Positions 1 to 64,000 of a DNA stretch of 64,000 bases are shown in pieces (position 1 is the first letter of the stretch; every line of letters begins with the position of its first letter). The stretch is from the NCBI RefSeq assembly GCF_018343775.1, contig NZ_CP074349.1, positions 5,012,001 to 5,076,000 on the forward strand, given 5' to 3'. The notes beneath the pieces were generated by a model. That model saw only the letters and a list, made by a program, of their open reading frames with translations. It had not been told where the DNA came from and searched no databases. The DNA is from Pseudomonas cichorii. Lineage in GTDB: Bacteria > Pseudomonadota > Gammaproteobacteria > Pseudomonadales > Pseudomonadaceae. The position numbers and the translations under genes were made by a program.

Positions 1-554
1 ACCTGCACGGGAATGCTGTGGGTGGTGTCCGTCAGCAACAGGACACGCGAGGTGTAGGGCATCAGTTCGACCACCTGCCCCATCAGGCCACGGGCATCGA
101 GCACCGGCTGGCCCAGGACAACGCCATCGCGCTCGCCCTTGTTGATGATGATGCGGTGGGTGAAGGGGTTCGGGTCCATGCCGATCAACTCGGCGACTTC
201 GACCTTCTCGTTGACCAGCGCCGAAGAGTTGAGCAACTCGCGCAGGCGAACGTTCTGCTCGGTCAGTGCCGCCAGCTTTTGCAGGCGACCTTGCAGGAGC
301 AGGGTTTCGGTCTTGAGTTTCTCATTTTCGGCGATCAGCTCGGTACGGCTGCCGAACTGGCTGGCAACGCCCTGAAACATGCGCTGCGGCAGATCGACGA
401 TCCAGTAGGTCTGCATCAATACCAGCGACATCTGGCTGCGCACGGGCTTGAGGATCGTGAAGCGTGCGTCCACCACCATCAACGCGACCGACAGCACGAC
501 CAGTACCAGAAGACGTACGCCCAGCGAAGGGCCTTTTGCGAAAAGCGGTTTAAT
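1..554 (-). CDS. mreC: Rod shape-determining protein MreC (partial, C-terminus off window)
   Basis: Bitopic inner-membrane scaffold of the elongasome; it links cytoplasmic MreB to the periplasmic wall-synthesis enzymes. Reading the minus strand from 554 gives a start like MKPLFAKGPSLGVRLL, one transmembrane helix at about residues 12-28, a coiled coil rich in Glu/Leu at about 65-110, and then the start of the MreC beta domain. The frame stays open to base 1, so 184 codons are present and the rest lies to the left. The start is odd. No ATG, GTG or TTG occurs between the in-frame TGA nine codons upstream and the membrane helix. The only position correctly placed behind the strong GGAGGAG (complement 561-567, 6-nt spacing) is an ATT at 554-552. 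It lies 182 bases behind mreB and is probably co-transcribed with it. Family identity is firm; the start is inferred. Confidence 0.93.
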   Translation of the reverse strand, partial: MKPLFAKGPSLGVRLLVLVVLSVALMVVDARFTILKPVRSQMSLVLMQTYWIVDLPQRMFQGVASQFGSRTELIAENEKLKTETLLLQGRLQKLAALTEQNVRLRELLNSSALVNEKVEVAELIGMDPNPFTHRIIINKGERDGVVLGQPVLDARGLMGQVVELMPYTSRVLLLTDTTHSIPVQ

Positions 555-736
555 AGGCCGCTCCTCCCGGGCATGCGATCAAAGGATCGAGCTTCAATTG
601 GCTGTTATTCATGGGGTATGAACCGGCCTGGACAGATGAAAAAAATAGGCACCTTGTTTCGGCGTCAGCCTGACGCATACAGGTAGCACAAGCGCTACCT
701 GCATACAAAAGACCCTATGAACAGCACCCCGGCGAA

Positions 737-1822
<1,086 letters not shown>

Positions 1823-1981
1823 CTAACAACGACAGGGATTTTGGGCAAGGAGCCAATATGTTAAATTGGCGGTTTTCTGAACACACCCCGCGACATTAGC
1901 GGCTTTAAGACCGCATAAATGCGGTGGTGTTCCGCAATTTGCTGGCAGACCGATTCGCCGGCATTCCACTGGAGATACCCC

Positions 1982-2269
1982 ATGGCGCTTGAACGCTCCG
2001 ACGTGGAAAAGATCGCCCATCTGGCCCGACTGGGCCTGGATGACGCCGATATCCCGCGTACTACCGAAGCACTTAACAGCATTCTTGGGCTGGTCGATCA
2101 GATGCAAGCGGTCGATACCACAGGCATCGAACCTCTGGCTCACCCGCTGGAAGCTTCCCAGCGCCTGCGCGAAGACGCCGTTACAGAGCACAATCGTCGC
2201 GACACTTACCAAGCCATCGCACCAGCGGTCCAGGACGGGCTTTATCTGGTTCCGAAAGTCATCGAGTAA
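1982..2269 (+). CDS. gatC: Asp-tRNA(Asn)/Glu-tRNA(Gln) amidotransferase subunit C
   Basis: Small 95-residue subunit that stabilises GatA and bridges it to GatB in the heterotrimer converting misacylated Glu-tRNA(Gln) or Asp-tRNA(Asn) to the amidated forms. The N-terminal helix [16 protein letters not shown] and the IEPLAHPLE motif are typical. The reading frame is open further upstream, but the ATG at 1982 follows a GGAG and gives the standard [11 protein letters not shown] start. It is the first gene of gatCAB; gatA begins 14 bases after its stop. Confidence 0.96.
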
Positions 2270-2283
2270 GGGAAAGAGCCTGC

Positions 2284-3735
2284 ATGCATCAAATGACTCT
2301 GGCCGAGATCGCCCGCGGACTCGCCGATAAAAAGTTTTCCTCCGAAGAACTGACCCGTGTCCTGCTGGCGCGCATCGCGCAGCTCGACCCTCAGCTCAAC
2401 AGCTTCATTACTCTCACCGAAGACCTGGCGATCACTCAGGCCCAGGCTGCCGACGCACGTCGCGCTGGCGGTGAGAACGGCGCCCTGCTGGGCGCGCCTC
2501 TGGCGCACAAGGACCTGTTCTGCACCCAGGGCATCCGCACCAGTTGCGCCTCGCGCATGCTCGACAACTTCAAGGCACCGTACGACGCCACCGTAGTTGC
2601 CCGACTGGCGGCCGCGGGCACCGTGACACTTGGCAAGACCAACATGGACGAATTCGCCATGGGTTCGGCCAACGAGTCCAGCTACTACGGCGCGGTGAAA
2701 AACCCCTGGGCTCTGGAGCACGTTCCCGGCGGTTCGTCCGGCGGTTCGGCGGCTGCCGTTGCGGCACGCCTGCTGCCTGCGGCCACCGGCACCGACACCG
2801 GCGGCTCGATTCGCCAGCCAGCCGCACTGACCAACCTGACCGGCCTGAAACCGACCTACGGTCGCGTTTCCCGCTGGGGCATGATCGCCTACGCGTCCAG
2901 CCTCGATCAGGCTGGCCCCATGGCCCGCACTGCCGAAGACTGTGCCCTGCTGCTGCAAGGCATGGCCGGCTTCGATCCGCAGGACTCCACCAGCATCGAT
3001 GAGCCTGTGCCGGATTACTCCGCCAGCCTCAATACCTCGCTCAAGGGCCTGCGCGTCGGCCTTCCGAAAGAGTACTTCAGCGCAGGTCTGGACCCTCGCA
3101 TCGCACAGCGGGTACACGAAACCGTCAAGGAGCTGGAAAAGCTCGGCGCGATCGTCAAGGAAATCAGCCTGCCGAACAACCAGCACGCGATTCCTGCGTA
3201 CTACGTCATCGCTCCGGCAGAAGCCTCGTCCAACCTGTCGCGCTTCGACGGCGTACGCTTCGGCTATCGCTGCGAAGAGCCAAAAGACCTGACCGACCTG
3301 TACAAGCGCTCCCGCGCCGAAGGCTTCGGCCCTGAAGTACAGCGTCGCATCATGGTCGGTGCCTACGCCCTGTCGGCTGGCTACTACGACGCCTATTACC
3401 TGCAAGCGCAGAAGATTCGCCGCCTGATCAAGAACGACTTCATGAACGCCTTCGCCGAAGTCGACGTGATTCTCGGCCCGACCACGCCAAACCCGGCCTG
3501 GAAAATCGGCGCCAAGAACAACGATCCGGTTTCTGCGTATCTGGAAGACTTCTACACCATCACCGCCAACCTCGCGGGTCTGCCGGGCCTGTCCATGCCT
3601 GCCGGCTTCGTCGACGGCCTGCCGGTGGGTGTGCAACTGCTTGCGCCGTATTTCCAGGAAGGCCGTCTGTTGAATGTGGCCCATCAGTATCAGCAAGTCA
3701 CTGACTGGCACACACGCACACCTGAAGGCTTCTGA
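2284..3735 (+). CDS. gatA: Asp-tRNA(Asn)/Glu-tRNA(Gln) amidotransferase subunit A
   Basis: Glutaminase subunit of the transamidosome; it releases ammonia from glutamine and channels it to GatB. At 483 residues it has the normal length. The amidase-signature Ser-cisSer-Lys triad is visible as K76 (in [10 protein letters not shown]), S151 (in [14 protein letters not shown]) and S175 (in [12 protein letters not shown]). Its stop is 13 bases before gatB, with a GAGGAG between them that serves gatB. Nothing unusual was seen. Confidence 0.98.
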
Positions 3736-3748
3736 GGAGCAACTTACT

Positions 3749-5194
3749 ATGCAATGGGAAGTCGTCATCGGGCTGGAGATTCACACCCAGCTTTCGACCC
3801 AATCGAAGATTTTCTCCGGCAGCGCCACCACGTTCGGCTCCGAGCCCAACACTCAGGCCAGCCTTGTGGATCTGGGCATGCCGGGCGTGTTGCCGGTGCT
3901 CAACAAGGAAGCGGTACGCATGGCCGTCAAGTTCGGCCTGGCGGTCAATGCCGAAATCGGTCAGCACAACGTGTTCGCCCGCAAGAACTACTTCTACCCG
4001 GACCTGCCCAAGGGTTACCAGATCAGCCAGATGGAATTGCCGATCGTCGGCAAGGGCTATATGGACATCACCCTTGAAGACGGCACGGTCAAGCGCATCG
4101 GCATCACCCGCGCTCACCTGGAAGAAGATGCGGGCAAGAGCCTGCACGAAGACTACAGCGGCATGACCGGCATCGACCTGAACCGCGCCGGTACGCCGCT
4201 GCTGGAAATCGTTTCGGAACCGGACATGCGCAGCGCCAAGGAAGCCGTGGCTTACGTCAAGGCCATCCACGCGCTGGTTCGTTATCTGGGCATCTGCGAC
4301 GGCAACATGGCCGAAGGTTCGCTGCGCTGCGACTGCAACGTATCGATTCGCCCAAAAGGCCAGGTCGAGTTCGGTACCCGCTGCGAGATCAAGAACGTCA
4401 ACTCGTTCCGCTTCATCGAGAAAGCGATCAACAGCGAGATCCAGCGCCAGATCGACCTGATCGAAGACGGTGGCAAGGTCATCCAGCAGACTCGCCTGTA
4501 CGACCCGAACACCAACGAAACCCGCGCCATGCGCAGCAAGGAGGAAGCCAACGACTACCGTTACTTCCCCGATCCGGACCTGTTGCCGGTCATCATCGAA
4601 GACTCGTTCCTCGACGAAACCCGCGCCACCCTGCCGGAATTGCCGCCACAGAAACGCGAGCGCTTCCAGAGCCAGTTCGGCCTGTCGGCCTACGACGCCA
4701 GCGTGCTGGCTTCCAGCCGCGAGCAAGCCGATTACTTCGAGCAGGTCGTGAGCATTGGCGGCGACGCCAAGCTGGCGGCCAACTGGGTCATGGTCGAGCT
4801 GGGCAGCCTGCTGAACAAGCAAGGCCTGGAAATCGACGAATCGCCAGTCAGTGCCGAGCAACTGGGCGGCATGCTCAAGCGCATTCTGGACAACACCATT
4901 TCCGGCAAGATCGCCAAGATGGTGTTTGAAGCCATGGCCAATGGTGAAGGCAGCGCCGACGAAGTCATCGAGAAGCGTGGCCTGAAGCAGGTCACCGACA
5001 GCGGTGCCATCGAATCGATGCTCGACGAAATGCTCGCCGCCAATGCCGAACAGGTCGAACAGTACCGCGCCGCAGACGAAGCCAAGCGCGGCAAGATGTT
5101 CGGTTTCTTCGTCGGTCAGGCAATGAAAGCCTCCAAAGGCAAGGCCAATCCGCAGCAAGTGAACGAACTGCTGAAGGCCAAGCTCGAAGGCTGA
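3749..5194 (+). CDS. gatB: Asp-tRNA(Asn)/Glu-tRNA(Gln) amidotransferase subunit B
   Basis: Kinase/amidotransferase subunit that phosphorylates the misacylated tRNA side chain and amidates it with ammonia from GatA. The 481-residue product starts [15 protein letters not shown], the family hallmark. It contains the [19 protein letters not shown] motif near residue 145 and ends in the helical YqeY-like tail domain (about residues 330-481) that binds the tRNA elbow. The frame is open into gatA, but the ATG at 3749 follows GAGGAG and matches the family start. It is the last gene of the gatCAB operon. Confidence 0.98.
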
Positions 5195-5202
5195 CCCAAG
5201 CC

Positions 5203-5265
5203 GTAGGAGCGCATTTATTCGCGAAAGTCTTATTCCGGGCTTTTCGCGGATGAATCCGCTCCCAC
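5203..5265. repeat. REP-type inverted pair (GTAGGAGCG...CGCTCCCAC)
   Basis: Two imperfectly inverted copies of the extragenic element that reads GTAGGAGCGAATTCATTCGCG elsewhere in the window. Here they read GTAGGAGCGCATTTATTCG and, inverted, CGGATGAATCCGCTCCCAC, with about 15 bases between them. The element lies just after the gatB stop. Paired REPs of this kind (REPINs) are common between Pseudomonas genes and can act as mRNA 3' stabilisers. Other copies are at 17195, 18680 and 24639. Confidence 0.8.
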
Positions 5266-5292
5266 ATAAACAGGCATCACAGGATTAGACCC

Positions 5293-5661
5293 ATGCGCCG
5301 ACTTGCCACTGCCTGTTCCCTGTTCACCCTTCTGGCCGGTTGCGCCAGTCATGACATCGATCCCCACGGCTACGACGAAACCGGTCGCGCTTCGTATTAC
5401 GGTGCCCGACATCACGGCAAGCGTACCGCCAGTGGCGAACCCTTCAATCAGAATGCATTGACCGCTGCCCATCGCGAGCTGCCTTTCGGTACCCGCGTCA
5501 AGGTCACCAACCTCGACAACGACAAGACTGTTGTCGTGCGCATCAACGATCGCGGTCCTCATGTACGAGGCAGACTGATCGACGTATCCCGCGAAGCCGC
5601 CGAACAACTGGGCATGCTGCGCAGCGGAACCGCGCCAGTGCGCGTCCAGAGCCTCGACTGA
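5293..5661 (+). CDS. Small RlpA-family double-psi beta-barrel lipoprotein
   Basis: A 122-residue lipoprotein. The signal peptide ends in the lipobox LAGC, with the lipidated Cys at residue 17. The mature part is a single RlpA-type double-psi beta-barrel (about residues 33-120) with the ASYYG start, the VRINDRGP motif carrying the conserved Asp, and RLIDVSREAAEQLGM. RlpA proteins are septal lytic transglycosylases acting on denuded glycan. This one lacks the SPOR domain of full-length RlpA (about 300-plus residues), so it is probably a short paralogue of unknown septal role. The start ATG follows an AGGA. The gene stands alone between gatB and the antiporter. Confidence 0.88.
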   Translation: MRRLATACSLFTLLAGCASHDIDPHGYDETGRASYYGARHHGKRTASGEPFNQNALTAAHRELPFGTRVKVTNLDNDKTVVVRINDRGPHVRGRLIDVSREAAEQLGMLRSGTAPVRVQSLD

Positions 5662-5714
5662 GGACACCCGGAATTATCCAGCTATCGAACCTTCCCGCCC
5701 CCGCGCTCATCCAG

Positions 5715-6746
5715 TTGGTGAGTGGTCTTCTGCTGTTGCTGATCGGCGCCGAGCTGTCAGTACGCGCCGCCGTACGCATGGCCTCCATCCTCAATATTCG
5801 TCCGCTGATCATCGGCCTGACGGTCGTCGCACTGGGCAGCAGCGCGCCGCAGATGGCGGTCAGCCTGCAAGCCGCGTTTTCCGACAGCACCGACATTGGC
5901 GTAGGCAGTGTCATAGGCAGCAATATCTTCAATGTGCTGGTGACGTTGGGACTGTGCGCCCTGATCATTCCGCTGCGGGTCGCCCGCCAGGTCTTGCGCA
6001 TCGATATCCCGCTGATGATCGGGGCCAGCCTTTTGGTCATCGGTCTGTCCTGGAATGGTGAATTCAGCAAGCTCGACGGGGTGCTGCTACTGGGCACGAT
6101 GCTGGGCTGCCTGTTCATCGTCCTGCGCCAGGCCAGTCATGGCGCACGTCACGGGCACACCCACAGCACTGAAAAACCACGCTCACTGACCTGCATCGCC
6201 CTGCTGACCAGCGGCCTGCTGTTGCTGGCGTTCGGTGGTCATCTGCTGGTGGATGCGGCGGTGGTGGTCGCAATCAATCTGGGGCTTTCAGAGAGGATAA
6301 TCGGCCTGACGCTGATGGCCATCGTCACATCCCTGCCCGCTCTGATGACGTCCCTGATCGCAGCCCTGCGCGGCGAGCGGGATATCGCGGTGGGCAACGT
6401 GATCGGCAGCAACCTGTTCAATCTGCTGGGCGTGCTGGGCGCGACCGCGCTGATCTCGCCCGTGCCGTTGTCGATATCTCCCAACGCGCTGGTGTTCGAC
6501 CTGCCGATCATGCTCGGCGTCGCCGTGCTCTGCCTGCCGCTGTTTTACGCCGGTTATCGCATCACCCGCTTCGAAGGGCTGTTGCTGTTGGCGTTATATC
6601 TGACTTACGGGCTGCATATCGTGTCGTTCAGTACTGGCATGCTGTTGGCCGAAAAGCTTGAGCACCTGATGCTCCAGTTCATCTTGCCGCTGCTGGGGAT
6701 CGCAGTAGCCTTTGGCATCGTGAAGGCCTGGCGGCGTCAACATTGA
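5715..6746 (+). CDS. Calcium/sodium antiporter family (CaCA, YrbG-like) membrane protein
   Basis: Inner-membrane cation/Ca2+ exchanger with two inverted halves of about five helices. The alpha-repeats are visible twice, in ALGSSAPQMAVSLQAAFS...GSVIGSNIFNVL (about residues 37-75) and in TSLPALMTSLIAALRGE...GNVIGSNLFNLLG (about 205-240). A short His-rich cytoplasmic loop (HGARHGHTHS) lies between the halves. Length is 343 residues from the TTG at 5715, which cuts into the first helix and has no good ribosome site. The frame is open upstream, with no ATG; an ATT at 5673, nine bases after a GAGG, would add 14 residues. The true start is therefore uncertain. The E in the first repeat motif of typical exchangers is replaced (SSAPQM), so ion specificity cannot be assumed. 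Confidence 0.85.
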   Translation: MVSGLLLLLIGAELSVRAAVRMASILNIRPLIIGLTVVALGSSAPQMAVSLQAAFSDSTDIGVGSVIGSNIFNVLVTLGLCALIIPLRVARQVLRIDIPLMIGASLLVIGLSWNGEFSKLDGVLLLGTMLGCLFIVLRQASHGARHGHTHSTEKPRSLTCIALLTSGLLLLAFGGHLLVDAAVVVAINLGLSERIIGLTLMAIVTSLPALMTSLIAALRGERDIAVGNVIGSNLFNLLGVLGATALISPVPLSISPNALVFDLPIMLGVAVLCLPLFYAGYRITRFEGLLLLALYLTYGLHIVSFSTGMLLAEKLEHLMLQFILPLLGIAVAFGIVKAWRRQH

Positions 6747-6753
6747 CGGACGA

Positions 6754-7695
6754 CTAGATCCAGCCGCCCCACTGCAACAGGAAGATCCCGATATTGGTTG
6801 TCACAGCCGCCGCCAGCGTGGTGATGACGATGATCGCGGCGGCCAGCTCGTAATTGCCGTTGGCCGTGCGAGCCATGATGTAACTGGCTGCCGCCGTCGG
6901 GCTGCCGAAGTACAGGAACAGAATCCCAAGCTCCGCACCGCGAAAGCCCACCAGCCACGCAGCAAAGGTGCAGATCAGTGGCAGCCAGACCATTTTCACC
7001 ATGCTCGCACTGATCGCCAACGCGCCACTTTTGCGCAAGGACGCCAGCGACAGCGTGCCGCCGATACAGATCAGCGCCAGCGGCAGGGTCATCTGCGCCA
7101 GATAGCTGCCGGAGGTTTCCAGCCATTTGGGCAGGCCGATGCCGAAATAGGCGAAAGGCGAGGCAACGATGACACTGATGATCAGCGGATTGGCCAGCAC
7201 ACTCTTGAAGATGCTCCACGGATCGGACTTGATCACTGGGCTGTAGACCGCCAGCACAATGGTCGAAAGCGCGTTGTAGAACACAATCACCAATGCCGCG
7301 AGAATCGCCCCCAGGGAAATACCGTACGCGCCATACATACTGGCAGCCAGCGCCAGGCCCACTACGCCATTGTTGCCACGAAACGCGCCCTGGACGTACA
7401 CACCCCGATCTTCAGGTGGGCAACGCCAGATCGCCCAGCCCCAGGTGGCCGCGAAACTCAGCAGGGTCGCAACGCTGAAGAAAATCAGCAGCTTGGGTTG
7501 CAACGCTTCATTCAGGTTGGCGTGAATGATCCCCAGAAACAGAAGAGCCGGCATGGTGACGTTGAACACCAGACCCGAAGCCACGACGATAAAGCCATCA
7601 TTGATCGCATGGATGCGCTTGAGGATCACACCCAGGAACAGCATGGCAAATACAGGCGCGGTGATGTTCAGGGTTTCAAGAAAAATAGCCAGCAT
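6754..7695 (-). CDS. AEC family (auxin efflux carrier/malate permease-like) transporter
   Basis: A 313-residue inner-membrane protein with about ten hydrophobic helices. Family features include the N-terminal TLNITAPVFAMLFLGVILKR, the GLVFNVTMPALLFLGI helix-break segment and the C-terminal YLGSPTAAASYIMA-type motif, here FGSPTAAASYIMARTANG. AEC members export or exchange organic acids; the substrate cannot be read from sequence. It converges with the antiporter gene, with only 7 bases between the stops, and reads away from the perfect inverted repeat at 7785-7875. Confidence 0.88.
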   Translation of the reverse strand: MLAIFLETLNITAPVFAMLFLGVILKRIHAINDGFIVVASGLVFNVTMPALLFLGIIHANLNEALQPKLLIFFSVATLLSFAATWGWAIWRCPPEDRGVYVQGAFRGNNGVVGLALAASMYGAYGISLGAILAALVIVFYNALSTIVLAVYSPVIKSDPWSIFKSVLANPLIISVIVASPFAYFGIGLPKWLETSGSYLAQMTLPLALICIGGTLSLASLRKSGALAISASMVKMVWLPLICTFAAWLVGFRGAELGILFLYFGSPTAAASYIMARTANGNYELAAAIIVITTLAAAVTTNIGIFLLQWGGWI

Positions 7696-7784
7696 GCCGC
7701 AGACCTGGTCCTGTCGTTAGGTCCCTCATCATAAGCCAGCAGGGAGTGAAGGTGTTGCAAGGAATTTCAGTTCGTCACACCGCT

Positions 7785-7875
7785 GTCGCCAGCAAGCTGC
7801 CTCCCACAGGGGTATGAAGCGCCCACAAGAAGCTGGGCATTGATCCCAATCTGTGGGAGGCAGCTTGCTGGCGAC
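7785..7875. repeat. Perfect long inverted repeat with 25-bp arms (second extragenic palindrome family)
   Basis: The arm GTCGCCAGCAAGCTGCCTCC... at 7785-7809 is matched exactly as its reverse complement at 7851-7875, with a 41-base spacer. The element lies between the AEC and phoD genes. Its sequence differs from the GTAGGAGCG elements elsewhere in the window, so it is a separate REP/REPIN-like family. No open reading frame or transposase lies between the arms. Confidence 0.85.
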
Positions 7876-7881
7876 GGGCTG

Positions 7882-9438
7882 CTAAGTCACTGGCTGCAAC
7901 TTACGCTCAAACACTGACACTCCATCCAGATCCCGCAGGGTTACGGTCATTTCTGCAGTCTGGCCATCGATGTTCACTTCCCCGAAGAACTGGAAGCCTG
8001 CAAAGGGCGAGGTGTTTTGGGCGGGCGGGGCTTTCTGGAAGACCAGTTCAGGGCCGAAGGTCTTGTCCAGTGCGTTGGGACCGAAGCTGCCCGCGTTGAG
8101 CGGCCCGGCCACGAACTCCCAGAACGGGTCGAAATCCTGGAATACCGCACGATCCGGTTGATAGTGATGAGCAGCGCAATAGTGCACATCAGCCGTCAGC
8201 CAGACGCAATCGCGGATCTTTTGCGCACGAAGAAAACCGAGCAGCTCGGCCACTTCCAGTTCGCGCCCCAGGGCCGGGCCATCGTTGCCGTTGGCTATGG
8301 CTTCCCAGCGCGCCACACCAGGACTGACTTCGCCGTCCGGGACACCAAGACCAATGGGCATGTCTGCCGCGATGACTTTCCATTGCGCCTTTGAGGCCTT
8401 GAGCTCGCCCTTGAGCCAGTCCAGTTGCTCACGGCCCAGAAAGGCCGTGGTCGGCCCCGGCTTGTCTGCCAGGTTGGCGTCATTGCCATCGCGATAACTG
8501 CGCATGTCCAGCACGAACACATCGAGCATCGGGCCATAAGGGATTTTGCGGTAGATGCGCCCGCCGTTATCCGCCTGCTGCAAACGCATGGGTGCGTATT
8601 CCAGAAAGGCTTGCCGCCCGCGAGCCGACAGCAACTGGATGTCCTTGACCTTGTAGCGATCATCCAGCTGCTTGCTGGGCGACCAGTTGTTGGTGACCTC
8701 GTGGTCGTCCCACTGCCAGATCTGCGGCACCTCGGCATTGAAGCGGCGCAGGTTTTCATCCATCAGGTTGTAGCGGTAGTTGCCGCGATACTCGTCCAGG
8801 GTCTCGGCAACCTTGCTTTTCGCTTCGCTGGTGATGTTGCGCCAGATACGACCACCTTCAGTGGTGATCTGCGCCGGGACCGGACCGTCGGCGTAAATGG
8901 TGTCGCCGCTGTGGATAAAGAAGTCAGGCAAACGCAGGCGCATGGCTTCGTAGATGCGCATGCCGCCAATGTCCGGGTTGATGCCGAAGCCCTGGCCGAC
9001 GGTGTCGCCACTCCACACAAAACGGATGTCACGGCGCTGTTGCGGCATGCTGCGCAAATGGCCGAACCAGGGCTCGCTGGCGACACCCGACTGGGCATCC
9101 TCGAAATGAACGCGGTAGAAAATCGCCTGATCCACAGGCAGGCCGCTCAGTTCGACCCGGGCCGTGAAGTCGGTGCGCTGATCGGCCAGCGCCGACACCA
9201 GCCGACGCGGATTGGGGAACATGCTGCGGGTGTCCCATTCGACCACCATGCGCGATGGCCGGTCGCTGCGACTCCAGACCATTGCCCGATCACCCAGCAG
9301 ATCACCGGACTGCACACCGTCGGTCATCTTCGGGCGATCCTGCACCGAAGCAATGACTGCCGGTGCCAGGCCCGGCAGCAGAAAACCGGCTCCGACAGCC
9401 TGAATCACACGACGACGCTTGAGATCGAACTGGCTCAT
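7882..9438 (-). CDS. phoD: Alkaline phosphatase D (PhoD family), Tat-exported
   Basis: Secreted Ca2+/Fe3+-dependent phosphomonoesterase/diesterase used in phosphate scavenging. The 518-residue precursor has a twin-arginine signal (LKRRRVIQAVGAGFLLPGLA, ending near residue 30), an N-terminal PhoD beta domain (about 38-135) and the metallophosphatase domain. Metal-ligand motifs are present: WSGDTVGQG, HSGDTIYADGP, WDDHEVTNNW and ADVHYCAAHHYQ. The start ATG at 9438 is preceded by AGGGG inside a perfect 8-bp hairpin (see 9445-9467). I see no clear Pho box. The gene follows fruA on the same strand with a 78-base gap but appears unrelated. Confidence 0.93.
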   Translation of the reverse strand: MSQFDLKRRRVIQAVGAGFLLPGLAPAVIASVQDRPKMTDGVQSGDLLGDRAMVWSRSDRPSRMVVEWDTRSMFPNPRRLVSALADQRTDFTARVELSGLPVDQAIFYRVHFEDAQSGVASEPWFGHLRSMPQQRRDIRFVWSGDTVGQGFGINPDIGGMRIYEAMRLRLPDFFIHSGDTIYADGPVPAQITTEGGRIWRNITSEAKSKVAETLDEYRGNYRYNLMDENLRRFNAEVPQIWQWDDHEVTNNWSPSKQLDDRYKVKDIQLLSARGRQAFLEYAPMRLQQADNGGRIYRKIPYGPMLDVFVLDMRSYRDGNDANLADKPGPTTAFLGREQLDWLKGELKASKAQWKVIAADMPIGLGVPDGEVSPGVARWEAIANGNDGPALGRELEVAELLGFLRAQKIRDCVWLTADVHYCAAHHYQPDRAVFQDFDPFWEFVAGPLNAGSFGPNALDKTFGPELVFQKAPPAQNTSPFAGFQFFGEVNIDGQTAEMTVTLRDLDGVSVFERKLQPVT

Positions 9439-9444
9439 GGTTAA

Positions 9445-9467
9445 CCCCTTTCAAGATACGAAAGGGG
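9445..9467 (-). promoter_or_regulatory. Hairpin sequestering the phoD ribosome binding site
   Basis: On the minus strand CCCCTTTC (complement of 9460-9467) pairs perfectly with GAAAGGGG (complement of 9445-9452) across a 7-base loop. The GGGG of the right arm is the only Shine-Dalgarno candidate, 6 bases before the phoD ATG. Transcripts carrying this leader would have a closed ribosome site unless it is opened by a protein, an RNA, temperature or translation from upstream. There is no T-run after the stem, so an ordinary terminator for fruA is unlikely. The regulatory role is inferred. Confidence 0.55.
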
Positions 9468-9516
9468 AAACCTAGCAGGCCAATGTTGGAGGGATATGAC
9501 AGCCAGCGCCCACGTA

Positions 9517-11259
9517 TCAGGCGGTGGCTTTGGCCAGCTCCATCTCTACCGCTTCAGGCCGTTTGAGCACTGCGTAGATCACGCCGGTCGCCACGCTGCC
9601 CACGACAATGGCCAGCAGATACAGCAAGGCATGGTTGATGGCGTTGGGGATCAGCATCACGAACAGACCGCCATGGGGCGCCATCAGTTTGCAGCCGAAG
9701 TACATCGACAGTGCGCCAGTCAGCGCCCCGCCGATCACGCTGGCAGGAATCACCCGCAGCGGGTCCTTGGCGGCAAAAGGAATCGCGCCTTCGGAAATGA
9801 AACACAGCCCCAGCACGAACGCGGCCTTGCCAGCCTCACGCTCGCTCTGCGCGAACTTGCGGCGCGCCAGGATCGTAGCGATGCCCATGCCGATCGGCGG
9901 CACCATACCGGCTGCCATCGCAGCCGCCATGGGCGCATAACTCTGGGATGCAAGCAGGCCTACGGAAAACGCATAGGAAGCCTTGTTGATCGGTCCGCCC
10001 AGGTCCACGCACATCATCGCGCCCAGCAGCACACCCAACAGAATCGCGTTGGTGGTGCCCATGCTGTCCAGGAAGGTGGTCAGGCTGGCGAGCATGCCCG
10101 CAACCGGCTGACCCACCACATAGATCATGACCAGGCCGGTGAACAGGCTCGACAGCAACGGAATGATGAGAATCGGCTTGAGTGCTTCAACGCTGGCTGG
10201 CAAGCGTGCGTAACGATTGATCAACCACGCGCTATAGCCCGCCAGGAAACCGGCCACAATACCGCCGATGAAGCCCGCGCCCAACGTACTGGCCAGCAAG
10301 CCGCCGATCATGCCTGGCGCCAGGCCTGGACGGTCGGCGATGGAGTATGCGATGTAACCTGCGAGCAGCGGCACCATCAGTTTGAATGCCGACTCACCGC
10401 CGATCTTCATCAAGGCTGCCGCCAGAGTTCCCTCTTGCTCATAAGCCTTGATGCCGAACACGAACGACAGCGCAATCAGCAGACCACCCGCCACCACCAT
10501 CGGCAGCATGAACGACACGCCGGTCAGCAAGTGCTTGTAGACGCCGGTCCCTTCTTTTCTGGACGGTGACTGGGTCACTTCATCCGCCGACTCGACCTGC
10601 CCCTCAGCCAAGGCTTTTTTCAGGGTTGCATCGGATTGCTTGAGGGCAATGCCGGTGCCGCAGCGATATATTTTCTTGCCCGCAAAACGATCGGTATTGA
10701 CCTCGATGTCCGTTGCCAGCAACACCACGTCCGCATCGGCAATGGCTTGCGGGCTGAGCGGGTTTCGCGCCCCGACCGAACCCTGGGTTTCCACGTGCAG
10801 GTCGTAGTTCAGACGCTTGGCAGCCTGCTGAATCGCCTCGGCTGCCATGAAGGTGTGCGCAACGCCGGTCGGGCAAGCAGTAATGGCGACAATGCGCGGC
10901 TGACTGCCGGAGCTGCCGATAGCGATAGCCTCATCGGCCGCGGGCGCAGCATAGACGTGGGCCTCATCGGCGGCACGCTTCAGGAAACCGTCCACATCCT
11001 GCAAGGCATGAGCGGGCGTGTCCTGGAACAGGCGCTTGCCGACAAAACGGCTCAGGTCCAGCGGGCCGGTGTTGACCACCAGCACCAGATCGGCCGCTTC
11101 GATATCCAGCGCCGAAAGGTGTTGTTCGGGCTTGTTCGGGTCCACGACTTCGACGCTGGTTTCCCAACCCTGACGCTGGGCTGCCGCATCGAGCAAGCGT
11201 GCGCTGAGGACGCTGCTGACCTTGCCGTTCGGGCAGGCCGTTACAATGGCTAACTTCAT
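9517..11259 (-). CDS. fruA: PTS fructose transporter subunit IIBC (FruA)
   Basis: Fructose permease of the phosphotransferase system; it imports fructose as fructose-1-phosphate. The 580-residue protein has an N-terminal IIB-like domain (about 1-100, TACPNG around C9), a catalytic EIIB domain with C129 in AITACPTGVAHT, and the EIIC membrane domain (about 230-565, around eight helices, with the GLLASTLGAGFIGGI and VDLGGPINKAS segments). A GTG one codon upstream (11262) is possible, but the ATG at 11259 is better spaced behind AGAGG. It is the last gene of fruBKA, 12 bases after fruK. Confidence 0.96.
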   Translation of the reverse strand: MKLAIVTACPNGKVSSVLSARLLDAAAQRQGWETSVEVVDPNKPEQHLSALDIEAADLVLVVNTGPLDLSRFVGKRLFQDTPAHALQDVDGFLKRAADEAHVYAAPAADEAIAIGSSGSQPRIVAITACPTGVAHTFMAAEAIQQAAKRLNYDLHVETQGSVGARNPLSPQAIADADVVLLATDIEVNTDRFAGKKIYRCGTGIALKQSDATLKKALAEGQVESADEVTQSPSRKEGTGVYKHLLTGVSFMLPMVVAGGLLIALSFVFGIKAYEQEGTLAAALMKIGGESAFKLMVPLLAGYIAYSIADRPGLAPGMIGGLLASTLGAGFIGGIVAGFLAGYSAWLINRYARLPASVEALKPILIIPLLSSLFTGLVMIYVVGQPVAGMLASLTTFLDSMGTTNAILLGVLLGAMMCVDLGGPINKASYAFSVGLLASQSYAPMAAAMAAGMVPPIGMGIATILARRKFAQSEREAGKAAFVLGLCFISEGAIPFAAKDPLRVIPASVIGGALTGALSMYFGCKLMAPHGGLFVMLIPNAINHALLYLLAIVVGSVATGVIYAVLKRPEAVEMELAKATA

Positions 11260-11271
11260 CACGATCCTCTC

Positions 11272-12213
11272 TTATTGTTCTGTCAGGCTGCGTACAGTGA
11301 CGCCGCTTTCAAGTCGTTTGAGTTGGGCGGCATCGGTAATGCCGAAACCGATCTGGGTCACTGCCATGGCGGCAATCGCGGTCGCCGTGCGCAAGGTTTT
11401 CTGTGGTTCATGGCCGCCGAGCAAACCGTGAACCATGCCTGCCAACAGAGAATCCCCGGCGCCTACGGTGCTGGCGACGGTGACTTTCGGGGGCAGCGAA
11501 TGCAGCGCGGTGCTGGAACTGAACCAGTGAACACCTTCGGAACCCTGGGAAATCACCACATGCTCGATGCCCTGGGCACGCAGGCGAGTCGCCGCTTCGG
11601 CCTGGGCAGCAATGGAGATGATCGGTGCATCGAGCGCATCGGCCAGTTCTTCAGTATTGGGTTTGATCAGCCAAGGGCCTGCCGCAAGACCGGCACGCAG
11701 AGCCAGGCCGCTGCTGTCCAGCGCTACTTTGAGGCCGAGACTCTTGAGCATGAGCAAGAGCTTTTGCAGCCACTCGGGCGTTACGCCACGAGGCAGGCTG
11801 CCAGCGACCACCACGGCATCGAAACCGGTGGCAATCTGCTCGACCCTGGTGAACAGGGCTTGCTGGGCCGCTTCGCTGACCTGCGGGCCAGGACCGTTCA
11901 AATCCGTGATGCGACCACTGCCTTCGGCCAGTTTGATGTTGCTGCGGGTTTCGCCCGGCACGCGCACGAACTCGTCGACAAAACCACGCCGGGTGAACAG
12001 GGACTCGAACGGCTGTTGATTATCGATGCCGAGAAACCCGGCCACGGTCAGCTCATGCCCCAGATCGGCCAACACTTGAGCCACGTTCAGGCCCTTGCCG
12101 GCCGCATGGCTGAGCATGGCGTCGCTGCGATTGACCTGCCCGAGCTCCAACTGGCCCAACTGCACGGTCAAGTCCAGCGCCGGGTTCATGGTCAGGGTAA
12201 GAATCTTCGCCAT
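11272..12213 (-). CDS. fruK: 1-phosphofructokinase
   Basis: Phosphorylates fructose-1-phosphate to fructose-1,6-bisphosphate. The 313-residue PfkB-fold kinase starts MAKILTLTMNPALDLTV. It carries the second PfkB signature with the anion-hole and catalytic motif ASTVGAGDSLLAGMVHG near residue 245, and the VVAGSLPRGV segment near 130. Its start codon overlaps the fruB stop (TAATG), which indicates translational coupling; fruA follows 12 bases after its stop. Confidence 0.96.
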   Translation of the reverse strand: MAKILTLTMNPALDLTVQLGQLELGQVNRSDAMLSHAAGKGLNVAQVLADLGHELTVAGFLGIDNQQPFESLFTRRGFVDEFVRVPGETRSNIKLAEGSGRITDLNGPGPQVSEAAQQALFTRVEQIATGFDAVVVAGSLPRGVTPEWLQKLLLMLKSLGLKVALDSSGLALRAGLAAGPWLIKPNTEELADALDAPIISIAAQAEAATRLRAQGIEHVVISQGSEGVHWFSSSTALHSLPPKVTVASTVGAGDSLLAGMVHGLLGGHEPQKTLRTATAIAAMAVTQIGFGITDAAQLKRLESGVTVRSLTEQ

Positions 12214-15080
12214 TACAAAGCCTCCACCAGCGCACGCACTTCGGCTGCGCTGCCTGCGGTCAGCGCCTGTTGCGCCAGTTTTTGAGCGGTGCTCAGTTCC
12301 AGTTCACGTACGCACGCCTTGACCTCGCCAATGCTGCGCGCCGAAACACTCAACTCATCCACACCCAACCCGACCAGTACCGGCACCGCCAGCGGGTCCG
12401 CCGCCAGTTCGCCGCACACGCCCACCCACTTGCCATTGGCATGGGCGGCGCGCACGGTCATGTCGATCAGTTGCAGCACGCTTGGGTGCAAACCGTCCGC
12501 CTGAGCGGAAAGGGTCGGATGGCCACGGTCGATGGCCATGGTGTATTGGGTCAGGTCATTGGTGCCGACGCTGAAGAAGTCCACTTCCCTGGCCAGTACC
12601 GGTGCCAGCAACGCCGCTGACGGAACCTCGATCATGATCCCCAGTTGCAGATCGCTGACCGGGATTTCTTCACGCAGGCGCTGAGTCATGTCACGGGCCT
12701 GACGCCACTCTTCAACGGTGCCGATCATGGGAAACATGATGCGCAGCGGGCCACTGTCGGCTGAGCGCAGCAAGGCGCGCAACTGGCTTTCCATCACGTC
12801 CGGGCGTTGCAGGGTCAGGCGAATGCCGCGCACACCGAGGAACGGATTTTCTTCCTTGTCGATGGGCCAGTACGGCAACGGTTTGTCACCGCCGACGTCA
12901 AGAGTACGGACCACCAGAGGTCGACCGCCCAGATCGGTGAGCACGCGACGGTATTCGGCTTCCTGAGTCGCCTCGTCCGGTGCCTGGGAATGAGCCATGA
13001 ACAGCAATTCGGTACGCAGCAGGCCGATGCCTTCGGCGCCCTGCTCTACCGCTGCCGGAGTGCCGGTGCTGTCGCCGATGTTGGCGAAGACTTCGACGGC
13101 ATGACCATCGCGAGTCACTGCAGGCTCCATGCGCGAGGCGGCTGCAGCCTTGAGACGCTGTTCACGGGCATCGCGGTCCTGTACGGCACGCTGCAGGACC
13201 GACTCATCCGGCGCGACAGTCAGACGACCCCGCTGGCAATCGAGCAGCAGAACGGTGCCCGGCTTGAGTTGCAATACGTCATCACCAGCGCCCACCAGCG
13301 CCGGAATACCCAGGGCACGGGCCACGATAGCGCTGTGCGCCGTTGCGCCACCCCGAGCGGTGAGGATGCCCGCGACATGCGCCGGGTCCAGTCGCGCCAC
13401 GTCAGACGGGCCGACTTCATCCATCACCAGAATGTAAGGTTCGTCGGGAGCGGCAACGGTTTCGACGCCACATATTTGCGCCAGCACACGGCGCCCGACA
13501 TCCCGCAGATCCGCAGCACGCTCGGCCAGCAGCACATCATTCAACTGCTCTTGCTGGGAAGCGGCGGCATCGATCACTCCGGCCCAGGCGGCAGCGGCGC
13601 TTTCGCCCTTGTTCAGGCGCAGTTCGGTCTCGCTGCCCAGCTCCGGGTCATCGAGCATTTCCTGGTGGGTGATGAAAATTTCGCGAATGGCCTTGGCCTT
13701 GCTGCGCTGGATCAGGTTTTCGATATCCCGGCGCACTTCGGCAAGGGCCTGTTGCAGGCGCTCACGCTCGGCAGCTACAGACTCGCCCTGCTCTGGATAA
13801 TCGAAGGCTTGCAGCACCTGAACATGAGCAGGCCCGATGGCAATGCCCGGCGAGGCCGAGACGGCTTGCAGCACGGCACCATCGAGGGGTGCCGCAACGG
13901 CCTTGGCCAGGGCAGCTTTTTGGGGAGCAGGTTGCGGCTCGGTCGCGACCGGCAATGGCTCGACGTCCTCACCAAGGCCTTGCTCAACAGCCGCCAGCAA
14001 GGCAGGCAAAGCGTCTTGCGCAATGCTCGGCTCAGCAATGAATTCCAGCGTCTGCCCGCGACGGGCACCGAGGCTGAGCAGCTTGCTCAGGCTCTTGGCC
14101 GACACTGCGGTTTCGCCGGTTTCCACCACGCGCACACGAATCTCGCCTTCAAACTCCTTGGCCAGTTGCGCCAGCACCTTGGCTGGACGGGCATGCAGGC
14201 CGTGGGCGTTGGCCAGGCCAATCTGCAGGGTCGGCCACTCGGCGGGCAACTCACCGCCCAGGGCTTGCAGGATGACGCGGCTGTTGGTGGCATGGCCCAG
14301 TTCGTGACCACGCCCTTCGATCAACAGCGAGCACAGGCGCTCAAGCAGTGTCTGGTGAGCTTCCCCGAGGCTGGCCAGGCAGAACAGCCCTGTCAGGGGT
14401 TGGCCCAGATAGCGCAGAGGTTTGTCCGGTGTCACGAAGGCCAGACCAGGACGCTTGACCGTCTGCTCGCTGTGCAGCCACCACAGGCCATCACCCAACG
14501 ACAAGGCTTCTACTTGCTGGAGAATCGCGGCAAAGCCATTGTTGACGCAATCGGCACGGCGCAACAGACGCGCACCGCGCCAGACCAGCTCTTCAAAATC
14601 GTCGGCCGATACGCCGAGGCTTATCATCTGTGCGTCGAGGGCCAGTTCCTGAGGTGCGCCCTGCAAGAGCCGCAGCAGATCTTCCGGGGTTTTCGCCTCG
14701 CGCAGGGCCTGGCCCAGATCCGCTTCGCCCAATGCACGGGTCAGCAGTTGCAGCAGCCGCAAGTGCTCGTCTGACTTGGCAGCAATACCGATGGCCAGGT
14801 AAACGATTTGCCCGTCGCCCCAATCCACGCCTTCAGGGAATTGCATCAGGCGCACGCCGGTACTGAACACCAGGTCGCGGGTTTCAGGGGTGCCATGGGG
14901 GATTGCGATGCCTTGGCCAAGAAAGGTAGAGCCTTGCTGCTCGCGATTCATCAGCCCGTTGAGGTAACCCTCGGCAACCAGACCGTCAGCGACCAGATGA
15001 TCGGCGATCAGTTGCAACGCGCCCGACTTATCCACAGCCGTGCGGCCCATGGATATTTGCTCCAGAGAAAGTTCGAGCAT
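12213..15080 (-). CDS. fruB: Fructose PTS multiphosphoryl transfer protein (EIIA-HPr-EI)
   Basis: A single 955-residue polypeptide carries phosphate from PEP to FruA, replacing separate EI, HPr and EIIA. Order: EIIA-Fru (about 1-145, H62 in GIAIPHGTPE), a linker M domain (about 150-280), HPr (about 284-370, H296 in NAHGLHARPA), a Pro/Ala linker (about 373-400) and Enzyme I (about 402-955, with the phospho-His H582 in GGATAHSAIVARALGIPAL and the PEP-binding FSVGTNDLTQYT near residue 830). A strong ribosome site precedes the ATG. It is the first gene of fruBKA and diverges from fruR; expression is probably controlled by FruR through the operator-like site at 15221. Confidence 0.97.
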   Translation of the reverse strand: MLELSLEQISMGRTAVDKSGALQLIADHLVADGLVAEGYLNGLMNREQQGSTFLGQGIAIPHGTPETRDLVFSTGVRLMQFPEGVDWGDGQIVYLAIGIAAKSDEHLRLLQLLTRALGEADLGQALREAKTPEDLLRLLQGAPQELALDAQMISLGVSADDFEELVWRGARLLRRADCVNNGFAAILQQVEALSLGDGLWWLHSEQTVKRPGLAFVTPDKPLRYLGQPLTGLFCLASLGEAHQTLLERLCSLLIEGRGHELGHATNSRVILQALGGELPAEWPTLQIGLANAHGLHARPAKVLAQLAKEFEGEIRVRVVETGETAVSAKSLSKLLSLGARRGQTLEFIAEPSIAQDALPALLAAVEQGLGEDVEPLPVATEPQPAPQKAALAKAVAAPLDGAVLQAVSASPGIAIGPAHVQVLQAFDYPEQGESVAAERERLQQALAEVRRDIENLIQRSKAKAIREIFITHQEMLDDPELGSETELRLNKGESAAAAWAGVIDAAASQQEQLNDVLLAERAADLRDVGRRVLAQICGVETVAAPDEPYILVMDEVGPSDVARLDPAHVAGILTARGGATAHSAIVARALGIPALVGAGDDVLQLKPGTVLLLDCQRGRLTVAPDESVLQRAVQDRDAREQRLKAAAASRMEPAVTRDGHAVEVFANIGDSTGTPAAVEQGAEGIGLLRTELLFMAHSQAPDEATQEAEYRRVLTDLGGRPLVVRTLDVGGDKPLPYWPIDKEENPFLGVRGIRLTLQRPDVMESQLRALLRSADSGPLRIMFPMIGTVEEWRQARDMTQRLREEIPVSDLQLGIMIEVPSAALLAPVLAREVDFFSVGTNDLTQYTMAIDRGHPTLSAQADGLHPSVLQLIDMTVRAAHANGKWVGVCGELAADPLAVPVLVGLGVDELSVSARSIGEVKACVRELELSTAQKLAQQALTAGSAAEVRALVEAL

Positions 15081-15220
15081 GTCCTGACTCCTGTGCAGCG
15101 CCAGAGCGCTACCTGATTCTTGTTTTAATGACGACCATTGAGTGATCGACAGCTTGGGAGATGAAAGTACTGCCTGTCGGATTGCAATTTCATCCTGATT
15201 TGCAGCAAATATCAGCTTGC

Positions 15221-15232
15221 TGAATCGTTTAA
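15221..15232. promoter_or_regulatory. Cra/FruR-like operator
   Basis: TGAATCGTTTAA resembles the Cra (FruR) consensus TGAAACGTTTCA; two positions differ (A to T at the fifth, C to A at the eleventh). It lies 141 bases upstream of the fruB start in a fruB-fruR divergent region, where Pseudomonas FruR is known to bind. Binding by the adjacent regulator is inferred from position and similarity only. Confidence 0.55.
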
Positions 15233-15400
15233 CCTACAATTGCACGGCACGTTACTCGATTATGGCCTCTCGTTGAAGCCCAGTCGGTCCGATAGCTGTA
15301 GGAGACGTCTCAAAATACACCGAGCACTTGGGCATCCCCTATGGTCTGGTGTAAAGATGCTCCGCGATCAGCGAAACTCCTCGTTGATAAGAGACAACCA

Positions 15401-15417
15401 CGAAAAGGAACTTTTCG
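15401..15417 (+). promoter_or_regulatory. Hairpin overlapping the fruR ribosome site
   Basis: CGAAAAG at 15401-15407 pairs perfectly with CTTTTCG at 15411-15417 around a GAA loop. The AAGGA that serves as Shine-Dalgarno for the GTG at 15419 is in the left arm and loop. The structure could lower fruR translation; alternatively the palindrome could be a DNA site. Function is inferred. Confidence 0.4.
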
Positions 15418-15418
15418 C

Positions 15419-16414
15419 GTGAAACTCAGCGATATTGCGCGTCTGGCAGGTGTTTCCGTCACCACCGCCAGTTACGTGATCAATGGCAAGGCCGAACAGC
15501 AACGCATCAGCCCCGCGACCGTCGAGCGTGTGAAGGCGGTTGTCGAACAACATGACTTCCGCCCCAACCCTCAAGCCGCCGGCTTGCGTACTCGTCACAG
15601 CCGTACCCTGGGCTTCATACTGCCGGACCTGGAAAACCCCAGTTACGCCCGTATCGCCAAGCTGCTGGAGCAAGGCGCCCGCGCCCGCGGCTATCAGTTG
15701 CTGATCGCAAGCTCCGACGACGATCCCGCCAGCGAACTGCAACTGCTGCAGGTCTTTCGTGCCCGACGCTGCGATGCGTTGCTGGTCGCCAGTTGCCTGC
15801 CCGCCAGTAACGACAGTTACCGCGAACTGCAGAACAAAGGCCTGCCGATCATCGCCATTGACCGGGAAATGAACGCCGAGTTCTTCTGCTCGGTGGTCAG
15901 CGATGACCACGACGCCAGCCTGCAACTCACCCGCAGCCTGTTACAGACGAATCCCGAACACATCGCCTTGCTGGGTGCGCGCCCTGAACTAAGCGTCAGC
16001 CAGTCGCGTGCCGACGGTTTCCGGCATGCGCTCGGTGGCTTTACCGGCACGACCACGATCGAACATGGCGAAGCGTTCAGCCGCGAGTGCGGCCAGCGTC
16101 TGATGAGTGACATGCTGCAACGCCTGGGGCACTTGCCCGATGCGCTGATCACAACGTCCTACGTGCTGCTGCAAGGTGTTTTCGATGTGCTGCAAAGCCA
16201 GTCACTCAACCCGGCGCAATTACACCTGGGCACTTTCGGTGACACCCAGTTGCTGGACTTCCTGCCGCTGCCGGTCAATGCAATGGCCCAGCAACATCAG
16301 TTGATTGCCGAAAAGGCCCTGCAACTGGCACTGGCCGCCATCGAAAACGATCAGTACGAACCCGGCGTGCATGCCATCGTGCGGACCTTCAAGCAGCGGA
16401 TTCACGAGGGCTGA
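15419..16414 (+). CDS. fruR: Fructose operon transcriptional regulator FruR (Cra, LacI family)
   Basis: LacI-type regulator that represses fruBKA and is released by fructose-1-phosphate. From the GTG at 15419 the protein is 331 residues, within the usual Cra length. It starts VKLSDIARLAGVSVTTASYVI, the LacI HTH plus hinge, followed by a periplasmic-binding-like effector domain (about 60-325). The frame is open for 26 codons upstream from 15341, but those residues precede the HTH and are atypical. The gene diverges from fruB; tatD starts 6 bases after its stop, so the two are likely co-transcribed. Confidence 0.95.
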   Translation: MKLSDIARLAGVSVTTASYVINGKAEQQRISPATVERVKAVVEQHDFRPNPQAAGLRTRHSRTLGFILPDLENPSYARIAKLLEQGARARGYQLLIASSDDDPASELQLLQVFRARRCDALLVASCLPASNDSYRELQNKGLPIIAIDREMNAEFFCSVVSDDHDASLQLTRSLLQTNPEHIALLGARPELSVSQSRADGFRHALGGFTGTTTIEHGEAFSRECGQRLMSDMLQRLGHLPDALITTSYVLLQGVFDVLQSQSLNPAQLHLGTFGDTQLLDFLPLPVNAMAQQHQLIAEKALQLALAAIENDQYEPGVHAIVRTFKQRIHEG

Positions 16415-16420
16415 CCGGCA

Positions 16421-17206
16421 ATGCTGATCGACACCCACACTCACCTGGATTTCCCGGACTTCGACGATGATCGTCAACAGGTGCTCGACAAGTGCCGCAC
16501 CCTGGGCGTGGAGCGCATGGTGGTGCTAGGGGTTTATCAGCGGAACTGGAAGCGGCTATGGGACCTGACACTGGAGCATCCGGCGCTGTATGCGGCGTTC
16601 GGCCTGCATCCGGTCTACATCGACGAGCATCGCACCGAGCATCTGACTGAACTCGGCGACTGGTTGAGCCGCCTCAAAGGCCACCCTCAACTGTGCGCTG
16701 TGGGGGAGATCGGGCTGGATTACTACGTCGAAAACCCGGACCGCCAGAACCAGCAGCAGGTCTTCGAGGCGCAACTGCAACTGGCGGCTGACTTCAATCT
16801 ACCGGCGCTGTTGCATGTACGGCGCAGCCACGCGGATGTGATCGCGACGCTCAAGCGTCACAAGCTCAAACGCAGCGGGATCATCCATGCGTTTGCCGGC
16901 AGTCGAGAAGAGGCTCGGGAATATATCAGGCTGGGGTTCAAGCTCGGCCTTGGCGGTGCCGCGACCTGGCCGCAGGCGCTACGCATGCACCGGGTCATCG
17001 CCGAGCTGCCACTGGAAAGCATTGTGCTGGAAACCGACTCGCCGGACATGGCTCCGGCGATGTATCCGAATCAGCGCAATAGTCCAGAGCATTTGCCGGA
17101 AATATCCCGGGCGCTGGCCGGGCTGTTGAACGTCAGCCCGGAGCAGTTAGCGCAAGTGAGTACGCGCAATGCCTGTGAGTTGTTCGGGTGGCCTGTTCGC
17201 GAATGA
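16421..17206 (+). CDS. TatD family metal-dependent hydrolase (YjjV-like)
   Basis: A 261-residue TIM-barrel deoxyribonuclease-type hydrolase. Metal-ligand motifs are in order: HTHLD at residues 5-9, the Glu in AVGEIGLDYY near 97-104, the His in LPALLHVRRSH near 130, the His in GIIHAFAGS near 155 and the Asp in VLETDSPDMAP near 205. TatD-family enzymes trim DNA or RNA or act on D-aminoacyl substrates; the substrate of this paralogue is not known. It is 6 bases behind fruR. The last codons and stop lie inside a REP element (17195-17219), so the C-terminal residues PVRE are partly encoded by the repeat. Confidence 0.92.
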   Translation: MLIDTHTHLDFPDFDDDRQQVLDKCRTLGVERMVVLGVYQRNWKRLWDLTLEHPALYAAFGLHPVYIDEHRTEHLTELGDWLSRLKGHPQLCAVGEIGLDYYVENPDRQNQQQVFEAQLQLAADFNLPALLHVRRSHADVIATLKRHKLKRSGIIHAFAGSREEAREYIRLGFKLGLGGAATWPQALRMHRVIAELPLESIVLETDSPDMAPAMYPNQRNSPEHLPEISRALAGLLNVSPEQLAQVSTRNACELFGWPVRE

Positions 17207-17219
17207 ATTCGCGCCTACA
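17195..17219 (-). repeat. Single REP element overlapping the tatD stop
   Basis: On the minus strand it reads TGTAGGCGCGAATTCATTCG..., a variant of the GTAGGAGCGAATTCATTCGCG element. The TatD-family gene terminates inside it. The ampE stop is 3 bases beyond. Confidence 0.75.
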
Positions 17220-17221
17220 GA

Positions 17222-18058
17222 TCAGATCAACAATGTCCACAGCGCAAAACCCGCATACCAGACGACTGCGGCGCGCACCAGCAACTCCCAGAGCATATCG
17301 AGGCTGGTCACGCCATCGGCGCCCATGACAGGTGCCGGGACTTCGCTGGCAACACGGCCGATGCGGGCAATCAGTTGCGCGGCGCTGATATTCCAGTTGA
17401 GCAACTCATGCAGCATCACCCGGCTGACCGCCACGAAGTTGCCCACCAGTGCGAAGCTGGCCGCCAGCAACCTGACCGGCACCCAGTCGAAGGCATGACG
17501 CAATTGCGTCGCCCGCTCCACCAGCGCCGGAGTCTTGCCGTGTTCGGCCGCCAGGGCCAGCAAGCGATAAGCCAGCGCCGCGACAGGCCCCAGCAGGAAG
17601 TACCAGAAGATCACCACGAAGAAGCTCTGATAAGCCTGCCAGAGCATGTAGCCCTGAACGCCCTCAAGCAGTTGCTCGCCGTTGTCTGCCTGCACGCCCA
17701 TGTCTCTTTCGGCCACATGCACGGCAGCCTGTTCATCACCACGTCGGCAGGCATCGCGAAACGGGCCGAGCGCGGCCAGCAGATCACCACGGCCAAGGCT
17801 GTAGATCAGCACCAGAAGATGGACAGGCAGAGCCAGCCAGCCGTAAGCCACCGAACCGACGATGGTCAGCGCCAGGTGCAGTATCAGAAGCGGCAGCAGG
17901 ACCAACAGAGCCAGCATTATCCGGGGGCGAGAAGCGGTTCGCGGACTTGACTCGAGCCTGGCCAGTTCCTTCAGCCATGGCCCGTCACGTTGTACACGCT
18001 GGCGCAGCGCCGAAAACTTTTCGACCCACACTGCCAGCAGCAACACCAGAAAACTCAT
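17222..18058 (-). CDS. ampE: AmpE, regulatory signalling modulator of beta-lactamase induction
   Basis: Inner-membrane protein encoded with AmpD and implicated in sensing of wall recycling and ampC control. The 278-residue product begins MSFLVLLLAVWVEKFSALR, has about four hydrophobic helices, and ends with a helix-rich segment containing VPVRLLAASFALVGNF. The length is normal. It lies 15 bases behind ampD on the same strand, the conserved ampDE pair. Confidence 0.92.
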   Translation of the reverse strand: MSFLVLLLAVWVEKFSALRQRVQRDGPWLKELARLESSPRTASRPRIMLALLVLLPLLILHLALTIVGSVAYGWLALPVHLLVLIYSLGRGDLLAALGPFRDACRRGDEQAAVHVAERDMGVQADNGEQLLEGVQGYMLWQAYQSFFVVIFWYFLLGPVAALAYRLLALAAEHGKTPALVERATQLRHAFDWVPVRLLAASFALVGNFVAVSRVMLHELLNWNISAAQLIARIGRVASEVPAPVMGADGVTSLDMLWELLVRAAVVWYAGFALWTLLI

Positions 18059-18073
18059 CGCTTGATCCTCACT

Positions 18074-18622
18074 TCAGTCCTGCAAGGCGGCTTGAAAACG
18101 AGCCCAGTCGAAACACGGCCCCGGATCGGTCTTGCGTCCGGGTGCGATATCGCTGTGCCCACAAATGCGATCGGGCGTGATCGCCACAAATGCCTGGCGC
18201 AACTGGCGCGTCAGAGCGATCAAGGCGGCATATTGCGCATCGGTAAAGGGCTGGTCATCCGTGCCTTCCAGCTCGATACCGATGGAGAAGTCATTACAGG
18301 CTTCGCGCTCCTGGAAACAGGAAACGCCAGCATGCCAGGCCCGGTCAAGACATGAGACGAATTGAGTCACCTCGCCATCACGTTCGATCAGAAAATGCGC
18401 CGAAACACGCAGATCGGCAATACCCTCGAAATAGGGATGCTCGGTGATATCCAAACGGTTCTGGAAAAACTCCTGGACCTTGCCTGTCTTGAACTGAGCA
18501 GGCGGCAGGCTGATGTTGTGGATCACCAGCAGCGAGATTTCACCTTCGGGTCGCGCATTGAAATTGGGTGACGGGCAATGCTGCACGCCGTCACACCAAC
18601 CGCTTGCGGGGTCCAACTGCAT
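18074..18622 (-). CDS. ampD: 1,6-anhydro-N-acetylmuramyl-L-alanine amidase AmpD
   Basis: Cytoplasmic zinc amidase that strips peptides from anhydromuropeptides during wall recycling; its loss derepresses AmpC. The 182-residue protein has the amidase_2 fold. Zinc ligands are H35 (LLVIHNISLPP) and, near the C-terminus, H156 and D166 in ICGHSDIAPGRKTDPGP; the catalytic Glu lies in SIGIELEGTDD. The frame opens 15 codons earlier, but the ATG at 18622 follows AAGGAG and gives the typical MQLDPASGWC start. It is the first gene of ampDE. Confidence 0.97.
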   Translation of the reverse strand: MQLDPASGWCDGVQHCPSPNFNARPEGEISLLVIHNISLPPAQFKTGKVQEFFQNRLDITEHPYFEGIADLRVSAHFLIERDGEVTQFVSCLDRAWHAGVSCFQEREACNDFSIGIELEGTDDQPFTDAQYAALIALTRQLRQAFVAITPDRICGHSDIAPGRKTDPGPCFDWARFQAALQD

Positions 18623-18679
18623 GAAAGCTCCTTGAAGATGGGTTTCGATAGGCGCAAGTATGCCCAAACAGCACCTGCG

Positions 18680-18703
18680 GTAGGAGCGAATTCATTCGCG
18701 AAG
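18680..18703 (+). repeat. Single REP element
   Basis: GTAGGAGCGAATTCATTCGC, the cleanest copy of the element in the window. It lies between the ampD start and the stop of the DUF1631 gene. Unlike the copies at 5203 and 24639 it has no inverted partner nearby. Confidence 0.8.
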
Positions 18704-18764
18704 GTATTTCAGGCGATGGATCTTCGTGGGCCGCTTGCAGGGCGGCCCTCTCCCCGATCAGGTG

Positions 18765-21020
18765 TTATGCGCCCTTGAGCTTGCGCAGGCTGCTGATCAC
18801 CGACTCAAGCGCACGGTCGAACAGCAAGGCATCGTCAAGGATGCGGATGGTGCCGCGACGCAATTCGATGGCCAGCCCCATGCGGGACTTCTCCAGAACC
18901 TTCATGCCGGTACGATTGACGAACACGTAACGCCCGGAAGGCTCGACGATAGCCGTGAGCTTGCAGCGCAGCTTGTTCTCCTCGTCTTCCTGGATCTCGA
19001 CCCAATTGCCAACGCGCAGCTTGTCGACCATCTGCAGGCCTGCATCGTCATTGGGCAATTGCAGGACACTTTCATTGCTCAAAGGCTCGTCAGGCGCAGT
19101 CAGAACGATCTCCTCCATCACGACCATCATTGCCGGGCCTTCAGCAGGCTCGGCTTCAGCCAGTGCTACAGAGCTTTGAAGCTCCTCACCCTGAACATCC
19201 TGAAGGCGTGAGAAATGCTGGAAAGCCTGGACATGCAGAACTTCCAGCTGACTGAAGAATTCACTGGTGGCGAACGGGTCAAAAGCGGCGCTGGTCAGAC
19301 CCTCGCGCAGTGACTTGAGCAGCCCCGGCACCAGTTCGAGCAGCTTCTGCCGTGATTCCGGGTCTTCGTGCAGTTCGACACTCCAGACCAGATCGTCCAT
19401 GGCCTGCAAACCGGCCAGCCACTCGCTCGAACCTTCGCCATGCTTGAGGCAGGTCAGCAGCAGCACCTTGCTCCAGGCCTGCTCCAGCAGACGCACCACA
19501 GCTTCGGGCAGAGTTTTACCCAGCAAGCGCTGGTTCAATTCATGCTGAACCAACTGACGCGCCAGCTCGGCACGGGTGCGGCCCTCTTCGGCATCCCGAG
19601 TACGCTGCTCAAGCAGTTCGCTACGACGGCGCTCGTCGCTGGTGAAAGCCAGGAAGTCAGCCAGCAGTTCGGAGAAAATCGCCGGGTCATCGACAAAATC
19701 GTTGAGCAGACGCTGCACGATCTGGTCGACACGCATGTACAGCGAGTCGCGCTGATAATCATCGCGCCCGCCCCAGCCCAGTGCAGCAGTGGCAATTTCG
19801 TTGAGCAGACGACGGGCAGGATGGCTGCCACGACTGAAGAAACTCTTGTCGATCACTGCAACCTTGAGCATCGGAATCTGCAAGCGCCCGATCAACGCCC
19901 GCAGCGAGTGCGGCAGGTTGCGGTCATCGAGGATGAACTCGAACAGCATGGCAATCAGGTTGATAACGTCCTCATCACCTGCGCCGACGCTGCGAGACTT
20001 GCCGCTCTTGACGCTGACACGTGTCAGCAGTTGCTCAAGCTGGTTGCGCAAGTCGAAATCTTCAGGGGCATCCGAAGTCGGCACGTATTGCTGCAAGTGC
20101 GAAAGCAGACGCAGCAGGTCCTTGCTGGAGATGGGGCGAACCTCAGAGCTCGGGCCATGACGCGGCGTCAGGTTGCCGCGCACTTGCAGCAAGAGTTCCT
20201 GCAGCGCCGAAAACACTTCGAGCACGCCCTTGTCGAGCTTGTCCGCCGCCTGCGCCAGTGCCGGACTGGACAGTTCGCTGACCCGAGCCCTGGGAACAGG
20301 CCTGTCGGAAGAACGACGGGCAGGCAAGGCTTTCATTTCAGGCAGGATGCCGGTAGCGATCAGCAACTGATTGGCTTCGCCATACAGGTGATCGATGTTG
20401 GTCAGGATGTATTTCTCGAACAGCTTGAGAACGATCAGCTTGACCTTGATCTCGACCCCCAGGCTGCGCTTGGCCTGAAGAAAGAAATTGCACAGCATTG
20501 CCGGCCCCATGGGGTTGGCATCGACTGTAATGGATTGGGGAAGCAGCTCGTTCAAGCGCGCGGTCAACTGGCTCAAGGCAACGCCATCGCGGCTCATGAC
20601 CTTGGCGACCATCGAATCGACGGCCACGGTTTTTTCCAGCTCGTCGTTGGGCACCAGTGACAGCTTGTCGAAAGCGACCGCTGCAGGAAGCACAGGCTCG
20701 GTAATCTGGTATTGGCCCAGCGCCAGGAAAGACTCGTAGAACTTGTCGAGAAACGCCCGCTCGATGCTTTTGCGCTTGAGGCGCAAATCGCGCATGGCCT
20801 CGAAAAACAGGTTCTGCTCAGTGTTGCTGACAGCGCGGTCGGCCATCTCGAAGAGGGTGTCGTCAGCGTTGTCGAACAACGCCTGCAAAGCATCCTTGAG
20901 CTGCTGTGCGGCTTTATCGCGCACCTGCAACAACACGACGGGCAGCCGGGCCAGAGGCGTACTTGTACCCTGGGCAGGAATTCCCTTGCTCAACGGCACA
21001 ACGTTTTCGTCGTTTTGCAT
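18765..21020 (-). CDS. DUF1631 family protein, conserved next to nadC/ampD
   Basis: A 751-residue cytoplasmic-looking protein without signal or membrane segments, rich in helices and with many acidic and Leu residues. It matches the DUF1631 proteins found between ampD and nadC in Pseudomonas, sometimes mislabelled thymidine phosphorylase. The C-terminal part (about 660-745) has a PilZ-like beta pattern: VGNWVEIQ, CKLTAIVEPSGRYVFVNRTG, and LAIELRRGTIRIL. A link to c-di-GMP is only a suggestion, because the canonical RxxxR and D/NxSxxG residues are not obvious. A TTG one codon upstream is possible, but the ATG at 21020 is better spaced behind AGGGGG. Function is unknown. Confidence 0.85.
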   Translation of the reverse strand: MQNDENVVPLSKGIPAQGTSTPLARLPVVLLQVRDKAAQQLKDALQALFDNADDTLFEMADRAVSNTEQNLFFEAMRDLRLKRKSIERAFLDKFYESFLALGQYQITEPVLPAAVAFDKLSLVPNDELEKTVAVDSMVAKVMSRDGVALSQLTARLNELLPQSITVDANPMGPAMLCNFFLQAKRSLGVEIKVKLIVLKLFEKYILTNIDHLYGEANQLLIATGILPEMKALPARRSSDRPVPRARVSELSSPALAQAADKLDKGVLEVFSALQELLLQVRGNLTPRHGPSSEVRPISSKDLLRLLSHLQQYVPTSDAPEDFDLRNQLEQLLTRVSVKSGKSRSVGAGDEDVINLIAMLFEFILDDRNLPHSLRALIGRLQIPMLKVAVIDKSFFSRGSHPARRLLNEIATAALGWGGRDDYQRDSLYMRVDQIVQRLLNDFVDDPAIFSELLADFLAFTSDERRRSELLEQRTRDAEEGRTRAELARQLVQHELNQRLLGKTLPEAVVRLLEQAWSKVLLLTCLKHGEGSSEWLAGLQAMDDLVWSVELHEDPESRQKLLELVPGLLKSLREGLTSAAFDPFATSEFFSQLEVLHVQAFQHFSRLQDVQGEELQSSVALAEAEPAEGPAMMVVMEEIVLTAPDEPLSNESVLQLPNDDAGLQMVDKLRVGNWVEIQEDEENKLRCKLTAIVEPSGRYVFVNRTGMKVLEKSRMGLAIELRRGTIRILDDALLFDRALESVISSLRKLKGA

Positions 21021-21366
21021 CAAACCCCCTGACAGGAAACGGCTTTAATCCCATCACAAACGCGGCTTGCAACCTTCGCCTGTGAAGCGATCCCCATGGT
21101 CTTTGCGCTACGTCAAAGCTATGACGTCAAATACAAGTCGGATTATCTTTCAAAACTTGTATCGAACGCCAGCGAAGTATTGCGCCTTGTAACAAGCGCA
21201 TTACAGATCAGGGGACGTGCAGCGATAGACAACGCTAATAGACATATATCGCAAAGGAATTTACAAAACCGACCAACAGCACGCTTTGCGAGCGTGACCA
21301 GCCTTACAGGTGGGTTACAAAGGTGCCGTGCCTTATACTCCTGCGACTTTGTTAGTGGAGCCCGAT
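21021..21366. promoter_or_regulatory. Divergent intergenic region DUF1631 / nadC
   Basis: 346 bases, more AT-rich than the flanking genes. A TATACT near 21340 is a candidate -10 for nadC, without a clear -35 at 17 bases. A GGAG lies 6 bases before the nadC ATG. No small gene or strong hairpin was recognised. Confidence 0.45.
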
Positions 21367-22215
21367 ATGCCGAATTTACGACTCGCCGACCTGACAGCCG
21401 AAATAGAAGCCAATGTGCGGCGCGCATTGCTCGAAGACGTCGGCAGTGGCGACATCACCGCTCAACTGATCCCCGAAGAGCGGCTGGCCAAGGCCACCAT
21501 CATTTCTCGCGACGAAGCCGTGATCGCAGGTGTGGCATGGGTCGACACGGTTTTTCGTCAGCTCGACCCTCGGGTTGCCGTGCACTGGCAAGTGACCGAT
21601 GGCGACCGGGTCAGCCCCAATCAGGCGCTGTTCCATCTGGAAGGTCCGGCCCGCTCGCTGCTGACCGGCGAGCGCAGTGCGCTCAACTTTCTGCAACTGC
21701 TGTCTGGCGTTGCCACCCGTGCGCAGCACTATGCCGACATGGTGAGCGACACTCAGGTCAAGCTGCTCGATACCCGCAAGACCCTGCCCGGCCTGCGCCT
21801 GGCGCAGAAATATGCCGTGACCTGTGGCGGTTGCCACAACCATCGCATCGGCCTGCATGATGCCTTCCTGATCAAGGAAAACCACATTGCTGCCTGTGGC
21901 GGCATTGCCCAGGCCGTTGCCGCCGCGCACAAGATCGCCCCCGGCAAACCTGTGGAAGTCGAAGTGGAAAGCCTGAGCGAACTCAAGCAGGCGCTCGAAG
22001 CCGGTGCCGACATCATCATGCTCGACGAATTGAGCCTGGATGACATGCGTGAGGCCGTGCGCCTGACCGCTGGACGCGCCAAGCTCGAAGCCAGCGGCGG
22101 TATCAATGACGACACCTTGCGGGTGATTGCCGAAACCGGCGTGGACTATATCTCCATTGGCGCGATGACCAAGGATGTGAAAGCGGTGGACCTGTCCATG
22201 CGCTTGAGCATCTGA
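21367..22215 (+). CDS. nadC: Nicotinate-nucleotide pyrophosphorylase (carboxylating)
   Basis: Quinolinate phosphoribosyltransferase: quinolinate plus PRPP gives nicotinate mononucleotide, CO2 and PPi in de novo NAD synthesis. The 282-residue protein has the NadC signatures [14 protein letters not shown] near residue 22, [12 protein letters not shown] near 137, and [21 protein letters not shown] near 157, and ends with the alpha/beta barrel IEASGGI-type motif, here [13 protein letters not shown]. The frame is open 19 codons upstream, but the ATG at 21367 follows GGAG. The next gene starts 34 bases after its stop, so read-through into the accessory ter block is possible. Confidence 0.97.
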
Positions 22216-22249
22216 CCTGTCCACAGCTCAAAAGAGAGGAGCCGTCATC

Positions 22250-23344
22250 TTGGAACAATGGTTTGTAGTGAATGCGGGCAAGCAGCTCGGCCCCATGGAC
22301 GCAGCGGCGGCTCGCCTCATTGCGCGTGAAGCGCCGGGCGCATGGTGCTGGAAGCAAGGCATGCCGGACTGGCAGCCGATCTACCAGGTGCAGGAAGTGC
22401 GGGCCATGAAGAAGGATGGCATCACGCCGTTTCCAGACCCGTCGCCCGACATGATCCAGCCACGGCCATCGGCCCTGCCCGCGCACGCAGCTCCAGCTCC
22501 AGCTCCAGCTCCAGCTCCAGCTCCAGCTCCAGCTCCAGCTATTAGACGACCTTCGTTTACGCCCGATCCAAACAGCTCAAGCGGTTTTGGCTCCGGGCAA
22601 GCCACCGATGGCGTGGACTTCAAGCTGTACGGCACCGAAACGCAGTTCGTCGAGCTTGAGCTGGACCGTGGCGAAAGCGCCGTGGCCGAGGCCGGCTCGA
22701 TGATGTACAAGACCTGCGACGTGCAGATGGAAACCATCTTTGGGGACGGCAGCAACCAGTCTTCAGGGCTGCTGGGTTCGCTCTTCGGCGCGGGCAAACG
22801 CATGCTCACAGGCGAAAGCCTGTTCACGACCGTGTTCTCGCAACAAGGCTCCGGCAAGGGTCGCGTCGCATTTGCAGCACCTTACCCTGGCACCATCCTG
22901 CCACTGCGCCTGCGCGACTTCGGCGGCAAACTGATCTGCCAGAAGGACAGCTTTCTGGCAGGTGCCAAAGGTGTGTCCATCGGCATTCAATTCCAGAAGA
23001 AAATCCTCACCGGCCTGTTTGGCGGCGAAGGCTTTGTGCTGCAAAAGCTCGAAGGCGACGGCTGGGTGTTCGTTCACATGGGCGGCACCGTTCGCAAGAT
23101 CGAACTGGCGGCGGGTGAATCCCTGGATGTAGACACCGGCTGCCTCGCAGCCATGACTCAGGGCGTCGATTACGACATCCGCATGGTGGGCGGCATCAAA
23201 TCCATGCTGTTCGGCGGCGAAGGTGTGTTCTTCGCCAGACTGACCGGCCCTGGCACGGTATGGCTGCAAAGCCTGCCCTTCTCGCGCCTGGCCGGGCGCA
23301 TGCTGGCGGCCAGCCCGGCGGGAGTGGCACGAAGCGAGCGCTGA
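22250..23344 (+). CDS. GYF-like domain plus TIGR00266/AIM24-family protein of the ter block
   Basis: 364 residues with three parts. The N-terminal GYF_2-type (DUF4339-like) module (about 1-55) reads MEQWFVVNAGKQLGPMD...PDWQPIYQV. A Pro-Ala linker (about 80-97) is encoded by the hexamer tandem repeat. A TIGR00266/AIM24 beta-sandwich (about 120-355) has FVELELDRGESAVAEAGSM, the Gly-rich SLFGAGKRMLTGESLF, and VSIGIQFQKKILTGLFGGEGF. The protein is cytoplasmic; family members occur in tellurium/stress loci, but their biochemical role is unknown. The start is a TTG at 22250, nine bases behind GAGGAG; the nearby ATG is out of frame. It precedes the VWA gene by 45 bases and is probably co-transcribed with it. 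Confidence 0.8.
   Translation: MEQWFVVNAGKQLGPMDAAAARLIAREAPGAWCWKQGMPDWQPIYQVQEVRAMKKDGITPFPDPSPDMIQPRPSALPAHAAPAPAPAPAPAPAPAPAIRRPSFTPDPNSSSGFGSGQATDGVDFKLYGTETQFVELELDRGESAVAEAGSMMYKTCDVQMETIFGDGSNQSSGLLGSLFGAGKRMLTGESLFTTVFSQQGSGKGRVAFAAPYPGTILPLRLRDFGGKLICQKDSFLAGAKGVSIGIQFQKKILTGLFGGEGFVLQKLEGDGWVFVHMGGTVRKIELAAGESLDVDTGCLAAMTQGVDYDIRMVGGIKSMLFGGEGVFFARLTGPGTVWLQSLPFSRLAGRMLAASPAGVARSER
22488..22540 (+). repeat. Hexamer tandem repeat (CAGCTC)n, about nine copies
   Basis: An uninterrupted run of CAGCTC within the preceding gene, encoding alternating Ala-Pro. It is in frame, so gain or loss of whole units would change only linker length. A comparable GGTGCA run lies in terA. Confidence 0.9.
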
Positions 23345-23389
23345 ACAATCCCGGGGCCGCCACTGGCCCCGAATGCACAAGGAAGAGAC

Positions 23390-24622
23390 ATGCTAATCAC
23401 TCAAGGCCAGCGAATCCCGCTTTCCAGCCTGATTCAAGGCTCGGACCTCACCCTGTCCATCGACATCAAGTCCGCCCATGTGATCGATTACGTCTGCTTC
23501 GGCGTTGATGCTCAGGGCAAGCTGTCGGATGACCGCTACATGATTTTCTTCAACCAGCCCGCCAGCCCTTGCAACAGCGTCAGGCAAGTCAACGGCGGCG
23601 ACTTTCAGATTGCCCTCGCCGGACTGCCTGCTTCCATAGACCGGCTGGTGTTCACGGCGTCCATCGATGGCGCCGGGGCAATGAGCGACATCCAGGCCAG
23701 CCACTTCAGCATCAAGGATGCCGGGCGCGAAGTCGCTCGCGGCGAGTTCTCTGGCGCAACCTTCGCTGCCGAAAAAGCCATCATGGTCGCCGACCTCTAT
23801 CGCAAGAACGGTGAATGGCGCATTGCATCCAACCTGCAGGGTTACAACGCTGGCCTGGATGCTCTGGTGGTGCACTTCGGTGGCGAAGTCGCCGAAGCTC
23901 CCGCACCAGCGCCAGCCAGAGTGTCGCTGGAGAAGAAAATCGCCGAAGCAGCGCCTCAGCTGGTCAGCCTGGCGAAAAAGGCTCAGGTCAGTCTGGAGAA
24001 AGCCAGACTGACCGACACCAAGGCTCGTGTCGGTCTGGTCTTGGATGCTTCCGGCTCCATGAACGCGCAATACAGCCGCGGCCATGTGCAGGAAGTGGTC
24101 AACCGCCTCATTCCTCTGGCGGTGCATTTCGATGATGACGGCGCACTGGACTGCTGGGCTTTCGGCGCCCGGCCTTGCCAGTTATCGTCGGTGTCGCTGA
24201 GCAACTTCAAGGACTTCATCCAGACCGACAACGGCGGCTGGAAGAACTGGGAGCTGGGCGCAAGGGTCAATGATGAGCCCAAGGCCATGCGCATGGTCAT
24301 TGATTACTACAAGCAATCAGGCGACCGGACACCGATCTACATCCTGTTCATCAGCGATGGCGGTGTTCATCAGGACAGGGAAATCACCCGGCTGATGACC
24401 GAAGCGGCGAAACTGCCGATCTTCTGGCAATTCGTCGGCCTGGGCGGACGCGGCTATGGAATCCTGGAAAAGCTCGACGACATGACCGGACGGGTTGTGG
24501 ATAACTGCAATTTCTTTGCTCTGGACCGACTGGATGAGGTTCCGGAAGAGAAGCTGTACGACTTGTTGATGGAAGAGTTCCCGGACTGGCTCAAGGCAGC
24601 CAAGGGTGCCGGGATTCTATAA
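23390..24622 (+). CDS. terF: TerF-type protein: TerD-like domain plus von Willebrand factor A domain
   Basis: A 410-residue cytoplasmic protein. The N-terminal half (about 1-165) is a diverged TerD domain: SDLTLSIDIKS, DYVCFGVDAQGKLSDDRYMIFFN and EKAIMVADLYRKNGEWRIAS. A short Ala-Pro linker (about 172-178) and a charged helix follow. The C-terminal VWA domain (about 213-400) has a MIDAS start DASGS near 218-222 and later ILFISDGGVHQDREI. VWA proteins of ter loci are thought to assemble TerD-family complexes on metal. It lies on the plus strand, converging on terE at the terminator 24695-24726. The symbol is by domain architecture. Confidence 0.88.
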   Translation: MLITQGQRIPLSSLIQGSDLTLSIDIKSAHVIDYVCFGVDAQGKLSDDRYMIFFNQPASPCNSVRQVNGGDFQIALAGLPASIDRLVFTASIDGAGAMSDIQASHFSIKDAGREVARGEFSGATFAAEKAIMVADLYRKNGEWRIASNLQGYNAGLDALVVHFGGEVAEAPAPAPARVSLEKKIAEAAPQLVSLAKKAQVSLEKARLTDTKARVGLVLDASGSMNAQYSRGHVQEVVNRLIPLAVHFDDDGALDCWAFGARPCQLSSVSLSNFKDFIQTDNGGWKNWELGARVNDEPKAMRMVIDYYKQSGDRTPIYILFISDGGVHQDREITRLMTEAAKLPIFWQFVGLGGRGYGILEKLDDMTGRVVDNCNFFALDRLDEVPEEKLYDLLMEEFPDWLKAAKGAGIL

Positions 24623-24638
24623 ACTTTCAGACAGCTCG

Positions 24639-24690
24639 TTGGAGCGAATTCATTCGCGAAGATGGCCTTTTCGCGAATGAATTCCCACAC
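24639..24690. repeat. REP-type inverted pair between terF and terE
   Basis: TTGGAGCGAATTCATTCGCG at 24640 is followed after a short spacer by an inverted copy, TTCGCGAATGAATTCCCAC. It is the same family as the elements at 5203, 17195 and 18680. Placement between convergent stops is typical for REPINs. Confidence 0.8.
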
Positions 24691-24694
24691 CAAT

Positions 24695-24726
24695 AAAAAA
24701 ACCCTGCCATCGCTGGCAGGGTTTTT
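24695..24726. terminator. Bidirectional rho-independent terminator shared by terF and terE
   Basis: A run of six A, the stem CCCTGCCA / TGGCAGGG with loop TCGC, then five T. An A-run on one side and a T-run on the other make it functional in both directions. It separates the convergent terF and terE ends. Confidence 0.9.
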
Positions 24727-24743
24727 CATGACGCTGACCGGGT

Positions 24744-25322
24744 TTAGCCGATCGATACGCCGTGTGCTTCTGCCAGAGGCTTCAAGCCGCCTGCGAAGCC
24801 TTGGCCGATGGCCTTGAACTTGAACTCGTCGCCATGACGATACAGCTCGCCGAAGATCATCGCGGTTTCAGTCGATGCGTCTTCCGACAGGTCGTAACGA
24901 GCGATTTCCTTGCCATCCGCCTTGTTCAGAACGCGGATGTAGGCGTTGGCCACTTGACCGAAGCTTTGCTTGCGCTCATCAGCCGAGTGGATGGTGACGC
25001 CGAAAACCAGCTTCTTCACAGCAGCGTTCAGGGTTGGCAGCTTGACCAGAACAGACTCGTCGTCGCCGTCGCCAGCGCCGGAGCGGTTGTCGCCCAGGTG
25101 CTCGACCGAACCGTCAGCCGACTTCTTGTTGTTGTAGAAAATGAAGCCGCTGTCATCCAGCACCTTGCCATTCTCGCCCACAACGAAAACGGAAGCGTCC
25201 AGATCGAATTCGGTGCCGTCGGTCACACGTGGGTCCCAGCCCAGGCCTACGGTGATTTCGGTCAGGCCTGGAGCCTCTTTGGACAGGGAAACGTTACCGC
25301 CTTTACTCAGACTTACAGCCAT
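24744..25322 (-). CDS. terE: TerD-family Ca2+-binding stress protein (TerE position)
   Basis: 192 residues, a single TerD domain with the complete motif set: VGLGWDPR near 25, [11 protein letters not shown] near 38-48, [15 protein letters not shown] near 75-89 (acidic Ca2+ site), and [27 protein letters not shown] near 150. TerD proteins are cytoplasmic Ca2+ binders in tellurite, phage and colicin resistance and other stress phenotypes. It is the last gene of terZABCDE by order. It is closely similar to the upstream neighbour, a likely tandem duplication; D versus E naming rests on position. Confidence 0.93.
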
Positions 25323-25361
25323 GTGCGTAATCCTTTTCTAAAGAAGTAATAAGGGTATGAA

Positions 25362-25937
25362 TCAGAAATTCATACCGTGAGCGTTGGCTACAGCCTTCAG
25401 GCCACCGGCATAACCCTGGCCTACGGCGCGGAATTTCCACTCACCGTTATTGCGATACAGCTCAGCGAAGATCATCGCGGTTTCGGTCGAAGCATCTTCG
25501 GCCAGATCGTAGCGAACGACTTCAGCGCCAGACTTCTCGTTCAGTACGCGGATGAAAGAACCGCCCACCTGACCGAAGTTCTGCTTGCGGCTGTCAGCGT
25601 CGTGAATGGTCACGACGAATACGATCTTATCAACATCGGCAGGCACGCGAGTCAGGTCGACCTTCACGACTTCATCATCACCATCGCCAGCGCCGGTACG
25701 GTTGTCACCGGCATGCTCCACGGAGCCATCGGCGCTCTTGAGCTGGTTGTAGAAAATGAAGTCGGCTTCGCTGCGGACTTTACCGTTGGCACCGAGCAGG
25801 AATGCGCTGGCGTCCAGGTCAAATTCCTGGCCGTCAGTGGCGCGCGGGTCCCAGCCCAGGCCGATCAATACATTGGTCAAGGTCGGGTCGGTTTTGGACA
25901 GCGAAAGGTTGCCACCTTTTTGCAGAGTCAAAGCCAT
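25362..25937 (-). CDS. terD: TerD-family Ca2+-binding stress protein (TerD)
   Basis: 191 residues, one TerD domain: [25 protein letters not shown] at about 25-48, [15 protein letters not shown] at about 75-89, [23 protein letters not shown] and [20 protein letters not shown]. All acidic Ca2+-site residues are kept. It follows terC by 27 bases and precedes its paralogue by 39 bases, with an AGGAG before the ATG. Part of the terZABCDE operon. Confidence 0.94.
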
Positions 25938-25964
25938 GATTCGTTTATCTCCTTTTTCCAGTGT

Positions 25965-26999
25965 TTACGCTTTTTCTTCAGCCGACTCGTCTTTTCCCGG
26001 GAAGAGCAGGCTAGCGACAATACCGATTACCAACACCACCATCACAACCAGCAGACTGGTGTTGGCGCTGATGCTGTATCCATGATGGAACAAGTGGTCA
26101 GTTGCGTTCAGGCCCAGCTTGATTGCGATGAAGAACAGCAGTGCGATAACCGCTTTCTCCAGGTGAACCAGGTAGCGCTTCAGGGCTTCAAGTACGAAGT
26201 ACAGGGTACGCAGGCCCAGGATCGCGAACAGCATGGCCGAGAATACGATCAGCGGCTCACGGCTCACGGCGATGATGGCCGGCACGGAGTCGAAGGCGAA
26301 CAGTACGTCGGAGATTTCAGCCACGACCAGACACAGGAACAGTGGGGTCGCAAAGATCGCGCCTTTGGCAGCCAGGGTGATGCCGCTGTTCTCAGGCTTC
26401 TTGATTTCTTCTTCCAGGACAGCGCGGCGTACGAAGAAGTTGTTGCCGTGCAGTTTTGGCCACACCGGGAACAGTTTCTTGGCGAAGCGATAGGCCATGT
26501 GCTGGGAGTAGTCGATTTCTTCGTCGTCGTTATCGCCAGCTCTGAGCATCATGATGGCAGTCCAGGCAACGATTACCGCAAACACCACTTCGACCCACGG
26601 GCCCAGAGCCAGAAGGCCTGTACCGATGGCGACGAAAATGCCGCGGAATACGATTGCGCCGATGATGCCCCAGTACAGAACGCGATGGCGCAGGCCATCA
26701 GGGATCTTGAACCAGGCGAACAAGGCCATGAACACGAAGAGGTTATCGACGCTCAGGACTTTTTCCAGTGCATAACCGGTTACGAACAGCGTGGCGACTT
26801 CAGAGCCGTGCTGAACGTACAGGAAACCGGCGAATGCCAGAGAGATTGCCACCCAGAAGATCGACCAGGCCGATGCCTGGGTCAATGTGATCGGCTTGTT
26901 TCCCCGGTGGGAAAACATGTCGACGGCCAGGGCCGAGATGGCCAGGCCAACGAAAACGGCCATGGTGAGTGGAGGGAAGCCAAGAGCGGTGCTTTCCAT
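25965..26999 (-). CDS. terC: TerC-family integral membrane protein
   Basis: 344 residues with about nine transmembrane helices. TerC signatures are present: GYALEKVLSVDNLFVF near residue 77-92 and SDVLFAFDSVPAI near 223, where the Asp/Glu residues form a likely metal path. An acidic loop (GDNDDEEIDYS) lies near 155. TerC anchors the Ter complex in the inner membrane, and the family is linked to Mn2+ export and metallation of exported proteins. It lies 29 bases behind terB; terD follows. Confidence 0.95.
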   Translation of the reverse strand: MESTALGFPPLTMAVFVGLAISALAVDMFSHRGNKPITLTQASAWSIFWVAISLAFAGFLYVQHGSEVATLFVTGYALEKVLSVDNLFVFMALFAWFKIPDGLRHRVLYWGIIGAIVFRGIFVAIGTGLLALGPWVEVVFAVIVAWTAIMMLRAGDNDDEEIDYSQHMAYRFAKKLFPVWPKLHGNNFFVRRAVLEEEIKKPENSGITLAAKGAIFATPLFLCLVVAEISDVLFAFDSVPAIIAVSREPLIVFSAMLFAILGLRTLYFVLEALKRYLVHLEKAVIALLFFIAIKLGLNATDHLFHHGYSISANTSLLVVMVVLVIGIVASLLFPGKDESAEEKA

Positions 27000-27028
27000 T
27001 TAACTGCGTTCCTCAAAAGGGTCAAAAA

Positions 27029-27478
27029 TTACAGGTCAAAGTCGGAAGGATTCAGGCCGAGTTCATTACAGATGGAGCGGCAGACAGCACGTTCCTTCTC
27101 GTCGAAGCTGCCATCTGCGCCACCGATGGCACAGCAGACGCGCACCAGAAGGCGGGCAGCATCTTCTTTTTTCTTGATCTTGCCGATGGTTTTCAGCGCT
27201 TCGGCGCGACCGATTTCGACATCGAAGTCGAATTTGGCGCATGCATCCTGAAAAGCCTGGATGACGTCTTTCATGTCAAAAACTTTCAGTTCCTGAGAGT
27301 TCTGAATGAAGCCGGCCATTTTCTGTTTTTCACTGGAGCTGATTTCGCCATCGGCTGCAGATACCAGGGCACAACCTGAAACCACTGCATCCATGAACTC
27401 ACGGTTCTTGAACTTCGAGACTTCGGAAGCAAGCTTGTCGCGAGCTGCTGTTGCGTTTGTTTTCAACCAGTCCAGCAT
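27029..27478 (-). CDS. terB: TerB-family metal-binding protein
   Basis: 149 residues, all helical, the usual TerB length. Two pseudo-repeats each carry an acidic loop: AADGEISSSE near 41-50 and GADGSFDEKE near 122-131. These are the likely metal-binding segments of the family. TerB interacts with TerC at the membrane in studied systems. It is third in terZABCDE, with 52 bases from terA. Confidence 0.94.
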   Translation of the reverse strand: MLDWLKTNATAARDKLASEVSKFKNREFMDAVVSGCALVSAADGEISSSEKQKMAGFIQNSQELKVFDMKDVIQAFQDACAKFDFDVEIGRAEALKTIGKIKKKEDAARLLVRVCCAIGGADGSFDEKERAVCRSICNELGLNPSDFDL

Positions 27479-27530
27479 TTCAATCCCCTACGAGGCAGCC
27501 AGGCCACCTCAGAAAAATCAATCGTGTTGT

Positions 27531-28715
27531 TTACTTGGAACCTGCGGCCCAGCGCATGCCCCAGCCATAGGCCTTGTCCATGTTGCTATGACCGTTGTGG
27601 AAATCCACACGACGGGTCACCTTGACGGCCCCGTTGTCGTTTTCCAGCAGAGCGATCGCACACATGCCCTGACGACCGCCTTCCTCGTTGAGGCGAACCT
27701 CGATAGGTGGCTGGCCCGGGGCGTGGATGGTGACAACACCGTCGGTTTCTTTCCAGTTCGGTGCGCCTTCATAAATGAATGCGTAAACCAGAATGCGGCG
27801 GATCTTGCCCCAGTGCGCGCCGTTGATATGCAACCACTCGCCGTCGCTGATGGAGCCGGTACGGTCATCGCCCATCAATTTGATGAAAGGCTCGGTGTTG
27901 AGCGATCCAAACGAATTGCCCAATGCCTGGACCGCGCCTTTGTAACCGTCCTGTAACTCGAACAGGCAGCCTACATCAAGGTCGATCGCATTGCTCTTCT
28001 TCATCGAGAAGAAGCCGCTGCTTTTGCTCTCACTGCGGCGGTTCCAGTTCAGGTTGACCCTGATTTCACCGAAACCGGCACTGGTTTTCTCCAGGCTGAC
28101 GGAAGCTCGTGTCTTGTCCAGCGTGATCTTGCTGAGACTGACAGTGGGCTTGGGCGCGGCGACTGGTGCAGGTGCAGGTGCAGGTGCAGGTGCAGGAGGC
28201 TGGGCCTCTGGCGCTGCGACTTCAACACCGAAGTTCTTCGCCAGAGGCTCAAGGCCACCGGCAAAGCCCTGGGCGACACAACGGAATTTCCAGGCGCCCT
28301 GACGCAGGTAGAACTCGCCCAGAATCAGCGCGGTTTCCTTCATGCCACTGGTAGGAATGGCCGCTTCGATTCCGCCGGTGACGGTCAGGGCAAGGTGCGA
28401 CACGCTGTCGAAGCTGGCCTTGTTTTCATAGATGGTTGCCGTGAGCGCGACCTTCTCGATAGCGGCATCCAGACGACCCGGATCAAGACTGAAGACAGCG
28501 CGGCCCGCTGACGCTTCCGTCAACTGCACCGCACCGCCACTCACACTCTTCTGACCGAAGAAACACATGTCGTGATCGCCACGGACCTTGCCTGCACTGG
28601 TCAGCAGAAACGCGGAGACATCGATGTCCGCGCCCGCTATAGGGGAATAGCTGACGTCGACCGTCAATGGGCCAGCAGCTACTGGCGCATTGGCGCCTGG
28701 GACAAGTTGAGTCAT
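27531..28715 (-). CDS. terA: TerA: TerD-like domain fused to a C-terminal TerA domain
   Basis: 394 residues. The N-terminal domain (about 1-170) is a diverged TerD fold (VDVSYSPIAGADIDVSAFLL, ETALILGEFYLRQGAWKFRCVAQGF). It is joined by an Ala-Pro linker (about 173-188) from a GGTGCA tandem repeat. The second domain (about 190-394) has IRVNLNWNRR, NAIDLDVGCLFEL, LMGDDRTGSISDGEWLHIN and VTRRVDFHNGHSNMDKAYGWGMRW, typical of TerA. The start overlaps the terZ stop (ATGA), indicating coupling. Confidence 0.93.
   Translation of the reverse strand: MTQLVPGANAPVAAGPLTVDVSYSPIAGADIDVSAFLLTSAGKVRGDHDMCFFGQKSVSGGAVQLTEASAGRAVFSLDPGRLDAAIEKVALTATIYENKASFDSVSHLALTVTGGIEAAIPTSGMKETALILGEFYLRQGAWKFRCVAQGFAGGLEPLAKNFGVEVAAPEAQPPAPAPAPAPAPVAAPKPTVSLSKITLDKTRASVSLEKTSAGFGEIRVNLNWNRRSESKSSGFFSMKKSNAIDLDVGCLFELQDGYKGAVQALGNSFGSLNTEPFIKLMGDDRTGSISDGEWLHINGAHWGKIRRILVYAFIYEGAPNWKETDGVVTIHAPGQPPIEVRLNEEGGRQGMCAIALLENDNGAVKVTRRVDFHNGHSNMDKAYGWGMRWAAGSK
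28165..28194 (+). repeat. Hexamer tandem repeat (GGTGCA)5 inside terA
   Basis: Five exact copies, encoding Ala-Pro dipeptides on the minus strand. It forms the flexible linker between the two TerA domains and is a likely length-variable site. Confidence 0.9.
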
Positions 28716-29305
28716 GCGCGTACTGCTCCGATGGCCAGGTCGACCAGATCGTCAGCGGTACGGCCATTGGTGGCCTGACCTACAGCGGTGAAATCCCAGC
28801 CGCTGGAGGTGCGCGACAGATAGGACATGACTACGCCTGTGTGCTGACCTTTTTCGGACAGATCGAAGCGACCCAGTTCGTTACGGGTGCCCAGATCGAC
28901 GATACGGCAGTAGGCATTGGCGACTTTTTCGAAGTTCTGGCCGGTGAACGAGTTGACCGTGAACACCAGATATTTCACGGTTGCCGGCAGTTTTTCCAGA
29001 TCGACGCTGATGTTTTCGTCATCGCCTGCGCCTTCACCGGTACGGTTGTCGCCGGAGTGATGAATGGCACCGTCACGCGATTGCAACTGGCGGAACCAGA
29101 CCAGGTCGAGAGGCTTCTTGTCGGCATCGAGCATGATGCAGGAGGCGTCCAGGTCGATATCCCCGCCACCGCCGCCCAGCAGCTTGCCGAAGAAACCGCT
29201 CGGCTTTTCAGGGTCCCATCCCAGCCCCATGCTGACTTTCTTAAGGCCTGTACCAGCGGTTTTCTCAAGCGAGATTGTCTGGTTTTTTGCCAAAGTGAGT
29301 GCCAT
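28712..29305 (-). CDS. terZ: TerZ, TerD-family protein, first gene of terZABCDE
   Basis: 197 residues with one TerD domain: VSMGLGWDPEKPSGF, DIDLDASCIML near 48-58, HHSGDNRTGEGAGDDE near 80-95, and FEKVANAYCRIVD. A Gly-rich insertion (LLGGGGG) precedes the first acidic motif. The frame has an ATG four codons earlier, but that ATG overlaps the GGAG serving the ATG at 29305, giving MALTLAKNQT. Its stop overlaps the terA start by 4 bases. A gap of 47 bases to the upstream HAD gene suggests one transcript with the biosynthetic module. Confidence 0.93.
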   Translation of the reverse strand: MALTLAKNQTISLEKTAGTGLKKVSMGLGWDPEKPSGFFGKLLGGGGGDIDLDASCIMLDADKKPLDLVWFRQLQSRDGAIHHSGDNRTGEGAGDDENISVDLEKLPATVKYLVFTVNSFTGQNFEKVANAYCRIVDLGTRNELGRFDLSEKGQHTGVVMSYLSRTSSGWDFTAVGQATNGRTADDLVDLAIGAVRA

Positions 29306-29352
29306 TTTTCGCTCCATGTGAACTACGGAATTCGGATAAAAGTGTTACAGCC

Positions 29353-30057
29353 TTACCGCGATGGGCCATCAATGCCATCCCGATTATGTAACTTGGCGTT
29401 AACGGGGCCTTTATAGCGGCCTCGACGCCACGCCGGATGGAACAAACGCCAGTGCGCATCCTGTGCTGCCGCGAGCAATTCATGGTCGCCACGCGTGTCC
29501 CCCCAGGCGCGTACCCGGAACTGCGAAAGTGGCCCGTAAACACCCTCAAGGCGCATCACCTTGGAGTCGCAGCGGCAGTTGCTGCCCTCGATCAGGCCGG
29601 TGAGCTTGCCGTCGATCACTTCCAGATTGGTGCCGATCAGTTCAACTTTCAGGCGATCTGCGAAAGGTTGCAGGACCATAGCAGGCGATGCTGAACATAG
29701 CGTGACAATGGCGCCCTTTTCGATTTCCGCCGCCACGGACTCCAGCGCCGCCGGACGCATCAGGCGCGCCCAGTACAGCTGGCAGAAGGCTTCGGCCTTC
29801 TGTTGCAGCCAGTCCACCTCAACGCCGGTCAGAAAGGCCTTGATCAGACGGCCCTTGAGCTCATCGCGGGTCACGCGCTTGGCAAGGTAGCCCAGGCTCG
29901 GCAGTACCAGCCGGGCCATACGAACGGAAAAAGCACGCTGCCCAAAAGCGAATTTTAGAAATGGGACAAAGCTGTCATGGCGGGTCAATGTCCCGTCAAA
30001 ATCGAACACCGCCAGCAGGCGCTGCTCCACTTCCACTTCAAGATCAGGCTCTATCAT
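29353..30057 (-). CDS. HAD-IB family phosphatase of the ter module
   Basis: 234 residues. HAD motif I is FDFDGTLTRHDSF (nucleophile Asp near residue 18), motif II is VTLCSASPAMV near 116, and a motif IV-type acidic site is WGDTRGDHELL near 190. The helical cap between motifs I and II resembles SerB-type (subfamily IB) enzymes. It probably removes a phosphate from a small molecule made by the neighbouring enzymes; the substrate is unknown. The ATG directly follows the stop of the CitE-like gene (TAA then ATG, no gap). It is the last gene of the biosynthetic part before terZ. Confidence 0.85.
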   Translation of the reverse strand: MIEPDLEVEVEQRLLAVFDFDGTLTRHDSFVPFLKFAFGQRAFSVRMARLVLPSLGYLAKRVTRDELKGRLIKAFLTGVEVDWLQQKAEAFCQLYWARLMRPAALESVAAEIEKGAIVTLCSASPAMVLQPFADRLKVELIGTNLEVIDGKLTGLIEGSNCRCDSKVMRLEGVYGPLSQFRVRAWGDTRGDHELLAAAQDAHWRLFHPAWRRGRYKGPVNAKLHNRDGIDGPSR

Positions 30058-31008
30058 TTAACTAACTGCCTCAGCGAGTCGAATGCTGGCATCCACGATC
30101 GAAGCGGGGGTCGGCAGGACTCCATGCCATTTGGCGCGCTCCATGATGTGGGTTGCCCATTTGTAATGAGTGGCCGGTTCACACATCGCATCGTTGTACT
30201 TGAACACCGCCGGAGCGACAGAGTTCAAAATCATCCGTGCGCAATTCAGGTCTTCCAGGCTCACACGAAACGCATTCTGAATGATATTGACCTGCGAGGG
30301 GTGGATTGCTGTCTTGCCCACCATACCGTTGGAGATATCCAGCGCCAGTTCCTGCTCCATGATGTCGGGAGTCGCCAATTGCTCAAAAACCGGTGCGGTC
30401 AGGGCAAACCCCTGGGAACCCATCACACCGGACAGCATCGGAATCACATAGCCCATGGGCGTGCCATACAGCGTCATGGCCGGATTGCGGCGCAGCCCCA
30501 GGCAGCCCATCAGATCGTTACCGCCAATGCGCAAGGCAATGATCCGCTCGCCCAGATTCACCTTGAGTGCCTGCCCCAGTTCGACCATGGCCGTCGGGTT
30601 GAACACCTCAGGCGTCTCCAGTGTAGGCATCAGGGCCAGCTCTGGATTGGTAACGGCATCCTCCCAGCTTGCAAGGCTTTGCAGCGAAAGCTTGGGGACA
30701 ACGAACCCATCGACGTGGGCCATCAGCGGCCAGTCATTGAGAATTTTCGCCATTGCCGCATCGCGAGGACGAACAAACAACAACGGGCCATTGACCGGCC
30801 GTCCGCCACGGTCCTGAATGCGTGTCAGCACATTGCGCAGGTTGACCAGCGCCGTCTCGACATCGATCAGCGCCACGGCGTCTTCCAGGCACACGACCAG
30901 AGAGCGCAGTTCGGGGATCTTTTCTGCGAATACCACATCGAGAATGTCGTCGCGGGTGGCAGGCATATAGAGCGTTGCACCCAAAGCATAAGGCGAAGGT
31001 ATGGCCAT
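30058..31008 (-). CDS. HpcH/HpaI aldolase / citrate lyase beta-like (CitE-type) enzyme
   Basis: 316 residues, a TIM-barrel lyase of the CitE/HpcH superfamily. It has the PATRDDILDVVF start, VVCLEDAV near 38-45 (acidic metal-proximal site), FVRPRD near 78 with the phosphate/CoA-type Arg, and GGNDLMGCLGLRR near 165. CitE enzymes cleave or form C-C bonds of CoA thioesters. Members in ter loci lack the rest of citrate lyase and are predicted to act in a nucleoside-like metabolite pathway. The ATG overlaps the upstream stop (TAATG). Function beyond the fold is inferred from context. Confidence 0.85.
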   Translation of the reverse strand: MAIPSPYALGATLYMPATRDDILDVVFAEKIPELRSLVVCLEDAVALIDVETALVNLRNVLTRIQDRGGRPVNGPLLFVRPRDAAMAKILNDWPLMAHVDGFVVPKLSLQSLASWEDAVTNPELALMPTLETPEVFNPTAMVELGQALKVNLGERIIALRIGGNDLMGCLGLRRNPAMTLYGTPMGYVIPMLSGVMGSQGFALTAPVFEQLATPDIMEQELALDISNGMVGKTAIHPSQVNIIQNAFRVSLEDLNCARMILNSVAPAVFKYNDAMCEPATHYKWATHIMERAKWHGVLPTPASIVDASIRLAEAVS

Positions 31009-32102
31009 TAGCTGAGACTCCGAATGATGGTTACCGCCCTATAAGGCCCCAGGGCATTTGCAGATTCTTCGACAGGGATGCCCGCTTTTTCAGTCAGGTG
31101 CATGAGCAGTTGCACATCGCTGTCAGTGGTATTGCGTACCAGCACATGATCGGGCACACGGCGCATGACGGCACGGGTAGCCTCGGCAATCCCCGGCTTC
31201 ACCCGGTTGAGATTGTTGATCCCGAACCGCCCGGCCAGAGTGTCGATCACTTCCCGGGCTGAACGTTTGAGCTCGATGCGCTGCTGCGGCGTCCAGGGTT
31301 GGGCTGCAACAACGCCCTGCAGATTGCGGCGCTGACTTTCGATTCGCTCGATGAACGAGCGAGTCACGTCGTGCCCTTGCAGGTGATCGTAAACGACACA
31401 CCCGTGTAATCCGCCATCAGCAGGCCATATGGAACGCGACACCAGACCTGACACCGTGGCCCCCAGAATACCGGACGGGATGACCCAGTCCTCGGAGGAC
31501 GCCGCCAGCCACGCACTGCCGCACGGGTCGGCCAGCACCACCAGACGCGGCTCTTCGGGAAACCGCGCATCGCCCGCCAGACTGCGTTTGATCTCCCCGG
31601 AAATCGCGCCCTTGCCGGTCCAGCCATCCACGAAAACAATGTTCTGCGCACCATGGGCCTGAATGATGGCCTCAAGCGCTACAGAGTCGATGCCACGGTC
31701 ACGAATAATGCTGATGCCATAGTGATGCGCTTCGCGGCCCAGTCCGATCAAGGACCGACGCAACAAGACACCCAATGGCAAACCGGCACGCACGAATGAC
31801 ACCAGAACGATCTCGCGCCCCTGGCACGCCTGATCGAGGGCCAGCGCCAAAGCCTGCACGTCGGTCGCCATGCGCAGACCATTCTGCATCAGCGCACGTT
31901 CGAACAAAGCGCCATGCGCATCGCCCGGAGCTGACTCCAGGCTGATCATTTCTGAATAATGCTTTTGCTTCGTCTGGATCAGACGCTCTTTTTCCTCGAC
32001 ATCGGTGGTGTCCATCTCGACGCCGCGCAGCAGAAAATGCACGTCATCCGCGAGATAGCTACCGCTGCCCACTGTATCGAGCCCGTGAACGGGATTACTC
32101 AT
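31008..32102 (-). CDS. StiP-type phosphoribosyltransferase-like protein of the ter module
   Basis: 364 residues. Databases name this family 'cysteine protease StiP', but the fold is phosphoribosyltransferase-like (PRTase_1, as I recall). Visible features are VLVSFVRAGLPLGVLLRR near 98-115, a PRPP-loop-like NIVFVDGWTGKGAISGEI near 152-170, and a conserved DPCGSAWLAAS near 190. A C-terminal region (from about 290) rich in basic residues may bind nucleic acid or partner proteins. A GTG three codons upstream is possible. The ATG at 32102 is preferred because it makes the same ATGAGTAA overlap with the preceding gene as the junction one gene upstream. Confidence 0.8.
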   Translation of the reverse strand: MSNPVHGLDTVGSGSYLADDVHFLLRGVEMDTTDVEEKERLIQTKQKHYSEMISLESAPGDAHGALFERALMQNGLRMATDVQALALALDQACQGREIVLVSFVRAGLPLGVLLRRSLIGLGREAHHYGISIIRDRGIDSVALEAIIQAHGAQNIVFVDGWTGKGAISGEIKRSLAGDARFPEEPRLVVLADPCGSAWLAASSEDWVIPSGILGATVSGLVSRSIWPADGGLHGCVVYDHLQGHDVTRSFIERIESQRRNLQGVVAAQPWTPQQRIELKRSAREVIDTLAGRFGINNLNRVKPGIAEATRAVMRRVPDHVLVRNTTDSDVQLLMHLTEKAGIPVEESANALGPYRAVTIIRSLS

Positions 32103-32853
32103 GCGCAGCACCGGCGAACATCTTCGCTAACTGGCTGCGGGCAGGCGTTGCCCACCAATGGCACTCGTCCATGAAGCCCAGATCAGTGATGCTGTCACCA
32201 AAGCCCAGCACCGGACGCTCGCCGTTGACGGCTCGGTCACGGCGCAGCCATTCCTGCACGGCATAGCGCTTGGCCAACCCGTTGGGCAGGAACGCCAGAT
32301 TATTGCCGTTGCCATGCACGTGCATGTCGTCGAGCAGGCCACGTGCCTGCACTTCGGCCAGAACGCGAGTCAGGATGCTGTCATCGCTTTCGTTGTGCTT
32401 GGTGACCACATAATGGAAAAGTTTCGCCTCCTCCACTACCCAGCCACGCAACGAAACGCCCATTTCCTGACCAATGGCCAAAGTTGCGGCGCTCAGCTCA
32501 TGCAAACGTCCCTGATAAGCGGCCAGGGTCTGTTTCATCTGTGCATTCCAGTCGCTGTCCAGGCGACCGGCAGCATCGAGCATCACGCCACCATGGGAGC
32601 AGATTGCGCCCGAGCTGAACGGCAACTTCACCCGGCTGTAAGCCTCGACGCTACGCGCCGTGACCGGCACCACATCGGAATGGGCCAGCAGCCAGTTCAC
32701 GAAGGATTTCTGCACATTGGTCATGTAGCCATTGGCATTGCCGGTGAGGTCGACGGTTGCCACATGCTTTTCGATACCGGGAGCCGTCTTGCGGGCGGTC
32801 TGGAACAGGGTGTCGTCCAGATCCACGAATATCAGCGGGCGTTCGTTACTCAT
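32095..32853 (-). CDS. HAD hydrolase (Cof/sucrose-phosphatase-like) of the ter module
   Basis: 252 residues. Motif I is FVDLDDTLFQTA (nucleophile Asp at about residue 11), motif II is VVPVTARSVEAYSRV, and the acidic motif IV is LGFGDSITDLGFMDE near 225. The large C2-type cap is compatible with sugar-phosphate phosphatases. The start at 32853 overlaps the upstream stop by 8 bases (ATGAGTAA). A likely dephosphorylation step in the ter metabolite pathway; the substrate is unknown. Confidence 0.84.
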   Translation of the reverse strand: MSNERPLIFVDLDDTLFQTARKTAPGIEKHVATVDLTGNANGYMTNVQKSFVNWLLAHSDVVPVTARSVEAYSRVKLPFSSGAICSHGGVMLDAAGRLDSDWNAQMKQTLAAYQGRLHELSAATLAIGQEMGVSLRGWVVEEAKLFHYVVTKHNESDDSILTRVLAEVQARGLLDDMHVHGNGNNLAFLPNGLAKRYAVQEWLRRDRAVNGERPVLGFGDSITDLGFMDECHWWATPARSQLAKMFAGAAHE

Positions 32854-33979
32854 CACAGATGACCTCGGCATTCAGCGCTTCGACCAGCTCGGCGGGCACA
32901 GCCTGCTGAGGGGTTTCGGTGCAGATCAGTACGCGATCGAACTGACCGGGCCGTACGTTGTAAAGAAAATTGGGAATCCCCAGGCCGTAGTTGTCGGAGA
33001 ACGACAAGGCATGATCGATGGCATGCCCCAGGGCAATCGGTGAACGGCTGGTGGAACTGAAATGCACGTCGGCACCGGCCTTTTCCAGACGCTCGGCCAA
33101 CAGGAACGGGCGCCAGACGAATTCGCTGGTGCCCACCACCAGAACACGCTCGCCCTTGGCGACCTGAATGTCGGGGGCCAGGGTGTCGAGTACCGAGCGA
33201 ACACCCAGACGTCCCCAGTCATTAGCGGTGACCAAAGGCCAGTCACCCATGGCGACGGTGCCGACTTCCGGCATGTCCGGCAGTGGCGCGGCCAGATCCT
33301 CGGCAAAGGAATAGGAACCCTGCAGCAAGGAAACCTGCTCGGCCACATCGCCCATGGTGGTGCTGACCGCACCGGCCGACCAGTCGGTCAGGACGCAGGT
33401 CACGACACGCTCGACCTTGCTCAGCCCGGCCTCGACCAGCGCCCGATAGAGGTTGATAAATGTCTTGCCGGTTGAGGCTTCGTCATCCACCAGCACCAGC
33501 GAACGAGCGCCCAGCATCATCTCGCGCAGCGCAGGGTCGGTGGGCAAGTGAATCAGGTGAGCACTGGCGTGGCTGTGTTCTTCCTCGAAACGGGCGAACA
33601 GCTCGGTGCCCGTCGGGTGGCGAGTACTGACCAGATACAGCGAATCCGGACGCGACTCGCTGTAGGCGCGATGCACACCGGCACCCAGCCCTACAGCCGT
33701 CTCGGCCATGCCGATGACCAGCACCGGGCCAGGAAGATCGGCCGGGATCTTGTAGGCAAGGTCCCGGAAGCTCTTGAGCATCACGCCCGGACGCACCGGG
33801 ATATGTCGCCCCAACACGCGGGAAACGAAGAGAAACGCCCGCTTGGGATTGCGTCGCTCGGCAAAGCCGAACAGGGAGTCCGGCGCGATGGTGGACGAGT
33901 CGACCATCACATCGAGACGACCACGAAGCAGATCAGCGCGAAGCCTTGTAGGGGTTGAAAGAGCTGAACTGCTGTCCAT
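32846..33979 (-). CDS. Phosphoribosyltransferase with C-terminal TRSP domain (PRTase_2 type)
   Basis: 377 residues. The N-terminal part is a PRTase-fold domain with the PRPP-binding loop SLVLVDDEASTGKTFINLYRAL near 158-178. The distal region (about 240-377) carries the TRSP-type domain, a family found only C-terminal to such PRTases, with VLVVGTSEFVWRPFLLAERLE and FSSTSRSPIALGHAIDHALSFSDNYG. The frame extends into the upstream gene, but the ATG at 33979 follows AGGA and removes that overlap. Predicted to attach or remove a ribose-phosphate on an unknown base. Confidence 0.84.
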   Translation of the reverse strand: MDSSSALSTPTRLRADLLRGRLDVMVDSSTIAPDSLFGFAERRNPKRAFLFVSRVLGRHIPVRPGVMLKSFRDLAYKIPADLPGPVLVIGMAETAVGLGAGVHRAYSESRPDSLYLVSTRHPTGTELFARFEEEHSHASAHLIHLPTDPALREMMLGARSLVLVDDEASTGKTFINLYRALVEAGLSKVERVVTCVLTDWSAGAVSTTMGDVAEQVSLLQGSYSFAEDLAAPLPDMPEVGTVAMGDWPLVTANDWGRLGVRSVLDTLAPDIQVAKGERVLVVGTSEFVWRPFLLAERLEKAGADVHFSSTSRSPIALGHAIDHALSFSDNYGLGIPNFLYNVRPGQFDRVLICTETPQQAVPAELVEALNAEVICDE

Positions 33980-34046
33980 CGATAGATTCCTGGTTAACGG
34001 GGCCAATGCCCCTTGCGCCTGCCCGTTTCCCGGAGGAAAGCGGTCG

Positions 34047-35183
34047 TTACGTGCGCGAGGCCTCAAGGAGCCAGAGCGCCGACTGGGCAGAGCGTGTAAT
34101 TTCAGTTGTGGTGTACGTCCTCTCAGGACGGGCATGGGATGCCGTTACGCGGCAGGCTTCCAGAAAAGACAGAAGCAATGCCGACTTCACCGCGAAATTC
34201 ATGTTCTGTGCATCCGGCACACTTGAGGTCACCATCCCGATAACCGCGCCACCGTTGTCGAACAGTGGACTGCCACTGGAGCCCGGCTGAATGGGCGCCG
34301 TGAACTGAAACAGGCTGGCATCGCTGTGCAAGCCGAACAGGCCGGATATCCCGCCCTGAGTCACTTGCAGGCTGCCGCCAGAAATAGAAGCCAGTGGATA
34401 ACCCAGCGCTACCACCGTATCGCCAGGCTCCGCGCCCGTGCCTTCACGGAACGTGACCGGTTTGAGCGGCGAAGCGCCTTGTACCCGCAGCAACGCGATG
34501 TCGTTTCGACGATCGACCACCACTGGCTCGACCTTGAAGCGCCCTTCCAGCGAACTGATATACAGCACGCTCATGTCTTCAATGACATGGGCACACGTCA
34601 TCACATGGGAAGGCCCGACCACAAACGCAGTGCCTGTCGCCGACTGATGATGACCGCCCGGAGAGTTGATGGAACTGCGCCGAGGGTGATGATCATTGAC
34701 CTCAAGGCCGATCTTGCGTCCAAACGCTGCCAGTCCGTAGGCAGAACCTTCATGCAGCGCTCGAAACTTCCATTGATCGTTGCGCTGGTAAAACTCACCG
34801 ATGATGATCGAAGCCTCACCGTTGTCCCGCAGATCTGCCTGGACTTCGATTTCCTTGTCGATCACCAGTCGCAAGCTGGAAATATCGCGAATTGGCCCGG
34901 TGGCGGCATAGACGTAAACCATCACCAGAACACGATCACTGCCAGCGGGCAGGCGATCCAGCTTGAGGGAACAACCGACACGCTCCGGCCCGTCGCTCCA
35001 CTCCATCCAGTCCTGCTCGCGATGCAGCAAGGCAGGATTGCCCTTGGGCTGACGTTTTTCGTCGACCGGCAGCAACGCTACCGCCACGTATTCGCCAAAT
35101 ACCGACGCCTTGCCGCTTTCCAGCAGCCACGTGCAATGTGCATTCGCAATAGCTGTATTTGCGCCCGGTGCCAGCAATTTCAT
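34047..35183 (-). CDS. TerD-domain / trypsin-like serine protease fusion
   Basis: 378 residues. The first 165 form a TerD-like domain (APGANTAIAN, ERVGCSLKLDRLPAGSDRVLVMVYV, ASIIIGEFYQRNDQWKFRALHEGSAYGL) in which the Ca2+-type DxDAS and GDNRTG motifs are degenerate. From about 195 a trypsin/HtrA-like protease follows with an intact triad: His in MTCAHVIED, Asp in RRNDIALLRV and Ser in IQPGSSGSPLFDNGGAVIG. No signal peptide, membrane segment or PDZ domain is visible, so it appears cytoplasmic. The ATG at 35183 follows GGAGG; an earlier in-frame start has no ribosome site. Second gene of the minus-strand array. Confidence 0.86.
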   Translation of the reverse strand: MKLLAPGANTAIANAHCTWLLESGKASVFGEYVAVALLPVDEKRQPKGNPALLHREQDWMEWSDGPERVGCSLKLDRLPAGSDRVLVMVYVYAATGPIRDISSLRLVIDKEIEVQADLRDNGEASIIIGEFYQRNDQWKFRALHEGSAYGLAAFGRKIGLEVNDHHPRRSSINSPGGHHQSATGTAFVVGPSHVMTCAHVIEDMSVLYISSLEGRFKVEPVVVDRRNDIALLRVQGASPLKPVTFREGTGAEPGDTVVALGYPLASISGGSLQVTQGGISGLFGLHSDASLFQFTAPIQPGSSGSPLFDNGGAVIGMVTSSVPDAQNMNFAVKSALLLSFLEACRVTASHARPERTYTTTEITRSAQSALWLLEASRT

Positions 35184-35235
35184 GCCCAATCCTCCCTGAT
35201 AAGAGCAAGGCAATAGCAAAAAACTATTATCCCGA

Positions 35236-36234
35236 TCAAACCGTAGCCAGTACAGCCACGGTGATGGCCTTGACCCGAATATTATCCCGCCAATGTGTTT
35301 CCGGTTCTTTCAGCCCAAGCCGCCGGGTCGCGAAAATGCCCGGCAGATTGATACCTGTTTCCCGCGTGTAACCAATACCGCCCGAGTAGCGCGGGTTGAT
35401 TTCCAGCAAGTGCGGCTTGCCATCGGCGTCGTCACGGGTCTGCACGTTGATCAGGCCGTCACAGCCAAAGTGCTCGGCGGCCTCCACGGCCAGCCGGACA
35501 GCCTCGCTGTCGCGCTCGAACGTCTGGTTCATGCCCTGCTTGCGGCGCCCGACGAAGGCCACCGCCTTGCCATGTTCACAGACCATATCCACCGAACACT
35601 CGCTGCCCGGCATATACGGCATGAGTAACATGGGCGGCCTGTCATCGGACTGGCGATAAGCGTTCAGGTACGCCTCGAAGCTGGTTTCCCGGGCATCGGG
35701 GTTGGCGAAGCAACGGAAGTCATCGACGCCTGCCTTGAAGCGCCAGAATCCATGCCCGAAAATCCCCACCGTCGGCTTGATACACACCTCTCCCGTGCGG
35801 GACAGGGTTTCGTAGGCGGCCTGCAACTCTTCGGTATTACTTGCGCTGATCCCCGGTATGCACGCCAGACCAGCCTGTTCGGCAGCGGCAGTGAAAAGGC
35901 TTTTGTCGTCTACATTGATAAAGGTCTGCATGCTGGTGCCGCCGGTGACCAGATCAAAACCCTCCGCCACGAAACGCTCACGATGCGCTTCATAAAAACT
36001 GCCGACACGCCCGGCAATAATGACTTTGACGCCCAGCTCGCGGGCCGTTTCGAGGACCCAGTCAATGCGCTCTGCGTTATTGCGCGGCTCCTGCAAGGCA
36101 ACGTCGGCCTGCCCGGTAATTTCCGAGCGATCCTGACGATGGGACGCGATAATCCGCACCGAGGCCGGCAACGCCTCACGCGCGCCCATGATGACTTCGC
36201 GCTGGCTGGACTGGCCTTCAAGGAACCAAATCAT
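35236..36234 (-). CDS. ATP-grasp ligase of the ter biosynthetic module
   Basis: 332 residues with an ATP-grasp fold. The ATP-binding Lys is in VCIKPTVGIFGHGFWRF near 145-160, a Gly-rich loop precedes VGRRKQGMN, and the metal-binding motif LLEINPRYSGGIGYT is near 290, with the acidic partner in GLINVQTRDD. Such enzymes join a carboxylate to an amine through an acyl-phosphate. It is the first gene of the minus-strand ter array, and its leader (36235-36356) should carry the promoter for all twelve following genes. The substrate is unknown. Confidence 0.87.
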   Translation of the reverse strand: MIWFLEGQSSQREVIMGAREALPASVRIIASHRQDRSEITGQADVALQEPRNNAERIDWVLETARELGVKVIIAGRVGSFYEAHRERFVAEGFDLVTGGTSMQTFINVDDKSLFTAAAEQAGLACIPGISASNTEELQAAYETLSRTGEVCIKPTVGIFGHGFWRFKAGVDDFRCFANPDARETSFEAYLNAYRQSDDRPPMLLMPYMPGSECSVDMVCEHGKAVAFVGRRKQGMNQTFERDSEAVRLAVEAAEHFGCDGLINVQTRDDADGKPHLLEINPRYSGGIGYTRETGINLPGIFATRRLGLKEPETHWRDNIRVKAITVAVLATV

Positions 36235-36356
36235 GTGACTCTCCAGAAAACAAAGCAGCGTTCTAAGCAGCTTTGACGAATTTTGTAATAACTGTTTTGC
36301 TTCAAAATGTTCGGATTAAGGCAAAGTCACGCCATTTTTCACTAGGGGACAATGAC

Positions 36357-36905
36357 ATGAAGTGGCTCAAGCGGTCGATTTGGCTTTTGGTTTTCGTTGC
36401 ATTCGGGCTCGGCGCACTCAGCCTCTACTACGTATTGCCGCGCCATGATGTCGTGATGGTCACGGGCGTGGAAGTAAAAAGAATGGACGCAGACGGCGTA
36501 ATCAACGCCGACAACGTGGCCGACGGCCCGACCCGCGATGTCTACTTCATCAACACCGAAGACCCGGACACCAAGAAAGTCGTGGTCTACCGCAACGAAG
36601 ACACCGGCTGGAGCTTCCCGTGGTACTTCAAGTTCGACTCGGCAGACATCCAGGCAAAAGCCCAGGGTTATTCTCGTGATTCACAACAACTGGCACTGAT
36701 CCGCTACTACGGCTGGCGCATCCAGATCCTGTCGATGTTCCCCAACATCACTCAGGTCGAACTCACCAACAGTCGCGAGCAACCCTTTCCGATCTTCAAC
36801 GCGATCTTCTTCGGCGTGCTGATTCTGTTGGTGCTGGTCGTGGTGATTGTGGTCAAGCGCCGGTTTCGCAAGCAGCCGCGGGTGGATGGGGTGGTGAGGG
36901 GGTAG
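36357..36905 (+). CDS. DUF1523 family membrane protein
   Basis: 182 residues. The N-terminal helix (about 6-24, SIWLLVFVAFGLGALSLYYV) and C-terminal helix (about 145-168) flank a soluble segment with VMVTGVEVKRMD, DVYFINTED, and WSFPWYFKFDSADIQAKAQ. DUF1523 proteins of this kind are widespread in Gram-negatives and of unknown function. The frame opens 28 codons earlier, but the ATG at 36357 after AGGGGAC gives the typical hydrophobic start. It diverges from the ATP-grasp gene. Confidence 0.82.
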   Translation: MKWLKRSIWLLVFVAFGLGALSLYYVLPRHDVVMVTGVEVKRMDADGVINADNVADGPTRDVYFINTEDPDTKKVVVYRNEDTGWSFPWYFKFDSADIQAKAQGYSRDSQQLALIRYYGWRIQILSMFPNITQVELTNSREQPFPIFNAIFFGVLILLVLVVVIVVKRRFRKQPRVDGVVRG

Positions 36906-36911
36906 GCGGAT

Positions 36912-38327
36912 TTATTCGGGGGGATGCGCAATGCTCCCCCGCAGCCAGAAACGAGGCAGAGAAGGACCTCCAAAACCCTGCCCAGACTGCTGCTGAAGAT
37001 TCTCCAGGTCGGGAAAGTCGCGAATGATCGTATAGAAAATCAGGCCTGCTCCCAGAACAAGACAGGCCATCCATAAGCGATCAAGAATCAGGTTGCGCGA
37101 AACCGGTGTGACCTGCCACTCATGCAAGGCCAATAACCAACCAATAACTATTGCCAGCCATAACTGCGAATACGGCATGACAATAACGCCATCGACCATA
37201 GCCTGTGTCAGCGCACCAACCAGACTTGCGAAAAGGCAAAGCCGTAGCAGATCGACAGGTTCTAGAGAGTAAGCTCTCTTGCGTAACAAGAGGCCGGTCA
37301 CCACAAGTCCATAAAGAGCCAGTCCGGCCACGCACAATGTGGAGGGTATTCCCCACTCGCTTGCCCACTGCAGAATCGCCTGATGCGGATGCGCGCCATA
37401 CGGGTTCCAGATATCGGCAAAATGCATCGGCCCAAAACCCAGCAGCGGACGCTCCTTGATCATGGTCCATGCCTGCTGCCACAACAGCTCACGGGCAGAC
37501 AGCGAAGTATTCAGCCGCTCACCGGCAAAGTTGACGACGTCAATGCCCAGCCAGGCGGGTAAAAGACTGAAAAGAAGAAGAAACAGCAATACCCCCACTG
37601 AGGCTGCCGCCAGTTGCCAGCCTACCCAGTGGCGTCCGGCACGTCCGAAACAGGAAGCCACGACCACAGCAGCGCCCATCCCCAGCCATGTACCTCGCGT
37701 ACCACCTGTCACGGCGATCATCCACCAGAGACTCAACAGGATAAAGATCGATACCTTGATAGAACGCCGCGCAGAAACCAGCAGCAGCGGCAAGGCGAGT
37801 AACGGCAACGTAAACGTCTGAAACTGGCCATAGAAACGCTTGTTGGAAAAACCTTCCAACAGCAGATCTGTATCCAGAGCAGGAGGAAAACTCAGGAAGG
37901 CTGCGGCAGTTGCAGAAAGAAACTGAAGTATTTTGATAGAGCAGATGAAGACAACGAAGCCAATGAAAAGCCGGTCAAGCTGAGCGCCGTGATTTTGTCG
38001 CTGTTGGGCAAATGCACTGGCGATGGCACAACACAGCAACAAGACCGATAACTCGATCAATGCCCAAAGAGGCTGATGGGCTGTCAGGCTGGAAATGATT
38101 CCGCCCAGCAATACACATGAAAAAACAGCCTTGATGCCCGGTTGAAACACACTGACATTCAGGCCCTTGATCGAATATAGACAGAGGGTCAATACGGATA
38201 AGGAGCCAATAAGAAACTGTGCCAGTCTCTGGAAGTTGTGGCCGGAAAACTCAAAGGTGCCAGCGCAGATAAAAAGCGTGATGCAACAGAAGAAGAAAAA
38301 AATATGGTTTTTTGCTGTAGATAACAC
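36912..38327 (-). CDS. tfpO: O-antigen ligase / pilin O-oligosaccharyltransferase (TfpO/PilO-like)
   Basis: A 471-residue inner-membrane protein with about eleven helices and a large periplasmic loop. The Wzy_C motif region includes GFSNKRFYGQFQTFTLPLL near 165 and GFGPMHFADIWNPYGAHPHQAILQWASEWGI-like residues (key Gly-Pro-Met-His and His-Pro-His) near 305-330. Location directly behind pilA and the Ser-ending pilin point to TfpO rather than WaaL. The frame could start at a TTG (38354), but that codon is in the T-run of the pilA terminator. The GTG at 38327, seven bases behind TGGAG, is preferred. Confidence 0.85.
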   Translation of the reverse strand: MLSTAKNHIFFFFCCITLFICAGTFEFSGHNFQRLAQFLIGSLSVLTLCLYSIKGLNVSVFQPGIKAVFSCVLLGGIISSLTAHQPLWALIELSVLLLCCAIASAFAQQRQNHGAQLDRLFIGFVVFICSIKILQFLSATAAAFLSFPPALDTDLLLEGFSNKRFYGQFQTFTLPLLALPLLLVSARRSIKVSIFILLSLWWMIAVTGGTRGTWLGMGAAVVVASCFGRAGRHWVGWQLAAASVGVLLFLLLFSLLPAWLGIDVVNFAGERLNTSLSARELLWQQAWTMIKERPLLGFGPMHFADIWNPYGAHPHQAILQWASEWGIPSTLCVAGLALYGLVVTGLLLRKRAYSLEPVDLLRLCLFASLVGALTQAMVDGVIVMPYSQLWLAIVIGWLLALHEWQVTPVSRNLILDRLWMACLVLGAGLIFYTIIRDFPDLENLQQQSGQGFGGPSLPRFWLRGSIAHPPE

Positions 38328-38352
38328 TTGGAGACTCCAGACCTCCGATATC

Positions 38353-38375
38353 AAAAAAGGCGCCGAAGCGCCTTT
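38353..38375 (-). terminator. Rho-independent terminator after pilA
   Basis: On the minus strand AAAGGCGC pairs with GCGCCTTT across a TTCG tetraloop and is followed by a T-run. It lies 12 bases after the pilA stop and before the ligase gene, so pilin mRNA should exceed ligase mRNA, with the ligase made by read-through. Confidence 0.9.
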
Positions 38376-38386
38376 CTTTCAAGCTA

Positions 38387-38776
38387 TTACGAGCCAGCGC
38401 ACCCGTTAGGAGCGGCGTTTGCTGGTGTGACAGTACATGTCCAAGAAACAACACCACCTACAGCTGTAGTTGCCGGAAACCCTGCTTGAAGGCGGACTGT
38501 AACCGTAGGGTTTGAACGAGTAGCCGTCAACAAACCTCCGGCACTACATCCGCTAATCGCACTTGCACCAGTACCGCAAACATCAGCAGCTGCAATTCCA
38601 TTAGACCAGTTCTCCGCCACCGCCAATTTAGCGGAGTCAAGGCTTGCGAGCGCAGCGGAGGCCTGCGCTCGCAAGGTATAATTTTGATAGGACGGAATGG
38701 CTACCGCAGCCAGAATACCGATGATCGCAACCACGATCATCAGTTCGATCAACGTAAAACCTTTTTGTGTTTGCAT
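38387..38776 (-). CDS. pilA: Type IV major pilin PilA
   Basis: 129-residue prepilin with leader MQTQKG cleaved before F7 by PilD. Glu at mature position 5 (E11) and the hydrophobic helix [19 protein letters not shown] are canonical. Four cysteines are present: C67 and C77 in the variable region, and C114 and C126 closing the C-terminal D-loop. The last residue is Ser129, matching the group I pilins whose C-terminal Ser is glycosylated. It is divergent from pilB, with a sigma-54 promoter at 38824-38839 and a ribosome site GGAG 8 bases before the ATG. Confidence 0.96.
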
Positions 38777-38823
38777 GGATACATCTCCAAGGCGTCAATG
38801 AGGTGGTGCCTTGCAGAAGTAAA

Positions 38824-38839
38824 AGCACAGCCCATGCCA
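38824..38839 (-). promoter_or_regulatory. Sigma-54 (RpoN) -24/-12 promoter of pilA
   Basis: TGGCATGGGCTGTGCT on the minus strand. GG and GC are 12 bases apart, as in TGGCACG-N4-TTGC, with two mismatches. It lies 48 bases before the pilA ATG. In Pseudomonas pilA is transcribed by RpoN with PilR, so PilS/PilR control is likely. Confidence 0.8.
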
Positions 38840-39001
38840 AATTCGATACCGCGCAGTTGATTGACCAAAATCAACCATAAGTGCTCTTCGCGCCAACTGA
38901 AATCATCAGAAACTGACAATTTTCGTCACATCCCACACTGCCATTTGGCAGCAAAGCCCGACTGCGCTATAAACCTCACACTGTCTGTGTCTGGTGGTTT
39001 T

Positions 39002-40699
39002 ATGTCTGATGTCGTCCTCACCGGTCTGGCCAAGCAATTGGTCGAAGCCGAGCTTCTCACTGAAAAAACTGCGCAGCAGGCTTACCAACAGGCACGGCGC
39101 GACAAGATTTCGCTGGTCAGTTATCTGGTACAGAACAAACTGGTCAAAAGTCTGGTACTGGCAGAGCTGGCATCCGATCAGTTCGGCGTGCCCTTCCTTG
39201 ACCTCAATTGCCTTGATAAAGAAAGCCAGCCCAAAGGGCTGGTCAGTGAAAAGCTGGTACGCCAGCATCATGCCCTGCCTTTATGGCGGCGCGGCAACAA
39301 GTTGTTCGTAGGAGTATCGGACCCCACCAACCATCAAGCCGTCACCGATATCCAGTTCAGTACAGGCCTCAATACCGAAGCGATTCTGGTTGAGGACGAC
39401 AAGCTCACCGATGCCATCGAAAAGCTGTTCGATACGGGCATGGGCCTCGGAGACATGGCAGATGTCGATCTGGGCCTGGATATCGAGCAGGCCGATAACG
39501 CCAAAGAAACTTCGATATCCGGAAAAGACGATGCCGACGACGCCCCCGTAGTGCGCTTCGTCAACAAGATGCTGATGGATGCCATTCGTATGGGCTCCTC
39601 GGACTTGCACTTCGAGCCTTATGAAAAGGTCTTTCGCGTGCGCTTTCGTACCGATGGCATCTTGCATGAAGCCGCCAAGCCCCCTATCCATCTGGCCAGC
39701 CGGATTGCCGCACGCCTGAAAGTCATGGCCAGTCTGGATATCTCGGAGCGGCGCAAGCCTCAGGATGGCCGAGTCAAACTACGGGTATCCAAAAGCAAGG
39801 CCATCGATTTTCGTATGAACACCCTGCCAACGCTATGGGGTGAAAAGATTGTGATGCGGATCCTGGACCCCACCAGCGCCCAGATGGGTATCGATGCGCT
39901 GGGGTATGAGCCGGATCAGAAAGCACTTTATCTTGAAGCACTCAAACAGCCACAAGGGATGATCCTGGTCACCGGCCCAACCGGGTCGGGTAAAACCGTT
40001 TCGCTCTATACCGGGCTGAATATCCTCAATACCGTGGACATCAATATTTCTACCGCCGAAGACCCGGTGGAGATCAACCTGGAAGGCATCAACCAGGTCA
40101 ACGTCAACCCGCGCCAGGGCATGGACTTCTCCCAGGCGTTGCGAGCCTTTCTGCGTCAGGACCCGGACGTAATCATGGTGGGCGAGATCCGCGACCTGGA
40201 AACCGCAGAAATCGCGATCAAGGCCTCCCAGACCGGCCATATGGTGCTTTCCACCCTGCACACCAATAGCGCGGCAGAAACCCTGACACGCCTGCATCAT
40301 ATGGGCGTCGCGGCTTTTAACATTGCCACAGCCATCAACCTGATCATTGCCCAGCGTCTGGCTCGCAAACTCTGCCCTCACTGCAAGAAAGAAATCGAGG
40401 TGCCACGGGAAACCCTGCTCAAGGAAGGTTTCCCGGAGTCGGAAATAGGCAAGTTCAAAATCTACGGTCCTGTCGGTTGCGACCACTGCAATGGCGGCTA
40501 CAGGGGCCGGGTCGGTATTTACGAAGTGGTCAAGAAAACCCCGGAGCTGGAACGCATCATCATGGAAGAAGGCAACTCACTGGAAATTTCAAAACAGATG
40601 CGCAAGGACGGCTTCAATGACTTGCGCACTTCAGGCTTGCATAAAGCCATGCAGGGCATCACCAGTCTTGAAGAAGTCAACCGCGTGACCAAGGATTAA
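39002..40699 (+). CDS. pilB: Type IV pilus assembly ATPase PilB
   Basis: Hexameric extension motor that powers pilin polymerisation from the cytoplasm. The 565-residue protein has the N-terminal T2SSE_N/GspE_N domain (about 55-155), the Walker A GPTGSGKT near 325, the Asp-box/Walker B region QDPDVIMVGEIRDLE near 385, a His box, and a tetracysteine zinc site (CPHCKK near 458 and CDHCNGG near 493). The frame is open upstream, but the ATG at 39002 gives MSDVVLTGLAKQLVEAEL, the family start. The ribosome site is weak. It is the first gene of pilBCD, 2 bases before pilC. Confidence 0.96.
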   Translation: MSDVVLTGLAKQLVEAELLTEKTAQQAYQQARRDKISLVSYLVQNKLVKSLVLAELASDQFGVPFLDLNCLDKESQPKGLVSEKLVRQHHALPLWRRGNKLFVGVSDPTNHQAVTDIQFSTGLNTEAILVEDDKLTDAIEKLFDTGMGLGDMADVDLGLDIEQADNAKETSISGKDDADDAPVVRFVNKMLMDAIRMGSSDLHFEPYEKVFRVRFRTDGILHEAAKPPIHLASRIAARLKVMASLDISERRKPQDGRVKLRVSKSKAIDFRMNTLPTLWGEKIVMRILDPTSAQMGIDALGYEPDQKALYLEALKQPQGMILVTGPTGSGKTVSLYTGLNILNTVDINISTAEDPVEINLEGINQVNVNPRQGMDFSQALRAFLRQDPDVIMVGEIRDLETAEIAIKASQTGHMVLSTLHTNSAAETLTRLHHMGVAAFNIATAINLIIAQRLARKLCPHCKKEIEVPRETLLKEGFPESEIGKFKIYGPVGCDHCNGGYRGRVGIYEVVKKTPELERIIMEEGNSLEISKQMRKDGFNDLRTSGLHKAMQGITSLEEVNRVTKD

Positions 40700-40701
40700 A
40701 C

Positions 40702-41919
40702 ATGGCTAGCAAAGCAGTCAAAGTCACTGTTTACACCTGGGAAGGCCTGGACAAGAAAGGCTCGAAGATGACAGGTGAGTTGAGCGGCCATAACCCGGCA
40801 CTCATCAAGGCACAGTTGCGCAAGCAGGGCATCAATCCCACAAAAGTGCGTAAAAAGTCCGTCTCCATATTCGGCAACGGCAAGAAGATCAAGCCGCTGG
40901 ATATCGCCTTTTTCTCAAGACAAATGGCGACGATGATGAAAGCAGGCGTTCCACTGCTGCAATCTTTCGACATCATCAGCGAGGGTGCCGAAAACCCGAA
41001 CATGCGGGCGCTGGTGGACTTCCTGAAGCAGGAGGTATCGGCGGGCAACAGCCTGGCAACGGCCCTGCGACAAAAGCCTGAGTACTTTGACGACCTGTAT
41101 TGCAACCTGGTGGATGCCGGCGAGCAGGCGGGTGCCCTTGAAAGCCTGCTGGATCGGGTTGCCACCTATAAGGAAAAGACCGAGGCACTCAAGTCCAAGA
41201 TCAAGAAGGCCATGACCTACCCGATTGCTGTCATGGTTGTAGCGGTGATTGTTTCGGGTATTTTGCTGATCAAGGTCGTGCCGCAATTTCAGTCGGTATT
41301 TGCAGGTTTTAATGCTCAATTACCCGCCTTTACCTTGATGGTCATCGGCCTATCAGAAATCGTGCAGAATTGGTGGCTGGCCATCGTCGGTCTTTTTATT
41401 GTCGGCTTTTTCATGTTCAAACGAGCCTACAAGCAATCCCAGAACTTTCGTGACCGTATCGACAGACTCCTGTTGAAAGTCCCGATCATTGGGCCGTTGA
41501 TTTTCAAATCATCTGTAGCTCGTTATGCACGAACCCTTGCAACAACCTTCGCAGCAGGCGTTCCGCTGGTGGAGGCACTTGACTCGGTAGCAGGTGCAAC
41601 CGGGAATGTGGTGTTCAAGAATGCGGTCAACAAGATCAAGCAAGACGTTTCAACCGGTATGCAACTGAACTTCTCAATGCGTTCAGTGAATGTATTCCCG
41701 AGCCTGGCCATTCAAATGACTGCGATTGGTGAAGAGTCCGGTGCACTGGACTCCATGCTCGACAAGGTTGCGACTTACTACGAGGACGAAGTCGATAATA
41801 TGGTCGACAGCCTTACCAGCCTGATGGAGCCCATGATCATGGCGGTACTCGGCGTTATCGTGGGAGGCCTGGTGCTGGCCATGTACTTGCCTATCTTCAA
41901 ACTCGGAAACGTCGTCTGA
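40702..41919 (+). CDS. pilC: Type IV pilus inner-membrane platform protein PilC
   Basis: 405-residue polytopic protein that couples PilB and PilT to pilin. Two T2SSF cytoplasmic domains are seen: residues about 68-190 (FSRQMATMMKAGVPLLQSFDII) and about 270-395 (ARTLATTFAAGVPLVEALDSVAG), each followed by membrane helices, with the last helix near 375-398. The length is normal. The ATG is 2 bases behind the pilB stop, and pilD begins 1 base after the pilC stop. Confidence 0.97.
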   Translation: MASKAVKVTVYTWEGLDKKGSKMTGELSGHNPALIKAQLRKQGINPTKVRKKSVSIFGNGKKIKPLDIAFFSRQMATMMKAGVPLLQSFDIISEGAENPNMRALVDFLKQEVSAGNSLATALRQKPEYFDDLYCNLVDAGEQAGALESLLDRVATYKEKTEALKSKIKKAMTYPIAVMVVAVIVSGILLIKVVPQFQSVFAGFNAQLPAFTLMVIGLSEIVQNWWLAIVGLFIVGFFMFKRAYKQSQNFRDRIDRLLLKVPIIGPLIFKSSVARYARTLATTFAAGVPLVEALDSVAGATGNVVFKNAVNKIKQDVSTGMQLNFSMRSVNVFPSLAIQMTAIGEESGALDSMLDKVATYYEDEVDNMVDSLTSLMEPMIMAVLGVIVGGLVLAMYLPIFKLGNVV

Positions 41920-41920
41920 T

Positions 41921-42793
41921 ATGCCCCTTCTCGATTTCCTGGCCAGCTCCATGCTGGCCTTCGTCATTTTCACCTCTGTTCTAGGCCTGCTGGTTGGCAG
42001 CTTTCTCAATGTGGTGGTTTATCGCCTGCCCAAAATGATGGATCGCGACTGGAAGATTCAGGCACGGGAAATACTGGGACTGCCCGCCGAGCCCAAGCCG
42101 GATACTTTCAACCTGATCCTTCCGCATTCCAGTTGCCCGCAATGCAACCACCGGATTCGCGCCTGGGAAAACATTCCGGTCATCAGTTATCTGGCCCTCG
42201 GCGGTAAATGCTCGAACTGCAAGACAGCGATCAGCAAACGCTACCCGCTGGTCGAACTGACCTGCGGGATAGTGTCAGGCTACATTGCCTGGCATTTCGG
42301 TTTTGGCTGGCAGGCTGCGGCGATGCTGGTGCTGAGCTGGGGCTTGTTGGCCATGAGCCTGATCGATGCCGATCACCAACTACTGCCGGACTCCCTGGTC
42401 CTTCCCCTGTTATGGCTGGGGCTTATCGTCAATGCCTTTGGCCTGTTCACATCCCTCAATGATGCCATCTGGGGAGCCGTGGCCGGCTATCTGGCGCTGT
42501 GGTCGGTGTTCTGGCTATTCAAGTTGCTAACCGGCAAGGAAGGCATGGGTTACGGTGACTTCAAGTTGCTCGGCATGCTCGGGGCCTGGGGCGGCTGGCA
42601 GATCCTGCCGTTGACGATCTTTTTATCGTCGCTGGTGGGCGCTGTGCTGGGCGTGATCCTGATGCGCATTCGCCAGGTCGAGGCGGGAACGCCGATTCCC
42701 TTCGGTCCTTATCTGGCCATCGCGGGGTGGATCGCTTTGCTCTGGGGTGGTCAAATAACCGACTCCTATTTGCAGTTTGCCGGTTTCAAATGA
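41921..42793 (+). CDS. pilD: Prepilin peptidase / N-methyltransferase PilD
   Basis: 290-residue inner-membrane aspartyl protease that cleaves prepilins after Gly and methylates the new N-terminus; it also serves type II secretion pseudopilins. The zinc tetracysteine loop is complete (C72, C75, C97, C100). The two catalytic Asp are D149 ([12 protein letters not shown]) and D213 ([11 protein letters not shown], the GxGD motif). The stop overlaps the coaE start (ATGA). Confidence 0.97.
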
Positions 42794-43413
42794 CCAACCC
42801 TGCTTTCAAACCCTGGATTCTTGGCCTGACCGGCGGCATCGGTAGCGGTAAAAGTGCGGCAGCACAGTGCTTTATCGACCTGGGCATCCATACCGTAGAC
42901 GCTGACCATGTCGCCCGCTGGGTGGTCGAGCCCGGACGTCCGGCACTGGCACAGATTGCCGAACACTTCGGCAGCGATGTGCTTCAAGCCAGCGGCGAAC
43001 TGGATCGCGGCGCTCTGCGCTCACGGATTTTCCAGCACCCTGAAGAACGACGCTGGCTGGAAGCCCTGCTGCACCCGCTGATCAATCAGGAAATCGTCAG
43101 CTATCTGGCCCAGGCGCAATCGCCTTACGCGATTCTGGTTTCGCCGCTGCTGATCGAGTCCGGGCAATACAAGATGGTGCAACGGGTTCTGGTGATCGAT
43201 GCTCCCGAAAACCTGCAAATAGAACGCACCATGCAGCGCGACGGCTCCAGCCAGGAGCAGGTCCAGGCCATTCTCAAGGCTCAGGCGCAACGTGAAGAGC
43301 GACTGCGTCACGCCGACAATGTGCTGACCAACGATCGCGACCCGGCGTGGCTGAAAAGCGAAGTCGAGCGCCTGCATCACTTTTTTCTTACTTTGCGTGG
43401 AGGCCAATCGTGA
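42790..43413 (+). CDS. coaE: Dephospho-CoA kinase
   Basis: Last step of CoA synthesis: phosphorylates the 3'-OH of dephospho-CoA. The 207-residue P-loop kinase has [12 protein letters not shown] near residue 11-22, the [13 protein letters not shown] substrate segment near 37 and the LID region around residue 140. The ATG at 42790 overlaps the pilD stop by 4 bases, and the stop overlaps yacG by 4 bases. The frame opens earlier inside pilD, but that start would not match the family. Confidence 0.96.
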
Positions 43414-43619
43414 GCCAACCAACAATCGTCCAATGCCCGACCTGTGGCGCCCCGGTGGAATGGAGCGCCGCCAGCCCTGCTCGTCCGTTCTGCTCCGACC
43501 GCTGCAAGCTGATCGACCTGGGCGCCTGGGCGTCCGAAGAACATGCGATTCCGGTCAGCCCGGATGCCGAGGACGAACTGTTCTCCGGTGATCTTGAACG
43601 TCCGCTACGCGATCACTGA
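43410..43619 (+). CDS. yacG: DNA gyrase inhibitor YacG (zinc-ribbon)
   Basis: A 69-residue zinc protein that inhibits gyrase by binding GyrB. Zinc ligands are C9, C12, C28 and C32 in CPTCG and CSDRCK. Conserved [15 protein letters not shown] follows. The start is a GTG at 43410 overlapping the coaE stop (GTGA), with GGAGG upstream; there is no ATG alternative that fits. Final gene of the pilBCD-coaE-yacG set. Its stop overlaps the convergent neighbour's end by 7 bases. Confidence 0.95.
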
Positions 43620-44080
43620 CCTTGCCGTTCAAGCGCGGCCAGTAACTGCTCGGCACTGCTGAACTGTTGCTGGCTCACCAGTTGCCCGTCGCGCAACTGC
43701 AACCACAGCACCTTGTCTTCATCCCCCGCATACTGCGGCACGATGCGCGCATCGCGGTCGAGGATCACGCGATAGGAGTAATCGCGCATCTTGGGGATCG
43801 CGAACAGACTGGCAATCACGCTGGGCATCTTCTGGATATCGGCCACAAACACCGTTTGCCGCGACTCCAGAAAACCCTTGGGCTTGTCCTTGAGCGCGAC
43901 ATTGACCAGCTTGGCCGCGTCCATGCTGCGGGCGACCAGAAGTGTCTGAGTCTGGCTGTTCAGGGTGTAGGGCTGATCGTACTGGTCCAGCAGGGTCCAG
44001 GGCGTGAGCCGATCACCGACCTGCAAAGCCTGGGCGGTCAGCGGCAGTAAAGCCAGAAGCAGAATGGGCAAGAGTTTCAA
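43613..44080 (-). CDS. Exported thioredoxin-like hypothetical protein
   Basis: 155 residues with a signal peptide ([17 protein letters not shown], cleavage near 18) and a periplasmic domain beginning [22 protein letters not shown]. This opening resembles redoxin/thioredoxin-like folds, but there is no CxxC pair, so redox activity is unlikely. It is conserved next to yacG in Pseudomonas. The best start is a TTG at 44080 behind AGGA; the longer frame (from 44143) begins with Cys/His-rich residues and no ribosome site. Function unknown. Confidence 0.75.
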
Positions 44081-44197
44081 TGTGCGAGTCCTTGAGCATG
44101 AATGACAATGGGCATGAATGCTTTCACAGACATGCCCACCCAAGTCAACGGTCCAGCGTGTTTAAGGTGATCCCAGCCACCCGAACAAGCTTAAAAC

Positions 44198-46081
44198 TCA
44201 GACATTGAAACGTCTCAGCAAACGATCCTGCTGATCCACCTGCTCCACCATCAAAGCACACTGACGCACCTGAACTTCAGCACTGGCCGCAACTTCATGA
44301 CTGATATCACGGATATTAGTGGTGTTGAGGTTGATCTCTTCAGTGGTCGCGCTCTGCTGTTCAGCCGCCGTCGCAATCTGCATGTTCATGTCATTGATAC
44401 GGATGATTGCCCGACGGATATCCGTCAGCATCTCATTGGCCGCGCCCGCCTCTTCAGCCGTCTTGCTGGCACTGTCGCGGTTCAGCTGCATACGCGACTC
44501 GGCTTGCTTAACACCGGTCTGCAACTGATCGATCATCTGACGAATTTCCTGAGTCGATTTCTGGGTACGCGAGGCCAGGGAACGAACCTCATCGGCCACC
44601 ACCGCAAAACCACGCCCGGACTCACCCGCCCGCGCCGCTTCGATAGCCGCGTTCAAGGCCAACAGGTTGGTCTGCTCGGCAATGCTGTTGATCACCGACA
44701 GAATCGATTCGATATTCTGGCTGAGCCTGGCCAGTTCTGTAATCGCCTGACTGGCCTCATCCATCTCCACAGCCAGCGTCTTGATCGCCTCGGTCGAACG
44801 CGACACCACACGCACACCGCTGTCGACCTCGTCATTGGCCGAGAGCGCCGCCTGAGCTGCGGCCTGAGCGTTGCGCGCCACCTCTTCGGCCGTGGAAGCC
44901 ATTTCCTGCATGGCCGTGGCCAGTTGATCAAGCTCCTGCAATTGTCGTTGCAGACGGCCATCGGCCTGGTTGGCTTCGCCGGAAGTGCGGTTGGTGCTTT
45001 CATGAACCTGCTTCGAGCTGCCCATGACCTGAACGATCAAGGTCTGCAGGCTTTCCATGAACCGATTGAATTCACGGGACAACAGGGCAATTTCATCGGT
45101 GCCGGAATCGGGCAAACGTCGGGTCAGGTCGCCTTCACCGCTGTTGATTTCCCGCAAGGAGGTATGGAGCAGATCAAGGGGTTTGAGCAGCCGCTTCATC
45201 AGCGCGCCCAGCACCAGCAAGCTGATAAGCACACCCAGCAGCGTGGCAATAGCCGCTCGCCAGCTCAGGCTATTGGCCTCGGCCATGACGATACTGTTAT
45301 CCAGTACGACGCCGATGTACCAGTTCATGCCCTTGAGGTTGGACAGCGGAGTAAAAGACACCAGCAGGTCCTTGCCAGAGGCACTGACTGGCTGCAGCCT
45401 GTTCTCCAGGGCCGGGTTCTTGCCCTCGAACAACTCACTGTAGCTCTTGCCGTTCAAAGCACTGTTCGGGTGAGAGATGATGTTGCCACTGCTGCTCATC
45501 AGAAAAGCATAACCGGCACCATTGAAGTCCATGGTGTTGATCGTGTCGGACACGCTTTTCAAGCGGACATCACCGCCCATCACGCCGAGAAACGCGCCGG
45601 CGCCACGCAACGGCGTCACGGCAGAAATCAGCGTTTCTCCGGTTGTGGAGTCGACATAGGGTTCAGTGAGCACAGCCTGGCTGGCCGCCTTGCCGACTGC
45701 ATACCAGGGACGTGTACGTCCATCCCAGTCAGGTTTCGGCTTCCAGGACTCCAGATTCTTGATGGGCTTGCCATCGCTCTGCAAGGCACCAAAAACCAGA
45801 ATGAATTCATCCTTGAGCAGAGGACTGCCAATCAGGTGCTGAAGGTTCTCGGTGCTGTAGTTGCTGTCGATATTCTGGCTCAACAGATCCATGAGCTTGA
45901 GCTTGGAGTTCAGCCAGTTCTCAATCTGTCTGGCCAGCGTATTGCTCGATTCGGCAATGCTTGCCGAAACCTGACTATGAAGAGTGTCACGAACCTTTGC
46001 GACCTGCGTCACCGACAATAAACTGGTGGTACAGAACAGTACGAAAGCTGCGGCAAGGCCAGCCTTGTGGACAATCTTCAT
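44198..46081 (-). CDS. Methyl-accepting chemotaxis protein with amino-acid-type dCache domain
   Basis: 627 residues. N-terminal membrane helix (about 7-27), periplasmic dCache_1 domain (about 35-270), second helix (about 275-297), HAMP (about 297-350) and cytoplasmic signalling hairpin with tip EQTNLLALNAAIEAARAGE. In the sensor, R124, W126, Y127, Y142, D144 and D171 match the spacing of the amino-acid-binding dCache motif known from PctA-type receptors; the first position is Trp (W119) instead of Tyr. A free amino acid ligand is therefore likely. There is no CheR-binding pentapeptide at the C-terminus (ends LLRRFNV). The ATG at 46081 follows GGAG. Confidence 0.9.
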   Translation of the reverse strand: MKIVHKAGLAAAFVLFCTTSLLSVTQVAKVRDTLHSQVSASIAESSNTLARQIENWLNSKLKLMDLLSQNIDSNYSTENLQHLIGSPLLKDEFILVFGALQSDGKPIKNLESWKPKPDWDGRTRPWYAVGKAASQAVLTEPYVDSTTGETLISAVTPLRGAGAFLGVMGGDVRLKSVSDTINTMDFNGAGYAFLMSSSGNIISHPNSALNGKSYSELFEGKNPALENRLQPVSASGKDLLVSFTPLSNLKGMNWYIGVVLDNSIVMAEANSLSWRAAIATLLGVLISLLVLGALMKRLLKPLDLLHTSLREINSGEGDLTRRLPDSGTDEIALLSREFNRFMESLQTLIVQVMGSSKQVHESTNRTSGEANQADGRLQRQLQELDQLATAMQEMASTAEEVARNAQAAAQAALSANDEVDSGVRVVSRSTEAIKTLAVEMDEASQAITELARLSQNIESILSVINSIAEQTNLLALNAAIEAARAGESGRGFAVVADEVRSLASRTQKSTQEIRQMIDQLQTGVKQAESRMQLNRDSASKTAEEAGAANEMLTDIRRAIIRINDMNMQIATAAEQQSATTEEINLNTTNIRDISHEVAASAEVQVRQCALMVEQVDQQDRLLRRFNV

Positions 46082-46330
46082 CAAGTCGCTCCATGCGTTT
46101 TAAAAGAAGATTTATCGTAAACAGGATAATGGCTATGTGCAATCAAGCGTTTGATTGAATAGAGCTTTTGTACTACGCCTATTTGTGACCATCCGTTTCG
46201 TGAGAGCGATAAAGAATGCTCATGAACGACAAAACATATTCATTCGCGACATATTTCAGCTATCAGGCATGACTTTCACGCTGATAATCTTTTTTGCATC
46301 ACGCCCGGCACCGTCCCGGAATTCCCCCGC
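46082..46330. promoter_or_regulatory. Upstream region of the chemoreceptor gene
   Basis: About 250 bases, AT-rich, holding the chemoreceptor leader. CAATCAA / TTTGATTG with a 3-base centre forms a short palindrome near 46140-46157, possibly a regulator site. No reading frame with a ribosome site was found on the plus strand. Confidence 0.35.
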
Positions 46331-46414
46331 TTACAAAGGCGAAATGGTGCCCAGCAGACCAATGCCGATGGTCAGGATCAGAAAACCAATCAGGAAAAAT
46401 GCAAGCTTAGCCAT
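46331..46414 (-). CDS. 27-residue single-helix membrane peptide (small ORF)
   Basis: Minus-strand ATG at 46414, 6 bases behind a perfect AGGAGG (complement 46421-46426), then 27 codons and TAA. The product begins MAKLAFFLIGFLILT and ends in LLGTISPL, almost entirely hydrophobic after Lys3, so it would be one membrane helix with a short polar end. It is a free-standing small gene upstream of the chemoreceptor on the same strand. The strong ribosome site, the clean stop and the helix-like composition support it. I do not recognise a family, and function is unknown. Confidence 0.7.
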   Translation of the reverse strand: MAKLAFFLIGFLILTIGIGLLGTISPL

Positions 46415-46722
46415 CTCAAGCCTCCTACAGGGACAGAGTTGCGATACAGCGCGTGGCAGATGACTCGGGGAGCGCTGCGGTGTGTGTATTGTGGGATGAG
46501 TGTGGGTTGCGGTACAGATTCAGGTGATGGAGAAAAATGCGGATCAGATGGACAAATGATCGTAGCTTTGTTGTAAAGCATGCAGGTCTTTCAGAAAAGG
46601 CCCATTTATTCCAATAGTGCTTTTCTCACGAGAAAATTGCGGGCAAGCTGCGCCTTGCCTTATGGCCCCCACAGCCATCGACACGAGAAATGTTGAAATT
46701 TCCAAGATCACAGGGAGGCAAA
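46415..46722. other. Intergenic region between small ORF and Sel1 gene
   Basis: 308 bases. Contains the AGGAGG of the small ORF, a small inverted repeat (GGGCAAG / CTTGCC with a short centre) near 46641-46660, and the AGGGAGG of the Sel1 gene. No convincing promoter hexamers recognised. Confidence 0.4.
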
Positions 46723-48198
46723 TTGATAAAATACACAGCAACACTGATCGCCTTAATATTATTATCAAACAGCGCACTTGCCTCACTGGAGGAAGGTGTC
46801 GACGCACTAAAAATACAAGACTATGCATCAGCCATAAAATACTTAAAACCAGAATCAGAAAATGGTTCTATAGCGGCCACTCGCTACATGGCAATACTCT
46901 ACGAAAGTGGAAAGGGTATACCACAAAACCTCACTGAGGCTATAAAACTCTACGAAATAGCTGCCAACAAAGGGGACGCTGTTTCACAAACCAGCCTTGC
47001 TGCACTTTATCAACATGGCAAAGGTGTCAATAAAAACTATAAAAAAGCTTTTGATCTCTATCAAAAAGCAGCTGACCAAGGCTTCACTGATGCAATGGTG
47101 GCCTTGGCAGACCTGTACAGTGATGGATTAGGCACAGAGAAACATCCCGAAAGAGCAGCAAGCCTCCTGCAAACGGCATCACAAAATGGAAGTCCAGCGG
47201 CACAAAACAACTTAGCGGCTATGTACATGAATGGAGTAGGTGTAGAAAAAAACCTGCCCAAAGCTTTTGAGCTTTTTCAATCAGCCGCCAAGCAAGGGTA
47301 TGTTGTGGCACAACGTAATCTGGGAACTGTATATGATCGAGGCCTGGGAGTAACCAAAAACTCTGTCGAGGCTCTCAAGTGGTATCGCGCAAGCTCTGCG
47401 CAAGGAGATGCCATCGCGCAGTTTGCACTTGCACAGATGTATCAATATGGGTCAGGTACAGACGTAGATTACTCATCTGCACTAAAATTCTACAAATTGG
47501 CCGCAGACCAAGGCGTAGGAGCAGCTGAATATCAGATTGGGTATATTTACTGGAAAGGAGTCGGAGTAAGCAAAAATCCTTCCGAGGCAGTAAAGTGGTT
47601 CCAGCAAGCTGCAGCGAGAAATTTCCCGCAAGCACAAACCAACCTGGGTGAGATGTACGAAAGCGGAAGGGGGGTTACAAAAAATGAAGCCAAAGCGGTT
47701 CAACTTTACATGCAAGCTGCCAAATCCAACTATCCTCAAGCAGAGTATAAGCTTGCAAAAATGCTGAAAGACGGGCGAGGTTTACCAAAAAACTACTCCA
47801 CAGCATTCATGTATTTCAATAAACTGGCTGAAAAGGGAATGAGCGAAGCTCAAAGCGAGCTTGGAGTTATGTATGAAAATGGCTTGGGCGTTGATAAGAA
47901 CTATGAAAAATCCGCCACCCTTTTCCGACAAGCGTCTACTGACAAATCGGCATCCGGCCTCAAGAACTTGGGACGGTCATATGCAAAGGGCCATGGCGTA
48001 CCTAAAAACCTTGTCATCAGTTACGCATTAATAAACTGCGCGCATAACATAGAAGTCAATGACATTGATATACATAACGAGCTAGATTCAACTCAAAAGG
48101 CAATCAATGAGCATGAGTTGCAAAAGGCGCTCACACTTTCACTGGCTATTGACAGGGAAGGCCTAACTGCAATCGAAAGCTTTCTTGCAACTCAATAA
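46723..48198 (+). CDS. Secreted Sel1-repeat protein
   Basis: 491 residues. Signal peptide IKYTATLIALILLSNSALA (cleavage near residue 20), then eleven consecutive Sel1-like (SLR) repeats of about 36 residues from about residue 55 to 450, each with the pattern LgxxYxxGxGVxKNxxkAxxxYxxAAxxG, and a helical tail. SLR solenoids mediate protein-protein contacts, often in envelope or host interaction. The TTG at 46723 sits 4 bases behind AGGGAGG and starts the signal peptide cleanly; an ATG 11 codons earlier lacks a ribosome site. The gene is clearly more AT-rich, with A-rich codons, than its neighbours, suggesting transfer. It is convergent with the RTX gene. Confidence 0.85.
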   Translation: MIKYTATLIALILLSNSALASLEEGVDALKIQDYASAIKYLKPESENGSIAATRYMAILYESGKGIPQNLTEAIKLYEIAANKGDAVSQTSLAALYQHGKGVNKNYKKAFDLYQKAADQGFTDAMVALADLYSDGLGTEKHPERAASLLQTASQNGSPAAQNNLAAMYMNGVGVEKNLPKAFELFQSAAKQGYVVAQRNLGTVYDRGLGVTKNSVEALKWYRASSAQGDAIAQFALAQMYQYGSGTDVDYSSALKFYKLAADQGVGAAEYQIGYIYWKGVGVSKNPSEAVKWFQQAAARNFPQAQTNLGEMYESGRGVTKNEAKAVQLYMQAAKSNYPQAEYKLAKMLKDGRGLPKNYSTAFMYFNKLAEKGMSEAQSELGVMYENGLGVDKNYEKSATLFRQASTDKSASGLKNLGRSYAKGHGVPKNLVISYALINCAHNIEVNDIDIHNELDSTQKAINEHELQKALTLSLAIDREGLTAIESFLATQ

Positions 48199-48237
48199 GA
48201 AAACAAAAAAACCCAATCATTACGAGCAAGTTCAAAT

Positions 48238-48271
48238 ATACGGAGCGCCATATTAATATGACGCTTCGTAT
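48238..48271. repeat. 34-base inverted repeat between convergent Sel1 and RTX genes
   Basis: ATACGGAGCG is matched by CGCTTCGTAT (one G.T pair), with CATATTAATATG inside, so nearly the whole 34 bases can fold. It lacks a U-run on either side, so terminator function is uncertain. Confidence 0.6.
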
Positions 48272-48320
48272 ACTCTGACATTCAGAAGTGCACCGCTACC
48301 GGCACACCTCTTCCTCAAAC

Positions 48321-51300
48321 TTACTGCCAGTTAGCAGCCAGCACTGCCTCCAGTTGCGTTTGTTGCGCAGCTGTCAGGTTTCTCTCTGCACCGGCATCCA
48401 CCCCGAATGACGCCATGCTGTCGACCAGGTTTTGTACCTGGCTGTCGAGCAAGGTTTTGCCATCGGCCGTTTTGAACTGATCCACCTGGTAGTCGTTGGC
48501 TGCATACCAATTGTTTACCAACACCTTGTCGTTGGTGTCGATGACACTGACTTCCAGATCGTTGCCACTGCGGCGGAACCACAGGTCCTCCAGGCTGACA
48601 TCGGCACCGAACTGCAACACATCCGTACTGCTTCCGGTGTCGTAGTTGCTGATGGTGTCTCTGCCCGAACCGATGCCGAACTCGTAGGTGTCACTGCCAT
48701 CACCACCGTTAAGGTAGTCATTGCCAGTGCCGCCATTGAGCACGTCATTGCCCGTCCCACCATAGAGCGTGTCGTTGCCGGCATCACCGAACAGGCTATC
48801 GTTGCCTGTGTCGCCATACAGCGTATCGGTGCCCGCACCGCCGAACAGGTTGTCATTCCCGGCATCACCAAAGAGACTGTCATCGCCGTCGCCAGCGCTG
48901 ATGACATCGTCACTGGTGTAGCCACGCAGGGTCTGATCGGATGCATTGCCGAGCAATACGTGCGACTTGATGAGCGACTGGTTCCAGATCGTGCCATCGG
49001 CAAATTGCAGTTGGTCGATCTGATAGCCGCCCGCGGCGTCCTCGGAGAAGTGACTCATCACTCGCAGACTGTCAGTCGTACCGTTCACACGAATGATCAG
49101 ATCATTGCTCTCACGAACGATGCTGACATCGTTCGCATTGAGATCAGCAAGCTTCACGGTATCGAGTTTGCCGGTACGGCCTTCGTGGGCGTAGTAGATG
49201 GTGTCCTGGCCTGCGCCTTTACCGAACAGGTAGGTATCGTCGCCGTTACCGCCGTTCAGTTGGTCATTGCCTGCACCGCCGTCCAGGACGTCGTTGCCGT
49301 CTCCGCCATAGAGCGTGTCATTTCCGACACCACCTTGCAGCCAGTCGTCGCCCGCATCGCCATTAAGCGCGTCAGCGCCAGCACCGCCGTACAAGGTGTC
49401 ATTGCCACTGCCACCATTGACCGTGTCGTCGCCAGCACCTGCGTCGATCACGTCATTGCTGGACGTTCCCGAGAGGGTTTCATCGATGCCCGAGCCTTGC
49501 AGTACCTGGAACTTGATCTGGTTCTGATCCCAGAAACTGCCATCGGCAAACTGGATACGGTCGATTTGATAACCGCCAGCGGCGTCGCCCTGGAAGTGGT
49601 AGACCACTCGCAGACTGTCGGTGCTGCCCAGCACCCGGATGATCAGGTCGTTACCATCACGGCGCACGCTGACATCAGAGGCATTGAGGTCGGTGAGCTT
49701 GATGGTGTCGAGCTTGCCCTCACGACTTTCATAGGCATAGTAAATCGTGTCTTGACCCGCCCCCTTGCCGAACAGATACGTATCGTTGCCCTCGCCACCG
49801 TCGAGTTGATCGTTGCCCAAGCCGCCATCAAGGATGTCATCGCCGGTGCCGCCATTGAGCGTGTCGTTGCCTGAACCGCCCTGCAGCAGGTCATTGCCTT
49901 CGTTGCCGTTCAGGGTATCGGCACCCGCATTGCCGGCCAGAGTATCGTTACCGGCTGCGCCATTGATGATGTCATCACCCGCTCCCGCATCGATGACATC
50001 GTCACCACTGGTACCCGACAGGGTTTCTTCAGCTTCGCTGCCCTGCAGGACCTGGTTCTTGATAGCTGCCTGATCCCAGAAGCTTCCATCGGCGAACTGG
50101 ATACGGTCGATTTGATAACCACCCGTGGCGTCACTCTGGAAGTGATAAACCACACGCAGGCTATCAGTACTGCCCAGCACACGAATGAGCAGGTCGCTAC
50201 CATCACGCCGCACGCTGACATCCGCTGCATTCAGGTCAACCAACTTGACGGTATCGAGCTTGCCCGCACGACTTTCATAGGCGTAGTAAATGGTGTCCTG
50301 ACCGGCCCCTTTGGCAAAGAGATAGGTATCGTCGCCATCTCCGCCATCGAGACGATCGTTACCCGCACCGCCATCAAGGATATCGTTACCAAGACCGCCA
50401 TTAAGGGTGTCGTTACCCAGACCGCCCAGCAACAGATCATCTCCGGCTTCACCATTGAGCGTATCTGCGCCCTTGCTGCCTGACAGCGTATCGTTGCCAC
50501 TGCCACCGTTGACGGTGTCGTCCCCGGCACCCGCATCGATGCTGTCGTCACTGGCGGTACCTGCCAGCGTCTCGTCGGCATCGGTGCCTTGCAGAACGGC
50601 GGACTTGATCGCTGCCTGATCCCAGAAGCTTCCATCGGCAAACTGGATACGGTCGATTTGATAGCCATAGGTTGCATCACTGGTGAAGTGGCCGACCACG
50701 CGCAGACTATCCGTGCTGCCCAACACACGAATGAGCAAGTCGTTGCCTTCACGGCGCACGCTGACATCCGCCGTGTTCAGGTCGGTCAACTTCACGGTAT
50801 CGAGCTTGTCGGTACGGCTTTCATAGGCGTAGTAGATGCTGTCCTGACCCGAGCCCTTGCCGAACAGGTAAGTGTCGTCGCCATTACCACCGTCCAGCAG
50901 ATCATTGCCTGCACCGCCATCCAGTGCATCGTTACCGTTGCCGCCGTAGAGAGTGTCCTTGCCGTCGCCCCCATTCAGCACATCGTTGCCATCCTCGCCA
51001 TTCAAGGTGTCGGCACCGCTACCGCCCGAAAGGGTATCGTTGCCGCTGCCACCGTTGACGACATCATCACCCGCTGAGGCGTTGATGGTGTCATCGCTGC
51101 CAGTACCAGCCAGGGTTTCATCCGCTTCAGTGCCTTGCAGCACTTGCGCCTTGATCGCGGTTTGATCCCAGAAACTGCCATCAGCGAACGCAATCCGATC
51201 AATCTGATAACCGGCTGTGGCATCGCTCATGAAGTGATACACGACACGCAGGGTATCGGTCGTGCCGTTGATGCGAATCAGCAGGTCATAACCATCACGC

Positions 51301-54300
51301 GCTACGCTGACATCGGCAGCATTGAGATCAACCAGTTTGACCTGATCGAGCTTGTCTACGCGGCTTTCATTGGCGTAGTAGATGGTGTCCTGGCCCGAGC
51401 CTTTACCGAACAGGTAGGTATCGTCACCGGCACCGCCATCCAGACGGTCATTGCCAGCACCGCCATCGAGAATGTCATTGCCGCTGCCGCCGTAGAGGAT
51501 GTCGTTACCCGATCCGCCTTGCAGCAGATCGTTACCCTCGTCACCGTTCAGGGTATCGGCACCATCACCACCCGCGAGGTTGTCGTTGCCAGCACCGCTA
51601 CTGAGTGTGTCGTCGCCTGCACCGCCATCGATCAGGTCATCGCTGGCAAAGCCGGTGAGGGTCTGATCGGCTGGAGTGCTGGTCAGCACTTGAGCCTTGA
51701 TTGCGCTCTGATCCCAGAAGCTGCCGTCGGCAAATTCGATGCGATCGATCTGATAACCAGCCGTGGCGTCGCTCATGAAGTGATAGACAACGCGCAAGCT
51801 GTCGGTTGTGTTGTTGATACGAACAACCAGGTCATAACCATCGCGTGCAACGCTGACATCGGCTGCATTCAGGTCAACCAGTTTGATGGTATCGACCTTG
51901 CCTGCACGGCTTTCATTGGCGTAGTAGATGGTGTCCTGGCCCGAGCCTTTGCCGAACAGGTAAGTGTCGTCACCGGCACCACCGTCAAGACGGTCATTGC
52001 CAGCGCCGCCATCCAGGATGTCATTGCCGTTGCCGCCGTAGAGGATGTCGTTGCCCGCTCCACCTTGCAGCAGATCGTTACCTTCATCGCCGTTCAGGGT
52101 GTCGGCACCTGAGCCACCGGACAGGCTGTCGTTGCCTGCTCCGCCACTGAGGGTGTCGTCACCGGCACCAGCCTCGATCAGGTCATCGGTGGCGTACCCC
52201 GTCAGAGACTGATCAGCCTCGTTGCCTTGCAATACCTGGGTCTTGATCGCGTCCTGATCCCAAGCGCTGCCATCGGCAAACTGGATGCGGTCGATCTGAT
52301 AACCGGAGGTCGCATCACCCATGAAGTGATAAACCACGCGCAAGGTATCGGTCGTGCCGTTGATACGAATCACCAGGTCATAACCATCACGCGACACGCT
52401 GACATCGGCGGCATTGAGATCAACCAGTTTGACCTGATCGAGCTTGCCTGCACGGCTTTCATTGGCGTAGTAGATCGTGTCCTGACCCGCTCCTTTACCG
52501 AACAGGTAGGTATCGTCACCGGCACCGCCATCCAGACGGTCATTGCCTGCACCGCCATCAAGCACATCGTTGCCAGCACCGCCATTGAGGGTGTCGCTGC
52601 CCGATCCGCCTTGCAGCAGGTCGTTGCCCTCATCGCCGTTCAGGGTATCGGCACCGGAGCCACCGGACAGGCTGTCGTTGCCGGCGCCGCCATTGAGGCT
52701 GTCATCACCGGCACCGCCCTCGATCAGATCATCGGTGGCGTAGCCCCACAGAGACTGGTCGGCGTCACGCCCTTCCAGTACCTGAGTCTTGATGGTCTGC
52801 TGATCCCAGATGCTGCCATCGGCAAACTGGATCTGGTTGATCTGATAGCCGTAGGTCGCATCGTTGATGAAGTGATTGCTAACCCGGATGCTGTCAGTGG
52901 TACCGATCACCCTGATCACAAGGTCACTGCTTTCACGGGAGACGGTCACATCGCTGCTGTTCAGCCCGACCAGTTGGACGGTATCGACCTTGTTCTGCGC
53001 TGAATCATAAGCCGAGACAATATCCTGGCCCGAGCCCTTGCCGAACAGGTAGGTATCGTCACCGGCACCGCCATCCAGACGATCATTGCCCGCACCACCA
53101 TCAAGTACATCGTTACCGGCGCCACCGTTGAGGGTGTCATTACCGGCACCGCCTTGCAGCAGATCGTTACCCTCTTCACCATTCAGGGTATCGGCACCGG
53201 CACCACCTTCGATCAGATCATCGCTGGCGTAGCCCCACATAGACTGATCGGCATCACGCCCCTTCAGCACCTGGGTCTTGATGGCCTGCTGATCCCAGAC
53301 AGTGCCATCTGCGAACTGGATCTGGCTGATCTGATAACCATAGGTCGCATCGCTCACGAAGTGGCTGCTGACTCGAATGCTGTCCGTGGTACCGATCACC
53401 CTGATCACCAGGTCATTGCTTTCCCGGGAAACAATCACATCGCTGCTGTTCAGCCCGACCAGCCTGACGGTATCGACCTTGTTCTGCGTTGAATCATAAG
53501 CCGAGACAATGTCCTGGCCCGAGCCCTTGCCGAACAGGTAGGTGTCATCACCGGCACCGCCATCCAGACGGTCATTGCCCGCACCGCCATCAAGCACATC
53601 GTTGCCGACACCACCGTTGAGGGTGTCATTACCGGCACCACCTTGCAGCAGATCATTACCCTCTTCACCGTTCAGGGTATCGGCACCGGAACCACCGACC
53701 AGACTGTCGTTGCCAGCACCACCGCTGAGGGTATCGTCACCAGCACCACCATCGATCTGGTCATCACTGGCGTAGCCCCACAGAGACTGGTCGACATCAC
53801 TGCCCTGTAGCACCTGGGTCTTGATGGCCTGCTGATCCCAGATGCTGCCATCTGCAAACTGGATCTGGCTGATCTGATAACCATAAGTCGCATCGCTGAC
53901 AAAGTGGCTGCTGACTCGGAGGATGTCCGTGGTACCGATTACCTTGATCACCAGGTCATTACTTTCGCGAGTCACAGTGACATCGCTGCTGTTGAGCCCG
54001 ACCAGCCTGACGGTATCGACCTTGTTCTGCGCTGGATCATAAGCCGAGACAGTATCCTGGCCTGAACCTGCGCCAAACAGATAGGTGTCATTGCCAGAAC
54101 CACCGTCCAGACGGTCATTACCGGCACCACCGTCTAGCACATCGTCGCCACCATAACCGTAGAGCGTATCGTTACCGGCACCACCGGTGAGGGTTTCGCT
54201 TCCTTCCGTGCCGGAGACAGTCAATGCACTGACCACTGCAGGTGTGAACAGATTGGCGCTGATGTCTTCCTTGTTCCAGATCACCCCATCGGCAAATTGC

Positions 54301-57300
54301 ACCTGATCAATGTTATAGCCGTAGAGAACGCTGGTGCTGAAGTGCGAGCTGACCCGCAAGGTTTCACCGCTGTCCTTGATCTGGATAATCAGATCATCGG
54401 ACTCACGGCGCAGTACCACATCGTCGGCATTCAGGCCTTCCAGGCGAATCACGTCCAGTTTGTTGGCCGTGGTGTCGTTGTAGGCGTAGTTGTTGATGGT
54501 GTCCTGGCCCGAGCCCTTGCGGAATACGTAGGTATCGGAGCCGTAGTCACCACTCAACGAGTCATTGCCACTGCCTCCATCCAGAGTGTCGTTGCCATCT
54601 CCACCATTGAGGGTGTCACGGCCATCGCCACCGTTGAGGATGTCATCACCGGCACGGCCATTCAGGGTGTCGTTGCCCGACAGGCCAAACAGACTGTCTG
54701 CCGACTCGTACCCTGTCAGGGTCTCATCGACTTCCGTACCGGTCAGCAGCGCTGTACGAATCTGCTCATTGCTCAGCACCGTACCATCGGCAAACTGCAC
54801 CTGATCAATGTTATAGCCGTAGAGAGCGCTGGTGCTGAAATGCGAGCTGACCCGCAGGGTTTCACCGCTGTCCTTGATCTGGATGATCAGGTCATCGGAC
54901 TCACGGCGCAGCACCACATCGGCAGCGTTCAGGCCCTCCAGACGGATCACGTCCAGTTTGTTGGCGGTGGTGTCGTTGTAGGCGTAGTTGCTGATGGTGT
55001 CCTGGCCCGAGCCCTTGCGGAATACGTAGGTGTCGGAGCCGTAGTCACCACTCAACAAGTCATTGCCACTGCCTCCATCCAGAGTGTCGTTGCCATCTCC
55101 ACCATTGAGGGTGTCATTGCCATCGCCGCCGTCGAGGATATCGTCACCGGCACGACCATTCAGGGTGTCGTTGCCCGACAGGCCGAACAGATTGTCTGCC
55201 GACTCGTAACCTGTAACGGTCTCATCAACTTCGGTACCGGTCAGCAGAGCCGTACGAATCTGTTCGTTGCTCAGCGTCGTGCCATCGGAAAACTGAATCT
55301 GGTCAATGTTATAGCCGTAGAGAACGCTGGTGCTGAAGTGCGAGCTGACCCGCAGGGTTTCACCGCCGTCCTTGATCTGGATGATCAGGTCATCGGACTC
55401 ACGGCGCATCACCACATCGGCAGCATTCAGGCCTTCCAGACGAATCACGTCCAGTTTGTTGGCCGTGGTGTCGTTGTAGGCGTAGTTGCTGATGGTGTCC
55501 TGGCCCGAGCCCTTGCGGAACACGTAAGTGTCGGAGCCGTAGCCACCGTCCAGCGAGTCGTTACCGATACCGCCGTCCAAGGTGTCGTTGCCATAACCGC
55601 CAGTCAGCGTGTCATTGCCTGCACCACCCAGTAACGTGTCGTTACCGTCTTCACCGTTAAGGGTGTCGCGGCCGTCACCACCGTCGAGAATGTCATCACC
55701 GGCACGACCATTCAGGGTGTCGTTGCCCGACAGGCCGAACAGACTGTCGGCAGACTCGTAACCTGTAAGGGTTTCATCGACTTCGGTACCGGTCAGCAAC
55801 GCCGTACGAATCTGCTCATTCGTCAGTACCGTGCCATCGGCAAACTGCACCTGATCGATGCCATAGCCATAGATCGCACTGCTGTAGAAGTGCGAGCTGA
55901 CCCGCAAGGTTTCACCGCTGTCCTTGATCTGGATGATCAGGTCATCGGACTCACGACGCATCACTACATCACCAGCGTTCAGACCTTCCAGACGGATCAC
56001 GTCCTGCTTGTTGGCCGTGGTGTCGTTGTAGGAATAGTTATTGATGGTGTCCTGGCCCGCCCCCTTGCGGAACACATAAGTGTCGGAGCCATAGCCGCCA
56101 TCCAGTGAGTCATTACCACTGCCGCCGTCCAGGGTGTCGTTGCCATAACCACCGTTCAGCGTGTCATTGCCTGCGCCACCCAGCAGCGTGTCGTTGCCAT
56201 CCTCACCGTTGAGGGTGTCACGGCCATCGCCACCGTCGAGGATATCGTCACCGGCACGACCATTCAGGGTGTCGTTGCCCGACAGGCCGAAGAGGCTGTC
56301 GGCAGACTCGTAACCTGTAAGGGTCTCATCGACTTCCGAACCGGCCAGCAACGCCGTACGAATCTGCTCATTGCTCAGCACCGTACCATCGGCAAACTGC
56401 ACCTGGTCAATGTTATAGCCATAGAGAACGCTGGTGCTGAAATGCGAGCTGACCCGCAGGGTTTCACCGCTGTCCTTGATCTGAATGATCAGGTCATCGG
56501 ACTCACGGCGCATCACCACATCGGCAGCGTTCAGGCCCTCCAGACGGATCACGTCCAGTTTGTTGACCGTGGTGTCGTTGTAGGCATAGTTGCTGATGGT
56601 GTCCTGGCCCGAGCCCTTGCGGAACACATAGGTGTCGGAGCCATAGCCGCCATCCAGCGAGTCATTACCAGCGCCGCCGTCCAGGGTGTCATTGCCATAG
56701 CCACCGGTGAGGGTGTCATTGCCTGCCTCGCCCAGCAGCGTATCGTTGCCATCTTCACCGTAGAGCGTGTCCTTGCCGTCACCACCTTCCAGGGTGTCGT
56801 TACCGGCACGGCCGTAGAGAATGTCGTTGCCCTGGGCGCCGGACAAACGGTCATCGCTCGCGTAACCGGTAATGCTGTCGTCGGTTTCTGTGCCAATCAG
56901 CAAGGCTGCTGTGATCTGAGCCTGATCCCAGACGACACCGTCAGCGAACTGCAACTGGTTGATCGCATAGCCATAGCTTGGATCGCTGTAGAAATGCGAG
57001 CTGACCCGCAGGGTTTCGCCCGTCTGACGAATCTGGATCACCAGGTCATCAGACTCGCGGCGGATGCTGACATCTTCCGTGGTCAGCCCCTCCAGACGCA
57101 CAATATCCAGCTTGTCCGGCGTGGTGTCGTTGTAGGCATAATTGTTGATAGTGTCGCGGCCATACCCCTTGCCGAATACATAGGTGTCAGAGCCTTTACC
57201 GCCGTCCAGGGTGTCGTTACCGGCACCACCGTCAAGCAGGTCGTTACCCGTTCCACCGCTCAGAGCATCGTTACCTGCGCCACCCAGCAGCGTATCGTTA

Positions 57301-60300
57301 CCTTCCTCGCCGGAGAGTGTGTCCTTACCGTCCCCACCGTCGAGCAGGTCATCGCCAGCACGGCCACTCAGGGTGTCATTGCCCGACTGACCGATGAGGT
57401 TATCGTCGCTGGCATAGCCAGTAACACTGTCATCGCCCTCGGTACCCACCAGCAAGGCTGCCGTGATCTGCGCCTCGTCCCAGACAGTGCCATCGGCAAA
57501 CTGCAACTGGTTGATCGCATAGCCATAGCTTTGATCAGTGTTGAAGTGATAGCTGACCCGCAGAGTTTCGCCCGTCTGGCGAATCTGGATCAGCAGGTCG
57601 TCGGAGTCTCGGCGGATACTGACATCGCCGGTATTCAAGCCCTCCAGACGAACGACATCCAGCTTGTTGGCCGTGGTGTCGTTGTAGACATAGTTGCTGA
57701 TGGTGTCCTGCCCGGCCCCCTTGCGGAAAATATAAGTATCCGAGCCTTTTCCGCCCTCAAGCGAATCGTTGCCCGCACCGCCGTCCAGAATATCGTTGCC
57801 GTTGCCACCGCTCAGGCTGTCGTTGCCGATACCGCCCAGAAGAGTGTCATTGCCCTCTTCGCCGTAGAGGGTATCGCGACCATCACCACCGCTCAGCAGA
57901 TCGTCACCAGCACGACCATAGAGTACGTCGTCGCCTTCCAGACCGACCAGTTCATCAGCCGTCGCATAACCGGTAATGTTGTCGTTGCCCTCCGTGCCAA
58001 TCAAAAGCGCTGAAGTGATTTTGGCCTGGTCCCAGACCGTGCCATCAGCGAACTGCAACTGATCGATCGCATAGCCGTAGCTTTGATCGCTGTAGAAATG
58101 CGATCCGACCCGCAGGGTTTCGCCGGTCTGACGGATCTGGATCAGCAGATCGTCGGACTCGCGGCGGATACTCACATCATCGGCGTTCAAGCCTTCCAGA
58201 CGCACAACATCGAGCTTGTTCGGCGTCGTGTCGTTGTAGGCATAGTTGCTGATGGTGTCCTGGCCCGAGCCTTTGCGGAACACATAGGTATCGGAGCCAA
58301 AGCCACCGTCCAGCGAGTCATTGCCGCTGCCGCCGTCCAGAATGTCGTTGCCGGAACCACCGGTCAGCGTGTCATTGCCTGCACCACCCAGCAGAGTGTC
58401 ATCGCCTGCTTCGCCGTAGAGGATGTCTCTGCCATCACCGCCATCGAGCACATCATTGCCATTGCGGCCATAGAGGGTGTCATTGCCTGCCAGCCCGGAC
58501 AGCGTATCGGCCGTGTCATAACCCGTGAGGGTATCGTTGCTTTCAGTGCCATCGAGAAGGGCTGCGGTGATCTGCGCACGATCCCAGACGGTGCCATCGG
58601 CGAACTGCAGTTGGTCGATGGCATAACTCCAGTTGCTGGATTCAGCACTGAAATGCGAACGGATGCGCAGGGTCTCACCGGTCTGGCGAATCTGCACAAT
58701 CAGATCATCGGACTCGCGACGCAGACTGACGTCTTCGCCATTCAAGCCATCGAGACGCACTACATCGAGTTTGTTGACGGTCGTATCGTTGTAAGTCGAG
58801 TTATCGATTGCATCGGAGCCAGCCCCTTTGGCGAAGATATAGGTGTCCGATCCCTTGCCGCCTTCAAGCGTGTCATTACCCGCACCGCCATCCAGAACAT
58901 CGTTACCGTTTCCGCCACTCAGACTGTCGTTGTCGGCACCGCCGAGCAGCGTGTCATCACCGTCGTCGCCATATAACGTATCGCGCCCGGCACCTCCCAG
59001 CAGAGTGTCGTTGCCAAGGGCACCATACAGCGTGTCATTACCTGCCAGACCTTGAAGGGTATCGTCTGTTTCGTAACCGGTAAGCGTGTCGTTGAACTCG
59101 CCGCCCGTCAGCAGCGACGCCTTGATTTGCTCCACGCCCCAGACCGTACCGTCAGCGAATTGCAGTTGATCGATGGCGTAGTTGTAGTAAGTGCTGGCAG
59201 GAGAGAAGTGTGAGGAAACACGGAGGGTATCGCCGGTTTCCTTGATCTGGATAACAAGATCACTGGACTCGCGACGCAAGCTGATGTCGCCCAGGTTAAG
59301 CCCTTCCAGACGGATCACATCCTGCTTGCCCACCGCAGTTTCGTTGTAGACACCGTTGGAAATGCTGTCCTGGCCAGAGCCCTTGCGGAAGATATAGGTA
59401 TCGGAGCCATAGCCGCCATCCAGCGAGTCGTTACCGCTACCGCCATCCAGCACGTCATTGCCATAGCCGCCGCTGAGCGAGTCATTACCTGCACCACCCA
59501 GCAAGGTGTCGTTACCTTCGTCACCATTCAAGGTGTCCGCACCGTTGCCACCGTCAAGCACGTCATCGCCTGCACGGCCACTGAGCGTGTCATTTCCGTC
59601 CAGCCCGGAGAGGTTGTCTGCTGTGGCATAACCTGTGAAGGTATCAGCACCTTCCGAAGCCTGAACAACAACAGACTTGATCTGCGCGCCATCCCATACG
59701 GAACCATCGGCAAACTTCAGTTGATCGATGGCATTGGTCGAGGTGCCTTCCTGGCTGAAATGCGAGCGTACGGTCAGGGTATCGCCTGTCGCCTTGATCT
59801 GAATGACAAGGTCGTCGCTCGAACGAGAGAACCGCAGATCGGCCGGATTGAGGCCGTCGAACTGGATGGCATCGATCTTGTCTGCCGCCGTTTCGCCGTA
59901 GGTTCCGTTATTGATAACGTCCTGACCATAGCCCTTGGCAAACCGGTAAGTGTCGGAGCCACGACCACCGTCAAGGGTATCGTTGCCGGTGCCGCCATCA
60001 AGGATGTCGTTACCGTCTTCGCCATTCAGGTAATCCGAGCCGGCACCACCATTCAAGGTGTCCTGGCCAATGCCACCGTTTAAGGTGTCGTTACCGCCAT
60101 CGCCATTCAGAACATCGTCACCGGCAAGGCCATTGAGGGTGTCGCCTCCCAGGCCACCACTGACACGGTCATCAGAGGCGTACCCCGTAAGAACATCACT
60201 ACCGTCGGTACTGGTAAAGGCAGCCATGATCTTGACTTGCTTGACGTTCCACTGCGTACCGTCAGCGAAGCGGATCTGCTCTATAGCGTATGGAGTATCG

Positions 60301-63300
60301 CCGTCATTCTGGAAGTAGCTGGAAACAGTAACTTTGTCAGTGGCATTTTTCAGCGAAAGAACCAGATCATTGCCTGACCGGGTGATGATGATATCGCTCG
60401 GCAGAATATCGGCTGCGAACTCGATAGCATCGGTCTTGCCCGTACTCGAATCGTAGTTGTTGATCGAGTCCTGGCCCCAGCCACGGCTGAAGCGGTAGGT
60501 ATCGGAGCCATCCCCCCCTATCAGATAATCGTTGCCGATACCGCCATCCAGTTGATCGTTACCCGAATCGCCATACAGCGTGTCGTTGCCTTCATCGCCT
60601 GCCAGAGTGTCATTACCATCGCCGCCAGTCAGGTAGTCCGAGCCCTCGCCACCAGACAACTGGTCGGTACCAGTTCCACCGTACAGATAGTCATTTCCGG
60701 CTTCACCGAGCAGAGTATCGTCACCGGCTTCGCCCGAGAGACTGTCCGTACCGGCACCACCTTGAAGGGTGTCATTGCCTGCCTGACCATACAGGCTGTC
60801 ATCACCCAGACCGCCGCTCAGGGTGTCATCAGTAGCGTAGCCCCAGAGATTGTCATTGCCGTCTGTAGCACTGACAGCAAAAGCCTTGATCTGATCAATA
60901 CTCCAGGTGGTGCTGTCAGCAAAACGGATCTGTTCCAGTACATAGGGGGTAACACCATCATTCTGGAAGTAGCTGGAAATCGTGATCCTGTCAGTGGCGT
61001 TTTTCAGCGACAGCACCAGATCATTGCCTGAACGGGTGATGATGATATCTGTCGGGAGAATATCTGCTGCAAACTCGATAGCATCGACCTTGCCGGTGCT
61101 TGAGTCGTAGTTGTTGATCGAGTCCTGGCCCCAGCCACGGCTGAAGCGGTAGGTATCGGAGCCATCCCCCCCTATCAGATAATCGTTGCCGATACCGCCA
61201 TCCAGTTGATCGTTACCCGAATCGCCATACAGCGTGTCGTTGCCTGCATCGCCTGCCAGGGTGTCATTGCCATCGCCGCCAGTCAGGTAGTCCGAGCCCT
61301 CGCCACCAGACAACTGGTCGGTACCAGTTCCACCGTACAGATAGTCATTTCCGGCTTCACCGAGCAGAGTATCGTCACCGGCTTCGCCCGAGAGACTGTC
61401 CGTACCGGCACCACCTTGAAGGGTGTCATTGCCTGCCTGACCATACAGGCTGTCATCACCCAGACCGCCGCTCAGGGTGTCATCAGTGGCGTAGCCCCAG
61501 AGATTGTCATTGCCGTCTGTAGCAATGACAGCAAAAGCCTTGATCTGATCAATACTCCAGGTGGTGCCGTCAGCAAAACGGATCTGTTCCAGTACATAGG
61601 GGGTAACACCATCATTCTGGAAGTAGCTGGAAACCGTGATCCTGTCCGTAGAGTTTTTCAGCGATAGGAGCAGATCATTGCCTGAGCGGGTGATGATGAT
61701 ATCTGTCGGGAGAATATCGGCTGCAAACTCGATAGCATCGACCTTGCCGGTGCTTGAGTCGTAGTTGTTGATCGAGTCCTGGCCCCAGCCACGGCTGAAA
61801 AGGTAAGTGTCGGAGCTTTCTCCTCCATAGAGGTAATCGTTACCCAGGCCACCATCCAGTTGGTCATTGCCCAGGTCGCCATAAAGGTAGTCCGAACCCT
61901 CACCACCCGATAACCGGTCGTTACCAGTACCACCGTACAGATAGTCATTTCCGGCTTCGCCGTGCAGGGTATCGTCACCGGCTTCGCCCGAGAGACTGTC
62001 CGTACCGGCACCCCCTTGAAGGGTATCGTTGCCTGACTGACCATACAGATTGTCATCACCCAGACCGCCGCTCAGGGTGTCATCAGTGGCGTAGCCCCAG
62101 AGACTGTCATTGCCGTCTGTAGCAATGACGGCAAAAGCCTTGATCTGATCAAGACTCCAGGTCGTGCCATCAGCAAAACGGATCTGTTCCAGTACATAGG
62201 GGGAAACACCATCATTCTGGAAGTAGCTGGAAACCGTGATCCTGTCCGTGGCGTTTTTCAGCGACAGCACCAGATCACTGCCTGAGCGGGTGACAACGAT
62301 ATCTGTCGGAAGAATATCGGCTGCGAACTCGATAGCATCGACCTTGCCGGTGCTTGAGTCGTAGTCGTTGATCGAGTCCTGGCCCCAGCCGCGGCTGAAG
62401 CGGTAAGTGTCGGAACCTTCTCCGCCAGACAGGTAATCGTTACCCAGGCCACCATCCAGTTGGTCATTGCCCAGGTCGCCATAAAGGTAGTCCGAGCCCT
62501 CACCACCCGATAACTGGTCGTTACCAGTACCTCCGTACAGATAGTCATTTCCGGTTTCACCGAGCAGAGTATCGTCACCGGCTTCGCCCAAGAGACTATC
62601 AGTACCGGCCCCCCCTTGAAGGGTGTCGTTACCTGACTGACCATACAGGGTGTCATCACCCAGACCGCCACTTAAAACGTCGTTCGAGGAGTAACCCCAT
62701 ATCACGTCATTTCCAGACGTAGGTACCGAAACGAAAGCTTTTATTTGCTCCAATTCCCACATGACACCATTGGCGAAATGAATGGCTTCAAGCTGGTAAC
62801 TGCTAACCCCATCATTTGAAAAATAGCCATAAACCGTAATCTTGTCGGCACTCCCCCTAAGCGAGAGAACCAGATCTAAGTAGCTACGTGAAACCTCAAT
62901 ATCGGCAGGCGAAATATCAGCAGAAAATTCGATTACGTCACGTTTGCCAGTACTGAGATCATAATTCCTGACGGCATCTTGCCCCCACCCGCGGCTAAAA
63001 TAATACTTATCTGAACCCGCACCACCGGACAGGTCATCATTACCTGCCCCACCATTTAGCAGGTCATTGCCTTCATCACCCGAAAGTCTATCGGCACCCA
63101 CACCGCCAACAAGAATATCGTCTCCTACACCACCGTAAATTGCGTCATTACCTTCACCCCCCACCAAAACATCATTACCCTCATTACCGACAAGATTGTC
63201 TTCCCCCGCCCCACCGTGAAGATAATCCTCGACAACAGATCCTAGTTGCGAGTCATTGCTTGAATCCCCTATGAAAACTTTATTTACACCTGAATACAAT

Positions 63301-64000
63301 TCTCTCAGCTGCAACTTCTGGGCATCTGTCAGTTCAGCCAACCAGATACTCAGTTGCTCACCCCACTCTCCATTCTCCATACCAATAGAAAGCTCTGACG
63401 CATCAACAATGCCCTGAACGGGGTCAGCGGCATGAGTCTCAATGAGTTTCTGGGTTATACGAGATGTATCAACACCTAATCCCTCGGCGCTGAGAGTAAA
63501 GCGCAGCTGCGACACATAATCACTTAACCGTGTCTGAAGCACCAGACTTGAATAAACCGAAGACGTCAGAGTATCGTAAGCCTTGTTGATCTGAGTGATC
63601 TGCTGTGCCTGAAATGTAAACATCTCCTCCGTGACATAGACAGTTCCAATTGGATAAGAAACAGAGCGAACCCCACCCGTTCTACGATCACCTGTGGAAG
63701 ATGAAACAAATACCTGTTTCTTTTCCTCTTCACCTGACTCCTCTTTGGCGAACCTGAAATACTCAATACCCGTAAAGGCCTCAAGAATTTTGATCTTTTC
63801 GATCACAGCCTTAATTTCTAGCTGGCTGGCAGTCGGTTCACGAGATGGGATGGGCTGACCACCTGCACCGCCATTGTTACTGGCGATAAATTCATTATTG
63901 GGCTTTTCCCAAGAATAGGAGAAGCGAACCTGATAACCCATGGTAGAGAGGTCTTCTACCCGTTCGTCAAAACTCTTGAGCGTACTGGTGTCGGCCCAGG
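48321..64000 (-). CDS. Giant RTX repeat protein (5' end outside window)
   Basis: More than 5,220 residues, reading continuously from base 64000 to the stop at 48321. An ATG at 63941 exists, but the frame is open 19 codons upstream to the edge (residues like [19 protein letters not shown]) and no ribosome site precedes the ATG, so the N-terminus is missing. After a non-repeat region (about 240 residues from 63941) come well over a hundred GGxGxDxLx nonapeptides, which form Ca2+-binding beta-rolls outside the cell. They are broken by 26 spacer modules of about 90-100 residues with the LxFxDGxxW signature. The end (about 120 residues, ending AVLAANWQ) is a distinct terminal module and probably the type I secretion signal. 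No secretion ABC transporter or toxin/adhesin domain is visible in the window. Confidence 0.93.
48900..54190 (-). repeat. RTX spacer modules, class C (ten copies)
   Basis: Modules 17-26 of the RTX protein. Marker residues are [18 protein letters not shown] (or IVSAYDS), [20 protein letters not shown] and [16 protein letters not shown]. Neighbouring copies are more alike than distant ones: the YYA subgroup lies toward the C-terminus, the SAYDS subgroup next to class B. Confidence 0.85.
54190..60200 (-). repeat. RTX spacer modules, class B (eleven copies)
   Basis: Modules 6-16. Marker residues are [47 protein letters not shown] and LRVSSHF. Copies 12-16 are almost identical ([21 protein letters not shown]), and some have fewer nonapeptides between spacers, as expected from slippage or unequal exchange. 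Confidence 0.85.
60200..63050 (-). repeat. RTX spacer modules, class A (five copies, 654-bp unit)
   Basis: Modules 1-5 near the N-terminus. Marker residues are [43 protein letters not shown] and [12 protein letters not shown]. Two neighbouring units (about 60460-61110 and 61115-61765) are nearly identical at the base level with an exact 654-base offset. Confidence 0.88.

Follow-up and report, generated by a model that had tools for sequence, protein, structure and literature searches.

A Ter-type stress-response gene set next to nadC in Pseudomonas cichorii, with a TerD-protease fusion and a DUF1523 protein as candidate partners

The window analysed here, a stretch of 64,000 nt from Pseudomonas cichorii, contains about sixteen stress-response genes, namely a block at 22250–36234 and, probably, a neighbouring DUF1523 gene. 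They represent a Ter system, a known type whose biochemistry is so far a matter of prediction. Reading of the ORFs of the window gives 15 block genes, all open and contiguous: terZABCDE, the genes of a GYF-AIM24 and a TerF-type vWA protein, and seven more that are co-directional with ter. An earlier note on this DNA had claimed contiguous terZABCDE, TerF-type vWA and GYF/TIGR00266 genes, and all of them are present, with Pfam matches above cut-off. With its complete ter genes, TerF and contiguous biosynthetic genes, the block is a known Ter supercluster.

Gene content and relation to known Ter systems

On the left, the block is flanked by the core gene nadC (21310–22215, plus strand; Pfam QRPTase_N/C), which lies outside the system. 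Two plus-strand genes follow, encoding a protein with GYF_2 and AIM24 domains (TIGR00266; 22250–23344; AIM24 3e-71) and TerF, in which a TerD domain is joined to vWA-TerF (23390–24622; PF10138 4e-82). The remaining block genes lie on the minus strand. They encode TerE (24744–25322; TerD family, acidic motifs kept), TerD (25362–25937; a sequence relative of the solved 2kxt/2kxv and 3ibz), the integral membrane protein TerC (25965–26999; 3e-40), TerB (27029–27478; 4e-25), TerA with its N-terminal TerD domain (27531–28715) and TerZ, of the TerD family (28712–29317, start possibly at 29305), the last two being named by position. The Pfam E-values of the TerD domains of TerD, TerE, TerZ and TerA range from 8e-87 to 5e-32, and the names of some of the Pfam families matched mention the Ter operon.

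The seven genes in line with ter begin with an ATP-grasp ligase gene (35236–36234; PF15632, ATPgrasp_Ter, 3e-43), followed by those for a trypsin/HtrA-like serine protease with an N-terminally fused, TerA-like TerD domain (TerD-trypsin; 34047–35183; Pfam and alignment), PRTase_2-TRSP (32846–33979, presumed start in an ORF that opens at 34135; PF15609 1e-58, PF12500 5e-20), a HAD-IIB-like hydrolase (32095–32871), StiP-PELOTA_1 (31008–32111; PF11202 3e-89, PF15608 3e-25), a C-C bond lyase of TIM-barrel fold (30058–31008; PF15617, C-C_Bond_Lyase, 3e-100) and a HAD-IB family phosphatase (29353–30057; Pfam HAD 2e-26, TIGR01490). The HAD at 32095–32871 has no Pfam match, and its only NCBIfam match (TIGR01484, 1e-5) lies under the model's cut-off. 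These genes had been described as a seven-gene enzyme module; the genes stand, but not all are its enzymes, as 34047–35183 encodes the TerD-trypsin fusion and not a biosynthetic enzyme. The placement between nadC and pilA likewise holds in part: the left flank is as claimed, but the right neighbours are DUF1523 (36357–36905, plus strand; PF07509 2e-60) and a Wzy_C ligase gene, TfpO-like by position, in the pilin locus (36912–38354, minus strand; Wzy_C 1e-15), and only then pilA (38387–38776, minus strand; Pfam Pilin/N_methyl).

In 2012, Anantharaman, Iyer and Aravind reportedly described Ter-dependent stress response systems that include a biosynthetic gene cluster of proposed function. The function put forward in the earlier note, a nucleoside-like metabolite linked to metal and phage stress, corresponds to this published proposal. 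The block shares with these systems terZABCDE, the TerF vWA protein, StiP with PELOTA, PRTase_2 with TRSP, the C-C lyase, the HADs and ATPgrasp_Ter, whereas TerD-trypsin and DUF1523, in the arrangement found here, come in addition to these parts. On ter genes, PMC11167607 only cites the 2012 paper.

The C-C lyase occurs in 2,488 plasmid records (E<=1e-60), most of them enterobacterial and 130 from Pseudomonas. The Pseudomonas megaplasmid NZ_CP133095.1 has the identical gene order from ATP-grasp via TerD-trypsin to the last TerD gene but differs in being plasmid-borne, in having the vWA gene about 2.8 kb past the last TerD gene and in showing no DUF1523-annotated gene within the 33 kb shown. 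Among the matches listed, the lyases of Pseudomonas plasmids (four rows) are 67–76% identical, and the full-length TerD-trypsins 53–62%; the megaplasmid pTTS12 (NZ_CP009975.1, H112) is among the TerD-trypsin matches. The IncHI2 ter locus NZ_MT560064.1 from Klebsiella pneumoniae shares the terZ, TerA-like, TerB, TerC, TerD, TerE-like and vWA genes as well as ATP-grasp, PRTase, StiP and C-C lyase, with a hypothetical protein in the HAD position. Unlike in the block, its enzyme genes diverge from terZ; there are also genes of TerW, TerY type and phosphatase/kinase kind, and no annotated TerD-trypsin; the 15 block genes include no TerW/TerY-type gene and their enzyme run is co-directional.

Enzymes, TerD-trypsin fusion and DUF1523

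Motif residues of the enzymes encoded alongside the ter genes are invariant across 13 to 25 sequences per family, once matches with less than 75% coverage or containing a stop were excluded, and we take these residues to be catalytic. This holds for the HAD-IB phosphatase (22 sequences), the HAD-IIB-like hydrolase (13 sequences), the VDGWTGKG stretch of StiP (25/25) and D165, D166, E167, T170 and G171 of PRTase_2 (25/25). StiP is a proposed PRTase; its assignment as a phosphoribosyltransferase is not confirmed by the sequence comparisons, as hhalign against PRTase_2 gave 0.5% from shallow alignments and a search by sequence found no solved relative. Enzyme genes and terZABCDE are adjacent and in the same direction in 24 of 25 Pseudomonas loci, the two groups pointing opposite ways in the remaining one (G126). 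ATP-grasp is unmatched in two of the 25 loci and TerD-trypsin in three, so that neither is strictly kept.

The N-terminal half of TerD-trypsin was assigned to the TerD fold. In an alignment of six sequences, this half lacks the acidic motifs DLDAS and DNRTG-GDDE, presumably metal-binding in the TerD family; this TerA-like domain is probably metal-blind. The His-Asp-Ser triad (H200, D229 and S304 in alignment numbering) is invariant in 30/30 sequences, 29 of which were chosen from the 120 homologues listed; at least 475 homologues were found among 7,997 candidates scored. The trypsin domain resembles the protease parts of PADLOC defence models (RT-Protease_XI 5e-19; Avs1b and LmuA weaker), but it matches the HtrA and MarP families equally strongly, so this similarity does not point to defence. 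The protein differs from HtrA/DegS serine proteases by its N-terminal TerD domain and has no PDZ match in Pfam. The protease domain dominates the Foldseek list for its structure model; in VIA-align 2, one of the best 50 rows concerns the TerD half. A plasmid search with TerD-trypsin (E<=1e-12) yielded 139 records, none with an enterobacterial name; a chromosomal or contig match from Enterobacillus tribolii (56%, P0113) indicates that the protein is not strictly confined. No TerD-trypsin was found in 50,697 phage records, an absence that is neutral for an anti-phage reading.

The DUF1523 gene diverges from the ATP-grasp gene and is present in 5/5 nadC-site loci examined. It was found in 14 of 149 genomes of the genus, all of them among the 23 that carry the Ter lyase; of 15 full-length copies, three are distant or on another contig. 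Given its presence in all five nadC-site loci and its linkage to Ter elsewhere in the genus, the Ter unit probably extends past 36234 to include DUF1523. A gammaproteobacterium (G400) has DUF1523 without TerD. Two predicted long helices, likely transmembrane, flank the conserved domain; the structure model is poor (pLDDT 54), too poor for a structure search.

Between the divergent ATP-grasp and DUF1523 genes, a stretch of 56 bp (36277–36332), upstream of the former, is conserved in 5/5 nadC-site loci, with 0–2 differences per 30 bases, and was not found upstream of the 18 other ter operons among the 23 upstream regions compared. An operator common to all ter operons was looked for and none was found, the stretch being specific to nadC-site loci. 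A sigma-70 scan detected no promoter there and gave fewer matches in the region than in shuffles. The GYF-AIM24 protein was also matched at 5/5 nadC-site loci of the genus sample and had no match in the 16–20 kb surrounding each of 20 other ter loci. TerF was unmatched at one nadC-site locus of this sample (G094) and at 3/10 named nadC-site loci.

Insertion site and history in the genus

nadC was found in 147/149 genomes of the genus. In 68 of the 149, nadC and pilC lie on one contig less than 60 kb apart, with a median gap of 4.2 kb, the other 81 being left out of this count. The view that the block is an accessory insertion into a core locus is borne out: 5/68 nadC–pilC intervals and 10/80 named nadC loci hold a ter block, and comparison of nadC–pilA intervals across Pseudomonas shows that it is not universal at the site. 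As the earlier note had also reported, the block genes include no integrase, the window has no tRNA and the block edges show no direct repeat. The G+C content of the block (0.54–0.63 per kb) does not clearly differ from that of the flanks and hence says nothing on origin.

In many relatives, a tRNA-Thr(CGU) gene lies between nadC and pilA. None was found anywhere in the window's genome, which, judging from this comparison, has lost it. The tRNA is presumably different from the tRNA-Thr PA5160.1 of PAO1. Other islands have entered at the tRNA-Thr(CGU) site in relatives and carry restriction-like and STAND genes (Pfam scans of 20 selected ORFs). The sister locus G066 has the tRNA as well as an integrase island, and there 22 nt of the tRNA 3' end recur outside the block, in the space that separates the island from DUF1523. 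Integration at PA5160.1 is described in the available part of PMC4739549. As far as the accessible text of PMC10250203 goes, the core defence hotspots cDHS1 and cDHS2 of P. aeruginosa resemble the site in having variable cargo amid conserved genes beside an RNA gene, but they are flanked by tRNA-Pro or tmRNA and not by nadC/tRNA-Thr/pilA; identity with a known core defence hotspot was rejected on these flanks. The part of PMC11256456 consulted names tmp as the determinant for tellurite in P. syringae and reports terC-like phage genes, with no discussion of the nadC-site locus.

The Ter lyase (E<=4.4e-94 to PF15617) is present in 23/149 sampled genomes, in five of them at the nadC site. Weaker PF15617 matches (79/149 in all at E<=1e-3) were set aside as apparent general relatives, and a second fragment at a contig end (G030, E 2e-39) did not enter the locus count. 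All nadC-site clusters fall into a single clade, seen here in the P. syringae/cichorii group, which is consistent with one old event followed by inheritance. A recent tRNA-island insertion was rejected, given the lack of integrase, tRNA and flanking repeat and the single clade at one site. One nadC locus 90% identical to that of the window is without ter genes (L107), whereas another, 88% identical, has them (L100), so that ter genes may have been lost or the history may be more complicated.

Proposed mechanism, rival explanations and significance

Starting from the observed anatomy, conserved catalytic motifs, single clade, variability of the site and gene linkage, a model can be proposed to which we give about even weight and whose functional steps we infer from sequence. 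An ancestor of the plant-associated P. syringae/cichorii group would have acquired a Pseudomonas-type Ter supercluster at the pilA/tRNA-Thr(CGU) site, on its nadC side, and passed it on by inheritance, the tRNA being lost in some descendants. It would mount a metal and envelope stress response, in which membrane TerC, the metal-binding TerD, TerE and TerZ, TerB and TerF would buffer metal and envelope damage. In a small-molecule branch, the co-directional ATP-grasp, two phosphoribosyltransferase-type proteins, C-C lyase and two HAD phosphatases would make a nucleotide- or nucleoside-like compound that may signal to the Ter complex or ligate its metal. TerD-trypsin would be an arm of this complex, its TerA-like, probably metal-blind TerD domain docking onto Ter proteins and its HtrA-like protease being switched on by the stress signal, with DUF1523 as putative membrane partner.

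It is possible, though less probable, that terZABCDE(F) serves metal homeostasis only, guarding against metal or metalloid stress, and that the enzyme module and protease belong to a separate pathway as linked passengers. According to the available parts of PMC8779313 and PMC8115787, terCD (or terCE) is the smallest unit that confers tellurite resistance in E. coli and terZ–F suffices for resistance in E. coli MG1655; tellurite is therefore ill suited to testing the enzyme module, and the enzyme branch may serve another purpose. The opposite orientation of enzyme genes and terZ on an IncHI2A plasmid, likewise in G126, also favours passengers, but the common direction in 24/25 Pseudomonas loci and the presence of two TerD-domain fusions, TerF and TerD-trypsin, argue for one system. 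An anti-phage role is quite unlikely: the enzymes would make an alarm nucleotide upon infection, with TerD-trypsin as effector protease, like the trypsin-like proteases of Hachiman and AVAST, which activate pro-nucleases (PMC12799240, in part). The RT-Protease_XI similarity, the restriction-like and STAND genes on other islands at the site and the threat signal ascribed to Ter PRTases and HADs in a jumbo-phage paper (PMC7824862, in part) are in keeping with this, but the HtrA and MarP matches are as strong, the other nine of the ten block proteins scanned (of 15) matched no PADLOC model, and Pfam gave no nuclease match for any block gene. That the block belongs to an element at tRNA-Thr that can still move is highly improbable; the tRNA in relatives and the G066 island with its 22-nt copy beside DUF1523 would suit it, but this copy lies outside the block, the window has neither tRNA, flanking repeat nor block integrase, and the nadC-site clusters are one clade at one site. 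A bolder version of the preferred Ter model, which we consider rather unlikely, would add an unrecognised executive arm: the metal-blind, TerA-derived TerD domain would bring the HtrA-like protease to the membrane complex, gated by the Ter metabolite and with DUF1523 as envelope partner.

In the accessible parts of PMC7824862 and PMC8115787, the chemistry and purpose of the Ter enzymes are given as predictions, yet the C-C lyase is carried by those 2,488 plasmid records. As the Pseudomonas version is one gene run, with enzymes in line, an intact-triad protease and a membrane protein linked to it, the metal and enzyme branches can be told apart by single deletions. A usable landmark for accessory islands of Pseudomonas is the nadC/tRNA-Thr/pilA interval, from which the tRNA was apparently lost in the window's lineage. 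The comparison of relatives marks the protease and DUF1523 as candidate parts of the system worth testing; if the executive arm were real, such a Ter system would be a stress-gated proteolytic switch and not a resistance determinant.

Organization of the ter block

The earlier note had described a complete ter supercluster with an enzyme module (22250..36234) lying between nadC and pilA. This observation is real and was correctly described, and the list of genes is borne out by the ORFs and their Pfam/NCBIfam matches. Two gene runs converge tail to tail: a plus-strand run of nadC, GYF-AIM24 and TerF that ends at 24622, and a minus-strand run of 13 genes that opens with ATP-grasp (36234) and closes with TerE (24744). 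If the assumed starts are correct, neighbours in the latter run overlap or are separated by ~70 bp at most. The start of the gene encoding TerD-trypsin, a TerA-like TerD domain fused to a trypsin/HtrA-like protease, is set at 35183 by its homologues, and that of PRTase_2 is inferred to be 33979. The adjoining DUF1523 gene (36357-36905) is transcribed divergently from the minus-strand run, and they have a common intergenic region of ~120 bp if its start is 36357. A 56-bp intergenic stretch (36277-36332) shows 0-2 differences per 30 bases across all five loci found at the nadC site in sampled genomes and was not found upstream of the 18 other ter operons compared.

Elsewhere in the window, a single 5206-aa ORF of RTX-like glycine/aspartate repeats, read by eye (48321-63941, minus strand), probably encodes a giant secreted or surface protein. 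Upstream of it, a gene located in a low-G+C stretch (0.46) encodes a 502-aa protein that by eye is Sel1-repeat-like (46690-48198, plus strand).

Distribution and phylogeny

Among 149 Pseudomonas genomes, the Ter C-C bond lyase (PF15617, E<=4.4e-94) is found in 23, at 25 loci. NadC has a match in 147 of the 149, as does PilC. In 68 genomes both are encoded on a single contig and separated by less than 60 kb, with a median gap of 4.2 kb; the gap is at least 10 kb in 12 of these 68. The lyase lies within this gap in five genomes, that of the window (G000), G018, G056, G066 and G094, and tblastn with all block proteins confirmed this placement, with no match to TerF at the G094 locus. The remaining 20 lyase loci are located elsewhere. 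The block is therefore accessory, as the earlier note had proposed, and is not present after nadC in all Pseudomonas.

Among the best 80 of 569 named nadC loci, 10 carry ter genes directly 3' of nadC (P. cichorii, P. caricapapayae, P. viridiflava ICMP 19473, Pseudomonas sp. KUIN-1, P. cerasi, P. californiensis, P. congelans, Pseudomonas sp. v388, a MAG and P. tremae), three of them with no match to TerF. The nadC closest to that of the window among these 80 is from P. cichorii (93% identity), which suggests that the window comes from the neighbourhood of this species. One locus (L107) has a nadC 90% identical to that of the window and no ter genes there, whereas another (L100, 88%) has them, a contrast that counts against a simple history of the block. 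In an unrooted FastTree phylogeny of eight concatenated cluster proteins, one split with a support of 1.000 separates 15 nadC-site tips (P. tremae being entered twice, as L018 and L104) from 20 other ter loci. PELOTA_1 was found in six of 274 gammaproteobacterial genomes, including that of the window, and the enzyme module looks rare outside Pseudomonas.

The nadC-tRNA-Thr-pilA interval

ARAGORN found a tRNA-Thr(CGU) in 12 of 20 DNA stretches, most of them around nadC and the pil genes. This tRNA lies downstream of nadC in 53 of the best 80 named loci, always with its 3' end facing nadC. The 10 ter-bearing loci contribute none of these 53, and the 10 kb of sequence covered for each stops short of the pil genes. 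The other 17 loci have neither the tRNA nor ter genes, and in three of them the downstream DNA is shorter than 1.3 kb. The threonine tRNAs among the 61 tRNAs of the whole G000 genome are Thr-GGU and Thr-UGU only; as no tRNA-Thr(CGU) was found among them, ACG codons would depend on tRNA-Thr(UGU). The G066 tRNA-Thr(CGU) sequence is unmatched in G018, G094 and G056, the last a draft of ~510 contigs.

In G066, the tRNA is retained beside pilA and adjoined by an integrase gene; 22 nt of the tRNA 3' end recur ~0.1 kb to the right of DUF1523 (chance expectation ~2e-7 in 30 kb). An integrase also adjoins the tRNA in G013, whose island has restriction-like genes. The interval contains exopolysaccharide genes in G022 and, in G079 (L024:3322-6432), a gene for a 1037-aa metallophosphoesterase and STAND NTPase protein, a possible candidate defence gene. 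In G004, fragments matching tRNA positions 18-42 and 43-66 are found at the far ends of one island (L028:884-6992, L029:11408-11432), which seems to have interrupted the old tRNA-Thr after position 42 and carries its own tRNA-Thr(CGU). Near nadC in this island, three ORFs in a row (475, 616 and 681 aa; L028:1245-6474), with no Pfam match at E<=1e-5, could, as a guess, be a recombinase trio.

The interval thus takes up accessory DNA repeatedly. An exact-match search of 11 genomes for repeats of the local tRNA sequence counts against this reading: the longest are 22 nt in G066 and 15 nt in both G079 and G146, and none of at least 14 nt was found in the other eight (G004, G013, G022, G080, G043, G044, G050 and G020), so that most islands are without a clean att pair. 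Pilin alleles of P. aeruginosa are reported to vary between pilB and tRNA-Thr (PMC2841157); a limited literature search found no paper that describes nadC-tRNA-Thr-pilA as a site for islands.

DUF1523 and putative function

DUF1523 is found in 14 of the 149 Pseudomonas genomes, all 14 among the 23 with the lyase (hypergeometric 5e-14, a statistic that ignores relatedness). Twelve of its 15 full-length copies are on the lyase contig, within ~20 kb; the exceptions are in G116, G130 and G132. Its two occurrences in the 274 gammaproteobacterial genomes are the window and G400; as TerD has no match in G400, the context of DUF1523 differs outside Pseudomonas. A poor structural model predicts two long helices around the conserved domain.

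In E. coli, terCD (or terCE) is reported to confer tellurite resistance, terA or terZ easing the growth cost (PMC8779313), and terZ-F from Klebsiella suffices in this host (PMC8115787). After transfer of the whole pTTS12, KT2440 had an MIC of 100 instead of 12.5 (PMC9537497; units as printed). A jumbo-phage paper describes a signal nucleotide, sensing by TerB/TerD and membrane action by TerC/TerF (PMC7824862). Taking published Ter work together with its anatomy, the block may mediate a metal or envelope stress response with a putative small molecule and a protease arm. In Hachiman and AVAST, a nuclease is reported to be activated by a trypsin-like protease (PMC12799240); Pfam matched none of the block genes to a nuclease, which makes the parallel with TerD-trypsin weak. 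In kind, the block is an ordinary Ter supercluster. Its copies at the nadC site form a single clade, and TerD-trypsin and DUF1523, both linked to it, merit testing.
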